This document shows, one piece after another, positions 1 to 64,000 of a stretch of 64,000 nt of DNA. Numbering within the stretch: position 1 is the first letter of the stretch; each line of letters begins with the position of its first letter. Source of the DNA: Pegea sp. RAD2-039 (Eukaryota; Chordata; Thaliacea; Salpida; Salpidae); assembly GCA_034620365.1 (NCBI GenBank), contig JAQGEQ010000170.1, positions 186,001-250,000 of the forward strand, in the 5' to 3' direction. The notes under the pieces are model-generated. The model worked only from the letters and a program-made list of their open reading frames with translations, ran no database searches and had not been told where the DNA came from. The position numbers and the translations under genes were made by a program.

Positions 1-1362
1 TTCTATTAGTCGAGGTTAATAAATCAAACTCAGCTCATTTAGTTTATATTTAGTTAAGCAGAAATCCAACTGAAATTGTTGTAATCTTTTTAATTCATAA
101 ATATTTTGCTTCCATAAAATCTCTTTCTCATAAAATTCACTTTTGTTCGATTTCATCTTCCTGTCAAACAAAACAAAAGAAGATTAATGTCGTTGCTGCT
201 ATTTGATGATTTCGAACACATTCTTTATCTGTAGTAATTAGAAAAAGATGTCTATTGATGTATACTTCACTAAATATTTACATCTTTGAAGTAATTTTAT
301 AAGATAGTAATTATTTCCAATTTTATTCATAAACTAGATATAATTCTTGAAAATAATTGTTCAATAAAATTTGCTTACAAAAAGAAGTAAGAATCTTAAA
401 AACTTTCAATTCATTCGATAATGTTAAAAGTAAATAGAAACTTGTTAAAGGATTACACTAATGATGTAGTTTAGAGACATTAACTGACAAGGTAGAGGTT
501 ATAAAACAGAATTTTTCAATGTTTATCCAAAATTAAAAGTATCTTTGTACATCATTAAAAAATTAATTAATAATTATACGACATTTATGTGTTTGTTTTA
601 ACAATTTGTAACATGCAAACATAAGCCTGTACGAACGACTAGTATCGTTATGCTTGATCACTCAAGCGTTTCGAGGTTTCCACACAAAATAAAAACGAAG
701 TGTATGGTTTGTAAAGTTTATTACTAGAATCCGAGTGAAAGTGTTTCAAAGTTTGAGCTAAAATGTTTTCTTTCTAAAAAAGTCAGTTTTAGGTGAATAA
801 TTGGAATTGACTTCAGTTTATAGGTTTTAAGTTAAACGGGAAAGTTTTAAAATGGCTAAAACAAATAATGTAGAGTCTAATCAAAAGTCTAAACTTAATT
901 TTTTTAAATGGTTGAAATGTTCAGACTTTATCTAAAAGTAACTTTATTCAGTTTAAAAGCCAAGTTATTCGTAAATTGCAAGGAATAATTGTTTAAACTA
1001 AGTTTGATTTATTATTCAAAAACATAACTTTCCTTTTACTTCAATCAAATTAAAAGCAAATCCAGTTTCTGAGATTTCATTCTTTTTTATCATAAACAGT
1101 TTTCTTTTAGGGAGTTTTTGATTAATTAATTTAAAAGATTATTATTCTTTGAGAGTTCTTGAACACTCTATAGAAGTGTTTTATTAGAAACGCTGTTTGT
1201 CTTTTGATTGACGATATTTCAATTTGTATTTATATTGCAAATGTCTAAAAGTAATTGTGATAGGCTCATATATTCAAACTAAAATTTACATTCAGAAAGT
1301 GGTTTATATAAAATATGCGAGCAAATATTTTCAATTATCGTTTTCAGGTTACTTAAAGCAAG
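1..1362. other. AT-rich intergenic / 5' flank
   Basis: I see no coding region here. The sequence is AT-rich with many short A and T runs. The only notable site is a pyrimidine-rich tract ending in CAG at 1347, 15 nt before the ATG of the next gene. It could be a 3' splice site of a 5'UTR intron or a spliced-leader trans-splice acceptor. I cannot tell which. Confidence 0.5.
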
Positions 1363-3055
1363 ATGCCAAAACCTCCAACTGATCCTCTAAGGAATGAGAT
1401 CGGAAAATATGAAATAGTTTTATCAGCGCTTCTAACTATTGTGTTGGTTGGCGCGTTGGGATTTATCCGAAGTCCGATTGAAGCCGAGGATCTTTCCTGG
1501 ATTAAAAAAATCGACATCAAAGGAGTTTATTCAGTGAATGAGAAACTTACAAGAGGAAAAAAGTCTGTAAAAGTTGTGATGTAGTAGACATGAATTAGAT
1601 GGAGCATTTGATTGATGAATTCAGGAGGTTTTTGTTGATTTTTTGATGTATTTTCAGTTTGAGTTTACCCGGTCCAGAATGCGTTGTAGAAGATGAAGAC
1701 AAGAATATCTACACCGGGTTGAGAGATGGGAGACTGTTGAAAATATCTCCGGATCTCAATGGAAAGATCGGAGAAGGATTAATCGAAACTTTTTTTGTTC
1801 CCTTTTTTCCTCATTTACCTTCCTCGCATCCGAATGCGAGTCATGGTCGACCTTTAGGTGAGAAGACATTGTTGAAGTCCAATTACATCAACTATTTGAT
1901 AAATTATTGATTCCTGAAAGGTTTACGAATCCGCGAGGAGAAGTTGTTTGTGATGGATTCCATATATGGTTTGTACACTGTCCATCTGAAAACAAAAGAA
2001 GTGGAGTTTTTGGTGTCACTGACCGATGTGTACCCTCCTATGAAGCTACCTGATGATTTGGACATTACATCAGATAACAAATTCATCTATTTCACTGATG
2101 CTTGTCAACTCTTCCCTATTCATCTCAGCATATACTCGTTTCTTGAAGGTAAAGAAAACGAAAAAATACTTTAAAAGTTGGAATTGAGAAATGGAATTTG
2201 TTGAAGGTAAATGCACAGGTCGACTTTTTCGTTACGAGATTAGTACAAAGAAGATCGAGACTTTAGTAGAGAGTTTGTGTTTTGCAAACGGTGTTCAATT
2301 AAGTAGAGATGAGAAGATGTTGGTACTTGCTGAGTCCCTGCCCAGACGTATCAGTTACTTCAATGTAAACAACTTCAGTATGAAAAGTCAAGTATCTTTG
2401 CCAAGTAATTAATCATTTTAAGATTTTCTTTACTTTTCTGATATCAATCACAATAAGGATTTATCTTCTGACAGAAATTTGTAGAAAATTAATTGAAGTT
2501 TTTACTTTAAAAGTTTTGATTTGTTGTATATACAAGTAAATTGAGAAAACTTTATATTATGACAGAGATGTTGAATAAATTGTATTTCAGAAATCAATAT
2601 CTAAAAAAAAACTTTTTCTTTCAGCTTTACCTGATAACATCCGAATTAATAAAAGAGGAAATTATTGGGTCGGATCAAGTACACCCTATGATGACATCTT
2701 GTTGTTTTTATTTTCAAAACCTCTACTAAGAAAGATAATGAGTGGATTGATTCCAATTTCAACAATCATGTAAGCTTCGAGATCACCAATTAGTTTCTTC
2801 TTTCAATTTTATAATTAAAATATTATATATTTATAAATTGAAATAATTTTTTTTATAAATTTTAGAAATCATATTCCGAAACAACACTCTGTGTTACTAG
2901 AGTTGAATGATAAGGGCAAAGTTCTTCAGAGTTTGCACGACCCTCATGCCTCATTAGTTGAAGGAATCTCACATGGTAGTGACCTCTCCGACGGAAGAAT
3001 AGTTTTGGGAAGTTATATGGGAGATAGATTAGCTTTTGCTGATTACAATGATTAA
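1363..3055 (+). CDS. APMAP: APMAP-like (strictosidine synthase-like) beta-propeller protein
   Basis: Type II membrane protein of the adipocyte plasma membrane-associated / strictosidine-synthase-like family, a calcium-dependent lactonase/arylesterase-like six-blade propeller. Exons: 1363 to 1562 or 1580 (two phase-compatible donors), 1658-1857, 1921-2148, 2207-2404, 2625-2769, 2866-3055; all phases agree and give about 386-392 aa (human about 416). A short cytosolic N-terminus precedes a hydrophobic anchor (LSALLTIVLVGALGF) and the family motif SPIEAEDLSW. Recognisable family blocks follow: GPECVVEDEDKNIYTGLRDG, SHGRPLGLR, LPDDLDITSDNKFIYFTDA, ANGVQLSRDEKMLVLAES, LPDNIRINKRGNYWVG and a final blade ending LGSYMGDRLAFADYND. 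I see no frame break. Introns are short (58-215 nt, the first slightly under 100). Intron 2149-2206 is flanked by an 11-bp direct repeat. The exact end of exon 1 is uncertain. Confidence 0.86.
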
Positions 3056-3160
3056 AATACTGAAAGATTTTAACAAATTATTTTCACTTTTGCGGATGGT
3101 CAAGTTTCTTTTTCAACTCGTGATGATGTTTTCGGGGAAAGTTCTGTGATTATCGAACCA

Positions 3161-3166
3161 AATAAA
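3161..3166 (+). terminator. Possible poly(A) signal of the APMAP-like gene
   Basis: AATAAA lies 105 nt after the stop codon of the propeller gene. Other A-rich hexamers occur nearby because the region is AT-rich, so this one is only the most proximal candidate. Confidence 0.4.
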
Positions 3167-6100
3167 TTCCTTTTAATTTCGAGAATTTTACATTTGTTTT
3201 TTGTATGAAATGATAAGGCTGATTAATTGTAAATATCTCAATTTGTTGTTCAACTGATGAGAAACAGTTATTTGCAATTTTGTTTCATCTTTTAGTTTTT
3301 AAAAACTTGAAAAATAAAAACTTGTTAAATAATCTCCCCAAAAAAATTGCTGTGGTTTTGAATATTTTTATCACCATAATTGTTTGTTAAATACTACTTG
3401 TACACATTTCAATAAACACATTTCTTGTTGGTAATTATCAAAATTCTTATCTCTACAAGCAATTTGTCTTAATTAAACTGTGGTTTTATGTTTTTAGCAA
3501 ATTTACTTGAAAGCTTTTATTGGCAATACTTACTTATATATTTGAAGCAGCAGAAAATTTTTTAAAAAACTCAGCAAAATAAACTGAAAGTTTTTTATAA
3601 CCGCCTTAGGGTTGATTTAAAACATTTTTTGAAATCAAAATAATTCTTGATAAAAATGAAACAACATCACTTTCTGGATTCAGAGATCTTACAAAGATTA
3701 TTTTAGATGGAAGGTAAACTTTATTTAATTTATGATGCTGTATAATTAAGGAACTTTAGTTTTGTTGTATGGATTGCAACTATAAATAAAGATATTTTAT
3801 TTGGTGTGACAGTTTTCATGATTGCGCTGTTTAATTACAAACTTTTGTAATCGATAAATATTGAAATAAATATAATTCCACTCAATTTACTTGATAAAAT
3901 CATTCAGATAACTAAAGTTGTTTCTAAAAATACAGAAAAATGTGTGTCTTATATGACAACATGTGGAAGATCTTATTCATGATCTTATTAAGAATACAAA
4001 TAGGGTTCTTCACAGGAAAATATATAACGAAGAAAGCTTGATAGAAATATGGCTTGTAGTATCTCATCTTGTATTTTGTGATTTATATTAAAAACTCAAA
4101 TTATAGGTACTTTAAACAGTAAGTTTAGAATAAAAAAATTCAAAAGAGACAAAAATGGTCATCAACAATAAATGGATGGACACTAAGTTAGAGACTATTT
4201 ATAGCAACTATAAAGTACCTATAATAAATAATTTTTTTAATGAGAATTATTTAGTTTTGATATTTTAGGTTATTATATCTGCTATTCTTTATAGAAAGTG
4301 ATATTTTTGAATCAATTAAAAATGACTAATATTTAGATTAACAAACAACATTTGTGAACATTTTTAACAAATATTTTTGGACCTATTTCAAAGTCATCTC
4401 AATTAACACATGAACAAAATTCAGTTAAATTTGTTCACTTACACTTAGCATAAAAGCAAATTGACTGATATTTAAAAAGTATGTCGACAAATTTACATGT
4501 ATGATAAAAATGATAGTATTTTGTTAACTAAGTTATGCTACATTTAAGTCGGTATGATATAAATAGAAACCAGTGCCGCATCGCTCTAAGCCATCTGACA
4601 AAGTGAAACTGGTTAACCATAATCTCTTAACAGTAATATAAAGCTCTGCTGCTCTGTCCGTGTGATTATCAAAATCGGGTCATCTTCTGTTTCCCATTAC
4701 ATAAGATGTCATTTTTGTTATTCTTTAAGTAATTTTAAGACCTAATTGGTTTAATCAAACATCTTACTACACAAGCAAAATAAAGTTTGTAGTTTATATA
4801 AAACCAATTCAACAATCTATAAAATTTGTTAAGTTGACTTGAAGTCCAAATAATTAGTAAACTATAAACTTTTTTATAAACCTCTAAACTATTAAAAATC
4901 AAAGAGATTAAAATCATCGAGTATAAAGATCTTGATCTTCTCAGAAATGAGTTAAAATTAGATATATTAAAATTAATTTTACTAAACTTAATGAAAGTAT
5001 TTATGTTTAGGTTATTATCGTTTTCTATTTTACTTTTGTTTCAAAGTGTTCAAATAGTCCAATCACTTTTAGTTGTATCAATTTGATTTTGGTTTGTGAA
5101 ATACAATCATGCTTTGGCTTATGTTGTATCAACCATCAAGTTTTGCCCGGATAGTAATAGTTTACAAATCACAAAAGCTTTACAAGAAGTTTTACAACAC
5201 ATTTAACCTAGTTTATATCATTTAACCTATTTAACTTAATCTAATTTTTTTAATTTATTTCAGTAGAAAAATACTCTTAAGATCAATCACAATTGTACTT
5301 TCTTTAATGTTTTTACAAATCAAATTATACTAATAATCTATTGCCTATAGAAAGTACTACATTTCATAAATTTATCAAATGTTGAACTACAAAAATTAGC
5401 ATCAGTATATTAATTTTTTAAAGAGACTTTTATTACAAGTTACTGAGCGTAAAGTTGCTTTAAAAATAATTGATTGAGAAGTCTTTATATATCATTTACA
5501 ACATGCCCAGCTAAATAAATGTACTCCAATAAGTAATTTAAGTGAGATTTTCACTGAATTTACTGGATCATTAGCTGCAGACCTTAAAAATTAGACTAGC
5601 TATGTATATATCACATTTGAGCTGTATGAATTCATTAACTAATCTATTATTTAAAGCTCTTTTAGTTATTCAACCAGAAAATGATGTTTCTAAAAAGTCT
5701 CCAAACCATTTTCGGGCATTTGAAGTTTGTATAAAGTAGTAATTGAAAAGTGTAGCTTAATGTAAACTTAATTATTAATAAAGAAGGTAAAGCACTCTCT
5801 TACAAATCTACAATTATTTTAGAAATTAATAAATCTTTCTTTTCAATCTTAACACAAAAGCTCTTTAAGTTTTAACTCATAAAAAATAAATTTCTCTAAC
5901 CAAATTGTACATAAATTTTGTTCTAAATGCATGCATGCTCTAGAAAGGAAATAATTTTCTTTACTGTTCCATTTATATTAATAATATTTTCAATTGAGAA
6001 CGATTAGATGCAATATTTTATCATCTTTTCAGAATGTTAACTTTTGTGATTATTTTTCCACTTTTTCTGCTTCATTGCTTTTATGAGAACTTCACATTCT

Positions 6101-6269
6101 AAAAAGTAAAATTTACAGAAACTGGTTTATCTTGTCATTCAATTTTTATTATAAATAAAATTTTATGTATTTTAACTTATAAATTTGAGATGTTTTATGT
6201 GATATCGACTTTATCTCATAATTTCAACTTTAAAAATACAATTCTTGATTTAAAATAACTTATAAGATC

Positions 6270-6312
6270 TGATTGTTATCAAGATCATTATCATGATTGT
6301 TATCAAGATCAT
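6270..6312. repeat. Two-copy direct repeat, 24-bp period
   Basis: The word TGATTGTTATCAAGATCAT occurs at 6270-6288 and again at 6294-6312. It lies in non-coding AT-rich sequence and no function is apparent. Confidence 0.7.
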
Positions 6313-7304
6313 CGCCACTTAAAGACTTTAATTTTATCTATTTTTGAAAGCAGACAATTATGAAAAAATAACTTTTAGTTGAGTTTAACTTCAACTTATT
6401 ATTGCTTTTATATTAAATGTAGCGTTAATGAGTTGGCTGATAGTTTTTAATTTTTTTAATTTCTTCCATGCTTGTCATTTAAGTCTGATATCTTTCTAGA
6501 ATATTTTATAAAGATTCAAGGACAAGTTTATTCATCTTGAAAGTTGTTTGGTTTCTGAACTAAATCTTTGTTATTTTAATTTTCTTCTTTTTGATATTAA
6601 ATAGTTAATTTATGCATTTATTTTTATTCATGAATAAAATTATTTGTTTTTAAAAAGTCAAACTCCTTGTGATAATTTTTCTTGTGTTTTGAGATATTAA
6701 TTTTTAGCTAACAATACCTTTGTATTTTAAAGGAAATGTTTGATATTTCTGCAGTAGATTTACTTGCTAAGTTTTCATTTTTCTTGTCAACAAGTAATTG
6801 TTATAAATCAGTTTTAGATTTGATTGTCATAAAGCATTTTTAAGAAATTTAGTTTAGTGTTTCTTGGTTAATATATTTGAAATATGGCTTCAATATTGGG
6901 TTTTTATATTCTTTAAATTTAATAAAACAAACTTGTGATAAGACTTGTTATTTTTACTAATTATTGAACTGTTTTTGAACTTTTTGTAATGTTTTCAATG
7001 AACAGTTGTCATGTTTCACCTTAACATGATTGTAATTTGTTTTTAAGATAAATTAATTATATTTTTTCTGTTTTGAATTAACTAATTTAATCATGAAATG
7101 AGTTGAATGAATATAAGAGGTTAATTTATATAAGAATAAACTTACTTATTTTAAAAACTTAGTTTATAACAAATGAGAATTTAATCTAAAAAAATGTTTA
7201 ATATCTTTATGAGTTAAGAAATTTTTTTCTGAAATTTGTGCAGTTTTTTAACTACTTCTTGTTCTGTATAAAGATTAAAAGTTTTGTTTTGTATTTGGTT
7301 GATT

Positions 7305-10300
7305 ATGGAGTGCTTAGAAATGAATTCTCAATGTAAGCTTGAACTTGATCTTCTTTCTGATGAATTGTTTGATGCTCAAGTTCAAACAGTTGTGTCAGAA
7401 TCTGATAGCTCTAAGTTCAATCAAATAACTAAAGATAATGAAATAAGTATCAAGGTAAAGTGAGCTATTAAAATATTTATAAAATCAACAAGAATAAATA
7501 TTTATTTTATTTGTTTTTGTTTATTTCTTTTAAAAATTATCTCAAATTTTTGTTATTTTAAAATCTCTTTCAGACAACTACTCACGGTAAGCTGGTTTAT
7601 ACTAAAATCTGTTCAAACCCACCTTCCCCCTTGTTATTATGTAAAGTTAAGCATCAAGTAAGTTTCAATCTTCTGTGTTTTGTGAATCAACAAGACTCCT
7701 GAAAATATTTAAATTTTCAAAGAAAATGTCCAACTATCTCATATATGTTGTTTGTCAATTGACTTTCTTGTTTAGATGTTTGAGAAGAAGCAATGTGAAA
7801 TTGTAGAGAAGTTGTTACAGAAAAGTGATGAGTCACCAATCAACAAATCTTATGATGATCAAGTCAATATGATCTCAACAGTCAGTTCATCTTTCTACTC
7901 TGTTTTTTGAGATTAAATATTTGCCCTACATCATCAAACCAACTTGTGTTGTAGGCTTTGCAACTTGGTTTGTCAAGCATCAACTGCATCATCAAAAATG
8001 CATCTGAGACACATGAAGATCTGTGTTGTCAGGTTCTTCATCAACTCCTGAGAGTCTTACAAGATAAAAAACTTGGTGGATTGTCTGATGAATCAGATAA
8101 TTCCTTGCTAGGTTTGTTCAGTTGTTGTTTCAAAACTGATCAACTATTAATCTACTTCACAGAGTCATTATATGAAAGCTTGTTTAGTTTGGCAACTAGA
8201 ACCGATATAGACTCGATGCCTGTACCAGCTTGTGATATTAGTGAGTCATCACTACCTTGTAGTAAGCCAATACCCTGTCCTCAACCAGACCAACACTCTT
8301 TTGGTATTATATGAGTTTTTATGAACACGTGATCAGCTATTTGTTTTAATTTCTCTATATTTCTTTTCAGTTGATAATGATGTTACATCATTAGCTTGTG
8401 CTTGTTTGGTTAGCTTGGTATTGGCGTGGGGGAACGCTGCAAAGCTAATTGCGGTTGCAACTTCTTTTATTGCCGATTGCTCCACACAAAAAGTTCCTCT
8501 TTACTTTAAGGTTCTGCTCTTATGCTAATTACAATTATCACGTGACAAATTTATCTTTTTGCTTAAAGGTCCCTAATTTATTGGTAGTTTTTCAACGGAG
8601 TTTAATGGGAGTTCTCATCGGATCTACTAAGTTACCTACTTTGATGAAGATTGGGCTTTCTGGATCGGACAAAGCGAAATACTGGTGCCATAACTTACAA
8701 GGTACTAAACTACTTCAATTAAAAGCTTTTGGTGATAATTGAAAGTTGTTTCGAAGACAACGATCTTATTTCAATGACTTCTGACGGACCTCACATCTAT
8801 TTCTTGGATAGTCGTTTCAATTTGTACAAAGTTGGGACTGGTTACGGGTCCACTGTCCAAGGTTCACTCTACGCTCAACGACTAGTCGATATATCTTCAC
8901 ACAAGCCATCACAACTACTCTACTGCCAGGTAACCAATCGCGATTTTCATCACCATGTCGACCGATTAGTTTATAGAACAAACTTTTCTTGTCCACTTGT
9001 GACCACCTTCTCTACCACGTGGACATTTCCAGCTTGCAATATCATTTGGTGTCCGACTTGTCCAATTTTCAACCATGTCAGTGGTTTTGTGACCACGATC
9101 TTTTTTACTCTATCCGATGCACACAAGTGAGTCTTTGATCTTGATCCTAATCTTCATCTCTTCCCTAATCTTCTTTTTTTCAACAGAAGAAGGTGACAAT
9201 TGATTCGTTCAAAATCACCGAAAATGGTCTGGACTTCAAACTGGAGTCCATCCAAATCTCGCCAATGGAAACTCATTTTGTGACCATGGGGAAGATTGAA
9301 TTGCCCATTCATAAATATCGCGGTAAGCAATCCCAAAACGCCCCACATGTGCCTCAAACCTCTTGTACAGGTGTAGAAGCGACCACTAACCAACTGGTCC
9401 AGATGGTTTGGACAGAACACTTCGCGCTTTCACTCGATTCTAACGGGAGAGTTTATTACTCTGGTCGAAGCTCGAAGATCGGAGTGATTCGAGTCAGTTT
9501 ACTCACTACCGCCACTTGGTGGTGATCTTTATCGTTCTTCTGTAGAACGACAACTTGAAGTTTGTTAAAGAACCGCGCCTGCTTCCAATCAGCAACTTCC
9601 CGCGTATCACCAGCATCTATGGATCTGATGGAGGGGACTTTGCAATCTTGCTCTCTCATGATGGCGGAGCGTATTTTGTTGGAACCTCAAAACGAGGTGA
9701 AGATGGAATTAAAGGTGATTAGTTGCTAGGTGATCACATCAGATGATGATGTCCGTTTCAGTGGTCCACAGTAAACAACCAGCCCTGCCACAAATGCCCA
9801 AGAAGATAACTGCCATGGATGGCAAATTTGTGACCAAGGCCAGCTGTAACTCTGGGACTAGTGCCCTGGTCACGTCCAAGGGCGAGTTGTACTTGTTTGG
9901 CAAGGACAGTTCACATACAAACAAGGAAGGGTATGTGTGGCCTCTGGAGGATCAATTTGTGGTGGACGTGGCCCTGGGCAAAGCACATGTGGTTGTTTTA
10001 ACTCGAGAAGGTCATGTATGGACTGCAGGAGTCAATTACAAGGGACAATGTGGTCGCGATGAAAGCGCTGCAACTTTCAAGCAATCAGCTGATGGTAAAC
10101 TCGCGTTTATGACGTCATCGTCAAATAATTGAACTCTTCTTTACTTCTAGCAGTTGATCAGGGTCCTGAAGCATCCTCTTCAAAGATCCAATCATCACTT
10201 AATCAATCAGGGACATCGGTGATGGTGGACGGAGGTCCAGATGAAGTTCCAATCTGCTCTTTCAAGAAGCATCAGTTTGCAAAGGGCCATTGTACCATTT

Positions 10301-13300
10301 GTGTCTTGTGTGGAAGTTGCACCGGATACGGAAGCTCTTGTGTCAATGCTGGTAACCAACAGAAGAAGGAAGGGAGATCGTGAGTGATAGCGCCATCTAG
10401 TGTCATCTTCTCGCATGTCATTTATCTGTAGATTATGTGGATGTGGATTCGGATGTTCCGGGTGTTCTCAATGTGGTTGCTGTCGTGTTTGTGTTGAAGA
10501 AGCTAATTGGTTAGAAAGTCGTGAAGTTGAAGATGATGAACCACCCCCCGCTCGTGCAGGTGATCACGTGTTGATGACGTCATCATTGGTAATGACGTCA
10601 TTCGCTCATAATAGATTTCCCGGCTGTTCACTTGAACGACGCCATCAACGATTTTTATCACCCGTTCGTCAATGATCCTTACGTGATCCCTGGCATTGAT
10701 ATGATCATACGTAATAACGTGGGAGTCCTTCAGCGACTCGAAAATCCCGCCAAGAAGACGCCCAAGAAAGCGACTGATGACGTCATCAAGATAAACAATG
10801 GAATGTCTGATCTTTCCTCACATGTCAATCTCCTCGCTTTTAAAAAGATCAGTTTTGGTGATAATGACGTCACTGCGATCAAGGTTGGTTTATGATGACG
10901 TCAAAGAAGCGATATGACGTGATGTTTCCAGATCAGCTGTGGATCTCATCATACAGTCGTGTTGATGGAAAACGGTCACGTGTTCGCCTTCGGGCGTAAC
11001 TCCCAGGGACAACTGGGCATTGGGTCGAAGCAAAAGTTTGTGTAAGATGACGTCATCAGCGCGATGTGACGTGCATTGAGTTATTGTGTTGATCAGGGTG
11101 ACCCCGACGAGGATAGAACTGGACCAGAAAGTTGTGGACATTGCCACAGGAGCCTACCACACGTTGTTGCTGTCTGAAGAGGGTTTGTGTTTTGGTTGTG
11201 GTTCTAACAAGGTTGGTTTCGTTGTTACTGGTTGCCATGGTTACGATGTCTATGGTGTTATAGATGGGTCAGATTCATGAAAATAAGAAGAAAGATTTAA
11301 TTAAAAAGCCAACACTAGTTGTCGCTAGTCAACGCCAATCATCAAGCGGGAAAATTCCTCATATAACTCATATATATGCTTCACATTCACTTACACTCAT
11401 CAAATATGAAGAAGTAAGTGACGTCATCAGTGTGTGACGTCATCAGTGTGTGACGTCATCAGTGTGTAACGTCATCAGTGTGTAACGTCATCAGTGTGTG
11501 ACGTCATCAGTGTGTGACGTTTTATGTCTTTTAGGTGTTACTAAATAAAGAGAATGGATCAAAGCTACGAGCGTTCGGTTGTTATGGAAACATCGGAATT
11601 CTTTACCGACCTCTGCATGCTACTGATCAGGTTTGTATCTTCTTCCTGATCTTCACATTTGATCTTTCTGCTGATATTGATCTTCTTTAGACACGCCTTG
11701 ACGAGTTGTTGCTAGTTGACAAACAAACGCGCGAATTTCGACGTCAAAACGCGCCTCAGTCATTTTTAGATTTTGAAGCTGAACTTTTCTGTTATGATCA
11801 TGTTTATGGCATCTTTCACGGGTTTGTGACGTCATTAGCAGTGACGTCATCAGAGCTTTAAGATGTTATTTGCAGATGCAGCCGACAATATGGTCGTGTC
11901 AAATCGATGTTGCCACAAGCGACGCTCTTCAAATCGACGCGAAAAAATCCGTTTTCACCTGAGGTCAGCCTTGCTATTTGTTACACTACTGTCCACCATC
12001 TACTGTCCACCAACTACCACCTACTGTCCACCATACTACCTACCGTCCATCACCTACTGTCCACCATCTACTGTCCACCATCTACTGTCCACCATCTACA
12101 ACTACCGTCCACCATCTGTCCACTGTCCACCAAATACTGCCCACCACCTACTGTCCACCACCTACTGTCCACCTACCGTCCACCACCTACCGTCCACCAA
12201 CTACTGTCCATCACCTACTGTCCACCACCTACTGTCCACCAACTACCGTCCATCACCTACTGTCCACCACCTACTGTCCACCAACTACCGTCTATCAACC
12301 ACTGTCCACCAACTACTGTCCATCACCTACTGTCCACCAACTACTGTCCACCAACTACCGTCCACCAACTACTGTCCACCAACTACCGTCCACCAACTAC
12401 TGTCCATCACCTACTGTCCACCACCTACTGTCCACCAACTACCGTCCATCACCTACTGTCCACCACCTACTGTCCACCAACTACCGTGTCTATCAACCAC
12501 TGTCCACCAACTACTGTCCATCACCTACTGTCCACCATCTACTGTCCACCAACTACTGTCCACCACTGTCTACTGTCCACCAACTACCGTCCATCACCTA
12601 CTGTCCATCTATCAACCACTGTCCACCAACTACTGTCCATCACCTACTGTCCACCATCTACTGTCCACCAACTACTGTCCACCACCTACTGTCCACCAAC
12701 TACTGTCCATCACCTACTGTCCACCAACCATTGTCTATCAACCACTGTCCACCAAATGCTGTCCGCAAACCACTAATTCTGTCTACTTATTCAGCTTGCT
12801 GTCCCACTCTGCACGGACCAGCTGACCACCAGAACACAAGTTGGCCTTAATTTACTTGCTTGTCTCGACACCATTGTGACAACACCACTTGTGGACAATG
12901 ACCAGCAAACGAAAGTGAACCACAAAACGAGGTGACTTTCTTTGGGTCGCTTTTCCACGCTTCACTGATTTCGACGTTTGTTGTTATTAGCAACCGAACA
13001 GAAAATTACAAATCGCGAAAACTGTCAGCTTACGAATTCACAATTGTTGAAAGATTTCGAAGTAAGTCTCACTTCCTGATCTTTCGTGATCACTTCCTCA
13101 TCTTCTGTGATCTCTAGCTGATCTTTTTTGATCTTTAGAGCTCGGAGGAGGGTGGAGATACTCGCAACATTCACTCGAAGCTATCAGCTTTTCGTGCAGC
13201 AAAGAGGTTCTGTTAGGGGGCGTCGGGGTTTATGGGGGACGAGGCGAGTACCAAGCTAGTGTGTCCTTGTACCAGGACCAAGAGTCTGAAGTGGACAATC

Positions 13301-16300
13301 AGTTGGACCAGGACTCACATGTCCTCACAAAAATTGACAATCTCGTGTTTGAATGCGCTGCTAGGTAACTACCCGAAGCGATGATGACGTCATCAACAAT
13401 CTGGGTCGTTTCAGGGACAAGCATCGATTGATGTTTGACAAACCAGTGACCATTCGACCTCAAGTGTGGTACACTATCAAGGCCAATATAAATGGACCAT
13501 CAAGTGATTGTGGGTCCGGGGGTTACGAATCTATTACATCAATTGACGGGTTTGTTATCTTCTGACCACTGTCCTGTGGCCCACTTTTCACTTCTTCAAC
13601 TTTTTCAGAGTGAAGTTTTCTTTTCGCCGGTCTCGATTGTCTAACAATGGGACAGATGTGGCTGCAGGACAATTACCCGAGCTTCTTTACACTTTGCCGT
13701 CTACTGTAGACCAGATTCAGAAACTGACCAGTGACGAGGACCAATTAAGTCGAGATGCGCGTGACTATGACTTAGTGGACTCGCTGAAGCCGAGTTTTTT
13801 TGACAACTTTGCGACGGTAATTGTCTATCAACTTATTAACTGAGTAAGTGCTAATCACTTGTCAACCACAGGAAGTGGTTAGAACATTGCCCTATTTGAT
13901 GAAGTGGTCACGGACTTCCTTCTTTACTGATTTCTATGATGGTTTAGTAGTAGAAGATGGTGACCAGCCGACCACACCTCTGCCAAAAGATTTTGACCAG
14001 CCGACCACACCTATGCTAGAAGATGGTGACCAGCCCACCACACCTATGCTAGAAGATGGTGACCAGCCGACCACACCTATACTAGAAAATGGTGACCAAC
14101 AGACCACACTTATGCTAAAAGATGGTGACCAGCCCACCACACCTATGCTAGAAGATGGTGACCAGCCGACCACACCTATACTAAAAAATGGTGACCAACA
14201 GACCACACTTATGCTAAAAGATGGTGACCAGCCCACCACACCTATGCTGGAAGGTGGTGACCAACAGACCACACCTATGCTAGAAGATGGTTACCAGCCC
14301 ACCACACCTATGTCAGAAGATGGTGACCAGCCGACCACACCTATGCTAGAAGATGGTGACCAGCCCACCACACCTATGTCAGAAGATGGTGACCAACAGA
14401 CCACACCTATGCTAAAAGATGGTGACCAACAGACCACATCTATGCTAAAAGACGGTGACCAGCCGACCACACCTATGCTAGAAGATGGTGACCAGCCCAC
14501 CACACCTATGTCAGAAGATGGTGACCAACAGACCACACCTATGCTAAAAGATGGTGACCAACAGACCACATCTATGCCAAAAGATTTTGACCAGCCGACC
14601 ACATCTATGCTAGAAGATGGTGACCAACAGACCACACCTATGCTAAAGATGGTGACCAGCCCACCACACCTATGCTAGAAGATGGTGACCAGCCCACCAC
14701 ACCTATGCTAGAAGATGGTGACCAGCCCACCACACCTATGCTGGAAGATGGTGACCAGCCGACCAAGACCGCCCCAAAAGATATTGACTTGCGAGCCACA
14801 ACTCAGCCAGTAATTGTGTCTGACAACTTAATCAATTTGTCCTTCATCTTTTCATCTTGTATCCGTTTCTGTCGCTTCGCTTTTCTTCATCCGAGTAAGT
14901 CCATCATTCAACATCTTTTTGCAAAATGCTGACGTCATCACATCGCGTAGGTGGGCGTGACTTACGCGAGAAGTCTGCAGCTTATAATGAGATAGTTGAG
15001 GTGATGAAGCAGGTCATTTCTGATGGAGAAGTTGATAGCGCGATCAAAGACGCGAAATCAATGAGCGAGAAAGATCGGTGGTTGATTGAAGACTTCGCGA
15101 CCAACGTTGTCATGGAGATTCATCTCACTATGATCCGCTGCATCCATCTCTTCTTCCCGGACTCTCAGATGAAATGGAACTTTCTTCAACAAGCTCTCAG
15201 TCAATATCTCAATGTCAGTCTCCCGGATTTCTTGCATCTTTCTGATCCTTTGCATCCTTAGAGCTCAGGTGAAGGCAGCAGCTGTCGTCTGATCGTCATG
15301 GCGCTTGATGCGCTTCGACAACCCGCGATTGATCGCGTTGCTTGCCTTCCACTCTTCCCCCAGAGTTTTTCAAACCTTAGCGGTAATTTTATGGGTCAGT
15401 TCCCGCCAATTGCTGCTCAAATCCCCGATGTTCATGTCGTTTTTGTACAGATTGTGAATCTCTGCCGCTGTACAGCTACAAAGAAGTCGTCAACGCCCTA
15501 ATCGCGATTGCATCGTCTTCACATCAATCTATATCATCTCGCGATGATTATTTCAAAGAAGTACATCTTTGTTCTTAAATTAAACATCCAGTTGATATAT
15601 CGTTGATCTCCAGCTTGTCTACTCACCTCGCAACAGCCTCACTCATAGCAGTTGTTACTTTCTCTCAGTTCTTACTTCCGATTTCGTTTACCGCCAACGA
15701 AAGTCGGCCGAAATGATCCCAAAAAGATCAGATGAGGATCAGAATGAAACTCATCATCTAAACAGGTTTCATCTTCATCTTTTCTCACTCTCATCTTCTT
15801 TTAATCCTCATCTGATGTAGATTTGAGATCCAACATTCAGCTGATACTTGGCCTGACTATGGTGCCCTCAACAAGGACAAGATAAGTTTCGAAGTTCGCA
15901 ACAATGACGTCATCTTGTCGGGACTGGGTTTGTATGGTAGTCCCAACAACCACCTCACCTACACTGTCCAAATAGTGCGTCCCACACTTGTGGTTAACTC
16001 ATGTAACTTGTGGTCCTCATTAGATGACCACTAGTACCATAGCAACGAGGACAGTTTTATTGGAAACGAAAGGAACCATCTCACCAGTAGATTGCAGTAA
16101 CCATGTAGCAACCATCTTACTACAACCACCTGTCACACTCAATGTAACCATCTCACTACAACCATCTCATCATACTCACCACTGTTTCCAACAGAAAGGA
16201 CGTGTTTACACAATTGCGGTCCACATGGTCGGTGGTCGGACGTACAGTGGTGAACAATGTAACTTTGACCTAACTGGACCAGATGGAACGGAATTTATCT

Positions 16301-19300
16301 TCCTGACAACGAACAACATCAAGCACCAACAAATTCCCACTTTCATCTACCACAAGTAATTAGTCCACTTGTCCACCTGACCACTCGTCAACACCTTTTT
16401 CCATAGAACTGGACTGGATAGCAACAAATGTGTGACAGGTGGTGATGTGACGTTGAACACTAGTGATGGTTGGCATGGTGATGCTGTTAGTAACGATCAA
16501 GCGGTTACCACTTACCATCAACATGCTATCAACATTCTAACTCGTATATCTCAATCACTTGCTCACCACTTGAGGTCGCTCTTTGATACTGGTTGCTGTA
16601 AGTGATTGCCATGACAACCATCATCGATTAATCGATCTTTTTCAGCTTTTGATGATCTGAAGCAAGTAATTAGAAGTGATCTTGTAAGATGTCTTCTTCC
16701 ACAGCTCTTTCACAACATCGGTGATCTTCATCTTCTCCTGCATCCGTCTATTCATCTTTCATGTCTTTGATAGTTGCTATGGTAACGGAAAGCGTGCAGC
16801 GCTCATATCAGGTGCTGGATCTCATCAAGGAGCTTCTTCCACTTCTCATTAAAGCTCACACCAGGCTACAAGTCGAGACGAAAAGCGTCGATGACGTCAT
16901 AAAGCTGATCGTTCAGAGCAAACATCCGTATGATGGCGGTAGAATGCAGCAATACAAAGTGAGTGAGATCTTGTTCTGAAATCTTCATCCTGATCATCTC
17001 CTCATCTTTTCAGGCATCTTTTCCTTCATCTGTGTCTCATATGCTCCTTGAGTTTGATGTTCAATGTCAAACAGCTCAAAAAGAAGATTATTTGGAAGTA
17101 TTTGCAATCAAGCCCGGATCGGTAAGATCTACATCCATCGCTCATCATTCTTGTTTTGATCCTCTTTCATTTTGATCTTTATCTTTTTAGGATCGACGGA
17201 TTCGGATTTTGGAGCAGATGACCGGAAAGGATAACTGGCCGCTTGAAGCTTGCATGATTCCTGGTAAGCTCTTTCGTCATCAATGACGTCATCACCCTCA
17301 CCTGTGTCATCAATGACGTCATCAACAGGTCATCAACTGGAGTTTGTTCTTACTTCTTCATCAGATTACCAGAAGAAAATTGACGTAAATCCTGAAAACT
17401 TCTTCGGGTTTCGTTGCCAAGTAACAGGTTCATCGTTGATCTTCTGGATCTGATCTTCTGGATCTGATCTTGTCATGTGATGCAGGTTACAAGCCTTCAA
17501 TGAAGCGAGACGCGATTTCGCGACTAATCGACGAAATGTTGAATATTTCGAATCAAGCAATCGTCGCCCTTTCCAAGCATTCAATCACCAGTAGGTGGAA
17601 GTATCGTGGTGATGACGTCATTACAACTCGTTGATTTCAGCCAATGAGATAGAAGAAGGAAATTCGAGTGAAGTGGAGAAAACGTTCGAACAATTTGCTG
17701 ATCTCCTTTACTTCGGAAATCATCTGGAGAACTTTCCTACTCTCGAGATGTTGATGACGGATGAAGTGCCCTTCAACCAAACTTGCCCCATCAAACAATT
17801 CCTTCGCGATTTCATACAAGGTGATGTTAATACAAAAGGTGGTCACCTAGCCAGGTCAGTACTGAACCAACTGTCCCATGGGCTGGTATAAATTAGATGA
17901 TATGTAGATGGTTACAACCACAACCATATGTTGATCCATCTTGTTGCATCTTACAAGTCAATTCAGCTTCATTATTTCAATCTCTGCCCACCTCAATCAC
18001 CATACTAACCCGAGACCAAAACGAAGTCCCTGTCCACGTTCCTTTACTTAGTGTGGAGCTTCTGGTCCGTTGTCTTGCCTGTCATGACTCAACCACACCT
18101 AGAGGTAACCACAGCAACCACAACTACCCATGGTAACTGTCGTATGTTTACAGAACTTTCTTCACCCACCCATAATGAAGTACCAACTGAATGTTACAAG
18201 GAGGTGATGTTGGCGGGTTCCAAGTATCATTGTATTTCGATGATGACGTCATATCGCGATTTCTCTTTCGAAGAACTTCGTCTTGCTCTTCCCCGACCTG
18301 AAGAAGTTGAAGTCAATTGTGCCAAAGATGGTTTGTTTATTTGGCCCACTAGTTCATTTTTAACTACCTGTCCATTTGTCCACATCCTATTGACCACCTG
18401 TCCACAACCTCTTGACCACCTGTCCACTTGTCCACAACCTCTTGACCACCTGTCCACTTGTCCACAACCTCTTGACCACCTGTTCACTTGTCCACAACCT
18501 CTTGACCACCTGTCCACTTGTTTACATCCTATTGACCACCTGTCCACTTGTTTACATCCTATTGACCACCTGTCCACTTGTTTACATCCTATTGACCACC
18601 TGTCCACTTGTTTACAGGCTTGTACCGAGCTAAATGGGTGCCAAAGAGCTGTGGTAAGTTTAAACTGCAAGTTTTGTTGGATGGTCACCTTGTTGGTCCA
18701 AGCTGTGAAGTGATGGTCAAGCCTACACCAGGAGGCAGAACTGAGCAACCAAATCCGGGACTCTTGTCAACTTCTGGGAACAGCAAGTCCCTAGATGAAG
18801 ATCAAAAACTTCAATTTGTGAAAACTGATAGCAAAGCTCTTCGAATCCGAAGTAAACCTTCCCTAATGAGTGAACAGGTACAAACCCAGCCCTGCCCCTC
18901 AACCCTAGTCCTGCCCAGTCCTATCACCACCTAATACTTCTTGTAGGTGGGTTTGGTAAATCAGAATGACGTCATCCAGTTCTCCACGGAAGTGAACAAT
19001 TCCGAAGGATGTTGGGTTCGCCTCGCGAAGGTTTGTCTTTTATGACGTAATCGAATCACTTACATGACGTCATCACCAGGAATCGATGAGCAAGTACTGT
19101 GATAGTGATGACGTCACTGAAGCCTTCTGTCTGCGCTACAACAAGCTTTCTGATCACACGCTCTTGTCACCGATGATGACGTCATCAAAAACAGCAGCAC
19201 TTCTTCGAAGCATGAAATCCCCAATGACGTCACATCCGCTTCCTCACGGCGTCGACTCGTCACGCATGATAACGCGAGCTGTGAAGAAAAAATCGCTTCT

Positions 19301-22300
19301 CACTACCACTCGCGACGCCGTCGTTGCCACTAGCGACCAATTAGATACTGCCAAATCGAATCAAGCTAATCTGAGCTCCTCCAAGAAGACATCAAAGAAG
19401 AAGAAGTCAAATGACGTCACTATCTCGCGCAAGCGTCCATCGTCCACAAAAGTAAGAAGCGATGACGTCACAACTGCGCAAGTGACACAAAAGTAATCCT
19501 TAAGTTGCCAAAAAAGATGACGTCATCCGCAAGAGAAGACACAGTGGACGATTTTCTGAAAGATAAAGTGATCCGAGGAGGTTCAAGCGTCGCCGTGATG
19601 ACGTATATCGACGACCCAGACCAATGTCCCACACGCCCCAGTCTCGTCAAATCGTGAGTAGTGACGTCACTGCACTTGCTGATTGCTGATTGGTTGTTTA
19701 AAGTCATTCGAAGACGACGAAGAAGAAAATTCTGGAAACTTTGAATCAACGTCAAATCCCCGTCAACCTCAAGTAAGTGAATGACGTCACAGTCTGATGA
19801 CGTCACCAAGCGCGCTACTTGCAGACGAACTCACAAGGTGGCGCTCGCACCTTCGACGGCTGAATGTGTTCGCGCGGTGTTTGCTGCGTTACTATGGCAT
19901 CAACATCTTGATAAATACGCCATCAAGTGTTCAGAATACCTCTTACGTCATCACGTCTCGAAAGATGAAGTAGAGACTACCAGTAAGCCATTGACGTCAT
20001 CACAATTAGTCTAGTGACCCTCATCTTTAACAGCGACCTCTAGTGATGAAACTGTGGCATCTTCCTCATCACGACCCTCTCTTCCAAGCTCCCTTCACTT
20101 CCTCATCCAACTTTGGAGCTTAGTTTCTGAGCAAGTCGCGACTGAAGCGGGAAAAGTTCAAGTAGGAAGTTGCCTGCTGGCTTGTGTTTAGTCGTGTCAC
20201 GTGGCCTGCTGTGTGTGTGACGTCACATGTGGTGTCAGTCCAGCAGGTGGCGTGGTGCTGGTGGACTGAGGCGCCCTCACCCTTTTGATTCGTTCCAGAT
20301 GAATGATTTTAAGAAGGTGGTCGAAATGGAAGAAGTGAAAAAAGTCCAGAAGCTTCCAACACCTACTCCTCTTCAACTTCCTAATCCGATCATTGCTCCT
20401 CCTCAAGCTGTTCTTCCAGCTCTCGCTCTTCAAGCTCCTCTTAATAATGCGGTTCATCGTCGAGTGATTAGAAGAATAGCGGACGCGCGAAGGATGTTTG
20501 TTCACGCCATTGATGAGCCAATTGGGCATAATGGTGTTCCAGTTGAGATGCAATTCTTTATATACTCCCTTCTGCCCCATTTGATGTCGCATGTCTTTGT
20601 CTTCCTCTCTTCTCTTGCATCCAATTGATCTTTCATTGATCTTGATCTACAGATGAACAATCCACAACGTCAACAGATGAGAAATCTTCGTCATCTTCAG
20701 CGTAATGGCAAGCCTGGGGTGCTACAGATGCGACAAATCATGAGTCAGGTCGCTGAGTATCTCGATGATCCGAGCCGCGAAGCCGGAGGAAGACTTTTAC
20801 CGATGGCGCAAGGATACTTTCCGATGGGAGCGGATCAGGTGGAAGTTGTAGATAACTTGCAAGTCACTCGCTATAATCAAAACAAAGGTGGTAAGCTAGT
20901 GGCGTGTCCTTTCTGCTCCGAGAAGGTCAAGGTGATCAGTGAACACATGAAAGAGGTAAAGACTCATCGAAGATTCGCGTGAGTTGATGATTCGCGATGT
21001 TGTCATAGAAACATCCTGGATGTGGGAAGTTGTGTCAAGGACAAGGATTCAACAAGAAGGGGGAATATAAGTTGGGATGTGAGGTCATGTGTGGGTGGTC
21101 AGATACTAATGGTCACTGGTACACGATGTGTCATGGATGCAGGAACAGGTGAATGACGTCATGTAGGGATTTGTGATTGGATGTAAGGTTGCAGATATAA
21201 TTCGGAGAAACCGGATAAAACGAAGAGGATGAAAGATGAGGTCGCGAAGATGAAGATACAAAATAAAGGGAAGCATCTCATCTCAACTTACAAGGTATCA
21301 TCTCATCTTCTACATCTTTTATTACTCTTTTTTCTTATAGATCTTCAAAGAACACGCGATCTTTCTACTTGATCTTGACCGAGCCCCAAAAAGACTCTTG
21401 ATTCGAGCTTCCAATGATCCCGATTCCTGCGATTTTGTTGATCTGATCATGAGTGATCTCAAAGATTTGTGGAATGGAAAACGAGATCGAGGTTTGATTG
21501 TGATCTTGATCTTTCGGATGTTGCAATATCTTCTTCAGGTCAATCTTCGCTTCCTCCACCTTTTTTTCCAGTATCTGCTCACTACATCAATCCTGAAACA
21601 TCTAAAGATCCCGAATCTAAGTGAGTTTGCTTCTAAACTTCACCCCAAAAACTCTTCCCAAAATCTTCATCTTCAGATCTTGCTCAGAAGATGTTCAGAT
21701 GGAAGTTTCTTCTGAATCAACAGAGAAACAGGACCCCAACGAAAGTAAAAGATCTTTAAATGATCATTTGATCCTTGATTTGATCTTTGCAGACATGATC
21801 CAGGAAGAGATCTCGGATTCATTTAAAGCTGCTTTCAAAAAAGTCTTCCGCTTCACTTCCTTCATCAGCAACGCGACTTGTGACGTCATCGACTTACGTC
21901 ATCATATATTGAAAGTTCAACGAGCTGCAACTACTCGAATCTACTGTATCCAGGTGATCACTGTCACTATGAAGTCATCATGACGTCATGATCACCCGCT
22001 ATCTGTTGCTAGGCGCTGGCGTGGATGCTGCAAACAGTGACGTCACAATCTCATTTGCATACCGCCATGTGGACCTTCCTGCAAGTTCTTCTATCTACTA
22101 GTTCTGCCAAAGAATCGTCGTTTGGTGACGTCATGCGGGTTTGTGATGACGTCACAGTTGTTGATATGTTTAATTCGATGACGTCATCGACAGAGTCGAC
22201 GGCTAATGGCTGAAAATCCCTACAAGAAGTTGATGATGTGTGGATTTGATCTCTTGCATCCGCTCATCACTTCCTTTCATTGTTTTCTTGCTAGCATCGC

Positions 22301-25300
22301 TGACGTCATCAGTCACGTGACGCCGAACAGTTCATGTCAGCTGACAGCGATTAAGTTTGTGACGTCATCCACCTTCGGATGTCCTTCTGATCTTGTGATC
22401 TTTTGCAGATGTCTCAACATACAGATGCTCCCAACAGATCACAAGTTTCTGGCTGACAGCAAAATTTTTGATGAGTTGTGTGAGATCCTCTCGAGCGGTG
22501 CTGACGTCACTACAACGTTGATGGAAGATGAAGTTGGAAAAGTAGAAATGATTGAAGATATCTCGTCAAAGATCGAGATCACAGCATCCAGCAACAAAGC
22601 GATGACAAAAAGTCTAGTTGATGGATCAACCGAAACCTTTTGGGAGTCAGGTGTGTCATGGTTGAGTGAACATGAGTGATGTGAGTCATGGTTGAGTGAA
22701 CATGAGTGATGTGAGTCATGGTTGAGTGAACATGAGTGTTGTGTGTCATGGTTGAGTGAACATGAGTGATGTGAGTCATGGTTGAGTGAACATGAGTTGA
22801 TTGATTCAGGAGATGGAGATAAGAATCGCTCAAAACTTCTGACCCTCAGTGGAAGTGACATCAGTGAAGTTTGGATTCACATCGATAACACGCGCGATTC
22901 ACAGGTTTGTGACGTCATCTCTCATTTCGCTGTAACATCTGCTGATTGGTCAACAGAAAAAGGTTTCAAAGGTCAACTTTTTGGTGCTCAGTGACGAGTC
23001 CGAATCATGGAAGATGCTTCTCGCGAAAAGTGTTGCAGTTTCATTTGTTGGTTGGATCGAATGTCGATTAGCGCGCGTTTGCAAGGTCAGTGACGTCATC
23101 ACCGCTATAAGACCACGTCACGTGACTCTTGTAGAAAGTGCGAGTTGAACTTCGTGGAAATGACAACGGATTGCGAGTTCGACAAGTTCAGGTGTTTGCA
23201 GCGAAAACGCGCGAAGTTGAAAGCGCTGGAAGTTGTTCGAATCATCTGGAAATGCTCGCTACATTTGCTAGTCTTTCATGTCAGGTGATGACGTCACTAA
23301 CGCGATTATCTTCTGCTGATCACGATCATCTGTAGGTTGTCATGGAAAAAGATGAGTTTGGAGGAAAAACAAAAGTTGTAAGAACGCAGGAATACTGGAA
23401 GCAGGTGACGTCATGAACGCGACACGCGCTATTCAACTGGTACCCCTGATTACTTGCAGGTGATTACAAGTATCTTGGATGCGATCACACATGAACAGAA
23501 GAAACTCTCTAGTATCATCAACTCTCCTTATATCAAGGTGATCACGTCACAGACGCTATGACGTCACTAACTTCGATGACGTCACAGAAATACTCTGATG
23601 ATTTCTGCTTGGAGTTGGTGACGTTGTTGATTGACTGGATTGAAGCTGATGCTAGCAACATCCGCCTCTACACATCTCATCGATCTCTTGCATCCAATCT
23701 TCTCATTCTTCTTCATATATCAACTTCTCGCGTTCAAGAAGTGGTTAGTGACGTCATCAGTGACGTAATTGACGCGCTGTGACTCACATGTTGTTATGCA
23801 GACGATTGATTTGTTGAAATTGATTTTTTATGATCATCTTCCTTCATACTTTTGTGATGAACTTTTAGGACTTGATGTTCCAAATCTTCAAACAGTCTTT
23901 GATCACCACCAGGTGGCGTAGTCGCGCGCTTTAAACTACTTTTTTATTCCGGATTGTTTATAGAACGATCAAGCGCCACCTAGTGACGACTTTTCTGTGT
24001 TGGATCCCTTCTTAGCAGTGATCGCGAAGTCTTTGATGGTTCAGATAAAAGGAACAAATCTCCCCTCATCACTGGAAGTTGCTCCGAAGTCCCTGTGGAG
24101 GAATCGGAAACTTTGTACGATCGATCTTCAGACCTCTTTCAGATCTTCTTCAAATGATGCGGATTTATGGTTTCGAGGTCCCAAACCAAGCCTGACGGTT
24201 GTCAAAGGAGTCCTGAGCCTCTTTTCCGACATCATGAAGGTTTGATCCTCATCTGATCCTCATCATTTGTTGATCATGTGTCTTTCATGAAGACTGGTGT
24301 TGAATGGAAGAGAGTTGCAAACGCTACGATCTCTCGTGCTTTACTCAATCTCACCAAGTTAAGTGAGAAAGATCGAGAAGCAAGTGCGATCACTAGAGGG
24401 CGCTACTTCTGGCTAGCACTCGCCGCCTTATGTGTGTTGGATAAGAGTCACGTGGATATGTTGACGCCATTAAAAGAAGCTACTGGTAACCATAGTAACA
24501 AGGTCAGTGAACGATCGATCGTTGTTCGAGAGCTTCTCTATTCCCTCTTCAATTTGTTCATTTGATTCGCTTCGTTATGATCAAGTAGATGAAAGGGTGC
24601 TTGATAGCGTCCTTCTTTCCCCCTTCCTTACTTCCTTCCTTCCTTTATATTTCAAACCGCTTCGTTCATCTCATTTTTGTTCAAACTTCGACCAGCTCAT
24701 AGCTTTAGTTACCAGCTAGCAACCAGATACCAGCTAGCAACCAGATACCAGCTAGCAACCAGATTTCAGCTAGCAACCAGATTTCAGTTAGCAACCAGAT
24801 ACCAGCTAGCAACCAGATTTCAGTTAGCAACCAGATACCAGCTAGCAACCAGATTTCAGTTAGCAACCAGTGATTTTTTCTAAGGCTACCAGAGATGGCT
24901 CCTTGTATCCAACTGCATCGATTTTTATCGTTACAAGACAAAGAGCGAACTCATATCTTCACATTTCTCATCGAGAATCCTCACGAAGTTTCAACCTTTG
25001 ATGTTCGGTCACGTGAGTTCCACTTTGCTGGTCACCGGTGGTACGTTTACACTGGCAAGCCCAACAACGAGTACTTCAGGTGAGTTGTCACTGTAGTTAC
25101 CATGTCCAACTGTCCACTAGTTTCTATCTACGGATCGTCAACTTGGGAAAAGATGTCCGCGTCCACACAGCTTACTCCTTCAACGTCATCAATTTGGTCA
25201 ATTGTCAAAACAATTACACCTACTACAGTCCTCCTAGTGGTCGCGTATTCTCGCGTAATGACGACGCGTTGTCATGGGGATGGAAGGAATTCATCCGTCG

Positions 25301-28300
25301 AGAGGTGAGGACCACACAGTGACCCACAACTACTACTGACCACCTTTGGGACAGACTTTATTGAAACCAAATGGAGGTTTCTTGTTTGAAGGCAACAAGG
25401 TTCTAATTGAACTTGAATGTAAATCATACAAGACTGTAATTGAAGAAACTGTCCAATTACCACCTCTGTCTCCGGCCCATCCTTTCCCCATGGTCCACAC
25501 TTCACCATTTAGCGTTGGTGGATTTGCGTGGCAGGTCAGTGATCTGATGACGTCACTATTGGATTCAATACGTCCGTTTTAGATCCGGGTATTCCCCGAT
25601 GGACCAGATGAGGACAACCAGGGCAATGTGGCTCTGTTCTTGCACTGTACCACAGCTAATCATCTGGTCAAAGTCAAAGCAAAATTTCTAATCGAAGGGC
25701 AGGTGAGTTGTCCACTTTACTTTGACCACACTTGACCTACTGTCCTTGTCTAGCCGTCCCCGGTCCTCTACGAACACACATTTGCCGGCAACTGTATCAG
25801 TGAGATGCCCAGCGGCGTGGCTTTTCCAAATCGAGGTGACTTCATGCGTTCCCTCACGGACCAGAAGCTTCGGGTCGGTGTCGAGTTTATCTCCGTCACT
25901 GAGGTCACTGACCACCAACTACTGACCGCCAATTACTCATATGTATCTGTTATCAGGTCAACGAGATCCATGTGACCCTTTCTGAGCCGCAAAATTGTCC
26001 CACAGTTTGTGTCACGCCCTTTGAAGACTTGACCGGTTGTCCTTGGTTACTTAAAACCCTTCAATCGTCGAAGCTGAAACTGAAACTGGACCAGAGTGAA
26101 AAGACCACATCTGGGCTCGTCGAGTTCTATCATCGCCATGTCATCTGGAATGCGACGCTTGTAGCGCCTGCATCCGACGACTCTTCCGTCAATGTGTCCT
26201 TAAACACCAAAGGAGCTCTCATCGGGTACTTCGGTGAAAACTGGTCAGACGCTGACGTCATCAAATCTGACGTCAGTGTTGACGAACTGACCATGGACGG
26301 CAACTTGTACCGGACCGATGTAGATGACGGTTACGAACGGTTAGTAGTGATGACGTCATCCGTGGACCACTTTCGTAAACGACCATTTTGGGCAGGTACT
26401 CGTACATCTCACTTCACGTCGAGTTGTTGTCCAATCATCTACTCTATAAAACTCCTGCACCTTCACCCACGGCTGATCGTGAACGCAAGTTTCTTTATAA
26501 CGCTCGGTTGGTTGCTATGACGTCATCGCTGTCAATTAATTGTGATGACGTCATCAGGAAGGAGCGTGCGACCGCGCAACAGCGCTTCAAGCAGCTTCAA
26601 CGTCGAGTGGTGGCGCTTGAGAGTAAATGCTCCGCTCTGCAACAACGCCCGCGCCTCGCCAGTGACGTAGGTGATGACGTCAGCGGTGATGCCACCAAAG
26701 AAGAAGGTTCATCAAATAGCGCGAAGACTCTAATCCATTTGATGGCTGATCTCGCGACACGAGACAAAGGTGCGCTTCGAAGCACTTGATGACGTCATCA
26801 CCACTTTTCAATTTAGGAAAATCTGTGAGGAGTTCGCGGAAGATTTACGAAGCTCCGAAGATCAGCGAGAAAGAGCTGGGTCGGAAGTTTGTCGAGTTCC
26901 GTCGCGATTTCAACACGTATGACGCCACTAAACGCGATGATGACATCATCTTTGATTGACACGTGACAGGCTGGTCGTGGCGTCCACTGCAGATGAAGAG
27001 AAGATGGCCGAAGCTCGCGTTGTGGCCCGGACCACACTTGATGGCGTAAAACGAGTGTTGGAGACAAGGACCGGACTGCGAGTCACGCGTACATTGTTAT
27101 CCGGCTCCCTGGGCACCAACACATGTTGTGTCTCTCGTTGTGATGCTGATCTTCATCTTTTCTCTCCCGATATCCCGAGAGTTGCTCACGTCACGTGGTT
27201 GCCATCGTTACTCGTCGCCCTACGTCACGTCATAGAAGATGCCACCGCTGATGGCCAACTTAATGACGTCACTCACCTCACTTCGAGGTACTTTTACACT
27301 TCGGTGTTGATGACGTCATCGTTTCTCGCTTTCCATCGCAGTTCTCGCGGAATCCAGTTTCGCGGCTTCAATGACGTAATCGAGTTTGAGGTGTTTGTCT
27401 CGCATGACTGGACACACAACAGTGATGACGTCACCAGTGATGGCGGTTACGACGCGCTATATGAGGAGTTGCTACGGCAACGAACATCGGAAGTTCTTTG
27501 TTGGTTCTCACCGGATGTTGCTCATCTTCAAAGGATCTTCATCCAAGAACAACCTCCGCAAGTTGGTCACGTGATGATGACGATGCTGACATCACGTGAT
27601 GATGACGTCATCAGGTGCTGAGCGTGATCAGGGTCGTGAAACAATGGCGAAGTTGGTGTGATTGGAAAGATGACAAATGGAAACCTCCATCTTATCTTCT
27701 TGCACTTCTCGTGATTCGCGCGTTTGAGAACGCCTGCCACGTCATCGATGGGAATTCCCCTGATGAAAAAGTGATTGTGAGATACTTCATCAAGTTGGTC
27801 CTTTCAACAGCGGTCCACAAGTTGTTTGTCCACATACTCCAACTTTCTATTTCATCTACTTGTTGTCCACAGGCCAACTCGTGTCCGCTTGTCCTGGTCA
27901 CGATTTTATGACCCAACCGAGTACAACATCGAGTACAGTGGTCGCGAGTCACGTGACTGTCCACCAATTGTTCAGGACCCAGCCAACCCGGCTAACAACG
28001 TCGCCGAACGACCTATATCTTGGGTCCTATTTCGTCGTCATGTTGACCTGTTGGGTCATCGTTTACATCTGATGAGAGATGGGGTCCTTTTACCCTGGTC
28101 AGGTTCACGACCCACGAAAGATCGAAGTTAGAAAAAAGTAGAGAGTTGATAGTCAGTCAGTCAGTCAGAAAGATCCCCAGAACCTCAGATACGCCCTAAA
28201 AACTTCTTTGTTCAAATCTTTTCATCTTTGCTCTGAGATTACCTTTTCACCTTGATGTTGATCTTTTCTTGATTTTCTCTTCATCTTGATCTTCAGCGGA

Positions 28301-30196
28301 TCTGTGAAAATCATGATGACGAGATGACACCCGCTATTGTTCGTTGCAACACTTGTGGCGATCTTTGTTCGCGATGTGATTCAGTTCTTCATCTTAATCG
28401 TAAAACTCGTTCCCATCAACGTCAAGTTAGTCTTCTTCATGACATCATACGCATCCCTCCTTATTTGCATCTTGTAGATCTTTAAAGAAGAGCAACAAGC
28501 GATCCAAGTGGAACTTCACGAAGGATGCGGACGTCTCAAACTCTTCTGGCTTCTCGCGCTCGTCGATTCACGATCTTTGAAAGCTGTCATCGAGTTCAAA
28601 GGTCATGATATAGGTTAGTTGCCGGTCAGTCCACCTTCTTCTAATCATTTGCTTGTTGGTCAGAAAATTCAAGCCGACCAAACGCCACTCTGACGTCATC
28701 AGGAAGTTATTGTCGTTTTTGTGGCGTCAACAGCGAGACGCTTGCCTTGACTGGAGTTTGTGCTGATGAAGTTTGTCGCCAATTCGCTTCTACTGTAAGT
28801 TGCTATGAGACTTGTTGCTATGAGACTTGTTGCTATGAGACTTGTTGCTATGACGACTTGTTGCTATGAGACTTGTTGCTATGACGACTTGTTGCTATTT
28901 TAAACGCTTTTTTGTCGAAGGCTTGTTTAAAAGTTCTGAGTTGTGGACATTTTTGTGGAGGATTAAATTCTGATGAAAATTGTCTTCAATGTTTACATTC
29001 TGAATGTAGCAAAGATTTAAAACAGGATGCTGAAGATCTTTGTATGATTTGTTTCACTGAGACACTTTCATCTGCTCCTGTTATTAAGGTGGGTATCATT
29101 CGACTAAATCATTGTGACCAATCACAACTTTTTACCAACAGCTGGATTGTGGTCATCTTTTTCACTTTCATTGTTGTGAAAGTTTATTAAAGAATAAATG
29201 GAATGGACCTCGAATTACCTTCGGGTTTCTAAACTGTTCCATTTGCAAGGTACCTTCCTCACATCTATGTATTCCTCATCTTCATCTGTGTCTTCTTTAC
29301 ATCTTCATCTGTGTCTTCTTTACATCTTCATCTGTGTCTTCCTCATCTTTAGGTCGAGATGTCTCATCCATCTCTCGAGAAGTATCTTTCTCCTCTACGG
29401 GAACTTCAACTTGAAGTCCGTCGAAAAGCTTCTCAACGTCTTGAGTACGAAGGACTTGGTAAATGTAAAGCAATCACTTCACCGGATTCGCGCTTCTTCC
29501 AGAAGCGTCTTGAGTACGCTATCAGCAAATACGCCTACTACATGTGCTACAAATGTAACAAGGTACTTCTTCTGCCCGTCACTTCGTCGTGATGACGTCA
29601 TATACGCAGGCGTACTACGGAGGTGAAATCCGATGTGAGTTGGAAGCGGACTTGAAGGATGACTTTGAAGAGCGCGAGTTGGTTTGTGGTGCTTGCTCTG
29701 ATGTCGCACGTGCGCAAATTTGCACTAAACACGGAACCGACTTTCTCGAGTACAAGGTAATTACTTTCAATTTCCTCAAAATATCATCCTAAATACCTTT
29801 TAATGTAATTGAAACTACCTATAAATTTAGTCCAACCCACCTCTTAATCTGCCTCTGACCACCTCTAAGCTTGGTCCTGACTATGTCTAAATTTAGTCCT
29901 GACCACCTCTAAATTTAGTCTTGACCACCTCTAAACTCTGGTCTTTGTTACAGTGTCGTTATTGCTGTTCTGTTGCTGTCTACTTTTGTTTTGGAACCAC
30001 CCACTTCTGCCGAACTTGCCACGATGATTTCCAACGAATTGTTGGTGTCCCCAAGCATATCCTGCCCCCTTGCCCAGCTGGTCCAGGTGCTCAAAAGCTC
30101 CAGGGCACTGAGTGTCCACTACATGTGATCCATCCGCCGACCGGTGAAGAGTTTGCGTTGGGTTGTGGTGTTTGTCGAAATGCAAATACTTTTTAA
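7305..30196 (+). CDS. MYCBP2: MYCBP2/Highwire/RPM-1-type PHR E3 ubiquitin ligase (multi-exon)
   Basis: Giant RCR-type E3 ligase. Family members esterify ubiquitin onto Ser/Thr and control axon growth, synapse formation and axon degeneration (DLK and NMNAT2 are known substrates). The first exon is taken as 7305-7454, then 7574-7657, followed by several dozen short exons. Order seen: N-terminal helical region (7.3-8.7 kb), RCC1-like repeats (8.76-11.25 kb), PHR1 (about 13.05-13.75 kb), helical stretch (13.87-15.5 kb), PHR2 (15.8-16.6 kb), filamin-like fold with [10 protein letters not shown] (17.9-18.7 kb), SH3-like [14 protein letters not shown] (18.8-19.1 kb), Cys/His region [14 protein letters not shown] (20.9-21.2 kb), DOC-like TETFWES (22.6-23.3 kb), [18 protein letters not shown] (24.4 kb), then the catalytic end (28297-30196). 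Continuity across repeat-bearing introns is supported by family motifs, for example SPE|LAVPL across 11964-12794. No disabling mutation was found. The start codon and several exon edges are uncertain. Intron 24503-28296 holds a nested gene. Confidence 0.9.
8757..11250 (+). other. RCC1-like domain-coding exons of the PHR ligase
   Basis: These exons encode RCC1-type blades: [72 protein letters not shown] and [18 protein letters not shown]. The characteristic Cys-rich insert of the PHR family ([18 protein letters not shown], then [16 protein letters not shown]) lies between blades at about 10.27-10.48 kb. The order matches vertebrate MYCBP2, which makes the assignment firm. Confidence 0.85.
11415..11521. 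repeat. 16-bp tandem repeat (GTGACGTCATCAGTGT) in a PHR intron
   Basis: Six to seven head-to-tail copies, some with TAACGTCA in place of TGACGTCA. The unit contains the CRE-like palindrome. The array starts at a GTAAGT donor and ends just before the next acceptor, so it makes up almost the whole intron. Confidence 0.9.
11985..12770. repeat. 14-bp minisatellite in PHR intron 11964-12794
   Basis: About 55 degenerate copies of a unit like CTACTGTCCACCAA, with variants TACCGTCC and CCATCAC. The array sits between a donor after CCT GAG (11963) and the acceptor before CTT GCT GTC (12795). The protein reads SPE then [13 protein letters not shown] across it, matching the MYCBP2 family, so the array is intronic. 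It has no stops in any + frame, which produces three overlapping spurious reading frames. Confidence 0.92.
13050..13750 (+). other. PHR domain 1-coding exons
   Basis: Reads [56 protein letters not shown] and [20 protein letters not shown]. This is the beta-sandwich PHR fold found twice in PHR ligases, with the conserved GGGW, GGRGEY and SNNGTDV signatures intact. It is split by several short introns. Confidence 0.88.
13953..14768. repeat. 33-bp minisatellite, about 25 copies, probably intronic
   Basis: Unit encodes [11 protein letters not shown] in one frame (33 nt, 11 codons). A one-base shortening of an A-run near 14644 breaks that frame within the array. A phase-1 intron from GAT G|GTTTAG (about 13941) to CAGCCAG|TA (about 14810) removes it and restores the frame as [15 protein letters not shown], which agrees with the spacing expected in the family. 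The donor is weak (GTTTAG), so retention in some transcripts is possible. Confidence 0.88.
15826..16600 (+). other. PHR domain 2-coding exons
   Basis: Encodes a second PHR-like module with [20 protein letters not shown] followed by a YTVQI strand and further strands ending near a Q-I-L-T-R segment. It is more divergent than PHR1 and its exon edges are less certain. The position between the helical region and the filamin-like region matches the family order. Confidence 0.6.
18366..18616. repeat. 30-bp minisatellite in PHR intron 18332-18617
   Basis: About eight copies of a unit containing CACCTGTCCACTTGT then CCACAACCTCTTGAC, with a TTTACATCC variant in the last four. Donor after GAT G (18331) and acceptor at 18617 keep frame (AKDGLYRAKW), so it is intronic. 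Confidence 0.9.
22560..23340 (+). other. DOC/APC10-like domain-coding exons of the PHR ligase
   Basis: The motif [12 protein letters not shown] is typical of the APC10/DOC jelly-roll. It is followed by [30 protein letters not shown] and [20 protein letters not shown], as in MYCBP2. Intron 22651-22809 interrupts it exactly after WES and carries five copies of a 30-bp repeat. Confidence 0.75.
22651..22800. repeat. 30-bp tandem repeat, five copies, in a PHR intron
   Basis: Five near-identical 30-bp copies built on TCATGGTTGAGTGAACATGA fill intron 22651-22809 between the two halves of the DOC-like domain. Opposite-strand frames across it (repeats of [10 protein letters not shown]) are artefacts. 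Confidence 0.92.
24711..24872. repeat. 18-bp tandem repeat, about nine copies, just upstream of the nested gene
   Basis: Unit ACCAGCTAGCAACCAGAT with TTCAGTTAGC variants. Lies in the host intron 20-180 nt before the ATG of the nested MATH-OAS gene. Each unit contains CAG, AG and TAG words near the usable 3' splice sites, so it could affect acceptor choice; that is inference. Confidence 0.9.
24895..28131 (+). CDS. Nested MATH-MATH-coiled-coil-OAS-like nucleotidyltransferase
   Basis: Lies wholly inside PHR intron 24503-28296, same strand. Exons (all phases agree): 24895-25079, 25121-25304, 25355-25534, 25583-25702, 25754-25903, 25957-26339, 26396-26769, 26817-26916, 26970-27561, 27615-27793, 27873-28131. 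Two stopless introns inside these (26507-26557 and 27288-27341) are probably removed, giving about 866 aa. MATH 1 (about 15-150): [36 protein letters not shown] 2 (about 165-275): [27 protein letters not shown] related strand-rich part follows, then a short coiled coil (about 438-475). The OAS-like part (about 545-866) has LSGSLGTN, 12 residues later DAD (D600/D602), then [42 protein letters not shown] and [11 protein letters not shown], the OAS1 order and spacing. Family enzymes make 2'-5' oligoadenylates on sensing dsRNA. The third catalytic Asp is Glu here (about E664), so activity is uncertain. No clear promoter or AATAAA seen. Confidence 0.82.
28150..28168. repeat. GTCA tetranucleotide repeat
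   Basis: About four and a half copies of AGTC/GTCA directly after the stop of the nested gene, still inside the host intron. Confidence 0.85.
28797..28903. repeat. 15/18-bp tandem repeat in a PHR intron
   Basis: About seven copies of TTGCTATGAGACTTG, some lengthened to TTGCTATGACGACTTG, between the exon ending FAST (GTAAGT donor at about 28795) and the exon starting [14 protein letters not shown] (28921). Confidence 0.9.
29274..29352. repeat. 23-bp tandem repeat in a PHR intron
   Basis: Three copies of a pyrimidine-rich unit (TTCATCTGTGTCTTCTTTAC plus ATC) form the polypyrimidine tract of the intron between the RING exon and the exon starting [12 protein letters not shown]. Confidence 0.85.
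29840..29942. repeat. Degenerate 23-25-bp repeat in the last PHR intron
   Basis: Four to five copies built on TAAATTTAGTCCTGACCACC in intron 29757-29953, immediately before the last exon. Confidence 0.8.
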
Positions 30197-31947
30197 TCTT
30201 ATTTTCTATCAGTTGTTTTTCAGTCATGTAATTGTCGATCACGTGACTGCTCGCTTGTTTCGTGTAACATTTCATATATTGCAACTTGTCACGTGGTAAG
30301 GTCAGCTTGCATGTAGCTTCTGTGGATCTTCTGTTCTGACTTTCGTTTTTCAACTCTCTGCAATATTTTAATTGTCAAATGGTTTAGGTGGAATATTTTA
30401 GTACATTGTTTTAGATTTTGAGACTTCAATTTTATTGCACTGAAATACTTCTGATTTCGTTAGTTGTTTGCAACAAGAAAAATTAAGATTAAAAATTTTG
30501 GTTGTTGGTGTCGATTGAATGGTGATGAGGTAGATACAGGAGCAGCTACACAATAAAAGTAGACATGTTTCCGATTTTTATTCGACAAATTATGAACAGA
30601 ACATGAATAATAGAAAATGAAATTCAGTAACTTGTTTCATCTGTTGATGTTCAAATATTTAGTTTTGATGATTTACTACAATTTTGTTGCTTCTCATAAA
30701 ACATTTCAAACTGTTTGTTTTGTCGACAGTTTCAACACTATTTACAACTAAAATCATTCACTAACACAAGCAACATGTCCCTAAAAATTCTCTAATATAT
30801 CGAACTTCTTACTCCAGTTAGATTGTTGAATGTCTAACTATCATTACTTCCGGATCTACTTTTCAGTTTTTTGCTTACTTTAGCAAGTTGTATTGACAAG
30901 TTGTGAAGTAGATAGACATTTTTAAGCACATTTCACTAATATTTCTAAATCTTTAAACTAAATCAGTTTTTTGAATTCAACAAATTCTATATCCACTAAA
31001 CGTTCGAAAAGAAGTTTACAAAATCAATAATTGTTTTCATTTAATTCGCTTTTTGAACTCATTTACTTCATCAACACGTCCGAAATTGATTTGTAAATTG
31101 ATGTCATCAAACAATCTCTGATATTTCATTAATTTGTATTTTTCTACTAATTCAGCCTAACTGATATGTTATTATCGAAACCTGACATCAGGAAATAGCT
31201 TTAATAATAAAATTACATAATGACAACAATAGAAGACATTTTGGCTTCTTAACATTTTTCCACTGATTACTTCAGTAACTAAACGAGATGACGCAACAAA
31301 GAAACAGCGAATAATACTTAAAGTCGGCAAAGTGAACAGGTTATGGATTAAGTGACACTAACCAATCACAAAAGCCCACAAATAGATGAAGGCGGTGTAA
31401 TTGAGGGCTTCATATATCATGTGCTGGTCCAAACAAATAATCGATTATTAAAGCAGCGTAAAAATAAATATTTAAAAAATAGGAATAATAATTCAGTATA
31501 ATAATTAGTAACATGTTGAATGATGTACCACAAAAAGAAAGAAATTTGATGGAAAAAATTCGTGTTTTATCCGTGATAACAAATTTGTAGTTGGACACAA
31601 ACTAGTTTCGAGGAAACAGAAGATCTGTTTGTGCAGTTTATAAATAAGACCAATGAAAGAAAAGTAAAAGAAGAAACGTGAAAGGATTTGTGCACAGCAG
31701 AATCAGAAATGAAAAACGCCAAATTGTCGCAACAAATTTACGCACCGTTCAATTTCGTCAGTTTAATTTTCTTTGCATTACAAAATGTTGAAAAACGAAT
31801 TTAAGTTATCAGAAACTGTGGAATATTTAAACAGTTGAGGTTACTTTTAATGACAACAACACAATCAAATCGTAAAATAGCGATTACTGCAGGTTCAGGT
31901 AAACTGGAAAATATTCAAAGAAATTTGACAGAGACAGTAAAGTGACT
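30197..31947. other. 3'UTR of PHR gene and convergent intergenic region
   Basis: Contains the PHR 3'UTR and the downstream flank of the opposite-strand coiled-coil gene. A minus-strand hydrophobic reading frame (about 31598-31360) is present but cannot be tied to a gene. The rest is AT-rich with no other signal I can support. Confidence 0.5.
30552..30557 (+). terminator. Candidate poly(A) signal of the PHR ligase gene
   Basis: AATAAA about 355 nt after the TAA at 30194-30196. The region between holds no further coding exon, so it is the likely 3'UTR. Confidence 0.5.
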
Positions 31948-34110
31948 TCACTTTTCTTGAAGTCTTTCGATTTCTCGCCCCATAAGTTCCAAACTTTCTT
32001 TCAAAGTGATGTTTTTTAGGATTGTATCTTCCAATACTGATTGCATCTTACGATTAATCTCCATCGAAAGATCAAGGGTAAGAGCAGGAGCTCTCACTCT
32101 ACCTCTAGTGTCTCTGTTCTTTGGAGGAGCAAGCACTCCGGCTTCCTCCCTTAAAATATAATTTTCAATAATTTTTTGTTTTCTTTTTAACTCATCAAGC
32201 AAGCTATCGGCATGTTCATTCAAAAAATCGATTTTTTCGTTCTTTTTCGCGTGAATTTGTTGCAAACGAACAATTCTTTCTATCAGCATTTGTCGATCAA
32301 AGCTATCTGAACCCGCAATAGCTGTAGTTGGAACTAAATCATGTTCACTGACTCCATTTGTCATTGAAGAGGTCTCCACTGAAATCTTGTCTAGAGAGGC
32401 ATTGGAGCTTGTTCGTGATCCTAAACTAATTACCTCTGAAGGATGTTGCTGGTTTGAATTCTGTGAATTCATTTTATTTTCTATTTTCTTTTTTGCTTGC
32501 TGTAGTTGTCTAGTCAAGTCTTTAATTTTTCCAATATTTTTTCTTCTGATTGTTTTCATTTCATCTTTTTGTTCTTCTATATTTAAAGTCATCTGACAAA
32601 GAGCTTTCTCTTTGTCTTCTAACTTCATTGTCAACTCTTCTATCAAATCTTCCTTCTTCTTTTCTGTTTGTTTTCTTTCTACAATCAACATGCAACGCTC
32701 ATTTTTCAATTCTTCAATTTCTTCTTCAGCTTTAATCAATTGTTCAGCTTTATTTTTTAACTCATCTACAGTGACTGTTAACTCACTATTTTTTGAGCTT
32801 ACTTTTTCTGTAAACAACCTCAGTTCCTGCTCTTTCACTTTTCTTCTTTCTAAATCTTCCATAATTGCTTCTTTCTCGTTATCTTTTACCACCAAGGATT
32901 TATTAAGTTTGTCGATCATCACGTTTAGTTCATCTTTTTCACTTTTTAATTCTTCCATATAATTTAACTTTTCATTTAACTGAGAAGCATTTAACTTCTG
33001 CTTATTCATCAACTCTTCATATGTTCTTAGAACCACTAAGTTCTCATTTCTTTCTTTTTCCCACAAATTTAATCTAGCCAAACAAACTGTATTTTCTTCT
33101 ATTAAGTTTTTATGTTTTTCTTTCAAAGAATTCATTTCTTCAGTTTTACATTTATGAATTTCTTGTAATTCTTTCAATTCTGTTTCTTTTTCCTTTAAAA
33201 CCTGAATCTTATTTTTAAGTTGAATATCCAAAGAATTCGATTTAATTTCTTCATTTTCTTGATATGTTTTAATCATACTTTGACAATTTTTCCTGATTTG
33301 TTCAGTTTCTTCTTTAGCTTGTTGAACTTCTAGCTGCATCTTTTCACATTTATCTTTTGTTTCTTTATGACTTTCAACTTCTGATTTCAGTTTATTTTGA
33401 GACCACCTTACTTTTATGATATGAGAATCAATCTCATCTTTGCATTTTAATTTTTCTTGAGTCAATAATATATTTTCCGCAGTTTTTTTTTCAAGTAAGG
33501 CTTTGGTTTTATTAAAATCTGATCTAATAGTTTTCATTTGGTTTAACAATTTTTCTCTTTCCTTTGTAAAAGTTTTTATTTTATCTTCATTAAAAGTTTT
33601 ATGTTTTTGCAAATCCAATATTTCTTTCTCCTTTCTAGCAAAATTCATGACCGAAGTCTGTTGATTATTAGTAACAAGAGTTAATTTACAATTCAATTCT
33701 TTTACTTTCTTTTCATTTTCATTTTTCAATTTTATCATATTTTGTTCTGCAGTTGTTTTACAAGAAGAGAAATTATCTTTATGAGTCTTCACTTTATCCT
33801 TCAAATCTGAAACTTCTTTTTTCAAATCCATCATCAACAGATCGGCTTCTTTAATTCTTTTCTGATACTGATATTCTGGTATCCATTGGTGGATCTTATT
33901 CATTTCAACTAAAATCTGTTTTATTTGTTCAAAATCATTTTTAATATCAATTGATGTACCGTCATTAAATGACAAAGATTTTAACGATTTTTTTACAACT
34001 TTTTCTGAGTCTTCAACTGTTTCAATCTGTGGAATATGTTGAACATGATTTAAAGCATCTACAGATTCATTTTGATTTCCATTCGAATCACTAATTGAAG
34101 ATTCCATCAT
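31948..34110 (-). CDS. CCDC186: CCDC186/CCCP-1-like coiled-coil protein (single exon, 720 aa)
   Basis: Uninterrupted 720-aa reading frame starting at two adjacent Met codons. Residues 1-60 are acidic/Ser-rich. About 80-560 is almost continuous Lys/Glu-rich coiled coil with heptad leucines. A low-complexity linker follows (SQNSNQQHPSEVISLGSRTS). The conserved C-terminus holds DSFDRQMLIERIVRLQQIHA, IIENYILREEAGVL, LTLDLSMEINRKMQSVLEDT and LKNITLKESLELMGREIERL, which I recognise as the C-terminal signature of CCDC186 (C. elegans CCCP-1). That protein is a Golgi/endosome RAB-2 effector needed for dense-core vesicle maturation. Human CCDC186 is about 900 aa and multi-exon, whereas this copy has no introns and a shorter N-terminus. 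A retrocopy or intron loss is possible. Upstream 5'UTR exons are not visible. Confidence 0.8.
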   Translation of the reverse strand: MMESSISDSNGNQNESVDALNHVQHIPQIETVEDSEKVVKKSLKSLSFNDGTSIDIKNDFEQIKQILVEMNKIHQWIPEYQYQKRIKEADLLMMDLKKEVSDLKDKVKTHKDNFSSCKTTAEQNMIKLKNENEKKVKELNCKLTLVTNNQQTSVMNFARKEKEILDLQKHKTFNEDKIKTFTKEREKLLNQMKTIRSDFNKTKALLEKKTAENILLTQEKLKCKDEIDSHIIKVRWSQNKLKSEVESHKETKDKCEKMQLEVQQAKEETEQIRKNCQSMIKTYQENEEIKSNSLDIQLKNKIQVLKEKETELKELQEIHKCKTEEMNSLKEKHKNLIEENTVCLARLNLWEKERNENLVVLRTYEELMNKQKLNASQLNEKLNYMEELKSEKDELNVMIDKLNKSLVVKDNEKEAIMEDLERRKVKEQELRLFTEKVSSKNSELTVTVDELKNKAEQLIKAEEEIEELKNERCMLIVERKQTEKKKEDLIEELTMKLEDKEKALCQMTLNIEEQKDEMKTIRRKNIGKIKDLTRQLQQAKKKIENKMNSQNSNQQHPSEVISLGSRTSSNASLDKISVETSSMTNGVSEHDLVPTTAIAGSDSFDRQMLIERIVRLQQIHAKKNEKIDFLNEHADSLLDELKRKQKIIENYILREEAGVLAPPKNRDTRGRVRAPALTLDLSMEINRKMQSVLEDTILKNITLKESLELMGREIERLQEK

Positions 34111-37100
34111 AAATTTATTTACTTAATCAAAAACTTATTAAAAAATTAGATAATGTAGCAAATAAATTTCATTTTAAACATAGATGGATAAAACCTTTAA
34201 TATAAGAAATCAATTTTTATTAAAATCACAAATGACAGAAAGTAATAAATCTTTGAGTAACCTTATGTGCTAACAATGACTAATTAAAACAAATTGTAAT
34301 AACATAATTTAAAACTTTTGATTTCATAACACTATCTACTTAATAAAAATTAGTCAAACTATAAATTCATAAAAGTTTTCATTATACACTCATTTATATA
34401 ATAAGAATAGAAAATCATAATGATATAGTACAGTCAAGCACTTAACTACTTCTAAAACATCAAGTGCTAAGTAAACAGTTAATTGGAACACTCAAAAAAA
34501 CATTTATTATGACAAAATGATATTCATAATTAAATATTATCATACAAATATTTTAAATACCACAAAATTCTTAAATCATATCATTCTATAACCTTGAAAT
34601 ATACAAAAATTATTTGAATTGAACTGTTTGAATGCTTTTTTTTAAGTAGATGTTTACTACTAATGTTTTTATAAACATCATAAAATACTTGTAGGTTATT
34701 TATAAAATTGAATATAAGATTACAACTACTATCTTTAAACTTTTAAAAAATATATATTTTTACTATAATTTAGTCCACATTTTAAGTAGGTTGTTACAAA
34801 ATTGCCAATTTGACAAAACTTTACTGCTAAAGATTCACATTGTATTTATTCTAATGGCAATATTTATATTAAAAGATATATAGAATCAAAGTGAATTTAG
34901 TAATTGATTTGTACAATAATAGAGATTCACTAAACCTTTCAAAAATCAAAAAAAATTTAATAAAGCAAAAAGTTTTTTTATTTACTAAATCAAAAAATAT
35001 TGTTTTACTTTTTATTTAACCAAATTTATAATATTGATAACTAATTTAAGATAAATTATTTACCTTAGTTATTAACAACAAAACTGAAATAATAAACATT
35101 AAAAAGTTCATTTTTTAGCCACTAATCCCAATAAAATCCTTTTTTAATAATAAATATTTAAAAAATGTTTACACAAGTCAACCATAAAGTATTAAATTAT
35201 TTGGTATCCAATTTTTTTAAACTTAGTAATATTTTGTAAATTATAGCAATTAGCTGAAATTTTATGAGATAATAGAAGTGGTTTGAAAAGAAGCTCCAAT
35301 ATTAAACAAGTTCAACCTTTCATGATCTGCTTTTGATGGATAAATCCACCTGTACACAAATCAATCAGACGTGAAAAATGGCTAAAAGCAAAATATTTTT
35401 TTGTATTATAAATACAGATGTAAATAAATTAACATATGTAAATACGATCCAAATATGAATAAATCATCTGTTTATAAAAAATAAATACTAACAAATAAGT
35501 CTGATAAAATAAATTTTAGGGTTGGGTTAATGAGCAAAAAATATATATTATACGTTAAGTATAACAACAAGTGTGAGTTTTAATTGCTATCTGCTATTAC
35601 AAACAATTAACAGAGTACTTGTGTCTCTTAGATATCTTTTGATATTATCTATAAAAAAATACAAAACTAAAAGACTTGTAGTTAGGTAAAAACATAATAT
35701 ATTGAAGATCATGTAAGCTTCAATTATTTATTCAATCTGTTTTGTGATACTAATCAAAGTATTGGTTGTTAAGCTGTTGATAGTAAGCTTACGTATACTT
35801 ATCCTACTACAACAATTCTATGCAACTCAAGTTTGAATTTTACGCGAATTTGTGCAGTATCTAGATCATTTTCAGGCCATATTTAGAAAATAGAAAACAC
35901 TTTTTTCAAATTGATTTTTGCTACATTGCGCTACATTTTTTTACATCGTGTATTTGAAACCCATAATTACTAATCATACAATTCATCTCTAAAATAAACA
36001 AATTTTAAGCTTCAAGCTGTTGAATCTACTTAATCGGCTTTTATGTAAACATCTGTCACGTAGGAAATAAAGCTTCGTTAAAGCTGCATATCAAAATGCT
36101 TATTGCGGTTGCCACGTTTGTATTCTGAAAAATAAAAAAATTAATATTTCTTACAGAATTGATTATATTTAACCTGTAACATTTTCCTAGACCATTTACT
36201 ATCATCTGAATAACTGCTTAAAAACTGGTTTAATTACTTTTTTAACAGCTACCTATTGGTTGCAAGAGTTGTTGCTATTTGATAAAGTTTGTTACAACCA
36301 ACAATTAATATTTCAATTGCAATTTTCATTGTCGTTAGATGCTAGTACTTGAACTGATAAAACTTGCAACCAACAAATTTCAGTATAGTTTTTTCTATAA
36401 GTTTTTATTAAAAGGCTTAACTGAAGAAATTGGTTATTTTCATTCTTGGCTTTGTGAAGTTACTTTTCTATAAATTAAAATTATTGCTTCATACCATATT
36501 AGTTGGTTGCAGATGAAAGCTTTATAATAAAGGTTGTTTTTTTGATCGACTAACTTTTGTATTATTTCCATAAATTGTCGTTAAAATACGAAAAAAACCT
36601 TTGATCAATATTATCACTGAAGCTTATAGTTATCATTGTTTCTTTAAAGAACATTCCTTACTCTTATCAACTATATGGAAATTTTTTATTTAATGTACTG
36701 AATAATTTTGGATTAAAACTCGCTAAAAATTGATAAAAATATTATCTGTTAGTTTGAAAGACCTGGTGTTTTCATTTATTGCAATGGCATATTACTCAAA
36801 AGTGTTAAAAAGTAGGATTTCAAAATATTTGTAAACTGCTTTTACATAGTTTAAAAAAAGAATATTTTTTGTAATTATGTTTGAATTTAATTCAAAAAAC
36901 TGATGAATACACTAAAACTGAAAAAGTTGAATGCAACACTGATTAGTCAAAAATTACCTGAGAAATAATTAGATTTCTTTGTTTAAGTCATGGTTTATAT
37001 TATCAAACAACTCGTTGCTTAACTTGTAAAAGAAAACATATATGTAGTTAAAACAAAATGTGTGCTTATGATGATTTACTGCTCCTATTTTAAAGTTTAT

Positions 37101-38432
37101 CATAAAGTAACTGGTTAATATTTAGCCTTTTTTTAGAGTAATTAGTTCGCAAGCTTGTTGTTGTATTTTGTAATTTTGCATATCATTCAAAATTTTGAAA
37201 TTTCTGAAATTTAAACACTTTTGAATTTATATAAATGAGTTGTTATTGTCAGCTGAAGACTTTATTTGTTAGAAGTAGTCGCAAACGTTATTTAAAAAAG
37301 TTATTTTTCAAAAATAATTTAGAATTATTTTAAATATCACAGTGAACTATATTAATTCAGTTTTGTTTTACTTAACTTTCAAAAGTAAAAGATTTTTAAT
37401 TCTATTTCAGTTTCACAGTTAGTGATGGGCTAAGGTTATCTTAAAAGCTAAAAGGACATCAAGATATAACAAATAGACTCTTAACTTCAAGCAAACTCGT
37501 TTAATGGTGGAATTTGGTATTTGTTTTCTTATTGACAGTTAAGTTAAAGCTGGCGTAATTGCATAAAATGCATTTTGTAAAATCAGCTTAGCATGTTTGT
37601 CAAATAATCAGCTGCGAGATCGATTTTTATAATAATCATTTTACTAAAAAGAGATTCGAATCTATCTGGTGAACTTACTAACCTTTTTCTGACCATCTAA
37701 TAACCCATTTAGATTTTTTTTTGAGATTTTTCAATTTAAATCATAAAATCTTCCAAGATAATTAGGACAGAACTGAGGCACTGTTGTGGTCGTTATCTAC
37801 CCACCATCTTCAATACCAGCAACATCTTGAAATTTCGGGGGCTCAACGCATTAATCTTAAACTAATTTGCTATTGATGATAAGTTTGTGTGTCCGAAGAC
37901 TTGATAATAATTTTTGTCACAAAGAGTATGTTGGTCACGTTTGACAATCTTGAGTATGGATAATTATTTTACTAAGGTTTGTGAATTTATTGAAGATTAT
38001 TTGAGCATCTTTTAGAGTCTTCTAATTTATGTCTAAGAAAAATGTAGTCTTGTTGATTCCATTAGTTTGTTTCGTTTTTAGCAAAATTTAGAAATAAGAT
38101 TTTAAGAGAAGTAATCAAAATTCAATTTTACTAAAAGTCTGATTTTGATCATTAAGGTTTCTTTAAATCTTTAAATGATAAACAACTTAGCCAGCCTAAC
38201 ATTTCAAATAATATTTTTGTTATTTGAAGAAACGAATTACATTTTTATTTTCATGAACAACTTTTGTTGTATAATTTTACTTTTAATGGTTTTTACTACC
38301 TTAGATGATTTTTGTTCTAAAACCTTATTTGCTAAACTTCTTTTCAATATTTGTTTGTTTAGAGTTAATTCAAATAAGTTCGTGATTTGTTGTGTAAATA
38401 TCAATTTAGTTTTTTGAGTCACAAAACCTCAA
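34111..38432. other. Long AT-rich intergenic region
   Basis: About 4.3 kb between two divergently oriented genes (coiled-coil gene to the left on minus, transporter to the right on plus). Composition is strongly A+T. The longest frames (such as 38175-38417) are low-complexity and lack splice or family support. Promoters of both genes must lie here, but I cannot place them. Confidence 0.5.
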
Positions 38433-40820
38433 ATGGAAAGAGTTGAAAAAACGAGGTAAGGAAATGATCTTTTTTTATCTAAGTATATTTATGAAAAATT
38501 ATTTTATAAAACTTTGAAATAATTCCTGATTTTACAATTAGCAGTTGTAAACAAAAAGAAGAAAGATCTGCTGCTGATGATGATGGGAAAGGTAAGATCT
38601 TTTGATAGTAATGACTTTTCATCAACTTTTAATGTTTAGTTCAAATGAAGAGAAGAGTCAACTGGTTCACGGGATCAAGTCTAATCATCTCAACGATGAT
38701 AGGATCAGGCATCTTTATATCGCCTCAAGCGGTTTTAGAGTATTCTGGAAGTATAGGTGCCAGCTTATTGGTGAATACTTGACTGTGAATTGAGTTTAAA
38801 CAAATTTGTAATTTTTTGTTTTGGATTTAGATCTGGTTGGGGTCGGGTATTTTGGCCACTTTTGGGGCAATGTCTTATGCTGAAGTTGGAACAATGATCC
38901 CAAAATCAGGGGGAGAGTTTCCAATCATATTTGAGGCGTTTGGGAGTTTTCCAGCTTTTTTATTTGCTTGGACGAGTTGCCTGGTGCTGAAGCCGTCTGC
39001 TTTAGCCATTCTATCACTGACTTTTGCCAAATATAGTCTTGCCCCATTCTTTGCTGGTTTGTTTCTAATATTTGTCAAAAATATTCAAATTTGAAATTAA
39101 AAAAATTATTTTCTTTTAATGATAATTGATAAATTATCTTCAATATACGTTATTATTTTTATTAAATTATAATAGATATTTTATCTTTCTTAATTAGTTT
39201 CAAAATTGAAAATTTCTAAATCATTCAATAAGAAGCTTGAAAGTGAAAATATTTCAAAATCACATTTTAAACATTTGAAATGATTTCTAGCTGACTGTTC
39301 GCCTCCTAACCTTGCTCTGAAGCTGACAGCAATTGTAGTAATTTTAATCATCGTTTTTATAAACTCAACAAGCGTGAAGCTTTCAACTGGATTTTTAAAC
39401 GTTTTTAGCATCGGAAAAATTATTAGTTTGATTGTTATTATAATTGGAGGAATTGTAATGCTAGCAAATGGTAATTTCAATTATTTGAACTTAAATATCT
39501 TAAAAATATGTAATAGTAAATAAGATTCGAAGCTGTTTTTTGATATTATTTCGTTGTAAGAGTTTTTTTAATCTTTAAACTTTTTAGTCAAGGTACATGA
39601 CAAAAACTCAGTTGTTTGAATGTTCTTAAAGATCTAAATGACTAATTAAGCTCTCATTTTTTTTCGATAAAATTATCTTATTGTTGAAATTTATTTCTTT
39701 GAACAGGTAACACTTCAAGCTTTCAAAACATGTTTGAAAGTAATTATACTCCCAGTCCAAAAGAAATTGTTCTGGCTTTTTACCAAGGGCTCTGGTCTTA
39801 TGATGGTTGGAATCAACTGAATTATATCATGGAGGAGCTTAAAGTTAATCTACTTAATATTCTAACCTAATCTAACTAAATAATGATTGCTAGAACCCCG
39901 AAAAAAGTCTTACAAAGTCAATCACTTTAGCTATGGTTGTTGTCACATCTTTATATATATTCACAAACATCTCATATTTGACAGTGATGTCTGCTGAAGA
40001 TATGATCAATTCAACTGCTGTTGGCTTTGTAAGTTTTTTTCATCTTAAGTTTTTTAGAAACTGAAAGTTAAAATAAATTTGAAAAGACTTTTGGAGAACG
40101 AGTTTTAGGTCCTATGAAATGGTTAATACCAGTTGCTGTGTCATCTTCTGTACTTGGAACTTGCTTAAGTTCTTGCTTTGCTGCTGGACGAATTTCGTTT
40201 GTTGCAGCTCGCGAGAAGCAATTCCCGGAGCTCTTATCGATGCTTCACGTCACAAACCTTACGCCGTCACCAGCTGTTATAGTAAACGTGCGTATCTGAC
40301 GTCAGCAACAACATCAGCAGTTAATAATTATTTGTAGGGTATATTAGCAATCTTAATGGTGATACCAAACGATTTCAACTCCTTAGTAAGCTACTTCAGC
40401 TTTTCAACTTGGATATTTTACTTTCTAACTTGTTCCTCATTAATATACTTTCGATGGGAGCGCCCTAAGGCTCACCGTCCCTTTAAGGTTATCTTTTTTT
40501 CAAGTTTTGAACCAAATTTAAAACATTTTCTATTTCAGGTCAACATTTTGATACCTTTCGTAGTAGTGTTGTGCTCTTTGTGTCTTATCTTTGTTCCTCT
40601 TTTTGATGACCCCCAGATCGAATATCTTTATGCAGCACTATTTATTTTTTCTGGGACTCTTTTTTATGTTCCTTTTGTTAGAATGAATACTAATGTTGGT
40701 CGTGTAGCTCGGGGTAAGACACTTTCCTAAAACTTTATCTTTGACTCAAGATTTTATATTGCAGATAGAAGCAACATTTTTCTTCAAAAGCTTCTTTTGG
40801 TGTCGAAGTCTGAAGATTGA
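38433..40820 (+). CDS. SLC7A9: SLC7A9-like (b0,+AT light chain) amino-acid transporter
   Basis: APC-superfamily light subunit of a heteromeric amino-acid exchanger. Exons: 38433-38455, 38542 (or 38545)-38591, 38640-38770, 38831-39056, 39291-39470, 39707-39843, 39894-40028, 40087-40287, 40338-40487, 40539-40713, 40765-40820; phases agree, giving about 487 aa, normal for the family. The TM1 signature [12 protein letters not shown] is followed by [53 protein letters not shown] and [20 protein letters not shown]. The extracellular-loop cysteine before PP (ADCSPPNL) sits where b0,+AT and LAT proteins form the disulphide with an SLC3 heavy chain, so a heavy-chain partner is expected. The C-terminus is short (LLLVSKSED). 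b0,+AT is favoured over LAT1/2 from [12 protein letters not shown] and PFKV, but the subfamily is not certain. Confidence 0.88.
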
Positions 40821-43815
40821 TGACATCATTTTGTACATCTATGATAAATTTCGATTCTAATCATTTTGTGAATGAAGTTTTAACAGGAATCGTTTTTTGT
40901 TATTTTATCAAAAAAAAAGTTTTTCAGCTTTTTCCTCATGAAAGAAAATATTTTGATCAAAGATTCATCTTAACAGAAATGAAAGATTGATCTTATTGCA
41001 AATATCTAGTATCATATCATTGGTTTTAACTTTTAGAAATATTGTTCATATGAATGTTATTTATCAGTTTTTTCAAACGTTTAGATAATCAAAATATTAA
41101 ACTTGAACTGTATAAAGTTTGTTTTATAAACAAATTAATAAAGCGCATGCTGGTTAGATATTACTAGTAGTTAATAATTATTTGACAAAATACAAAATGA
41201 AATTCAGTTGATGAATTATGAAAAAATATTTTCCAGAAAAAAGATGAAAATATTTTTATTAAAAATGTTTCTATTATAATTTTGAATTTCAATTCTGTAA
41301 CAAACCAAAAATAACCAAATAACCATACAGAATAAAACACCGTCCAGTACCAAGTTCGAATACATGTTATTATAACTTAGGTTTGTTGACCAAAAAGTTT
41401 TATTAAGTAAATTGGCTTTTTACTAAATAGATATTTCTGTCCAAAATAGTTAACTTTAAAGGAACACATGATACATAAATAAGAAAATATATCGTAATAT
41501 AACTTCTCATTTTTATTATAAGAACTTAAATTTTATTAGAACATATCATAATGTTGTATCACCAACTTAATCTTTAAATCTTCTTTTAGAATTTATACTT
41601 TCTATTCATTTATCATTTAGTAATCCAGCTTCAGTAAATATTTTTCAAATTATCTAATTACTTCAAACAAAAATATTGAGTTCAAATCTAAAAAACTTCA
41701 AAACCAACTTTTCAATTTCTTAAATATGCTTGTCGCTTTAAAAACATTTGTGATTAAATTATTTTTTCTTGAAACTTTTTTAAATAGAATTAAATACATA
41801 GTTTAATTAACCTATCAATCAATAAGTGAAAATTGTAAACTAGAAAAAAAGATTTCCGATATATCGATTTTTCTGCTATAGTTGTTATCACCATAGCAAT
41901 CCAGCTCAAAAACGAATCTTATTTGTCTTTTTTATATAAAACAAAACCTCCAAGCAAAACATTGTGATTTAGTAAACTAAATTGATTTTTACAATGACCT
42001 GTAAACAGTATTTTCATTTACAAATAATCAATTTGTATTCGGAATTGAAAATATATATTTTACAGTATAGGCTATTTTTGAAAAAGCTTTGTGTAAATGA
42101 TACAAGAATGCATAATGTAAAAAACTTATTTGTTTATTATAGAATATACGTCGTATATTCAATTGTATGTATATTGTAATAATTATGTATAATAAAAAAT
42201 GTATAATAATAAAATAAATATAATATAATAAAAAAATAAGTATAGTGAATAACAATAAAAGCAAGTTTATATCCTTTTTTAAAACCTATGAAAGATAATA
42301 AATTCGTCTTCAGTTATGTATTTTCAAGAATGCATGAAGGAAGCAGTGTCTTTAGTACGATGATCATCTCGTTAAATTCGAAGACTTTTAAGCAGATTGC
42401 AACTAAATTGGCTTCAGCAAACCATTCTCAATACTAGTCAATATTATCGATAAAAATAGTATAAAAATCCTAGTGAGTCAAAAATATCCAAAAGTCAAAT
42501 ATTCCAAATGTTTTTCGATCTTGAATAGAACTTTTGATAAAAATTTAATTAATGGGAATTGAACTATTTTTTCATATATTCAATCAACAGACGTCTGTTG
42601 AGTGTAAAGAATTGATTGGTTGTCAAACTATTTTTTTAGTTATGTAACTTTTAAACACTGTATTATAAGAAAAAAAGTTAATTTTTTTGCTTTTTACCTT
42701 TTTAGAAAAGGTAGCTACGATTTTATATATTTGAAATCAATTAGATATAATCTAGAGGAAGTTATCTATGTTTTGTCAAAGATTTAATTTAATAACTTAA
42801 CTGGCTGTAAATTTAGTTGAGCTTGAAGAAATTTGAAAAAAATAATTTGTAATATATTATGAATCAAGTTTTGATAATTATGTAATAATTAAATTTTTCA
42901 GTTTTACTATTCACTATTAGTTTTAATAAATTCCACATTCGCAACTAATCTACCAACTTGTAATCAGTTCTATTAACTGACGAAAATAACTTTTTAAATA
43001 TCATGAAATGTTAACAACTTTTTCATTTAATATTTGCTACAAAATGTTCTTTTCAACCAGATGTTCACATTTTCAAACTTGATTCTCAGCCATCAACAAG
43101 CTTTTTTATATTTCAAACATGGTTTAAGTGAAAAATAGAAATAAACTGATTATGTTTACAATCCTGCCATGTATCCAAAATGTGTTGAAATTTCATCTTT
43201 TAGATTAAGTTAAATTTTGTAAACAGCTTTTTAAAATTAAATTTTCTTTTAAATATAATTCCAATTATAATTTATACTTTTATCATTATTTAATAACTTC
43301 TTTTATTAAACTGAAAAAGAGCTAGTTAAGTTTGTTCCACACCTCGAGTCGTGATTTCAAACGACAGACTAGGTAGAAGCGTCCAATGGGAACGTAATTA
43401 TCGATTTCTAGACCACAGCCGAGTTTCTCATACTGAATATCTGTGTCAAGGTCGTTACAGCAAAATACTCAACAAAAACTTGTTTTTATTTTAAAACGTC
43501 AGCCGCTGTTCTCAGCTTCTTCAAATATTCTTGAAAATTAAAAGAAGTTTTATTTTCTTAATACTTTGCAGGTAATGCTAGCAAACAATTAAACTTAATT
43601 TGATTTAATAACTTTGATATTTTTATTAAATAATCAGTTAGTTAATTAATAAAAATATCAATTTTTATTTTTTAAACTTCTGTTTAATTAAATATTTCAA
43701 AGTTATATTTTGAAATTTGTTTAAATTATTAATTTTTATCTTTTAAAAACAGTTTTAGAAAAGTTTAAAAATTATAACAATAAAAAATTGTTGTTTAAAA
43801 TTTAGAGAGAAAAAG
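40821..43815. other. 3'UTR and AT-rich intergenic region
   Basis: Beyond the transporter 3'UTR I see no exon-like segment. Frames at 41982-42179 and 42028-42264 (minus) are AT-driven low complexity and overlap each other. The final 100 nt before 43816 are presumably promoter or 5'UTR of the receptor gene. Confidence 0.5.
41137..41142 (+). terminator. Candidate poly(A) signal of the SLC7 gene
   Basis: AATAAA about 317 nt after the TGA at 40818-40820, in otherwise non-coding AT-rich sequence. Confidence 0.5.
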
Positions 43816-46800
43816 ATGAGGGCCGCTGATTGGATGTTTTGTTGGATTTTTGGAAGTTTTCTTTTAAAATTTGTTCTTAATGTCGAGATAAGATCAAAAA
43901 TAAACTTAATAAAATGTGTAACAAACTGTGGAAAAATTTTAGGTGATTCTGATTGTACGGTGATAAAAATACGTAAGTTTTACCAAGATAATCGTTTTTA
44001 AGTAATAAATATTCTAATTATTTAAACAACTTTGTAGCTAGTGAAAAAGGAATCAATGCTTCCAATTCAGCTTCAATAAAACTTCCAAAGCCTCAAGATT
44101 GTTCTATTTCATTTCAGTTCAATGAAAATAAAACTGAATTACGATCAGTTATTTATTGGAAATACCAAAGTATCTGAAAAGTTTTTATGATTCTATACTT
44201 TAGTTAATTTTTATTTTTTATAACCAAGTTATTCGATACAATTGAATTACGGATTTTATTCTAACAGAGATTCAAGCAGATTGGGAAATTGCAGGATTCT
44301 ATGTCGCAAGAACTATCTCAAATTCTTTAACTCTTCATTTTTTCGTCCAACTTTCATCTTCGTATAGTAAAAACCAAAAAGTAAATAATTTCGCGATGTT
44401 AATTACAGAAAATTATCATTAATATTAGAGAAATCTTGAAATGAATTTTATTTACAATTGTAAAATGATTACTACAAACAGTTACAACCTTACATAAGAT
44501 TAATGAACAAAAAAAGTTTAAAGAAATTCATTAATTACCGAAATGAAAGACTTTAATTAGTTTTTCGAAAATTGAGGTTTGAATTGCTATTAAAACTTAT
44601 GTTGTTAATCATTTGGATGGCCAACAAATTGATTCTGTCTTAAAATTCAAATATGTTACCTGAACTGTGGCAGATGACGGATCAGAACCAGAAGTATCTT
44701 CTGAACTCCGCAAACAATCGGAATATGTGAGAGCTTATAGGACATATGGAAAGATGAAAACACATTTCTCAAACTCAGTGACAGACGAATATCTTATTTA
44801 CTTTTATAAAGAAACACCGAAAAGAAGAAATCTGGAAAAAACTTTTACTACTTTTAAAGATCTTTTTTAAATGTAGTTTTTTTTCAACTAAAGATTGACT
44901 CAAAGTTGTGAAAAAGTGCAAATTGATTTTGTAGTAAATTATCAGGAACGGTTTTAAGGGTCAGTTAACAAAAGATGAAGATATATAAAGATGTATAAAT
45001 TTGTCAAATTACTATAAAATGTGATAATTGGAAGAAGATATATTTAGAATAAATTCCTTTGGGTTATGGAAATGACTAAAAGTTAAAATTCACTTAAAAT
45101 AGCTAAAAACTTGTTCGCCGAAAACATACTTTCATCAAACATTTATCAAATATTTACACTAAGAGTTATTCAAAAGTATTCTTAGTATTATCTAAAAACT
45201 GTTATTTTGTTTGAAAATTTCAGAAACAACATATGTATGAATATCTATATCACTTTTAGTTTATTTCAATTAAAGCTGATTAAAAACTTTAAAATAATTT
45301 GAAAACAAAATAATTTTCGTTACTTTTTATTGATTACGTTACTTATAAATAAATAAAAAAAGTTTTACGTTGAAGAATATATACTTTTTTTCTTATTAGT
45401 TGACAAAAAAGCCTTTTTTTTTTCTTTTGAAATGAATTGTATTTAATTTTTTTAGTTTTGCTCTTTTTTATAAATTTGCGTTTATCAGTCAACTTAAGAA
45501 GTACTTGATCACGTGATCAAAGGATGAATCATTTAAACTCTAATGAATGTTTTATCACAAAACTCTTTTTTTTTTTGCTTCTTCACGACCAAAACTTTTA
45601 TATGTTTCAAATCTCTACTTAAAAACACAAAACTGAAAACTAAATTTTTCTAGAAAATCGTTTTTATTAATTTCATATAAAATAAGTTTCTTTAAAATAT
45701 GTTTTTTTTTATTTTACAGACACAATTTGAGTTTATGGATTGTGAACCAGTAGTTTCTGAAATACCAGAAGAAGTAGTGGTCAAGTCTTATCCTCTTTTT
45801 TCTAATGACCCTTATGGTGTAAAATTGGCAAGATGCACAGCTAGGAATAAAAGTCCAAGTACCTTTTACTGTAGTAGACAAATTGTTCGAATTTGAATGA
45901 TATTAATATCAAGTAAAGTTTTATTTTTCTGTCTATACCTTGTTTTATAATCACCAGAATGTTGTACAAATGAAACCAAATTTTGGACAGTTTGCAGTGA
46001 AGCTTGCAACACTAATACGAACAGTACAAAGCCGCCTGAAAAAAAAGGTTTTATTCTCAACAGCAGAATGTTTATCTTATTATTTCTAACAAGATTTATC
46101 ATGCAGTTTTCTAAGCTTTTAAAAAGAGTTATATCTGCAGACGCAACAAACATTTTGACTCAACCTTAGTTATTAAAGATTTCGATTTATTAAAATGATT
46201 TTCGATAAAAGTTTTTCTAGAATTACTTCAATCCATATGAAGATCTCTCGTAGAGGATCCTTGTAGAGGATCTTAATCGATTTTAGAATGGAGTTTTAAC
46301 TTCCAATTTTGTGAACTTCGGATATTTATTTTCCAGAAACCAAGAAAAAAAGTAAACATTTATTGGTGGTGTTGATATCTTTGGGACTTTTACTGGTTGT
46401 GGTGGCAACAGGAGGTGATGCGGAAGATAAAGTTTTTAAGATGAATGATCTAAGACTTATTCTTAGTGAGTTTAGTTTGGAGACGTCGAAAGAAGCAGAA
46501 AACTGAAGAGCCTCGAGTTGTCGTGCTTGTATCAACCGGAGATCACTCTCCAAGTTATGGAGAATATGCAAATTCAATCGCAAGTGATTTAAAACAAACC
46601 GGAAACTTTAGAGATGTCTTCTTCAGTGGTTGGAAGCTTCTCAGAGAAGATGAAGATGTGGAGCAAATGCGAACAGCAATTGAAAGATCTGATCTTGTTG
46701 TTCTCTTCAGTTCACCTTATGGTGTAAAAAGCTACTCAGAGTTTCTTGAAAAAAAAGAGCTATCTGTGTGGAGAGATGCATTTGTTTTGGGGGTTTATAT

Positions 46801-46981
46801 TCTACTGAAGGAAGACCGCATCCGAAAAATTCCAAAGATTTATATTGTTTATTTGAGTGACCTTAGAGATAAAATTTCAGATCATGTCCCTAGTGAGTGG
46901 ATGAACAAATCTACTCACTGCTTCAACCTTCAGTCTACAGATGAATACAACTCTTTGTATATAGCTCTTTCAGAGCGATAA
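43816..46981 (+). CDS. IL-17 receptor-like protein with SEFIR domain
   Basis: Type I membrane receptor. Exons: 43816-43972, 44038-44169, 44268-44366, 44674-44777, 45720-45858, 45958-46047, 46337-46414, 46467-46981; all phases agree and give about 437 aa. N-terminal signal peptide (MFCWIFGSFLLKFVLN), then a Cys-containing ectodomain of about 235 aa with beta-strand patterns (SVIYWKYQKIQADWEIAGFY, LTLHFFVQLSSSY) like the fibronectin-III repeats of IL-17 receptors. One TM follows (HLLVVLISLGLLLVVVATGV), a basic stop-transfer WRRRKKQK, and an intracellular SEFIR of about 160 aa in one exon: PRVVVLVSTGDHSPSYGEYA, then SDLVVLFSSPYGV, then KIPKIYIVYLSD. SEFIR domains recruit Act1/CIKS-type adaptors through homotypic contact. 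The last-exon SEFIR arrangement also matches vertebrate IL17R genes. Ectodomain exon 4 has alternative donors. The exact paralogue is unclear. Confidence 0.8.
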
Positions 46982-48647
46982 AATCGAACATCACAACTAT
47001 TCCACATAAAATTGTTGAAAAAAGAGAAATTAATGTAATTATGGGAGACAAAATCATAAAACAAATTTGTCATCAATTTGCTGTTTATTTCCTATATAAA
47101 CAAAACTTTTTGTAAATACATCTTCTATAAATGAATTTTATATAATATATCAGGTAATATTTACGTAGTGTTCATTAAATATTTTTATTTAATGCTATTT
47201 ATACTTCAGTCAAGAATATTAAGTGCTTGTCATTTTGTAATTATAATCAATTTTATAAATAGCAATTTGCAATTGAAAATTGCAAAATTTAACAATCGAA
47301 CATTTGATTAAAATAAAATGAATTTAAAAATATGATTTATTGATCTGCAAATAAGAACTATTTTGTTTCTACTTAAATAAATCGTGTTACATGTTAAAAT
47401 TGGGAGGGATATATTTAGGAACAAGTTAAACTACAATGTGTTTAAGTTATTGATAGTAAATATTATCTAATTTCAGAGAAAAATTTGATTTTCCGAGAAA
47501 ATTTCCACAAATCAGCATTTGAAAAAGTCAGTTTTAGAAATCAATATTTAAAAATATACTTTTTAAAACAAGCAAATCGTTTTCACTGGAAGATTTTGTT
47601 GTATAATAAATATTTTAATAAGTTAATAAATGTAAATAAATGGTAAATAAGTTAATAAATGGTAATTACAGTTTTTTAAGTCAAAATAGTAGAATAATCA
47701 ATTCGATAATATTTTTTATTTTAAGTTGTAACTACAGCACCATGTCTATCTTCAAATTAAAGCTTATTTTGTCAATTTTTTTACATATAAAAATACAACT
47801 AAAAAGTTTGTAGCGAGTAAACATTGTTAATAATATATAATGTAACACGTTAATAAAAGAATTAATTACACATAGTAATAATCCTAAGTTAATTGTATAT
47901 GTTCAAAAATATTCTATCTCTAAAGTAGAAAATATTTGCTCAAAAAAATTTATTTTTTAACTTTAAATCTGTAGATGCTATTAGTCAAACTTGAAAAATT
48001 CCCTAATCACCTTGAGGTCACTTCAAATAAAATTCCTAAATGTTTTGAAGTTTTTTTTATATTTTCAGGCTGAAAAAATCCTATAAATAGCTTATTGCTG
48101 TGATCATCAATTTACGATACAGTCTATTTCAATAAACCTACAAATGTTTACATACTATGCTACCAGACTTTCTAATGATCAATACAATTTTTTCACATTT
48201 TTAAGGTTTCATTAACCACTCTTACAAAGACCAGGTTTTTTTTGCCGCCAAATAAGCATAAAATTTATTAATGAAAATTATATTAAAATCAATTTACAAC
48301 CAAATATCAATAACTTCATCGTCAAATTAATAAGCGACTACAGAATATAAATATTTTTTTTTATTTAAGCTGCTAAAGCTTCAGGTAATGCTTTTTGAAG
48401 AACAATTTTTCTTCAGCGCCAAAAGTAGACCTGTTCTTATTTTGTCATAAACACTTTGGTTTGAGCTGACTTGTTTTTAATCAATCACGATTTTAAAAAA
48501 GGGGTTAAAGCAGTTACAAGATATCACACTAAATAGGGGAAAGTGTGAAGGTGAGGCTTATAAGTATGATGAAAGTATTCAAGAAGTAAGATTAGATGTC
48601 TGTCACAGCCGGATGCTGTTCTAATCTTCGGAGCCAACAAATTAGAG
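46982..48647. other. 3'UTR and intergenic region
   Basis: Nothing coding seen. AATAAA occurs at 47312-47317 and may serve the receptor gene. An 8-bp perfect inverted repeat (48588-48595 and 48621-48628, AAGATTAG/CTAATCTT) lies just upstream of the P450 start codon, of unknown meaning. Confidence 0.45.
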
Positions 48648-50596
48648 ATGTTGTTAACTTATTTGATTTTTATTTGTTGTTTGCTACTCTATTATATTCA
48701 ATTCAACCGTAGACCTGTTACCCCTCCTGGACCTCTGCATTTCCCATTTGTAGGTTCTCTACCATTCATCGGTTTCAATGGTCACCAAAGTTTTTTAAAG
48801 TTGTCAAATAAATATGGCCCAGTGGTTTACTTGAAGATAGGAACTACTTGGACAGTTGTATTAAACAGTTATTTGGTTATAGAAGAGGTACTTTTAATTT
48901 TTTATTATTTTAGGAAATATTTACAGTGACACTCGGATTTAAAATCTTTTAGACATTGATCAAGCAATCTTGGAAGTTTCTTGGAAGAATGAACAATTTT
49001 TTCACTGATTTTGTTGCTGATGGCAGCAGAGGGATATTTTATCTAGACGATAAAGAAATATGGAAAAATTACAAGAAGATGACTTCAAAGCAAATTTTGT
49101 GGTGAGCTTTGAAATTTTCTACAAAATAACTCTAAAGAATTCTTCTAGTTTTCCAAATAGAATTCAAATAGAAGAGAATGTAAAAGATGAAATGAAAAGA
49201 TTTTTAAGGATATTGAAGAAAAGTAAAGAAAGTCCGATCGACGTTGAAGTTTAGTTGATAAGATTTTTAAAAAGATTTTGATTTTTTATTTCATCTGTAT
49301 TACGTAGCAAGATCTGACATTATCCATGGCGAGTATAATTTCAAAACTAATGACAAGTTCAAGAGTAGAAAAAAGAACAAACCCGGAACTTTACAACTTT
49401 ATTTTAGAAGCTTGTACTAGGTAAAGGCTCTCTTTTCACTTTCTTATCTTCTATTTTTATTTTTAGTTGCAGAGACAAGGCTTCATTTATTTCTTTGATT
49501 TATACGATTCCTTGGGTACGCTACTTTCCAATTTTTAGAACCTGTTTACGTGAAATAAAGTCAAGTGTTGAAAGAGGATCAAGTATATATAGCTGAAAAT
49601 ACGTATTTTTAAAACTTATTTTAAAACTAAATTAATTAATAATTACAGCAAACAATTTAATAGATTATTTTTTGGTGTTTAGATGCTATTGAAGACATGA
49701 TTAACCAGCATGAAAAATGTTTAGATCCAAATAATTTGAACAACTTTCTTGATCATTTTCTCTTTAGAATGAAAAGAGACCCGAAAAAATTCGATGTAAA
49801 CACATTTTTTACTAAATAAATGATATTGTTGTAAACATAAAGTTAAATTTGTAAATAGAAACGACAACTGCGACAATTTCTCATCGATATGTTCATAGCT
49901 GGAACTGAGACAACAACAAGTACAATCAGATGGTTTCTGATAACAATGGTAAAGTTCCCAGATATACAGAAGAAAATTCATGAAGAAATTGATAATTTGA
50001 TCGGTAGCAACATTCACTCATTTTTCAAACATGATCTTCAACTGCTAACATCTCTAGGAAGAAATGGAACTGTTGCTAAGTCCTTAGATCTTCCTTATAC
50101 TAAAGCTGCTATTCAAGAGATATTTCGACAAAGAACTGTAGTCCCACTTGGCATTGCTCATAAAGCTACTGAAGATGCTTATGTTTGTGGATATTTTATT
50201 CCAAAAGGAACTCAAGTAAGATCATCTTCATTTGAAATCTTCTTCTTCTTTTTTATTGTGAGCATTACAAATTTTTATTACTTTCAGATTGTTCCCAACC
50301 TGTGGGCAGTTCATAACGACCCAAATTTTTGGAAAAATCCTTCAAAATTTAAACCTGAGAGACATCTAGATGAAAACGGGAAGTTTTTTACATCCAAAAG
50401 AATAATTCCATTTTCAGTAGGTGGAAGAAGGTGTCTAGGAGCATCTTTGTCTCAAATTGAAGTTTATATGTTCGTTATTGGGATATTACAAAAGTTTAAA
50501 ATTCTGCCAGATTTAAATGACACTTTTCTAGATGATGAAGTTCCTGGGTTCATTAATTCACCACTCAGTTGTAATTTCATCTTCAAAAAAAGATAA
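48648..50596 (+). CDS. Cytochrome P450, CYP2-clan-like, microsomal
   Basis: Haem-thiolate monooxygenase of the endoplasmic reticulum. Exons: 48648-48887, 48953-49101, 49149-49248, 49308-49420, 49473-49582, 49683-49795, 49859-50215, 50288-50596; phases agree, 496 aa, a full-length P450. N-terminal signal anchor MLLTYLIFICCLLLYY is followed by the Pro-rich hinge RRPVTPPGP. C-helix WKNYKKM, I-helix AGTETTTSTIRWF with the oxygen-binding A-G-x-E-T-T, K-helix EIFR (ExxR), PERF-like PERHLD, and haem-binding FSVGGRRCLGASLSQIE with Cys as fifth ligand are all intact. The 20-residue stretch between the J and K helices (about SLGRNGTVAKSLDLPY) is somewhat long. Acceptor choice in exons 5 and 6 is the least certain part. 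The substrate cannot be inferred; CYP2-clan fits best from PPGPLHFPFVGSLPFIG. Confidence 0.88.
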
Positions 50597-53500
50597 ATTT
50601 CTGTAAAAATCTTTTTAATAAAAAAAGTTTTCACTTTGAACATTAAAAAAAATTAAAAAATAAAATCTTTGAAAATCTGTAAAAATAGTAAAAAAAACTT
50701 TAGATAAATAGGAAAAAAACTAAATTTATATTTAAATGAAACCAATAAACAAATTGTTTTTCCTGCAGTAATAAGTACTTGTAATAATTCTTTTAATATT
50801 TGTTAAAACTAAATACTTAATTTATAAAACAAAAGTGTTGGCAAGCTTTCAAATTGTGGCTAAATTTAATACTGAATAAAAGCTTTCATATTTACATCGT
50901 ATTTAATAAACTTCTATCATTTATTATTGTAAATGTAAAGTGCTTTTAAAGTTTTGTCAAAAAAACTGAAATTTTTTGAGTCAACTTTATTGATATAAGT
51001 ATTTTGTATCATATTACCATTTATCATTATAAATCGATTTTCATTTTTCATTTTTTTTTGTGGGTTTTTTTTATTTAGTAATCATTAGACGATAAAATTG
51101 TGCCGATCCATGAGTAGGTGGGTTTTAAAGACTGACATCAGACGATTACAGTACCAACCCCTTTGCACAAAACTTGAAAAAATATTTTAGTGAGTTTTTA
51201 AGAAACTGATTTTTTATAAGATCTTCTGCAAATTCCAAGTAACTTCATACTGAATGATGAACTTCATATACATTGCGTGTATTCCACATTGACAAATTAT
51301 TTGAGAATTTGTTAATACAAAGTTAAAATTTAATATTACCATAACAAGATAGTATAGTGTGGAAAAACAAATAAGATAGCAAACATATGATATAATAATT
51401 TATGAGCTTAAAAAAGTAACCCTTTTCATATGTCACTATCAAAATGGCAAAAATATTAGGAATTATTAATTGGAAACCCTAAAGTACGCTATCATTGACT
51501 TTTCAAATTGCTTATTTCGGGGTGTTACTTTAAAGTTTCATGATTTTTAAAACTCAGATTGTAATTAAACAACCTACCTTTGTCCTGAAAACATGAAGCT
51601 TAAATTTAGATTAATCAAATTTACCCGAAATTAAAATTAAGTATTAAAACCTTATTTCGGTTTTTTAGAGATATAGGAAAAGTTTTGAAGCTTTTTGAAA
51701 TTGCAAAGTTTTATTTTTATAAGTAGTTTAGTAATTTAATTCAAAATATTTGTTTAAACTAGAATTTCATTTTTAGTATATCGGTTTCTGTCACTTGTAA
51801 TGAATGTAGCCCGTACTGTGGTTACCCTAAATTTTCATAGATATACTATTTTTTGATAATCGACCATTTTAGATTTTTTAATCACTAATTACAAACAAAC
51901 AAACTATTCAAAAATTATCTTAAAATCATATGCTATTTATGTAACAAAACAAAATACCAAACTAAAACCGGGAAATTAAAGCATAAAAAAAACCTCATCA
52001 GTTTTGTTATAAAACAATAATATGGACAATTAACCAAATAAATAAACTAGTTGTTGAATAATGATTACTAAATTTAAATCAATAAATACTTTTATTTTGT
52101 TTATGTTCTTCAAATAATCCCTATGAGATAAATATCTCATATATATATTCAACTAGTTTCATATACATATATCAATTAGTTTTTCTGCTTTCTTTTAAAA
52201 TATACTAGCATTTACCTTATCATTTAATTTACTAGATAAGGTTAGAAATTAAAGCATAAACCATTGTTATTTAAAAAAATTATGGTTAATATAAATAGAA
52301 AAAGATACTGAAGTTTTTAAAGGCTATTTTCAAGCTTTGTCTTTTATGATCAAATGACACTTGAGTGTTTAATTGAAGTCAAAATGAACTTACCAATTAT
52401 CAAATACTGATTCTTCCATTTCGTGGAAAATTCAGAGATGATATTAAACAAGAAGAGATGCAAATGTCATATCAATAACAACACTTTAAAATCAATCAAT
52501 TTACAAAATTCTCCTATCCCCGACGTGTGCGTGACGTTCTATTGACGCTGTTATGTTGTCTCAAACTCATATTTCGAAGCACAAAATTAGGTTTGGCTTC
52601 AATGCCAGACATAAACTTTCTCCAGTAAAATTTGACGCAAGAAAATTTCAATGAAAATACTTTTTTAATTAACCTTCAACCATGTAATTGTATATTAAAA
52701 TTATAAAAGAGTTTTTTGTCTTCAACGTCAGTATAGGAATTAAAAAATGTTACGTACAATTTTACGTTTTACCATCTAATACTGGTTTGACACCACAAAT
52801 TATTTGTAAAAGTCAATAATAGATGAACTGTTCAAATCTAAATAAGATTTTTTTTTTCTAAAATAGTTCCTCATTTTATAATTATTAACTTTATAAAAGT
52901 TGAACAAATATTTTTTACATAATTTAAAGCTTTGTAATAAATAATATAAGATAATACTATACAGCTTATATCAATAAAAAATATAAATTAAATCAATACA
53001 AAGGTTTTTGTTTACAGCAACTTTTATTGATTGAAAAGAGATTTATTTAAAAGTCATACTTTGGAAATTTATATCAAAACTTTGTTATAAATGTTGTTTG
53101 TCCAAACATATATATTACCTTATTATGTCCTTGAATAAAAGTTGTTGATAACTGAACTTTTGAAATTGTTTTTCAAGTTGTTAGACATATATTGTTGGGC
53201 AATATAAATAAAAGCCATGTTTGTAATAACATAAAATGAAAAATTGAGCTTTTTTAGTGGGCGTGTTCAGAACCAAATTCCTATGTTAAACTGCCGAGAG
53301 TTTTATCTTTGCTTGGACAGCAAATTTAATCACTCACGACAGAGCAATTAATTCAAGGAGACAAATGTATGTCTCGGACTCATGTTGATCAATAACATGT
53401 TTTACATCGTAACTTAATTGTAAAATGTTTGGAAATAGAAAGAAGATCACTAAAATATTAATGTTAAAAATTATCAAAAGTAATAAATATTCTATTCAAG

Positions 53501-53687
53501 TTAATTTTTTTTGTTGGATTAAAAGCAGTTTTTTTACAAACAAGTTTTGTTTCGACATATCTTTTTTTATTTAGAGCGGAAATCTATGGTATAATCCAAT
53601 TAGCGATGTGAAATGTATGAAATTGTCAGTCACAAACTATGAAATGAGATAACAGCAAATATTTGAGAGAAAGGTTAGAAATTTGAG
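50597..53687. other. AT-rich intergenic region
   Basis: No convincing exon on either strand over about 3 kb. There are scattered homopolymer runs and no repeats of note. Confidence 0.5.
50617..50622 (+). terminator. Candidate poly(A) signal of the P450 gene
   Basis: AATAAA 20 nt after the stop codon. It is very close, so the 3'UTR would be short; the surrounding A-rich run makes it only suggestive. Confidence 0.4.
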
Positions 53688-53695
53688 TATATAAA
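53688..53695 (+). promoter_or_regulatory. TATA box of the peptide-precursor gene
   Basis: TATATAAA 57 nt before the first base of the downstream ATG. With a start site about 30 nt downstream, the 5'UTR would be roughly 30 nt. It is the clearest core promoter element in the window. Confidence 0.6.
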
Positions 53696-53751
53696 GAGCT
53701 ACAAAGCATCATTTGACATTCACTAAGAGTCTATGATACAAATCAGCAAGG

Positions 53752-54182
53752 ATGACTTTCATTAGGATACTACTAGTTGTAATTTCATGTTCACTTTTGT
53801 GGTGTGAAAGTATCTCATTGAAAAAGTAAGTTCAATTGATTTGCATTTTATTTATCTGATTTTCTTCAAGTAAAATATTTTCATTCTCAGAAAGAGTAAT
53901 GAAGCATATGTAATAAAGCCGACCGGAAAAACGTTATCTGTAGAAAGAAAGCGACCAAGAAGAAGTGCTCAAGAAATTTTCAATGATATACTCATGCGAA
54001 CTCTTCATAAAAAGGCACTCCGTCAAGTTAAAAAGAATCTAATGTAAGTAAAGAAATAGTATTAACTATTCTGTTTTTCAAAGTCTCTAAACTTAATTTT
54101 TTTAAGTGAATTAGAAGGAGCCTCACCTAGAGTCTTGGAGCATATTAATAAGTATTATGATTTTCTGTTCACTAAAAATTAA
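53752..54182 (+). CDS. Secreted peptide precursor resembling family B1 hormones (PTH/GHRH/PACAP-like)
   Basis: Exons 53752-53825, 53891-54043, 54107-54182; phases agree; 100 aa, too short and split to show as one long reading frame. Residues 1-19 are a clear signal peptide (IRILLVVISCSLLWCES). A spacer ends in the furin-type site RKRPRR (44-49). The predicted mature peptide is residues 50-100, starting SAQEIFNDILMRTLHKKALR and ending DFLFTKN, with no cysteine and no C-terminal amidation Gly. Its first 27 residues form an amphipathic helix pattern. They align without gaps to PTH (S1, E4, I5 and R20 shared, all important for PTH receptor action) and to GHRH/PACAP (A2, I5, F6, L14, R20, M27). 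Signal and pro-region are split from the helix by an early intron, as in PTH genes. The family call is tentative; another short amphipathic peptide remains possible. The gene itself is well supported. Confidence 0.72.
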
Positions 54183-54453
54183 ATAAGAAGATTCCAACAA
54201 GATTAGAGCAATCATATTAATTTGAACAGCCTTTCAATCAACTGATATTTTTTGTTCTGCAGTCTTATGTGATTTTTTTTTGTGAGTAATCATCTTTAAA
54301 TTCATTTAAGTTCTTTAAATTGCGATACTTTTTATGTTTAATCATTTACTTAAGTATTCATTGAAGCAACGTTTTGTAATGATATTTTACGTTTTTTACT
54401 TGTGTAAAATCTTTTACTGCTTCGCATTTTTCTAATTTATAGTATCAGTAAAA

Positions 54454-54459
54454 AATAAA
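54454..54459 (+). terminator. Candidate poly(A) signal of the peptide gene
   Basis: AATAAA 272 nt after the stop codon, followed by a GT-rich stretch (GTTGTGTGTTTC), as expected of a cleavage/polyadenylation region. Confidence 0.55.
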
Positions 54460-57400
54460 GTATCGTAGAAAAAGTTGTGTGTTTCAGGTTATTAAACTTA
54501 AAGCTTAATGTCAAATTGTTTTATTTTTTGTAACTTTGAGTAATAATTATTAAATATTATCAGCAAAATTTTGCACCTTGGATTTTAAGTTATAATAATG
54601 TTATTTATTGTCTTAATTAGAGTGGTTCATTTATAAGAGTTTGTTTCTACGTTTGTAAAAGAGATTTTTTGTAATATAAATAAATGGGTTGGTAGTGAGT
54701 AAATCCTAAAGATCAAAAATATTTTGATTAACTTTACCCTTTAAATAGAAATGTTTAAAATTTCTTAAGGTTGGAAAAAAATAATATCATTTTTATAAAA
54801 CTGTTTATGTTAATTACAAAGAAATGCATAATGATTTATTCCCTGTTGTAAATATTATACATGAAATATTTTTTTCAAACATATAAACGTAAATCTTAAA
54901 TAAGATTTTTCCTTGTTGACCTCTGAAGCGTGAAACTTCTTTTAATTAAGAAACTGTCTGTAAAATATATAGCTGAGTTTAAAAAGTAACAATAGAAGAC
55001 ACTAAAATTGAGGTATAAATGCTATCAAGAGAAACCTATATCAGTTTTCTATTACAAGGATGTCAACTGGAATATCTACATCAATTACCTTCGTTTAATC
55101 TGTAAAAATGATGATTTTAAGTAATTCATATTACATATTTGTAAGAAGATGTTGTTTTTCTATATACTGTACGCTCAAATTTTAGATTTTATTTATTATT
55201 TCAGCGAGTCTTAAGTTGAACCTAAGCCTTCAAACAGATATTAGTGAGTCTATTTTATAGTAAAAGACAATAAGCAGTGTGAGCAATTCTTCTAGTGTTT
55301 TCAAGTATTTTTGACTTTGATTCTTTAGCTAGCTATCTAGGCTTACATTTAAAACTCTTGCGAGTTTTCAACAAAACCTTTTTGCTTGTTTCTGTTTTTT
55401 ATTGTTTTATTAAAGCATGCAGCAAAAAAAGAATTCCTTTAACTTGAAAAACCTTTTTTACATAAAATTCTGCTTCCAGTAACTTGGTGCGGTTCAGGAT
55501 ACTGTTGTTCATGAAGCTCCGTGGTTAACATTCAAAAGAGTCTTTTTAAATTACAAAATTAAAATAAGTCAAGCAACACCAAATATTTTACAGTCATAAC
55601 CCCAAAAATTTGACATTTCAAGATCTGTTACTTTATAATGCTGTAAAATTTGATATCAAATACTTCTTGAATTTTGTACTTATAACTAAGCTATAATTAT
55701 AAATTGCGGGAAAGTTTTCTTTAATTATTTTATTATAATACATAGCATTTGAAATAATAGTATGAATAATAAATAAGAAAGGTGTTTTAGCATTGAGAAA
55801 TATTTTATAAGGGATTAAGACTGTTTAAAACTCAGTGAGATCATTTCTCGTATCAATTATCTTAACAAATTCTCTTATGTTTTACAATAAACCTCTTTCT
55901 AAAGATTTTACAAATATTTTACGGTGATTAAATAGATGTAAATTAGATGAAACTATTTAAGTTAAATTTTTCAATAAGGAAAAATAAATTTGATATAAAC
56001 TAGAAACAAAAGTATCTTGAAGCAGATGTTTTTAGTTGCACAACCTAATTGCTAGAGTTAAGCTATTAACACCATCTTGTCCTGTAGTTAAACGATAATT
56101 TAAGAAATTGTAAAATAACAAGTTATAGTCTAATTCTAGAGTCTTAGACAATTATTTGTTTCTTATAAATATAAAATTGAATAGTTTTAACTTAGATGTT
56201 AACTAACTTGTCAAATACTGAAATAAAAGCAAATAAAAGATTCTTAACAAGTCAGACTGTTGCAGCAACAGATATTTCTTTACGTTTAATTGTTTTAGAA
56301 TGATTTAATATTTGTTTAAATAAATAACTTAAGTGAAAATGTTTTTTAAAAAGCCTTAAAACTATGGATATTATTAAAACTTTTAAGAATAGAAATTCTG
56401 AGATTGAATATTCTGTGATTGCAATTTAACATTAGGCAGCTTTTACAACCAAGCTTATTTAGCATTACCATCAAATCTTATGAAGTTTTATTCCTCAATT
56501 TCGTCATTAAATCGACTTTTAAAGTCTTTATTTATATTTCTCTAAAACAATACTTTATTTTTGAATCTATTTTTTTAACAGTAGAAAAACAATTTTTTTA
56601 GGAGAGTATTCCTTATTTTCATAAATTTTATTTGTTTATAAGAAGTAGACACCAAAATGACTAACTTTTAATGACATGATGTTCTGAAAGGCTTAATGGC
56701 CAACAGATTCTACTTTAGAAAGTTTTAAATAAAACTCAATTTTTAGAAGCTAAATATGAAAATAAACAAATTAAACTGCTATTAAACAAAAAATTAAATA
56801 AATTTCTAATATTATTTTTCAAAAAAACTGTTTAAATTATGTTTTTAACAACTTTTTTTTCCCCTTTTCTTGAAACTGATTTGTATCCAGCGTATCAATG
56901 AAGATTACCAACCAGAAATTATGATTCGTTTGTTCTCTAACATCGAGTTGAACATTGAGCTGAAGAAGTTCTCTTTAGATAACAATTTTTTCACTGTCTC
57001 CAACATGACGTAAAATCTATTTGATGGTAATTGCTTGAACTACTAATTAATAAAAAAGTTGTAGAAAATAATACACTTTTTGTCTAATCTTTGGAAGTAT
57101 TCTATCAATAAGGCAAGACTAATATAATCTTATGAACTTTTGATTTGTTTTATCATAAAACAAATCCAGCATGGAAAATTTGATTGAAGACTGAAATATT
57201 TTGAAGAAACTTGCAATTAATTTTTGCAAACTTGCATCCTCAACCTGGTTGGTTTCAAAGCTCGAAATATTATATCATCAAGCACTATGCAAAAATTAAG
57301 TTTTAAAAAAATTTCTAATTAAATATATTAACAATTAATCGATCAATTCTTTAAATGTTAGAATGAAAAAATTACAAACTATTTCACCTTTTGTTCACAT

Positions 57401-59224
57401 AACATACAATTTTTATTAAAACTGTGTTTAAAATTTAAAATATGAAAATGAAAAGTTATCAAGGCTGTCAGTTATCTTATTATTTTGTTTATTTTAATAA
57501 AGATCAAAAGAAAATTTATTTAAGAAAATGACGTCTTGTACCAAGAAGAATATTTAATTCAAAACAGAAGTAAATATCAAATAATTTTGAGCATCACATA
57601 TAAATATCATGGATCGTGTCATATATATAACTAAAGATCATTCATAGACGAAATACGTCATCTTATGTCATTCCATCTTGCATCTGATATATTTTAATAA
57701 ATGTAAATATTTGTTGTGAAAAGCAAAGCAACTAGAAATGCTGCAATCAATATTAAAAAAGAAATTGTATATTGACGAAAAGGAGCTAACAGACCATAGA
57801 TTATTTGAAACAGTTTTTTTTAATTATCATTTTTTAAAAGTGTTTGAGCAACGTTATTGAGTCAACGTTTGTATAAGAACAAACAGAATATAAATAAAAT
57901 GATCGATTTTTACGAACATTTATATTCTAAGATTTTATAGATATTAATATTATATCTATAAGAAATAAAATATAAAAAGCGTTGTTATTTTTTTTAAAGC
58001 AGTAGTAATTACATGAATTAAAATATTTTTTGTTATAGCTATACTTTCGTTTAATAATTTTTTATTAATTAAAAGTTGTTAAATATTGCTACTTAAATGC
58101 ACTTGAACAGTTTAGGTTGTGTTCACGACCTAAAGTTGTCTTACAGAAGAGAATAAAATCTTTCTTCACAAAACACAAGACTAGTCTCATCATTATCCAG
58201 CAAATTTATCAAGTCGAAAAGTTAAGCTAATCTTATCAAGGTTTTATCAAAACTTGTTTTACAGAAGAACCCAACGTCTTCGTCGACAAACTACTTGCAT
58301 TTTTAATATTTTGTTCTTTCACTGACGATTGTATATTTATAACGTTTGACTTATTTTATTTGGAGGTTGAATTTATCGAATATAGAAACATTTTGACTAA
58401 ATTTCTTTTAGAGCTTTTTGCTAAGTTTACTAAAAGTTATTATCTTTTCCATAGAAATTTTATAAGGCATTGGTTTCTTGTTTTAATTTTCATTAAGCTA
58501 GCAACTGATAACTCAGTCTAATATTATCACTAAATTTTTTTGGGGGTTTGTGTTCTGTTAACTTACACCTTCTTAAGCTTCTTGGTACATATCAAAAATA
58601 CATTTTAAAAATGTGAATAATTTAAAAAAAAATATCAAGAAAGTAACGTTTTGAATAATTACAAGCCTTAAGGTATTCATGGACAAAACTAGTTATAAAA
58701 TTTATAAGGTGAACATGAAATGTTTATAAGCTTAGCATAAAGCGGTCAGACCATAAATTACAGTTCTTTTTTACAATGTTATGATTATTCAAATTACAAT
58801 GGAAAAGTTAAACACTAAGCATATTTTACACATTCAGATTTTTATCTAATCAATAACAAATGATTTACCAAATATTTAATTACAAGTTTTACTTGAAGTT
58901 TAAGGAAAACTTACTGGTTATGATAGTGTCAAAGTTTAAAAAAGTCGTTAAGCTTTTAGTACTAGAGATATACAAATGGTCAAACAAATCAATTTTTAGT
59001 TTAAATTTTATCTTGAATTATATTTTTGGATAGTTTAGATTGAGCTTTTTTTTTATAGATAAATCTATATTTACTTTGATTTATGTTTAATACTACCTAA
59101 CTACCAATGAAAACACAAATAGGAAAAAACCCCTAAATAAAAACTTTAGTCGTAATTCATATTCATGTTAGTTTTGATTTTTTAGTTTAAGTATTTAAAC
59201 TTGACTCATCTAAGTAACTTTGAA
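54460..59224. other. Long AT-rich intergenic region
   Basis: About 4.8 kb without a supportable gene. A frame at 56419-56601 is hydrophobic low-complexity and lacks splice context. A plus-strand segment near 56890-57010 (reading RINEDYQPEIMIRLFSNIEL) looks slightly protein-like but has no partner exons that I can identify. Confidence 0.45.
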
Positions 59225-62200
59225 ATGAGACTTAAATTTAAAAAAGTATCGTTGACTACTATTTTGCTAGTTATATTAGTTCTTTTTTGTAAAAATATTT
59301 TTAAAGGAAAAAATAGAGAGGCAGCATTAAAGGGTGATTATAAAAACAACAAAACTGAAGTTGTAAGAAGAGATCTTGAAGTGAGTAAATTTATTAAAAT
59401 TAATTTCAATTAAAATTAAATTTGATAGTTTTTCATTTAGAAGAACATAACAGTAATTATATCTAATTATATTAATCAATATAATAAATTATTAATTAAT
59501 TTTTAAGTTTTAGATTTAAATCAATACTATTAATTCTTTTAAGTATTCCATAGATTTATTAAAAATTAAATTGATTATTATGAAATTCATTAATTTGTTT
59601 AGTTGTAAAACTGAAATTTTGTGTCATGTATATAAATTTCTTTATAAATTTTCTATATAAAAATGTCAGAATTTTTATTTGTCTTAAATAGAAAAAACAA
59701 TTTTTATAATATTTTTATTTAATGATTAAATAATTTTAGAATGATTCAATTAATGGGGAAAAAATAGACTGGCATGATTACAAAAGAATTAAAACAGACT
59801 CTCAAAGATCTGGTTAGTTGGTTCTCAACTTTATTTAACCTATAAAGAAGTTGTTTTGTTTCATACAATGATGATTTTTTTGTAGTTTATTTAGATATAA
59901 GAATAATTTTTAACATATACGTTTTATTTGTTATCAAATCTATTTCTGAATCTTTCAACTTTAAAATACTAGGTCCCGGAGAACAAGGGAAATCTGTTCC
60001 TCCAACTTCTTCTGAACAAGGAAGAGACGCCTACAAAGCGAATGGTTTCAACATTTTAGTTAGTGATCGAATTTCACTTAACCGATCTCTACCAGATATA
60101 CGAAATCAGGAGTAAGCCAAAATTTGATGATAATTTTTGTAAGAACTGAAATTTAAAGAGCTTTCGAGTACAAGAAAGAAAAAATATTTAGTTATATCAG
60201 TTTAGAACCTTGTGATATTAAACCTTGTCTGGAGATCTAAAGCTGTTTAAATGTTAGTTCAGCACTAACAGGTTGTAAAGACTTCCTTTTACGTGCATGA
60301 CAAAGTAAGATAGATAAGAATCAGAGTGGGTAATAACAACTATTAAACGTAATATCAGTCCGTCCAAAAACACTTTTGATGGCTGAATTTTGTTGGCTGA
60401 GGAGTTTTTAAGTCAAAGAGATGACTTGTCTCAAATAGTTTTTAATTAACTTTTCACATTTGAAGTTTAAGCCAACTATGTTATTAACTGAATCCAAAGT
60501 TTTTAGTTCACTGTACAATGAACACATAACTTTAATGACTTTAATGATATTGAACTGATAATTAGTAGGAATATTGGATGAAATGAAGTAAATGTTTCAA
60601 AGACTAACAAGGATATATTGCTGTAAGAATGTTTCTAAACAACTTTAACTTGAAAGCTTGAATTTTTGTGAAATGTTTGCACAATTTGTTGTTGTAAATA
60701 TTTCAAATCAATAAAATTATCATACATTTAACAATTATATTCGGTAAATAATATGAGTTTATTAACTTTAAATTTCATTAGATGCAAGAAAAGGAAATAT
60801 TTATCAAACTTACCATCAGTTTCTGTAATAATTCCTTTTCACAATGAAGGGTGGTCTACATTGCTTCGAAGTTGTTATAGTATCATAAATAGAACTCCAA
60901 CAAAACTTCTTTATGAAATCATCTTAGTTGATGACTATAGCTCAATGAGTAAGTGACTTGTCACGTGTATACAAATTTGAACCTCTTTTCATGTTAGATC
61001 ATCTAAAATCTCCTCTTGAAGAAGAGCTGAAGAAATCTCCAATCATTAAACTAGTTCGATTGAAGCATAGGGAAGGATTAATCCGTGCTCGCTTATCTGG
61101 TGTAGATGCTGCAACTGGTCAAGTTATTGTCATTTTAGATTCACATATTGAAGTAACCAACAACTGGCTACCACCGCTACTTGGTGAGTCAAATCTGAAA
61201 TCACTCGTTAAAATTTAAATAAATTATTTTTCAGAACCAATCGTAGAAAACAGAAAGACCATCACGTGTCCTATGATAGATGTTATTCATAATGAGAATT
61301 TTCACTATGAAACACAAGCAGGTGATGCCATGAGAGGCGCATTTGATTGGGAATTATATTACAAAAGGATTCCAATTCCAGCTGAGAGAAAACCTCCTAA
61401 TCCTTCTGATCCGTTTGAGTCAGTTTGTCGATTTTTAAATATTTCACAAACAAATTTATGAGTTTGTACAGTTGCACCAACTTACTTTTTTTAAAACGAA
61501 TTATTCATGACATTTTTATTCTTTTGATTAATTAATTTTTTTTGATGCTGAAAACAAATGCTGCTGAAAACAAATGCTGCACATTTTGAACCTCTTTCTA
61601 GATTAGTCGTTATTTGTAAAAAGAAACTTTGAATTTTATCAGTCAATTTGCACTAATTACATCACTAAATCGATTAATTTATCATTAAGCTTCTGTCTGT
61701 TCACGTTTTTATTAAGTTAAGTTTAAATTCGTTTTTGGAACTATTTCTAAAACTGAATCCAAAATTTCTTATTACAAATCAAAATCATTTTTATAAAAAT
61801 CTTTTTTGATGACAAAAAGCGACCACATTAAATGTAACGTTGACTAATTTCTTCATGAGGTTTGGTAACAACTTGTCAAAATAGAGGCTTATTTTAATAA
61901 GAATTGTGTCTTGGAGTTTTATTGAGAAATACTTTAAGATGAAAACTTTTATCTTGTACCTTTTTGAAAATGTCTTAATTTTCAATAAACAGATTTAATA
62001 GGGTAATAAAAGCTGCATAATAATTTCTGAGATAAAACTAATTATTTTTCTCATGTACATCGTTGAAAGCAGCAAGTATTACTAATATTGAATTGTAAAT
62101 ATTTATACAAAAACAGTTGTTTAAACAATCTACATTCCCATCAAACCAATTATTTGTTGATAGAGACCCTGTTATGGCTGGAGGATTATTTGCTGCTGAT

Positions 62201-63591
62201 CTAAACTACTTTAATGAGATTGGAAGATATGATTCTGGGCTAGAGATTTGGGGTGGTGAGCAGTACGAGTTATCTTTCAAAGTTTGTCAGAATTTTGTCT
62301 CAAACTGACTTTAAATGATACATGATGTCCGTGTACAGGTCTGGATGTGTGGTGGGCGTATCATGGACAGTCCATGTTCAAGAGTGGGCCACATTTACCG
62401 AAAGTTTGTTCCTTACACAACTCCAAATAAGTCAGGTGTGAGTCGGGTAAGAATTCAGTTTGATTCAATCTCAATTTATGATCAGATAATTTGTAGAACT
62501 ATAAAAGAGTTGCTGAAGTTTGGATGGATGAATATAAGGAGTTTGTTTACAAGAAGAAACCTTTTATGCGAAATCTCAATATGGGTGACATAAAAGATCA
62601 ACAAGATTTGAGGAAGAGACTGGAATGTAAATCATTTAATTGGTTCATGACACAAGTTGCTCCTGATATCATCAAATATTATCCTGCTGAAATACCTCCC
62701 GCTGCAGCTTGGGGTGATGTAAGTCTTCTGTAATTTTTCTATCTATTTTAAGACGCTCCAACAAGTTTCATTTCTTCATCTCTTAGTCTTACAGGAATTT
62801 GTTGTTTACATCTCTAAAGTTTGTATCCCTGTTTTTAGATGACTTGTTCATCTTATAAAAATTATATTTCTGACTTTTACGATATAGAACTTGGTTTTGG
62901 GCTTGATGGTCGAGGTCTTTGTATCGTTTTAAGATTTCCGTTTGATAAATAAAGTTTAATAAATCAATAATCACAAAGTGAAATAGATTTCAGTATCTGA
63001 TTAATAAACCATTTAGTACAGATAACAGCTCCCAAAACTTCATTGATCTTCATCTGATCTTTTCACAGCTTTTAAATGAAGCTACTGGAAGCTGTATTGA
63101 TGCAAGAAATGAAAACTCTGGAAGCTATCTCGTCATGACAACTTGTAACAGGATGTCTGATCAGGTGGGTTTCTTCCTATCTTCCTAGATTCAAATGTGA
63201 AGTATCTAAAACATTTTAGAGTTTTGTTCTAACAATGATGGAAGACATCAGACCAGGTAGAGATGCTGAAACAGCAAGATCAGTTTGTTTCGATTCTCAA
63301 CGAAAGGAGAAACGAGTAATTCTGTATCAATGTCATCAACTCCATGGGAATCAATTGTGGAAATATAATGTGAGAAAAAAGACTTTAAATGATTTTTCAT
63401 CTGATGTACTTCAGGCCAACACTGGGATGTTATTCCACCCTCAAACAGGAGGATGTGCATCCGATCGCGATCATCATCTCTTTTTAACTACTTGTGATAC
63501 TTCAGATGAAAACCAAAAGTGGAAATGGCGAAATATTGATCACTCAAAACTCGACAAATTGAACTTGTTCCCAAATTCACCAGCAAACTAA
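59225..63591 (+). CDS. GALNT10: Polypeptide N-acetylgalactosaminyltransferase, GALNT10-like
   Basis: Golgi type II enzyme that starts mucin-type O-glycosylation by moving GalNAc from UDP-GalNAc to Ser/Thr. Exons: 59225-59380, 59740-59812, 59973-60111, 60782-60948, 60998-61183, 61235-61418, 62164-62281, 62339-62446, 62497-62718, 63069-63164, 63220-63369, 63415-63591; all phases agree, 591 aa. TM anchor [12 protein letters not shown] is followed by the stem [11 protein letters not shown] domain: [29 protein letters not shown], the metal-binding DSH (codons 61138-61146), [23 protein letters not shown], the Gal/GalNAc-T motif [18 protein letters not shown], then [20 protein letters not shown] (WGGEQ, as in the GALNT10 group, rather than WGGEN). 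Ricin-type lectin tail: [17 protein letters not shown] and DENQKW (two QxW). Start is the in-frame ATG at 59225. The last intron (63370-63414) is only 45 nt and stopless. Confidence 0.92.
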
Positions 63592-64000
63592 CCAGCAACC
63601 ATCTCATCAAACTCTTATCTATTTTTTCAAATATTTTTATCGTACTGCCTTCATCATCGCTTTTCATCTTAAACTTATTGAACACTTTTCAATTGATATT
63701 AGTCTCTAATCACTCATCTATATTTTGATCTTCATCATCAACTTCTGTAAATCCATTTTTCATTCTTCTTCAATTTCATCTATCCGATTTTTTGCATTTA
63801 ATCAACTTTAAAGTCGTTTTGATTAAATTAAAAAGATGAATAGACAATCTGAAAGAATAGAAGCATACATCTTCCTCTGTATCAGCTCCAATTGATCTTT
63901 CCCGTTGTATTTATTTCTATATATAGATTTTATAAAGCCCTTTTTGACCTCTTTAGTAAACATTTTTTTTAAAAATTAAATATTATTTTAAATAACCGTA
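63592..64000. other. 3'UTR / downstream flank of the GALNT gene
   Basis: Pyrimidine-rich then AT-rich non-coding sequence. Only ATTAAA variants (for example 63822-63827) are seen as possible poly(A) signals. Confidence 0.45.

Follow-up and report, generated by a model that had tools for sequence, protein, structure and literature searches.

A complete second gene lies wholly inside one phase-0 intron of MYCBP2 in the salp Pegea sp., on the same strand as its host. It encodes, in a single protein, two MATH domains, a further conserved segment (D3), a helical linker and a full nucleotidyltransferase domain of the 2'-5' oligoadenylate synthetase (OAS) type. Judged from the sequences of its relatives, this MATH-OAS fusion is conserved among tunicates. 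We tentatively favour, at a little less than even confidence, a reading in which the MATH module would tether, and might also control, a nucleotidyltransferase of the OAS class, the protein not being a canonical dsRNA sensor. The window, the whole stretch of DNA that was analysed, comprises 64,000 nucleotides, and all features described below are on its plus strand.

The nested gene and its host intron

The host intron (24503..28296, 3,794 nt) has the ends GTCAGTGA...ATCTTCAG, and direct reading shows phase 0 at either end, which agrees with the host exon end at 24502 and start at 28297 given in the initial annotation; two other host introns nearby measure 53 and 52 nt. The host had been described there as a PHR ubiquitin ligase containing a complete gene, and its exons downstream of the intron confirmed MYCBP2. 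Spliced by eye, these exons matched the human protein with an E value of 2.6e-129 (5o6c), and Pfam returned for them RING models only, all below their cut-offs.

The coding sequence of the nested gene (24895..28131) keeps the ATG at 24895 and the stop at 28131 as first annotated. The eleven coding exons and 866 amino acids proposed at that time had to be replaced by 13 exons and 875 amino acids. Exons 1 to 7 are located at 24895-25079, 25121-25304, 25355-25534, 25583-25702, 25754-25903, 25957-26339, and 26396-26506, and exons 8 to 13 at 26558-26769, 26817-26916, 26970-27287, 27342-27561, 27615-27820, and 27873-28131. All 12 introns are of the GT-AG type and 41-56 nt long. An earlier model with 12 exons and 883 amino acids was dropped when the relatives exposed an in-frame 51-nt intron (26507-26557) inside a stretch modelled as a single exon, as well as an exon 12 that had been cut short and extends to 27820; both changes were adopted because the alignment with three relatives prompted them. 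The 883-residue model had served as query for the first Pfam scan, the first PDB search, the first homologue search and one search of the own genome, and the 875-residue model or its halves for the alignments, the Pfam scan of four members and the later profile, PDB and homologue searches.

The stretch from the host exon to the nested ATG contains an 18/36-bp tandem repeat (24710..24870). A candidate 3' splice acceptor, TTTTTTCTAAG, with a 10-nt leader directly precedes the ATG (24883..24894, by direct reading). A spliced leader (SL) RNA array is present in this genome, and the acceptor might conceivably be an SL trans-splice site. A scan of the 5' flank for bacterial promoters and terminators found none and is uninformative for an animal gene.

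Domain architecture and tunicate relatives

The matches to MATH and OAS domains are far beyond chance. With the 883-residue model, Pfam yielded MATH_2 at 7.6e-19 (68.7 bits, cut-off 32) and OAS1_C at 5.9e-17 (62.3 bits, cut-off 19.9), so that both assignments of the initial annotation passed the Pfam check it had suggested. Its layout of one protein carrying a pair of MATH domains, then a helical linker and finally a complete domain of the OAS type was likewise borne out by the Pfam and profile searches. MATH domain 1, which is SPOP-like in PDB searches, covers amino acids 26-142 (exons 1-3, 24970..25411). MATH domain 2 extends over about amino acids 164-287 (exons 3-6, 25475..25998), the Pfam match spanning its first part; taken alone, this segment reached 33.1 bits with MATH_2 (7.7e-8, cut-off 32), and the corresponding Clavelina segment 30.2 bits, under that cut-off. 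D3 (about amino acids 288-437, 25999..26506) ends at the exon 7/8 boundary, where the high conservation among relatives stops, and is 74-78% identical between Pegea and the other three full-length members. It matched 0 Pfam families at E up to 10 in the two members tested. Comparison of D3, as a possible third MATH domain, with the two MATH domains (D1, D2) by hhalign gave no match, the D2-D3 hit consisting of 7 residues common to both cuts, and is of little power because D1 and D2, both MATH by Pfam, missed each other. A coiled-coil-like, helical linker (26558..26916; 24-41% identity among the four full-length members) is suggested by weak coiled-coil matches and by helices in a low-confidence model, the AlphaFold model of the Clavelina protein from a three-row alignment having a mean pLDDT of 38.6 and a pTM of 0.27 and being left unused for fold search. 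The OAS-type nucleotidyltransferase with its OAS1_C domain occupies 26970..28131 by Pfam and profile searches. In the profile search the OAS half matched OAS2 (1.2e-22) and OAS1 (6e-21), with both OAS lobes covered.

That the MATH domains bind receptor or TRAF-type partners had been suggested; the MATH domains themselves were found. Among PDB entries the N-terminal half came closest to SPOP, a MATH-BTB protein (8.3e-6 over two stretches), MATH domain 1 being nearer to SPOP than to TRAF in these searches, and a SPOP-like locus was its best match among the MATH loci of the own genome tested (0.001). Unlike SPOP, the Pegea protein has two MATH domains and OAS instead of BTB, and unlike TRAF proteins, which combine RING/zf-TRAF with MATH, it gave no RING/zf-TRAF match. 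At E up to 10 its only Pfam matches are MATH_2, MATH and OAS1_C, with no BTB models, no UBL models and no cGLR/Mab21 (PF03281) among them.

Full-length relatives sharing 54-60% identity were found as LOC143468872 of Clavelina lepadiformis, as LOC120348292 of Styela clava and on the contig P0001. The architecture, which the initial annotation had proposed to look for in related genomes, has an unchanged domain order in all three, and MATH_2, MATH and OAS1_C were detected by Pfam in 4/4 full-length members. The N-terminal half of the Clavelina protein is 78-80% identical to that of the other three, its coil plus OAS half 43-48%. A search with the N-terminus of the protein added one further match, the partial relative P0004, which is identical to the Pegea protein in 245 of 269 residues and in which junctions 6/7, 7/8, 8/9, and 9/10 are joined as modelled; this supports those four junctions and not the change to exon 12. 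It is extremely improbable that separate MATH and OAS genes have merely been fused by prediction. The Clavelina and Styela relatives may be gene predictions too, but they and the P0001 contig agree in domain order and are of similar length, P0001 encodes 886 amino acids on a contig of only 2,948 nt, and P0004 is continuous from D3 into the OAS core over four removed introns.

Within the own genome only this locus was recovered, with 3 candidate regions scored for the Pegea protein as query and 2 for the OAS half of the Clavelina protein. No Ciona protein appeared in the homologue searches, which covered proteins and no Ciona genome and scored word-limited candidates (in one search the 7,992 sharing most words); a Ciona OAS has been modelled in PMC6307210. 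Two public entries already carry the MATH-OAS architecture, as uncharacterized proteins. A limited search of the open-licence literature found no described MATH-OAS architecture, in line with what had been stated before.

Catalytic residues and dsRNA-sensing residues

For the comparison of residues four rows were added to a fragment of pig OAS1, the N-terminal end of this alignment (printed N31, K42) being too poorly aligned for use. Reading and alignment located the P-loop GS (Gly-Ser, 27103..27108) and, as DAD, the first two catalytic aspartates (27142..27150; D75 and D77 of human OAS1). The GS P-loop and the DxD are kept in 4/4 members, as are S63, R73, D75, D77, K213, and Y230. The third catalytic position (27388..27390; D148 of human OAS1) is GAG, encoding Glu, in Pegea, which yields a D-D-E triad, and Asp in 3/3 full-length relatives; this copy may therefore be inactive. 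The Glu concerns the activity of the Pegea copy, not its homology, and OAS2 and OAS3 units devoid of the Asp set are still counted as OAS in PMC6307210.

A somewhat unlikely alternative is that the OAS half is the degenerate scaffold of a pseudo-enzyme adaptor, in which MATH-MATH-D3 would act, for example, by recruiting a ubiquitin ligase or signalling partner to targets. Human OASL is such a degenerate OAS scaffold. The Glu in Pegea and a Thr in place of K66 in 4/4 rows fit this alternative, as does the far lower conservation of the coil plus OAS half, which evolves faster and would also suit decay; loss of three Asp turns OASLs from 2-5A synthesis to signalling (PMC6019448). Against it stand the intact D-D-D triad in Clavelina, Styela and P0001 and the retention of GS, K213, and Y230 in 4/4 rows, which a pure scaffold would not need.

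Several OAS1 residues that bind dsRNA or relay the signal to the active site appear to be changed. K66, R195, and E233 (also printed E223) form a relay from RNA to active site according to PMC11359028; here, besides the Thr at K66, E233 is A/A/S/A over the four rows. K60, R201, T203, and K204 are changed in 4/4, R201 and K204 to Q/E, and K199 is lost in 3/4. R195 (R/K), K206 (K), and R210 (R/K) are each basic in 3/4, with R195 and R210 kept in the Pegea protein; the basic residues R195-K199-K205 are described as essential in PMC6019448. The helix matching LQRDF...KHW of pig contains 3-5 K/R as compared to 7 in pig. T190 is Ala and T187 is changed in 4/4, and PMC6307210, which infers a dsRNA-independent ancestral OAS, links these positions to sponge enzymes also making 3'-5' products.

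The initial annotation had regarded the protein as a canonical dsRNA-activated OAS to which the MATH domains add a signalling function. The clear OAS family membership and the basic residues retained at R195, K206, and R210 agree with this, but the changes at K60, K66, R201, T203, K204, and E233 and the fewer basic residues of the helix make it quite unlikely, and dsRNA sensing as in OAS1 could not be upheld. Binding of dsRNA could occur at another surface. RNase L was not seen in the genome either, a weak argument against canonical function because the exon-blind search missed the OAS1_C of the nested gene itself. The only Ribonuc_2-5A match in the genome has PQQ-like repeats before a kinase and was assigned by eye to IRE1, not RNase L. 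STING was not found by the exon-blind search, which was positive in 0/14 control genomes, and its absence is equally weak.

Proposed function and comparison to known systems

In the favoured reading of a tethered OAS-class enzyme, the two SPOP-type MATH domains and D3 would form a strongly constrained, partner-binding module, and the helical linker on the C-terminal side of D3 may multimerise. Protein binding by the MATH module, or clustering, would bring the enzyme to its site and switch it on. It may then make 2'-5', possibly mixed 2'-5'/3'-5', oligoadenylates, whose reader would be different from RNase L. An unlikely, more specific version is a protein-gated second-messenger synthase, in which MATH-MATH-D3 would recognise a host or viral protein and trigger a sponge-like OAS, the 2'-5'/3'-5' oligonucleotides acting on a non-RNase L receptor and SL trans-splicing perhaps freeing the gene from the host transcript.

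With vertebrate OAS1, OAS2, and OAS3 (PF10421) the protein shares the two-lobed nucleotidyltransferase, GS, DxD, K213, Y230, and a DPAxP-type C-terminal motif. It differs from them by the MATH-MATH-D3-coil N-terminus, by changes at K66, E233, and several groove residues, and in Pegea by the Glu for D148. As in OASL, an OAS unit is fused to a protein-interaction module, but this is N-terminal MATH and not a C-terminal UBL, and the DxD is kept in the tunicate protein. The sponge and ancestral OAS of PMC6307210 resemble it in the changed positions of pig T187/T190 and, by the count given there, in fewer basic residues on the dsRNA face, of which only a part was compared here. This likeness is to the description in that paper, not to sponge sequences, and MATH has 0 occurrences in the portion of its text that was available. 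Fusions of TRADD-N to oligoadenylate synthase in metazoa (PMC8195603) also join OAS to an adaptor domain of apoptosis and immunity; in the available part of that paper the fused domain is TRADD-N, not MATH, which occurs only as a partner of TRADD-N.

The OAS/RNase L system is a central antiviral pathway of vertebrates, and tunicates are their sister group. A conserved tunicate OAS with its enzyme core kept, its dsRNA relay changed and a tightly conserved partner module offers a direct test of the wiring of OAS enzymes prior to, or alongside, RNase L. Its residues lead to opposite, testable predictions, as the protein would be either a dsRNA-independent enzyme or a dead adaptor.

The host intron and the nested gene

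Direct reading puts the end of host exon 24293-24502 and the start of the following one at 28297 both in phase 0, which bears out the initial annotation on this intron of MYCBP2. The intron measures 3,794 nt, compared with 53 and 52 nt for two neighbouring host introns. When the host exons beyond it are spliced by eye, the product matches human MYCBP2 (5o6c, E 2.6e-129), in which the flanks of this intron are presumably continuous. The assembly holding the window (G000:C25:186001-250000) comprises 105.7 Mb in 387 contigs.

A first model of the nested gene (24895-28131, plus strand) with 12 exons and 883 amino acids aligned well with its relatives apart from 17 inserted residues and one small gap. 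Removing a 51-nt in-frame GT-AG intron (26507-26557) and taking exon 12 on to 27820 does away with both. The resulting final version comprises 13 exons and 875 amino acids, replacing the eleven exons and 866 amino acids originally annotated, and its 12 introns are all GT-AG and 41-56 nt long.

Upstream of the ATG a 10-nt leader follows a TTTTTTCTAAG acceptor, an arrangement which would suit spliced-leader trans-splicing of this gene on the strand of its host. The acceptor ends in AAG, as against CAG or TAG in all 12 modelled introns; host intron 24240-24292 likewise ends in AAG. The sequence ATTCTATTTGAATAAG, printed as the spliced leader of Ciona in the excerpted text of PMC7986045, is repeated many times in the genome: allowing up to two mismatches, it was counted 932 times on one strand and 832 times on the other, versus 410 and 436 for a reversed control. 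An array of likely spliced-leader RNA genes containing it lies at C4:1135044-1142217 on another contig (tandem units of about 199 bp), where GTAAGT directly follows in six of six copies inspected. Together with the relatives described below, this leader marks the animal as a tunicate, on this evidence most likely an ascidian. Twelve poly(A)-signal variants were looked for by script in 28091-28296, and none is present.

The stretch 10110-29600 is rich in the CRE-like palindrome TGACGTCA. The whole window has 66 sites against 0.82 expected, and 65 of these fall into a GC-rich block at about 8-30 kb (GC 0.38-0.51 per kb) which holds MYCBP2 and the nested gene. Twelve lie in the nested gene itself, seven intronic and five exonic. 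Genome-wide, GATGACGTCATC has 3,824 sites, compared with 4 for its reversed control; four loci chosen by the motif had a GC content of 0.36-0.45 and 9-29 sites, six unselected loci 0.23-0.32 and 0-2 sites. The TGACGTCA/GATGACGTCATC motif resembles the M26 recombination-hotspot motif of fission yeast. Words of the CTACTGTCC type are strongly enriched at 10-30 kb, and the host gene region carries short tandem repeats at 24710-24870 (18/36 bp), 22644-22797 (30 bp) and 28799-28898 (15/31 bp). A 724-residue open frame on the minus strand (31951-34122) had no Pfam match above cut-off (best DCD, 16.6 bits versus 27). The AT-rich right part of the window contains a TIR-like fragment (46454-46978, 27.5 bits, cut-off 28) and a cytochrome P450 (49859-50593, 5.1e-54).

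Domains and relatives

The MATH and OAS content proposed initially was confirmed by Pfam, which in the 883-residue model matched MATH_2 (7.6e-19, two stretches), OAS1_C (5.9e-17) and MATH (1.7e-5); with E values of up to 10 allowed, these three were the only families listed. The second MATH domain is weaker, with 33.1 bits in the window protein and 30.2 in the Clavelina protein against a cut-off of 32. The nearest PDB entry to the N-terminal half was SPOP (8.3e-6 over two stretches, 0.0059 for the better stretch alone), and a profile of the members' C-terminal halves matched OAS2 (1.2e-22), OAS1 (6e-21) and, weakly, the bacterial CD-NTase CdnC (0.003). SPOP-like MATH exons are present on the gene's own contig about 150 kb away (C25:57806-58384); of the MATH loci in this genome that were compared with MATH1, this one matched it best.

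The same domain order is shared with three further full-length proteins: LOC143468872 of Clavelina lepadiformis (P0002; 60% identity, 98% of the query), LOC120348292 of Styela clava (P0003; 54%, 99%) and P0001 (60%, 98%). A profile search of 6,642 candidates returned these three again, and a search of 3,906 candidates with an N-terminal profile gave only the partial relative P0004. MATH_2, MATH and OAS1_C were matched in all four full-length members (E up to 1). D3, a conserved domain after MATH2 (25999-26506, about residues 288-437), has no recognised family: in neither of the two members scanned did Pfam match it. Identity between the window protein and the three others is 79-88% in MATH1, 71-85% in MATH2 and 74-78% in D3, and lower in the second half of the protein, at 24-35% (linker), 34-39% (NTase lobe) and 51-59% (OAS1_C); the Clavelina protein compares with the other three at 78-80% over the N-terminal 437 columns versus 43-48% over the remainder. 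This drop coincides with the boundary of exons 7 and 8, which would suit an origin by exon joining.

Active site and dsRNA residues

Pig OAS1 was added to the four-member alignment and residues were compared in human numbering, the four being listed as Clavelina, Styela, P0001 and the window protein. All of them retain S63, R73, D75, D77, K213 and Y230. D148 is aspartate in three members and glutamate in the window protein, and with this Glu at the third catalytic position the window copy may be inactive. According to the part of PMC11359028 available, K66, R195 and E233 form a relay from the RNA to the active site. K66 is replaced by threonine in all four proteins and E233 by A/A/S/A, unlike the second unit of human OAS2, which keeps both (PDB alignment, by eye). 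Further changes are K60 to T/Q/I/L, R201 to Q in all four, T203 to D/D/D/P and K204 to Q/Q/E/Q, and K199 reads K/E/N/Q. Some positive charge is retained at R195 (K/K/V/R), K206 (K/K/K/L) and R210 (M/K/K/R), which counts against the reading that the protein is no canonical dsRNA sensor. Of the dsRNA-sensing OAS envisaged initially, the OAS-class core stands, and the relay residues K66 and E233 are changed. The accessible portion of PMC6307210 infers a dsRNA-independent ancestral OAS and links altered T187/T190 to a 3'-5' product; here T190 is alanine in all four proteins and T187 is P/S/S/P.

Effectors, novelty and a probable shared transcript

The only Ribonuc_2-5A match in the genome (C6:3121381-3121790, on a further contig) lies behind PQQ-like repeats and a kinase and, read by eye, appears to be IRE1, not RNase L. 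PMC6307210 reports no RNase L in the twelve animals, no tunicate among them, of its Table 1. STING gave no match in the genome and likewise no signal in control genomes, and one Mab-21-type locus was found. As these searches were exon-blind and the same tool missed the nested gene's own OAS1_C, such absences are weak.

A non-exhaustive search of the open-licence literature found no description of MATH joined to OAS, nor do the accessible parts of PMC10732462 mention one. The closest published case, in the excerpt of PMC8195603, is TRADD-N/oligoadenylate synthase fusions, which join OAS to another module where the nested gene joins it to MATH. Because OAS fusions with other modules are already known, the MATH-OAS protein is regarded as a variant rather than a new kind.

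At the sequence level, one gene model predicts one protein with an OAS-class core and changed dsRNA relay residues. Its MATH-MATH-D3 part may bind a partner and its linker may multimerise, and either partner binding or clustering would then activate the OAS half. P0004, a protein of 285 amino acids on a JGI contig of 3,359 nt, is identical to the model at 245 of 269 aligned residues and joins junctions 6/7, 7/8, 8/9 and 9/10 exactly as modelled; from junction 10/11 onward it leaves the model and by eye resembles read-through of the next intron. P0001 (886 amino acids) occupies a contig of 2,948 nt, leaving less than 300 nt for anything else. Both contigs probably derive from cDNA, and if so the MATH and OAS sides would be carried on one transcript in close and distant relatives alike.
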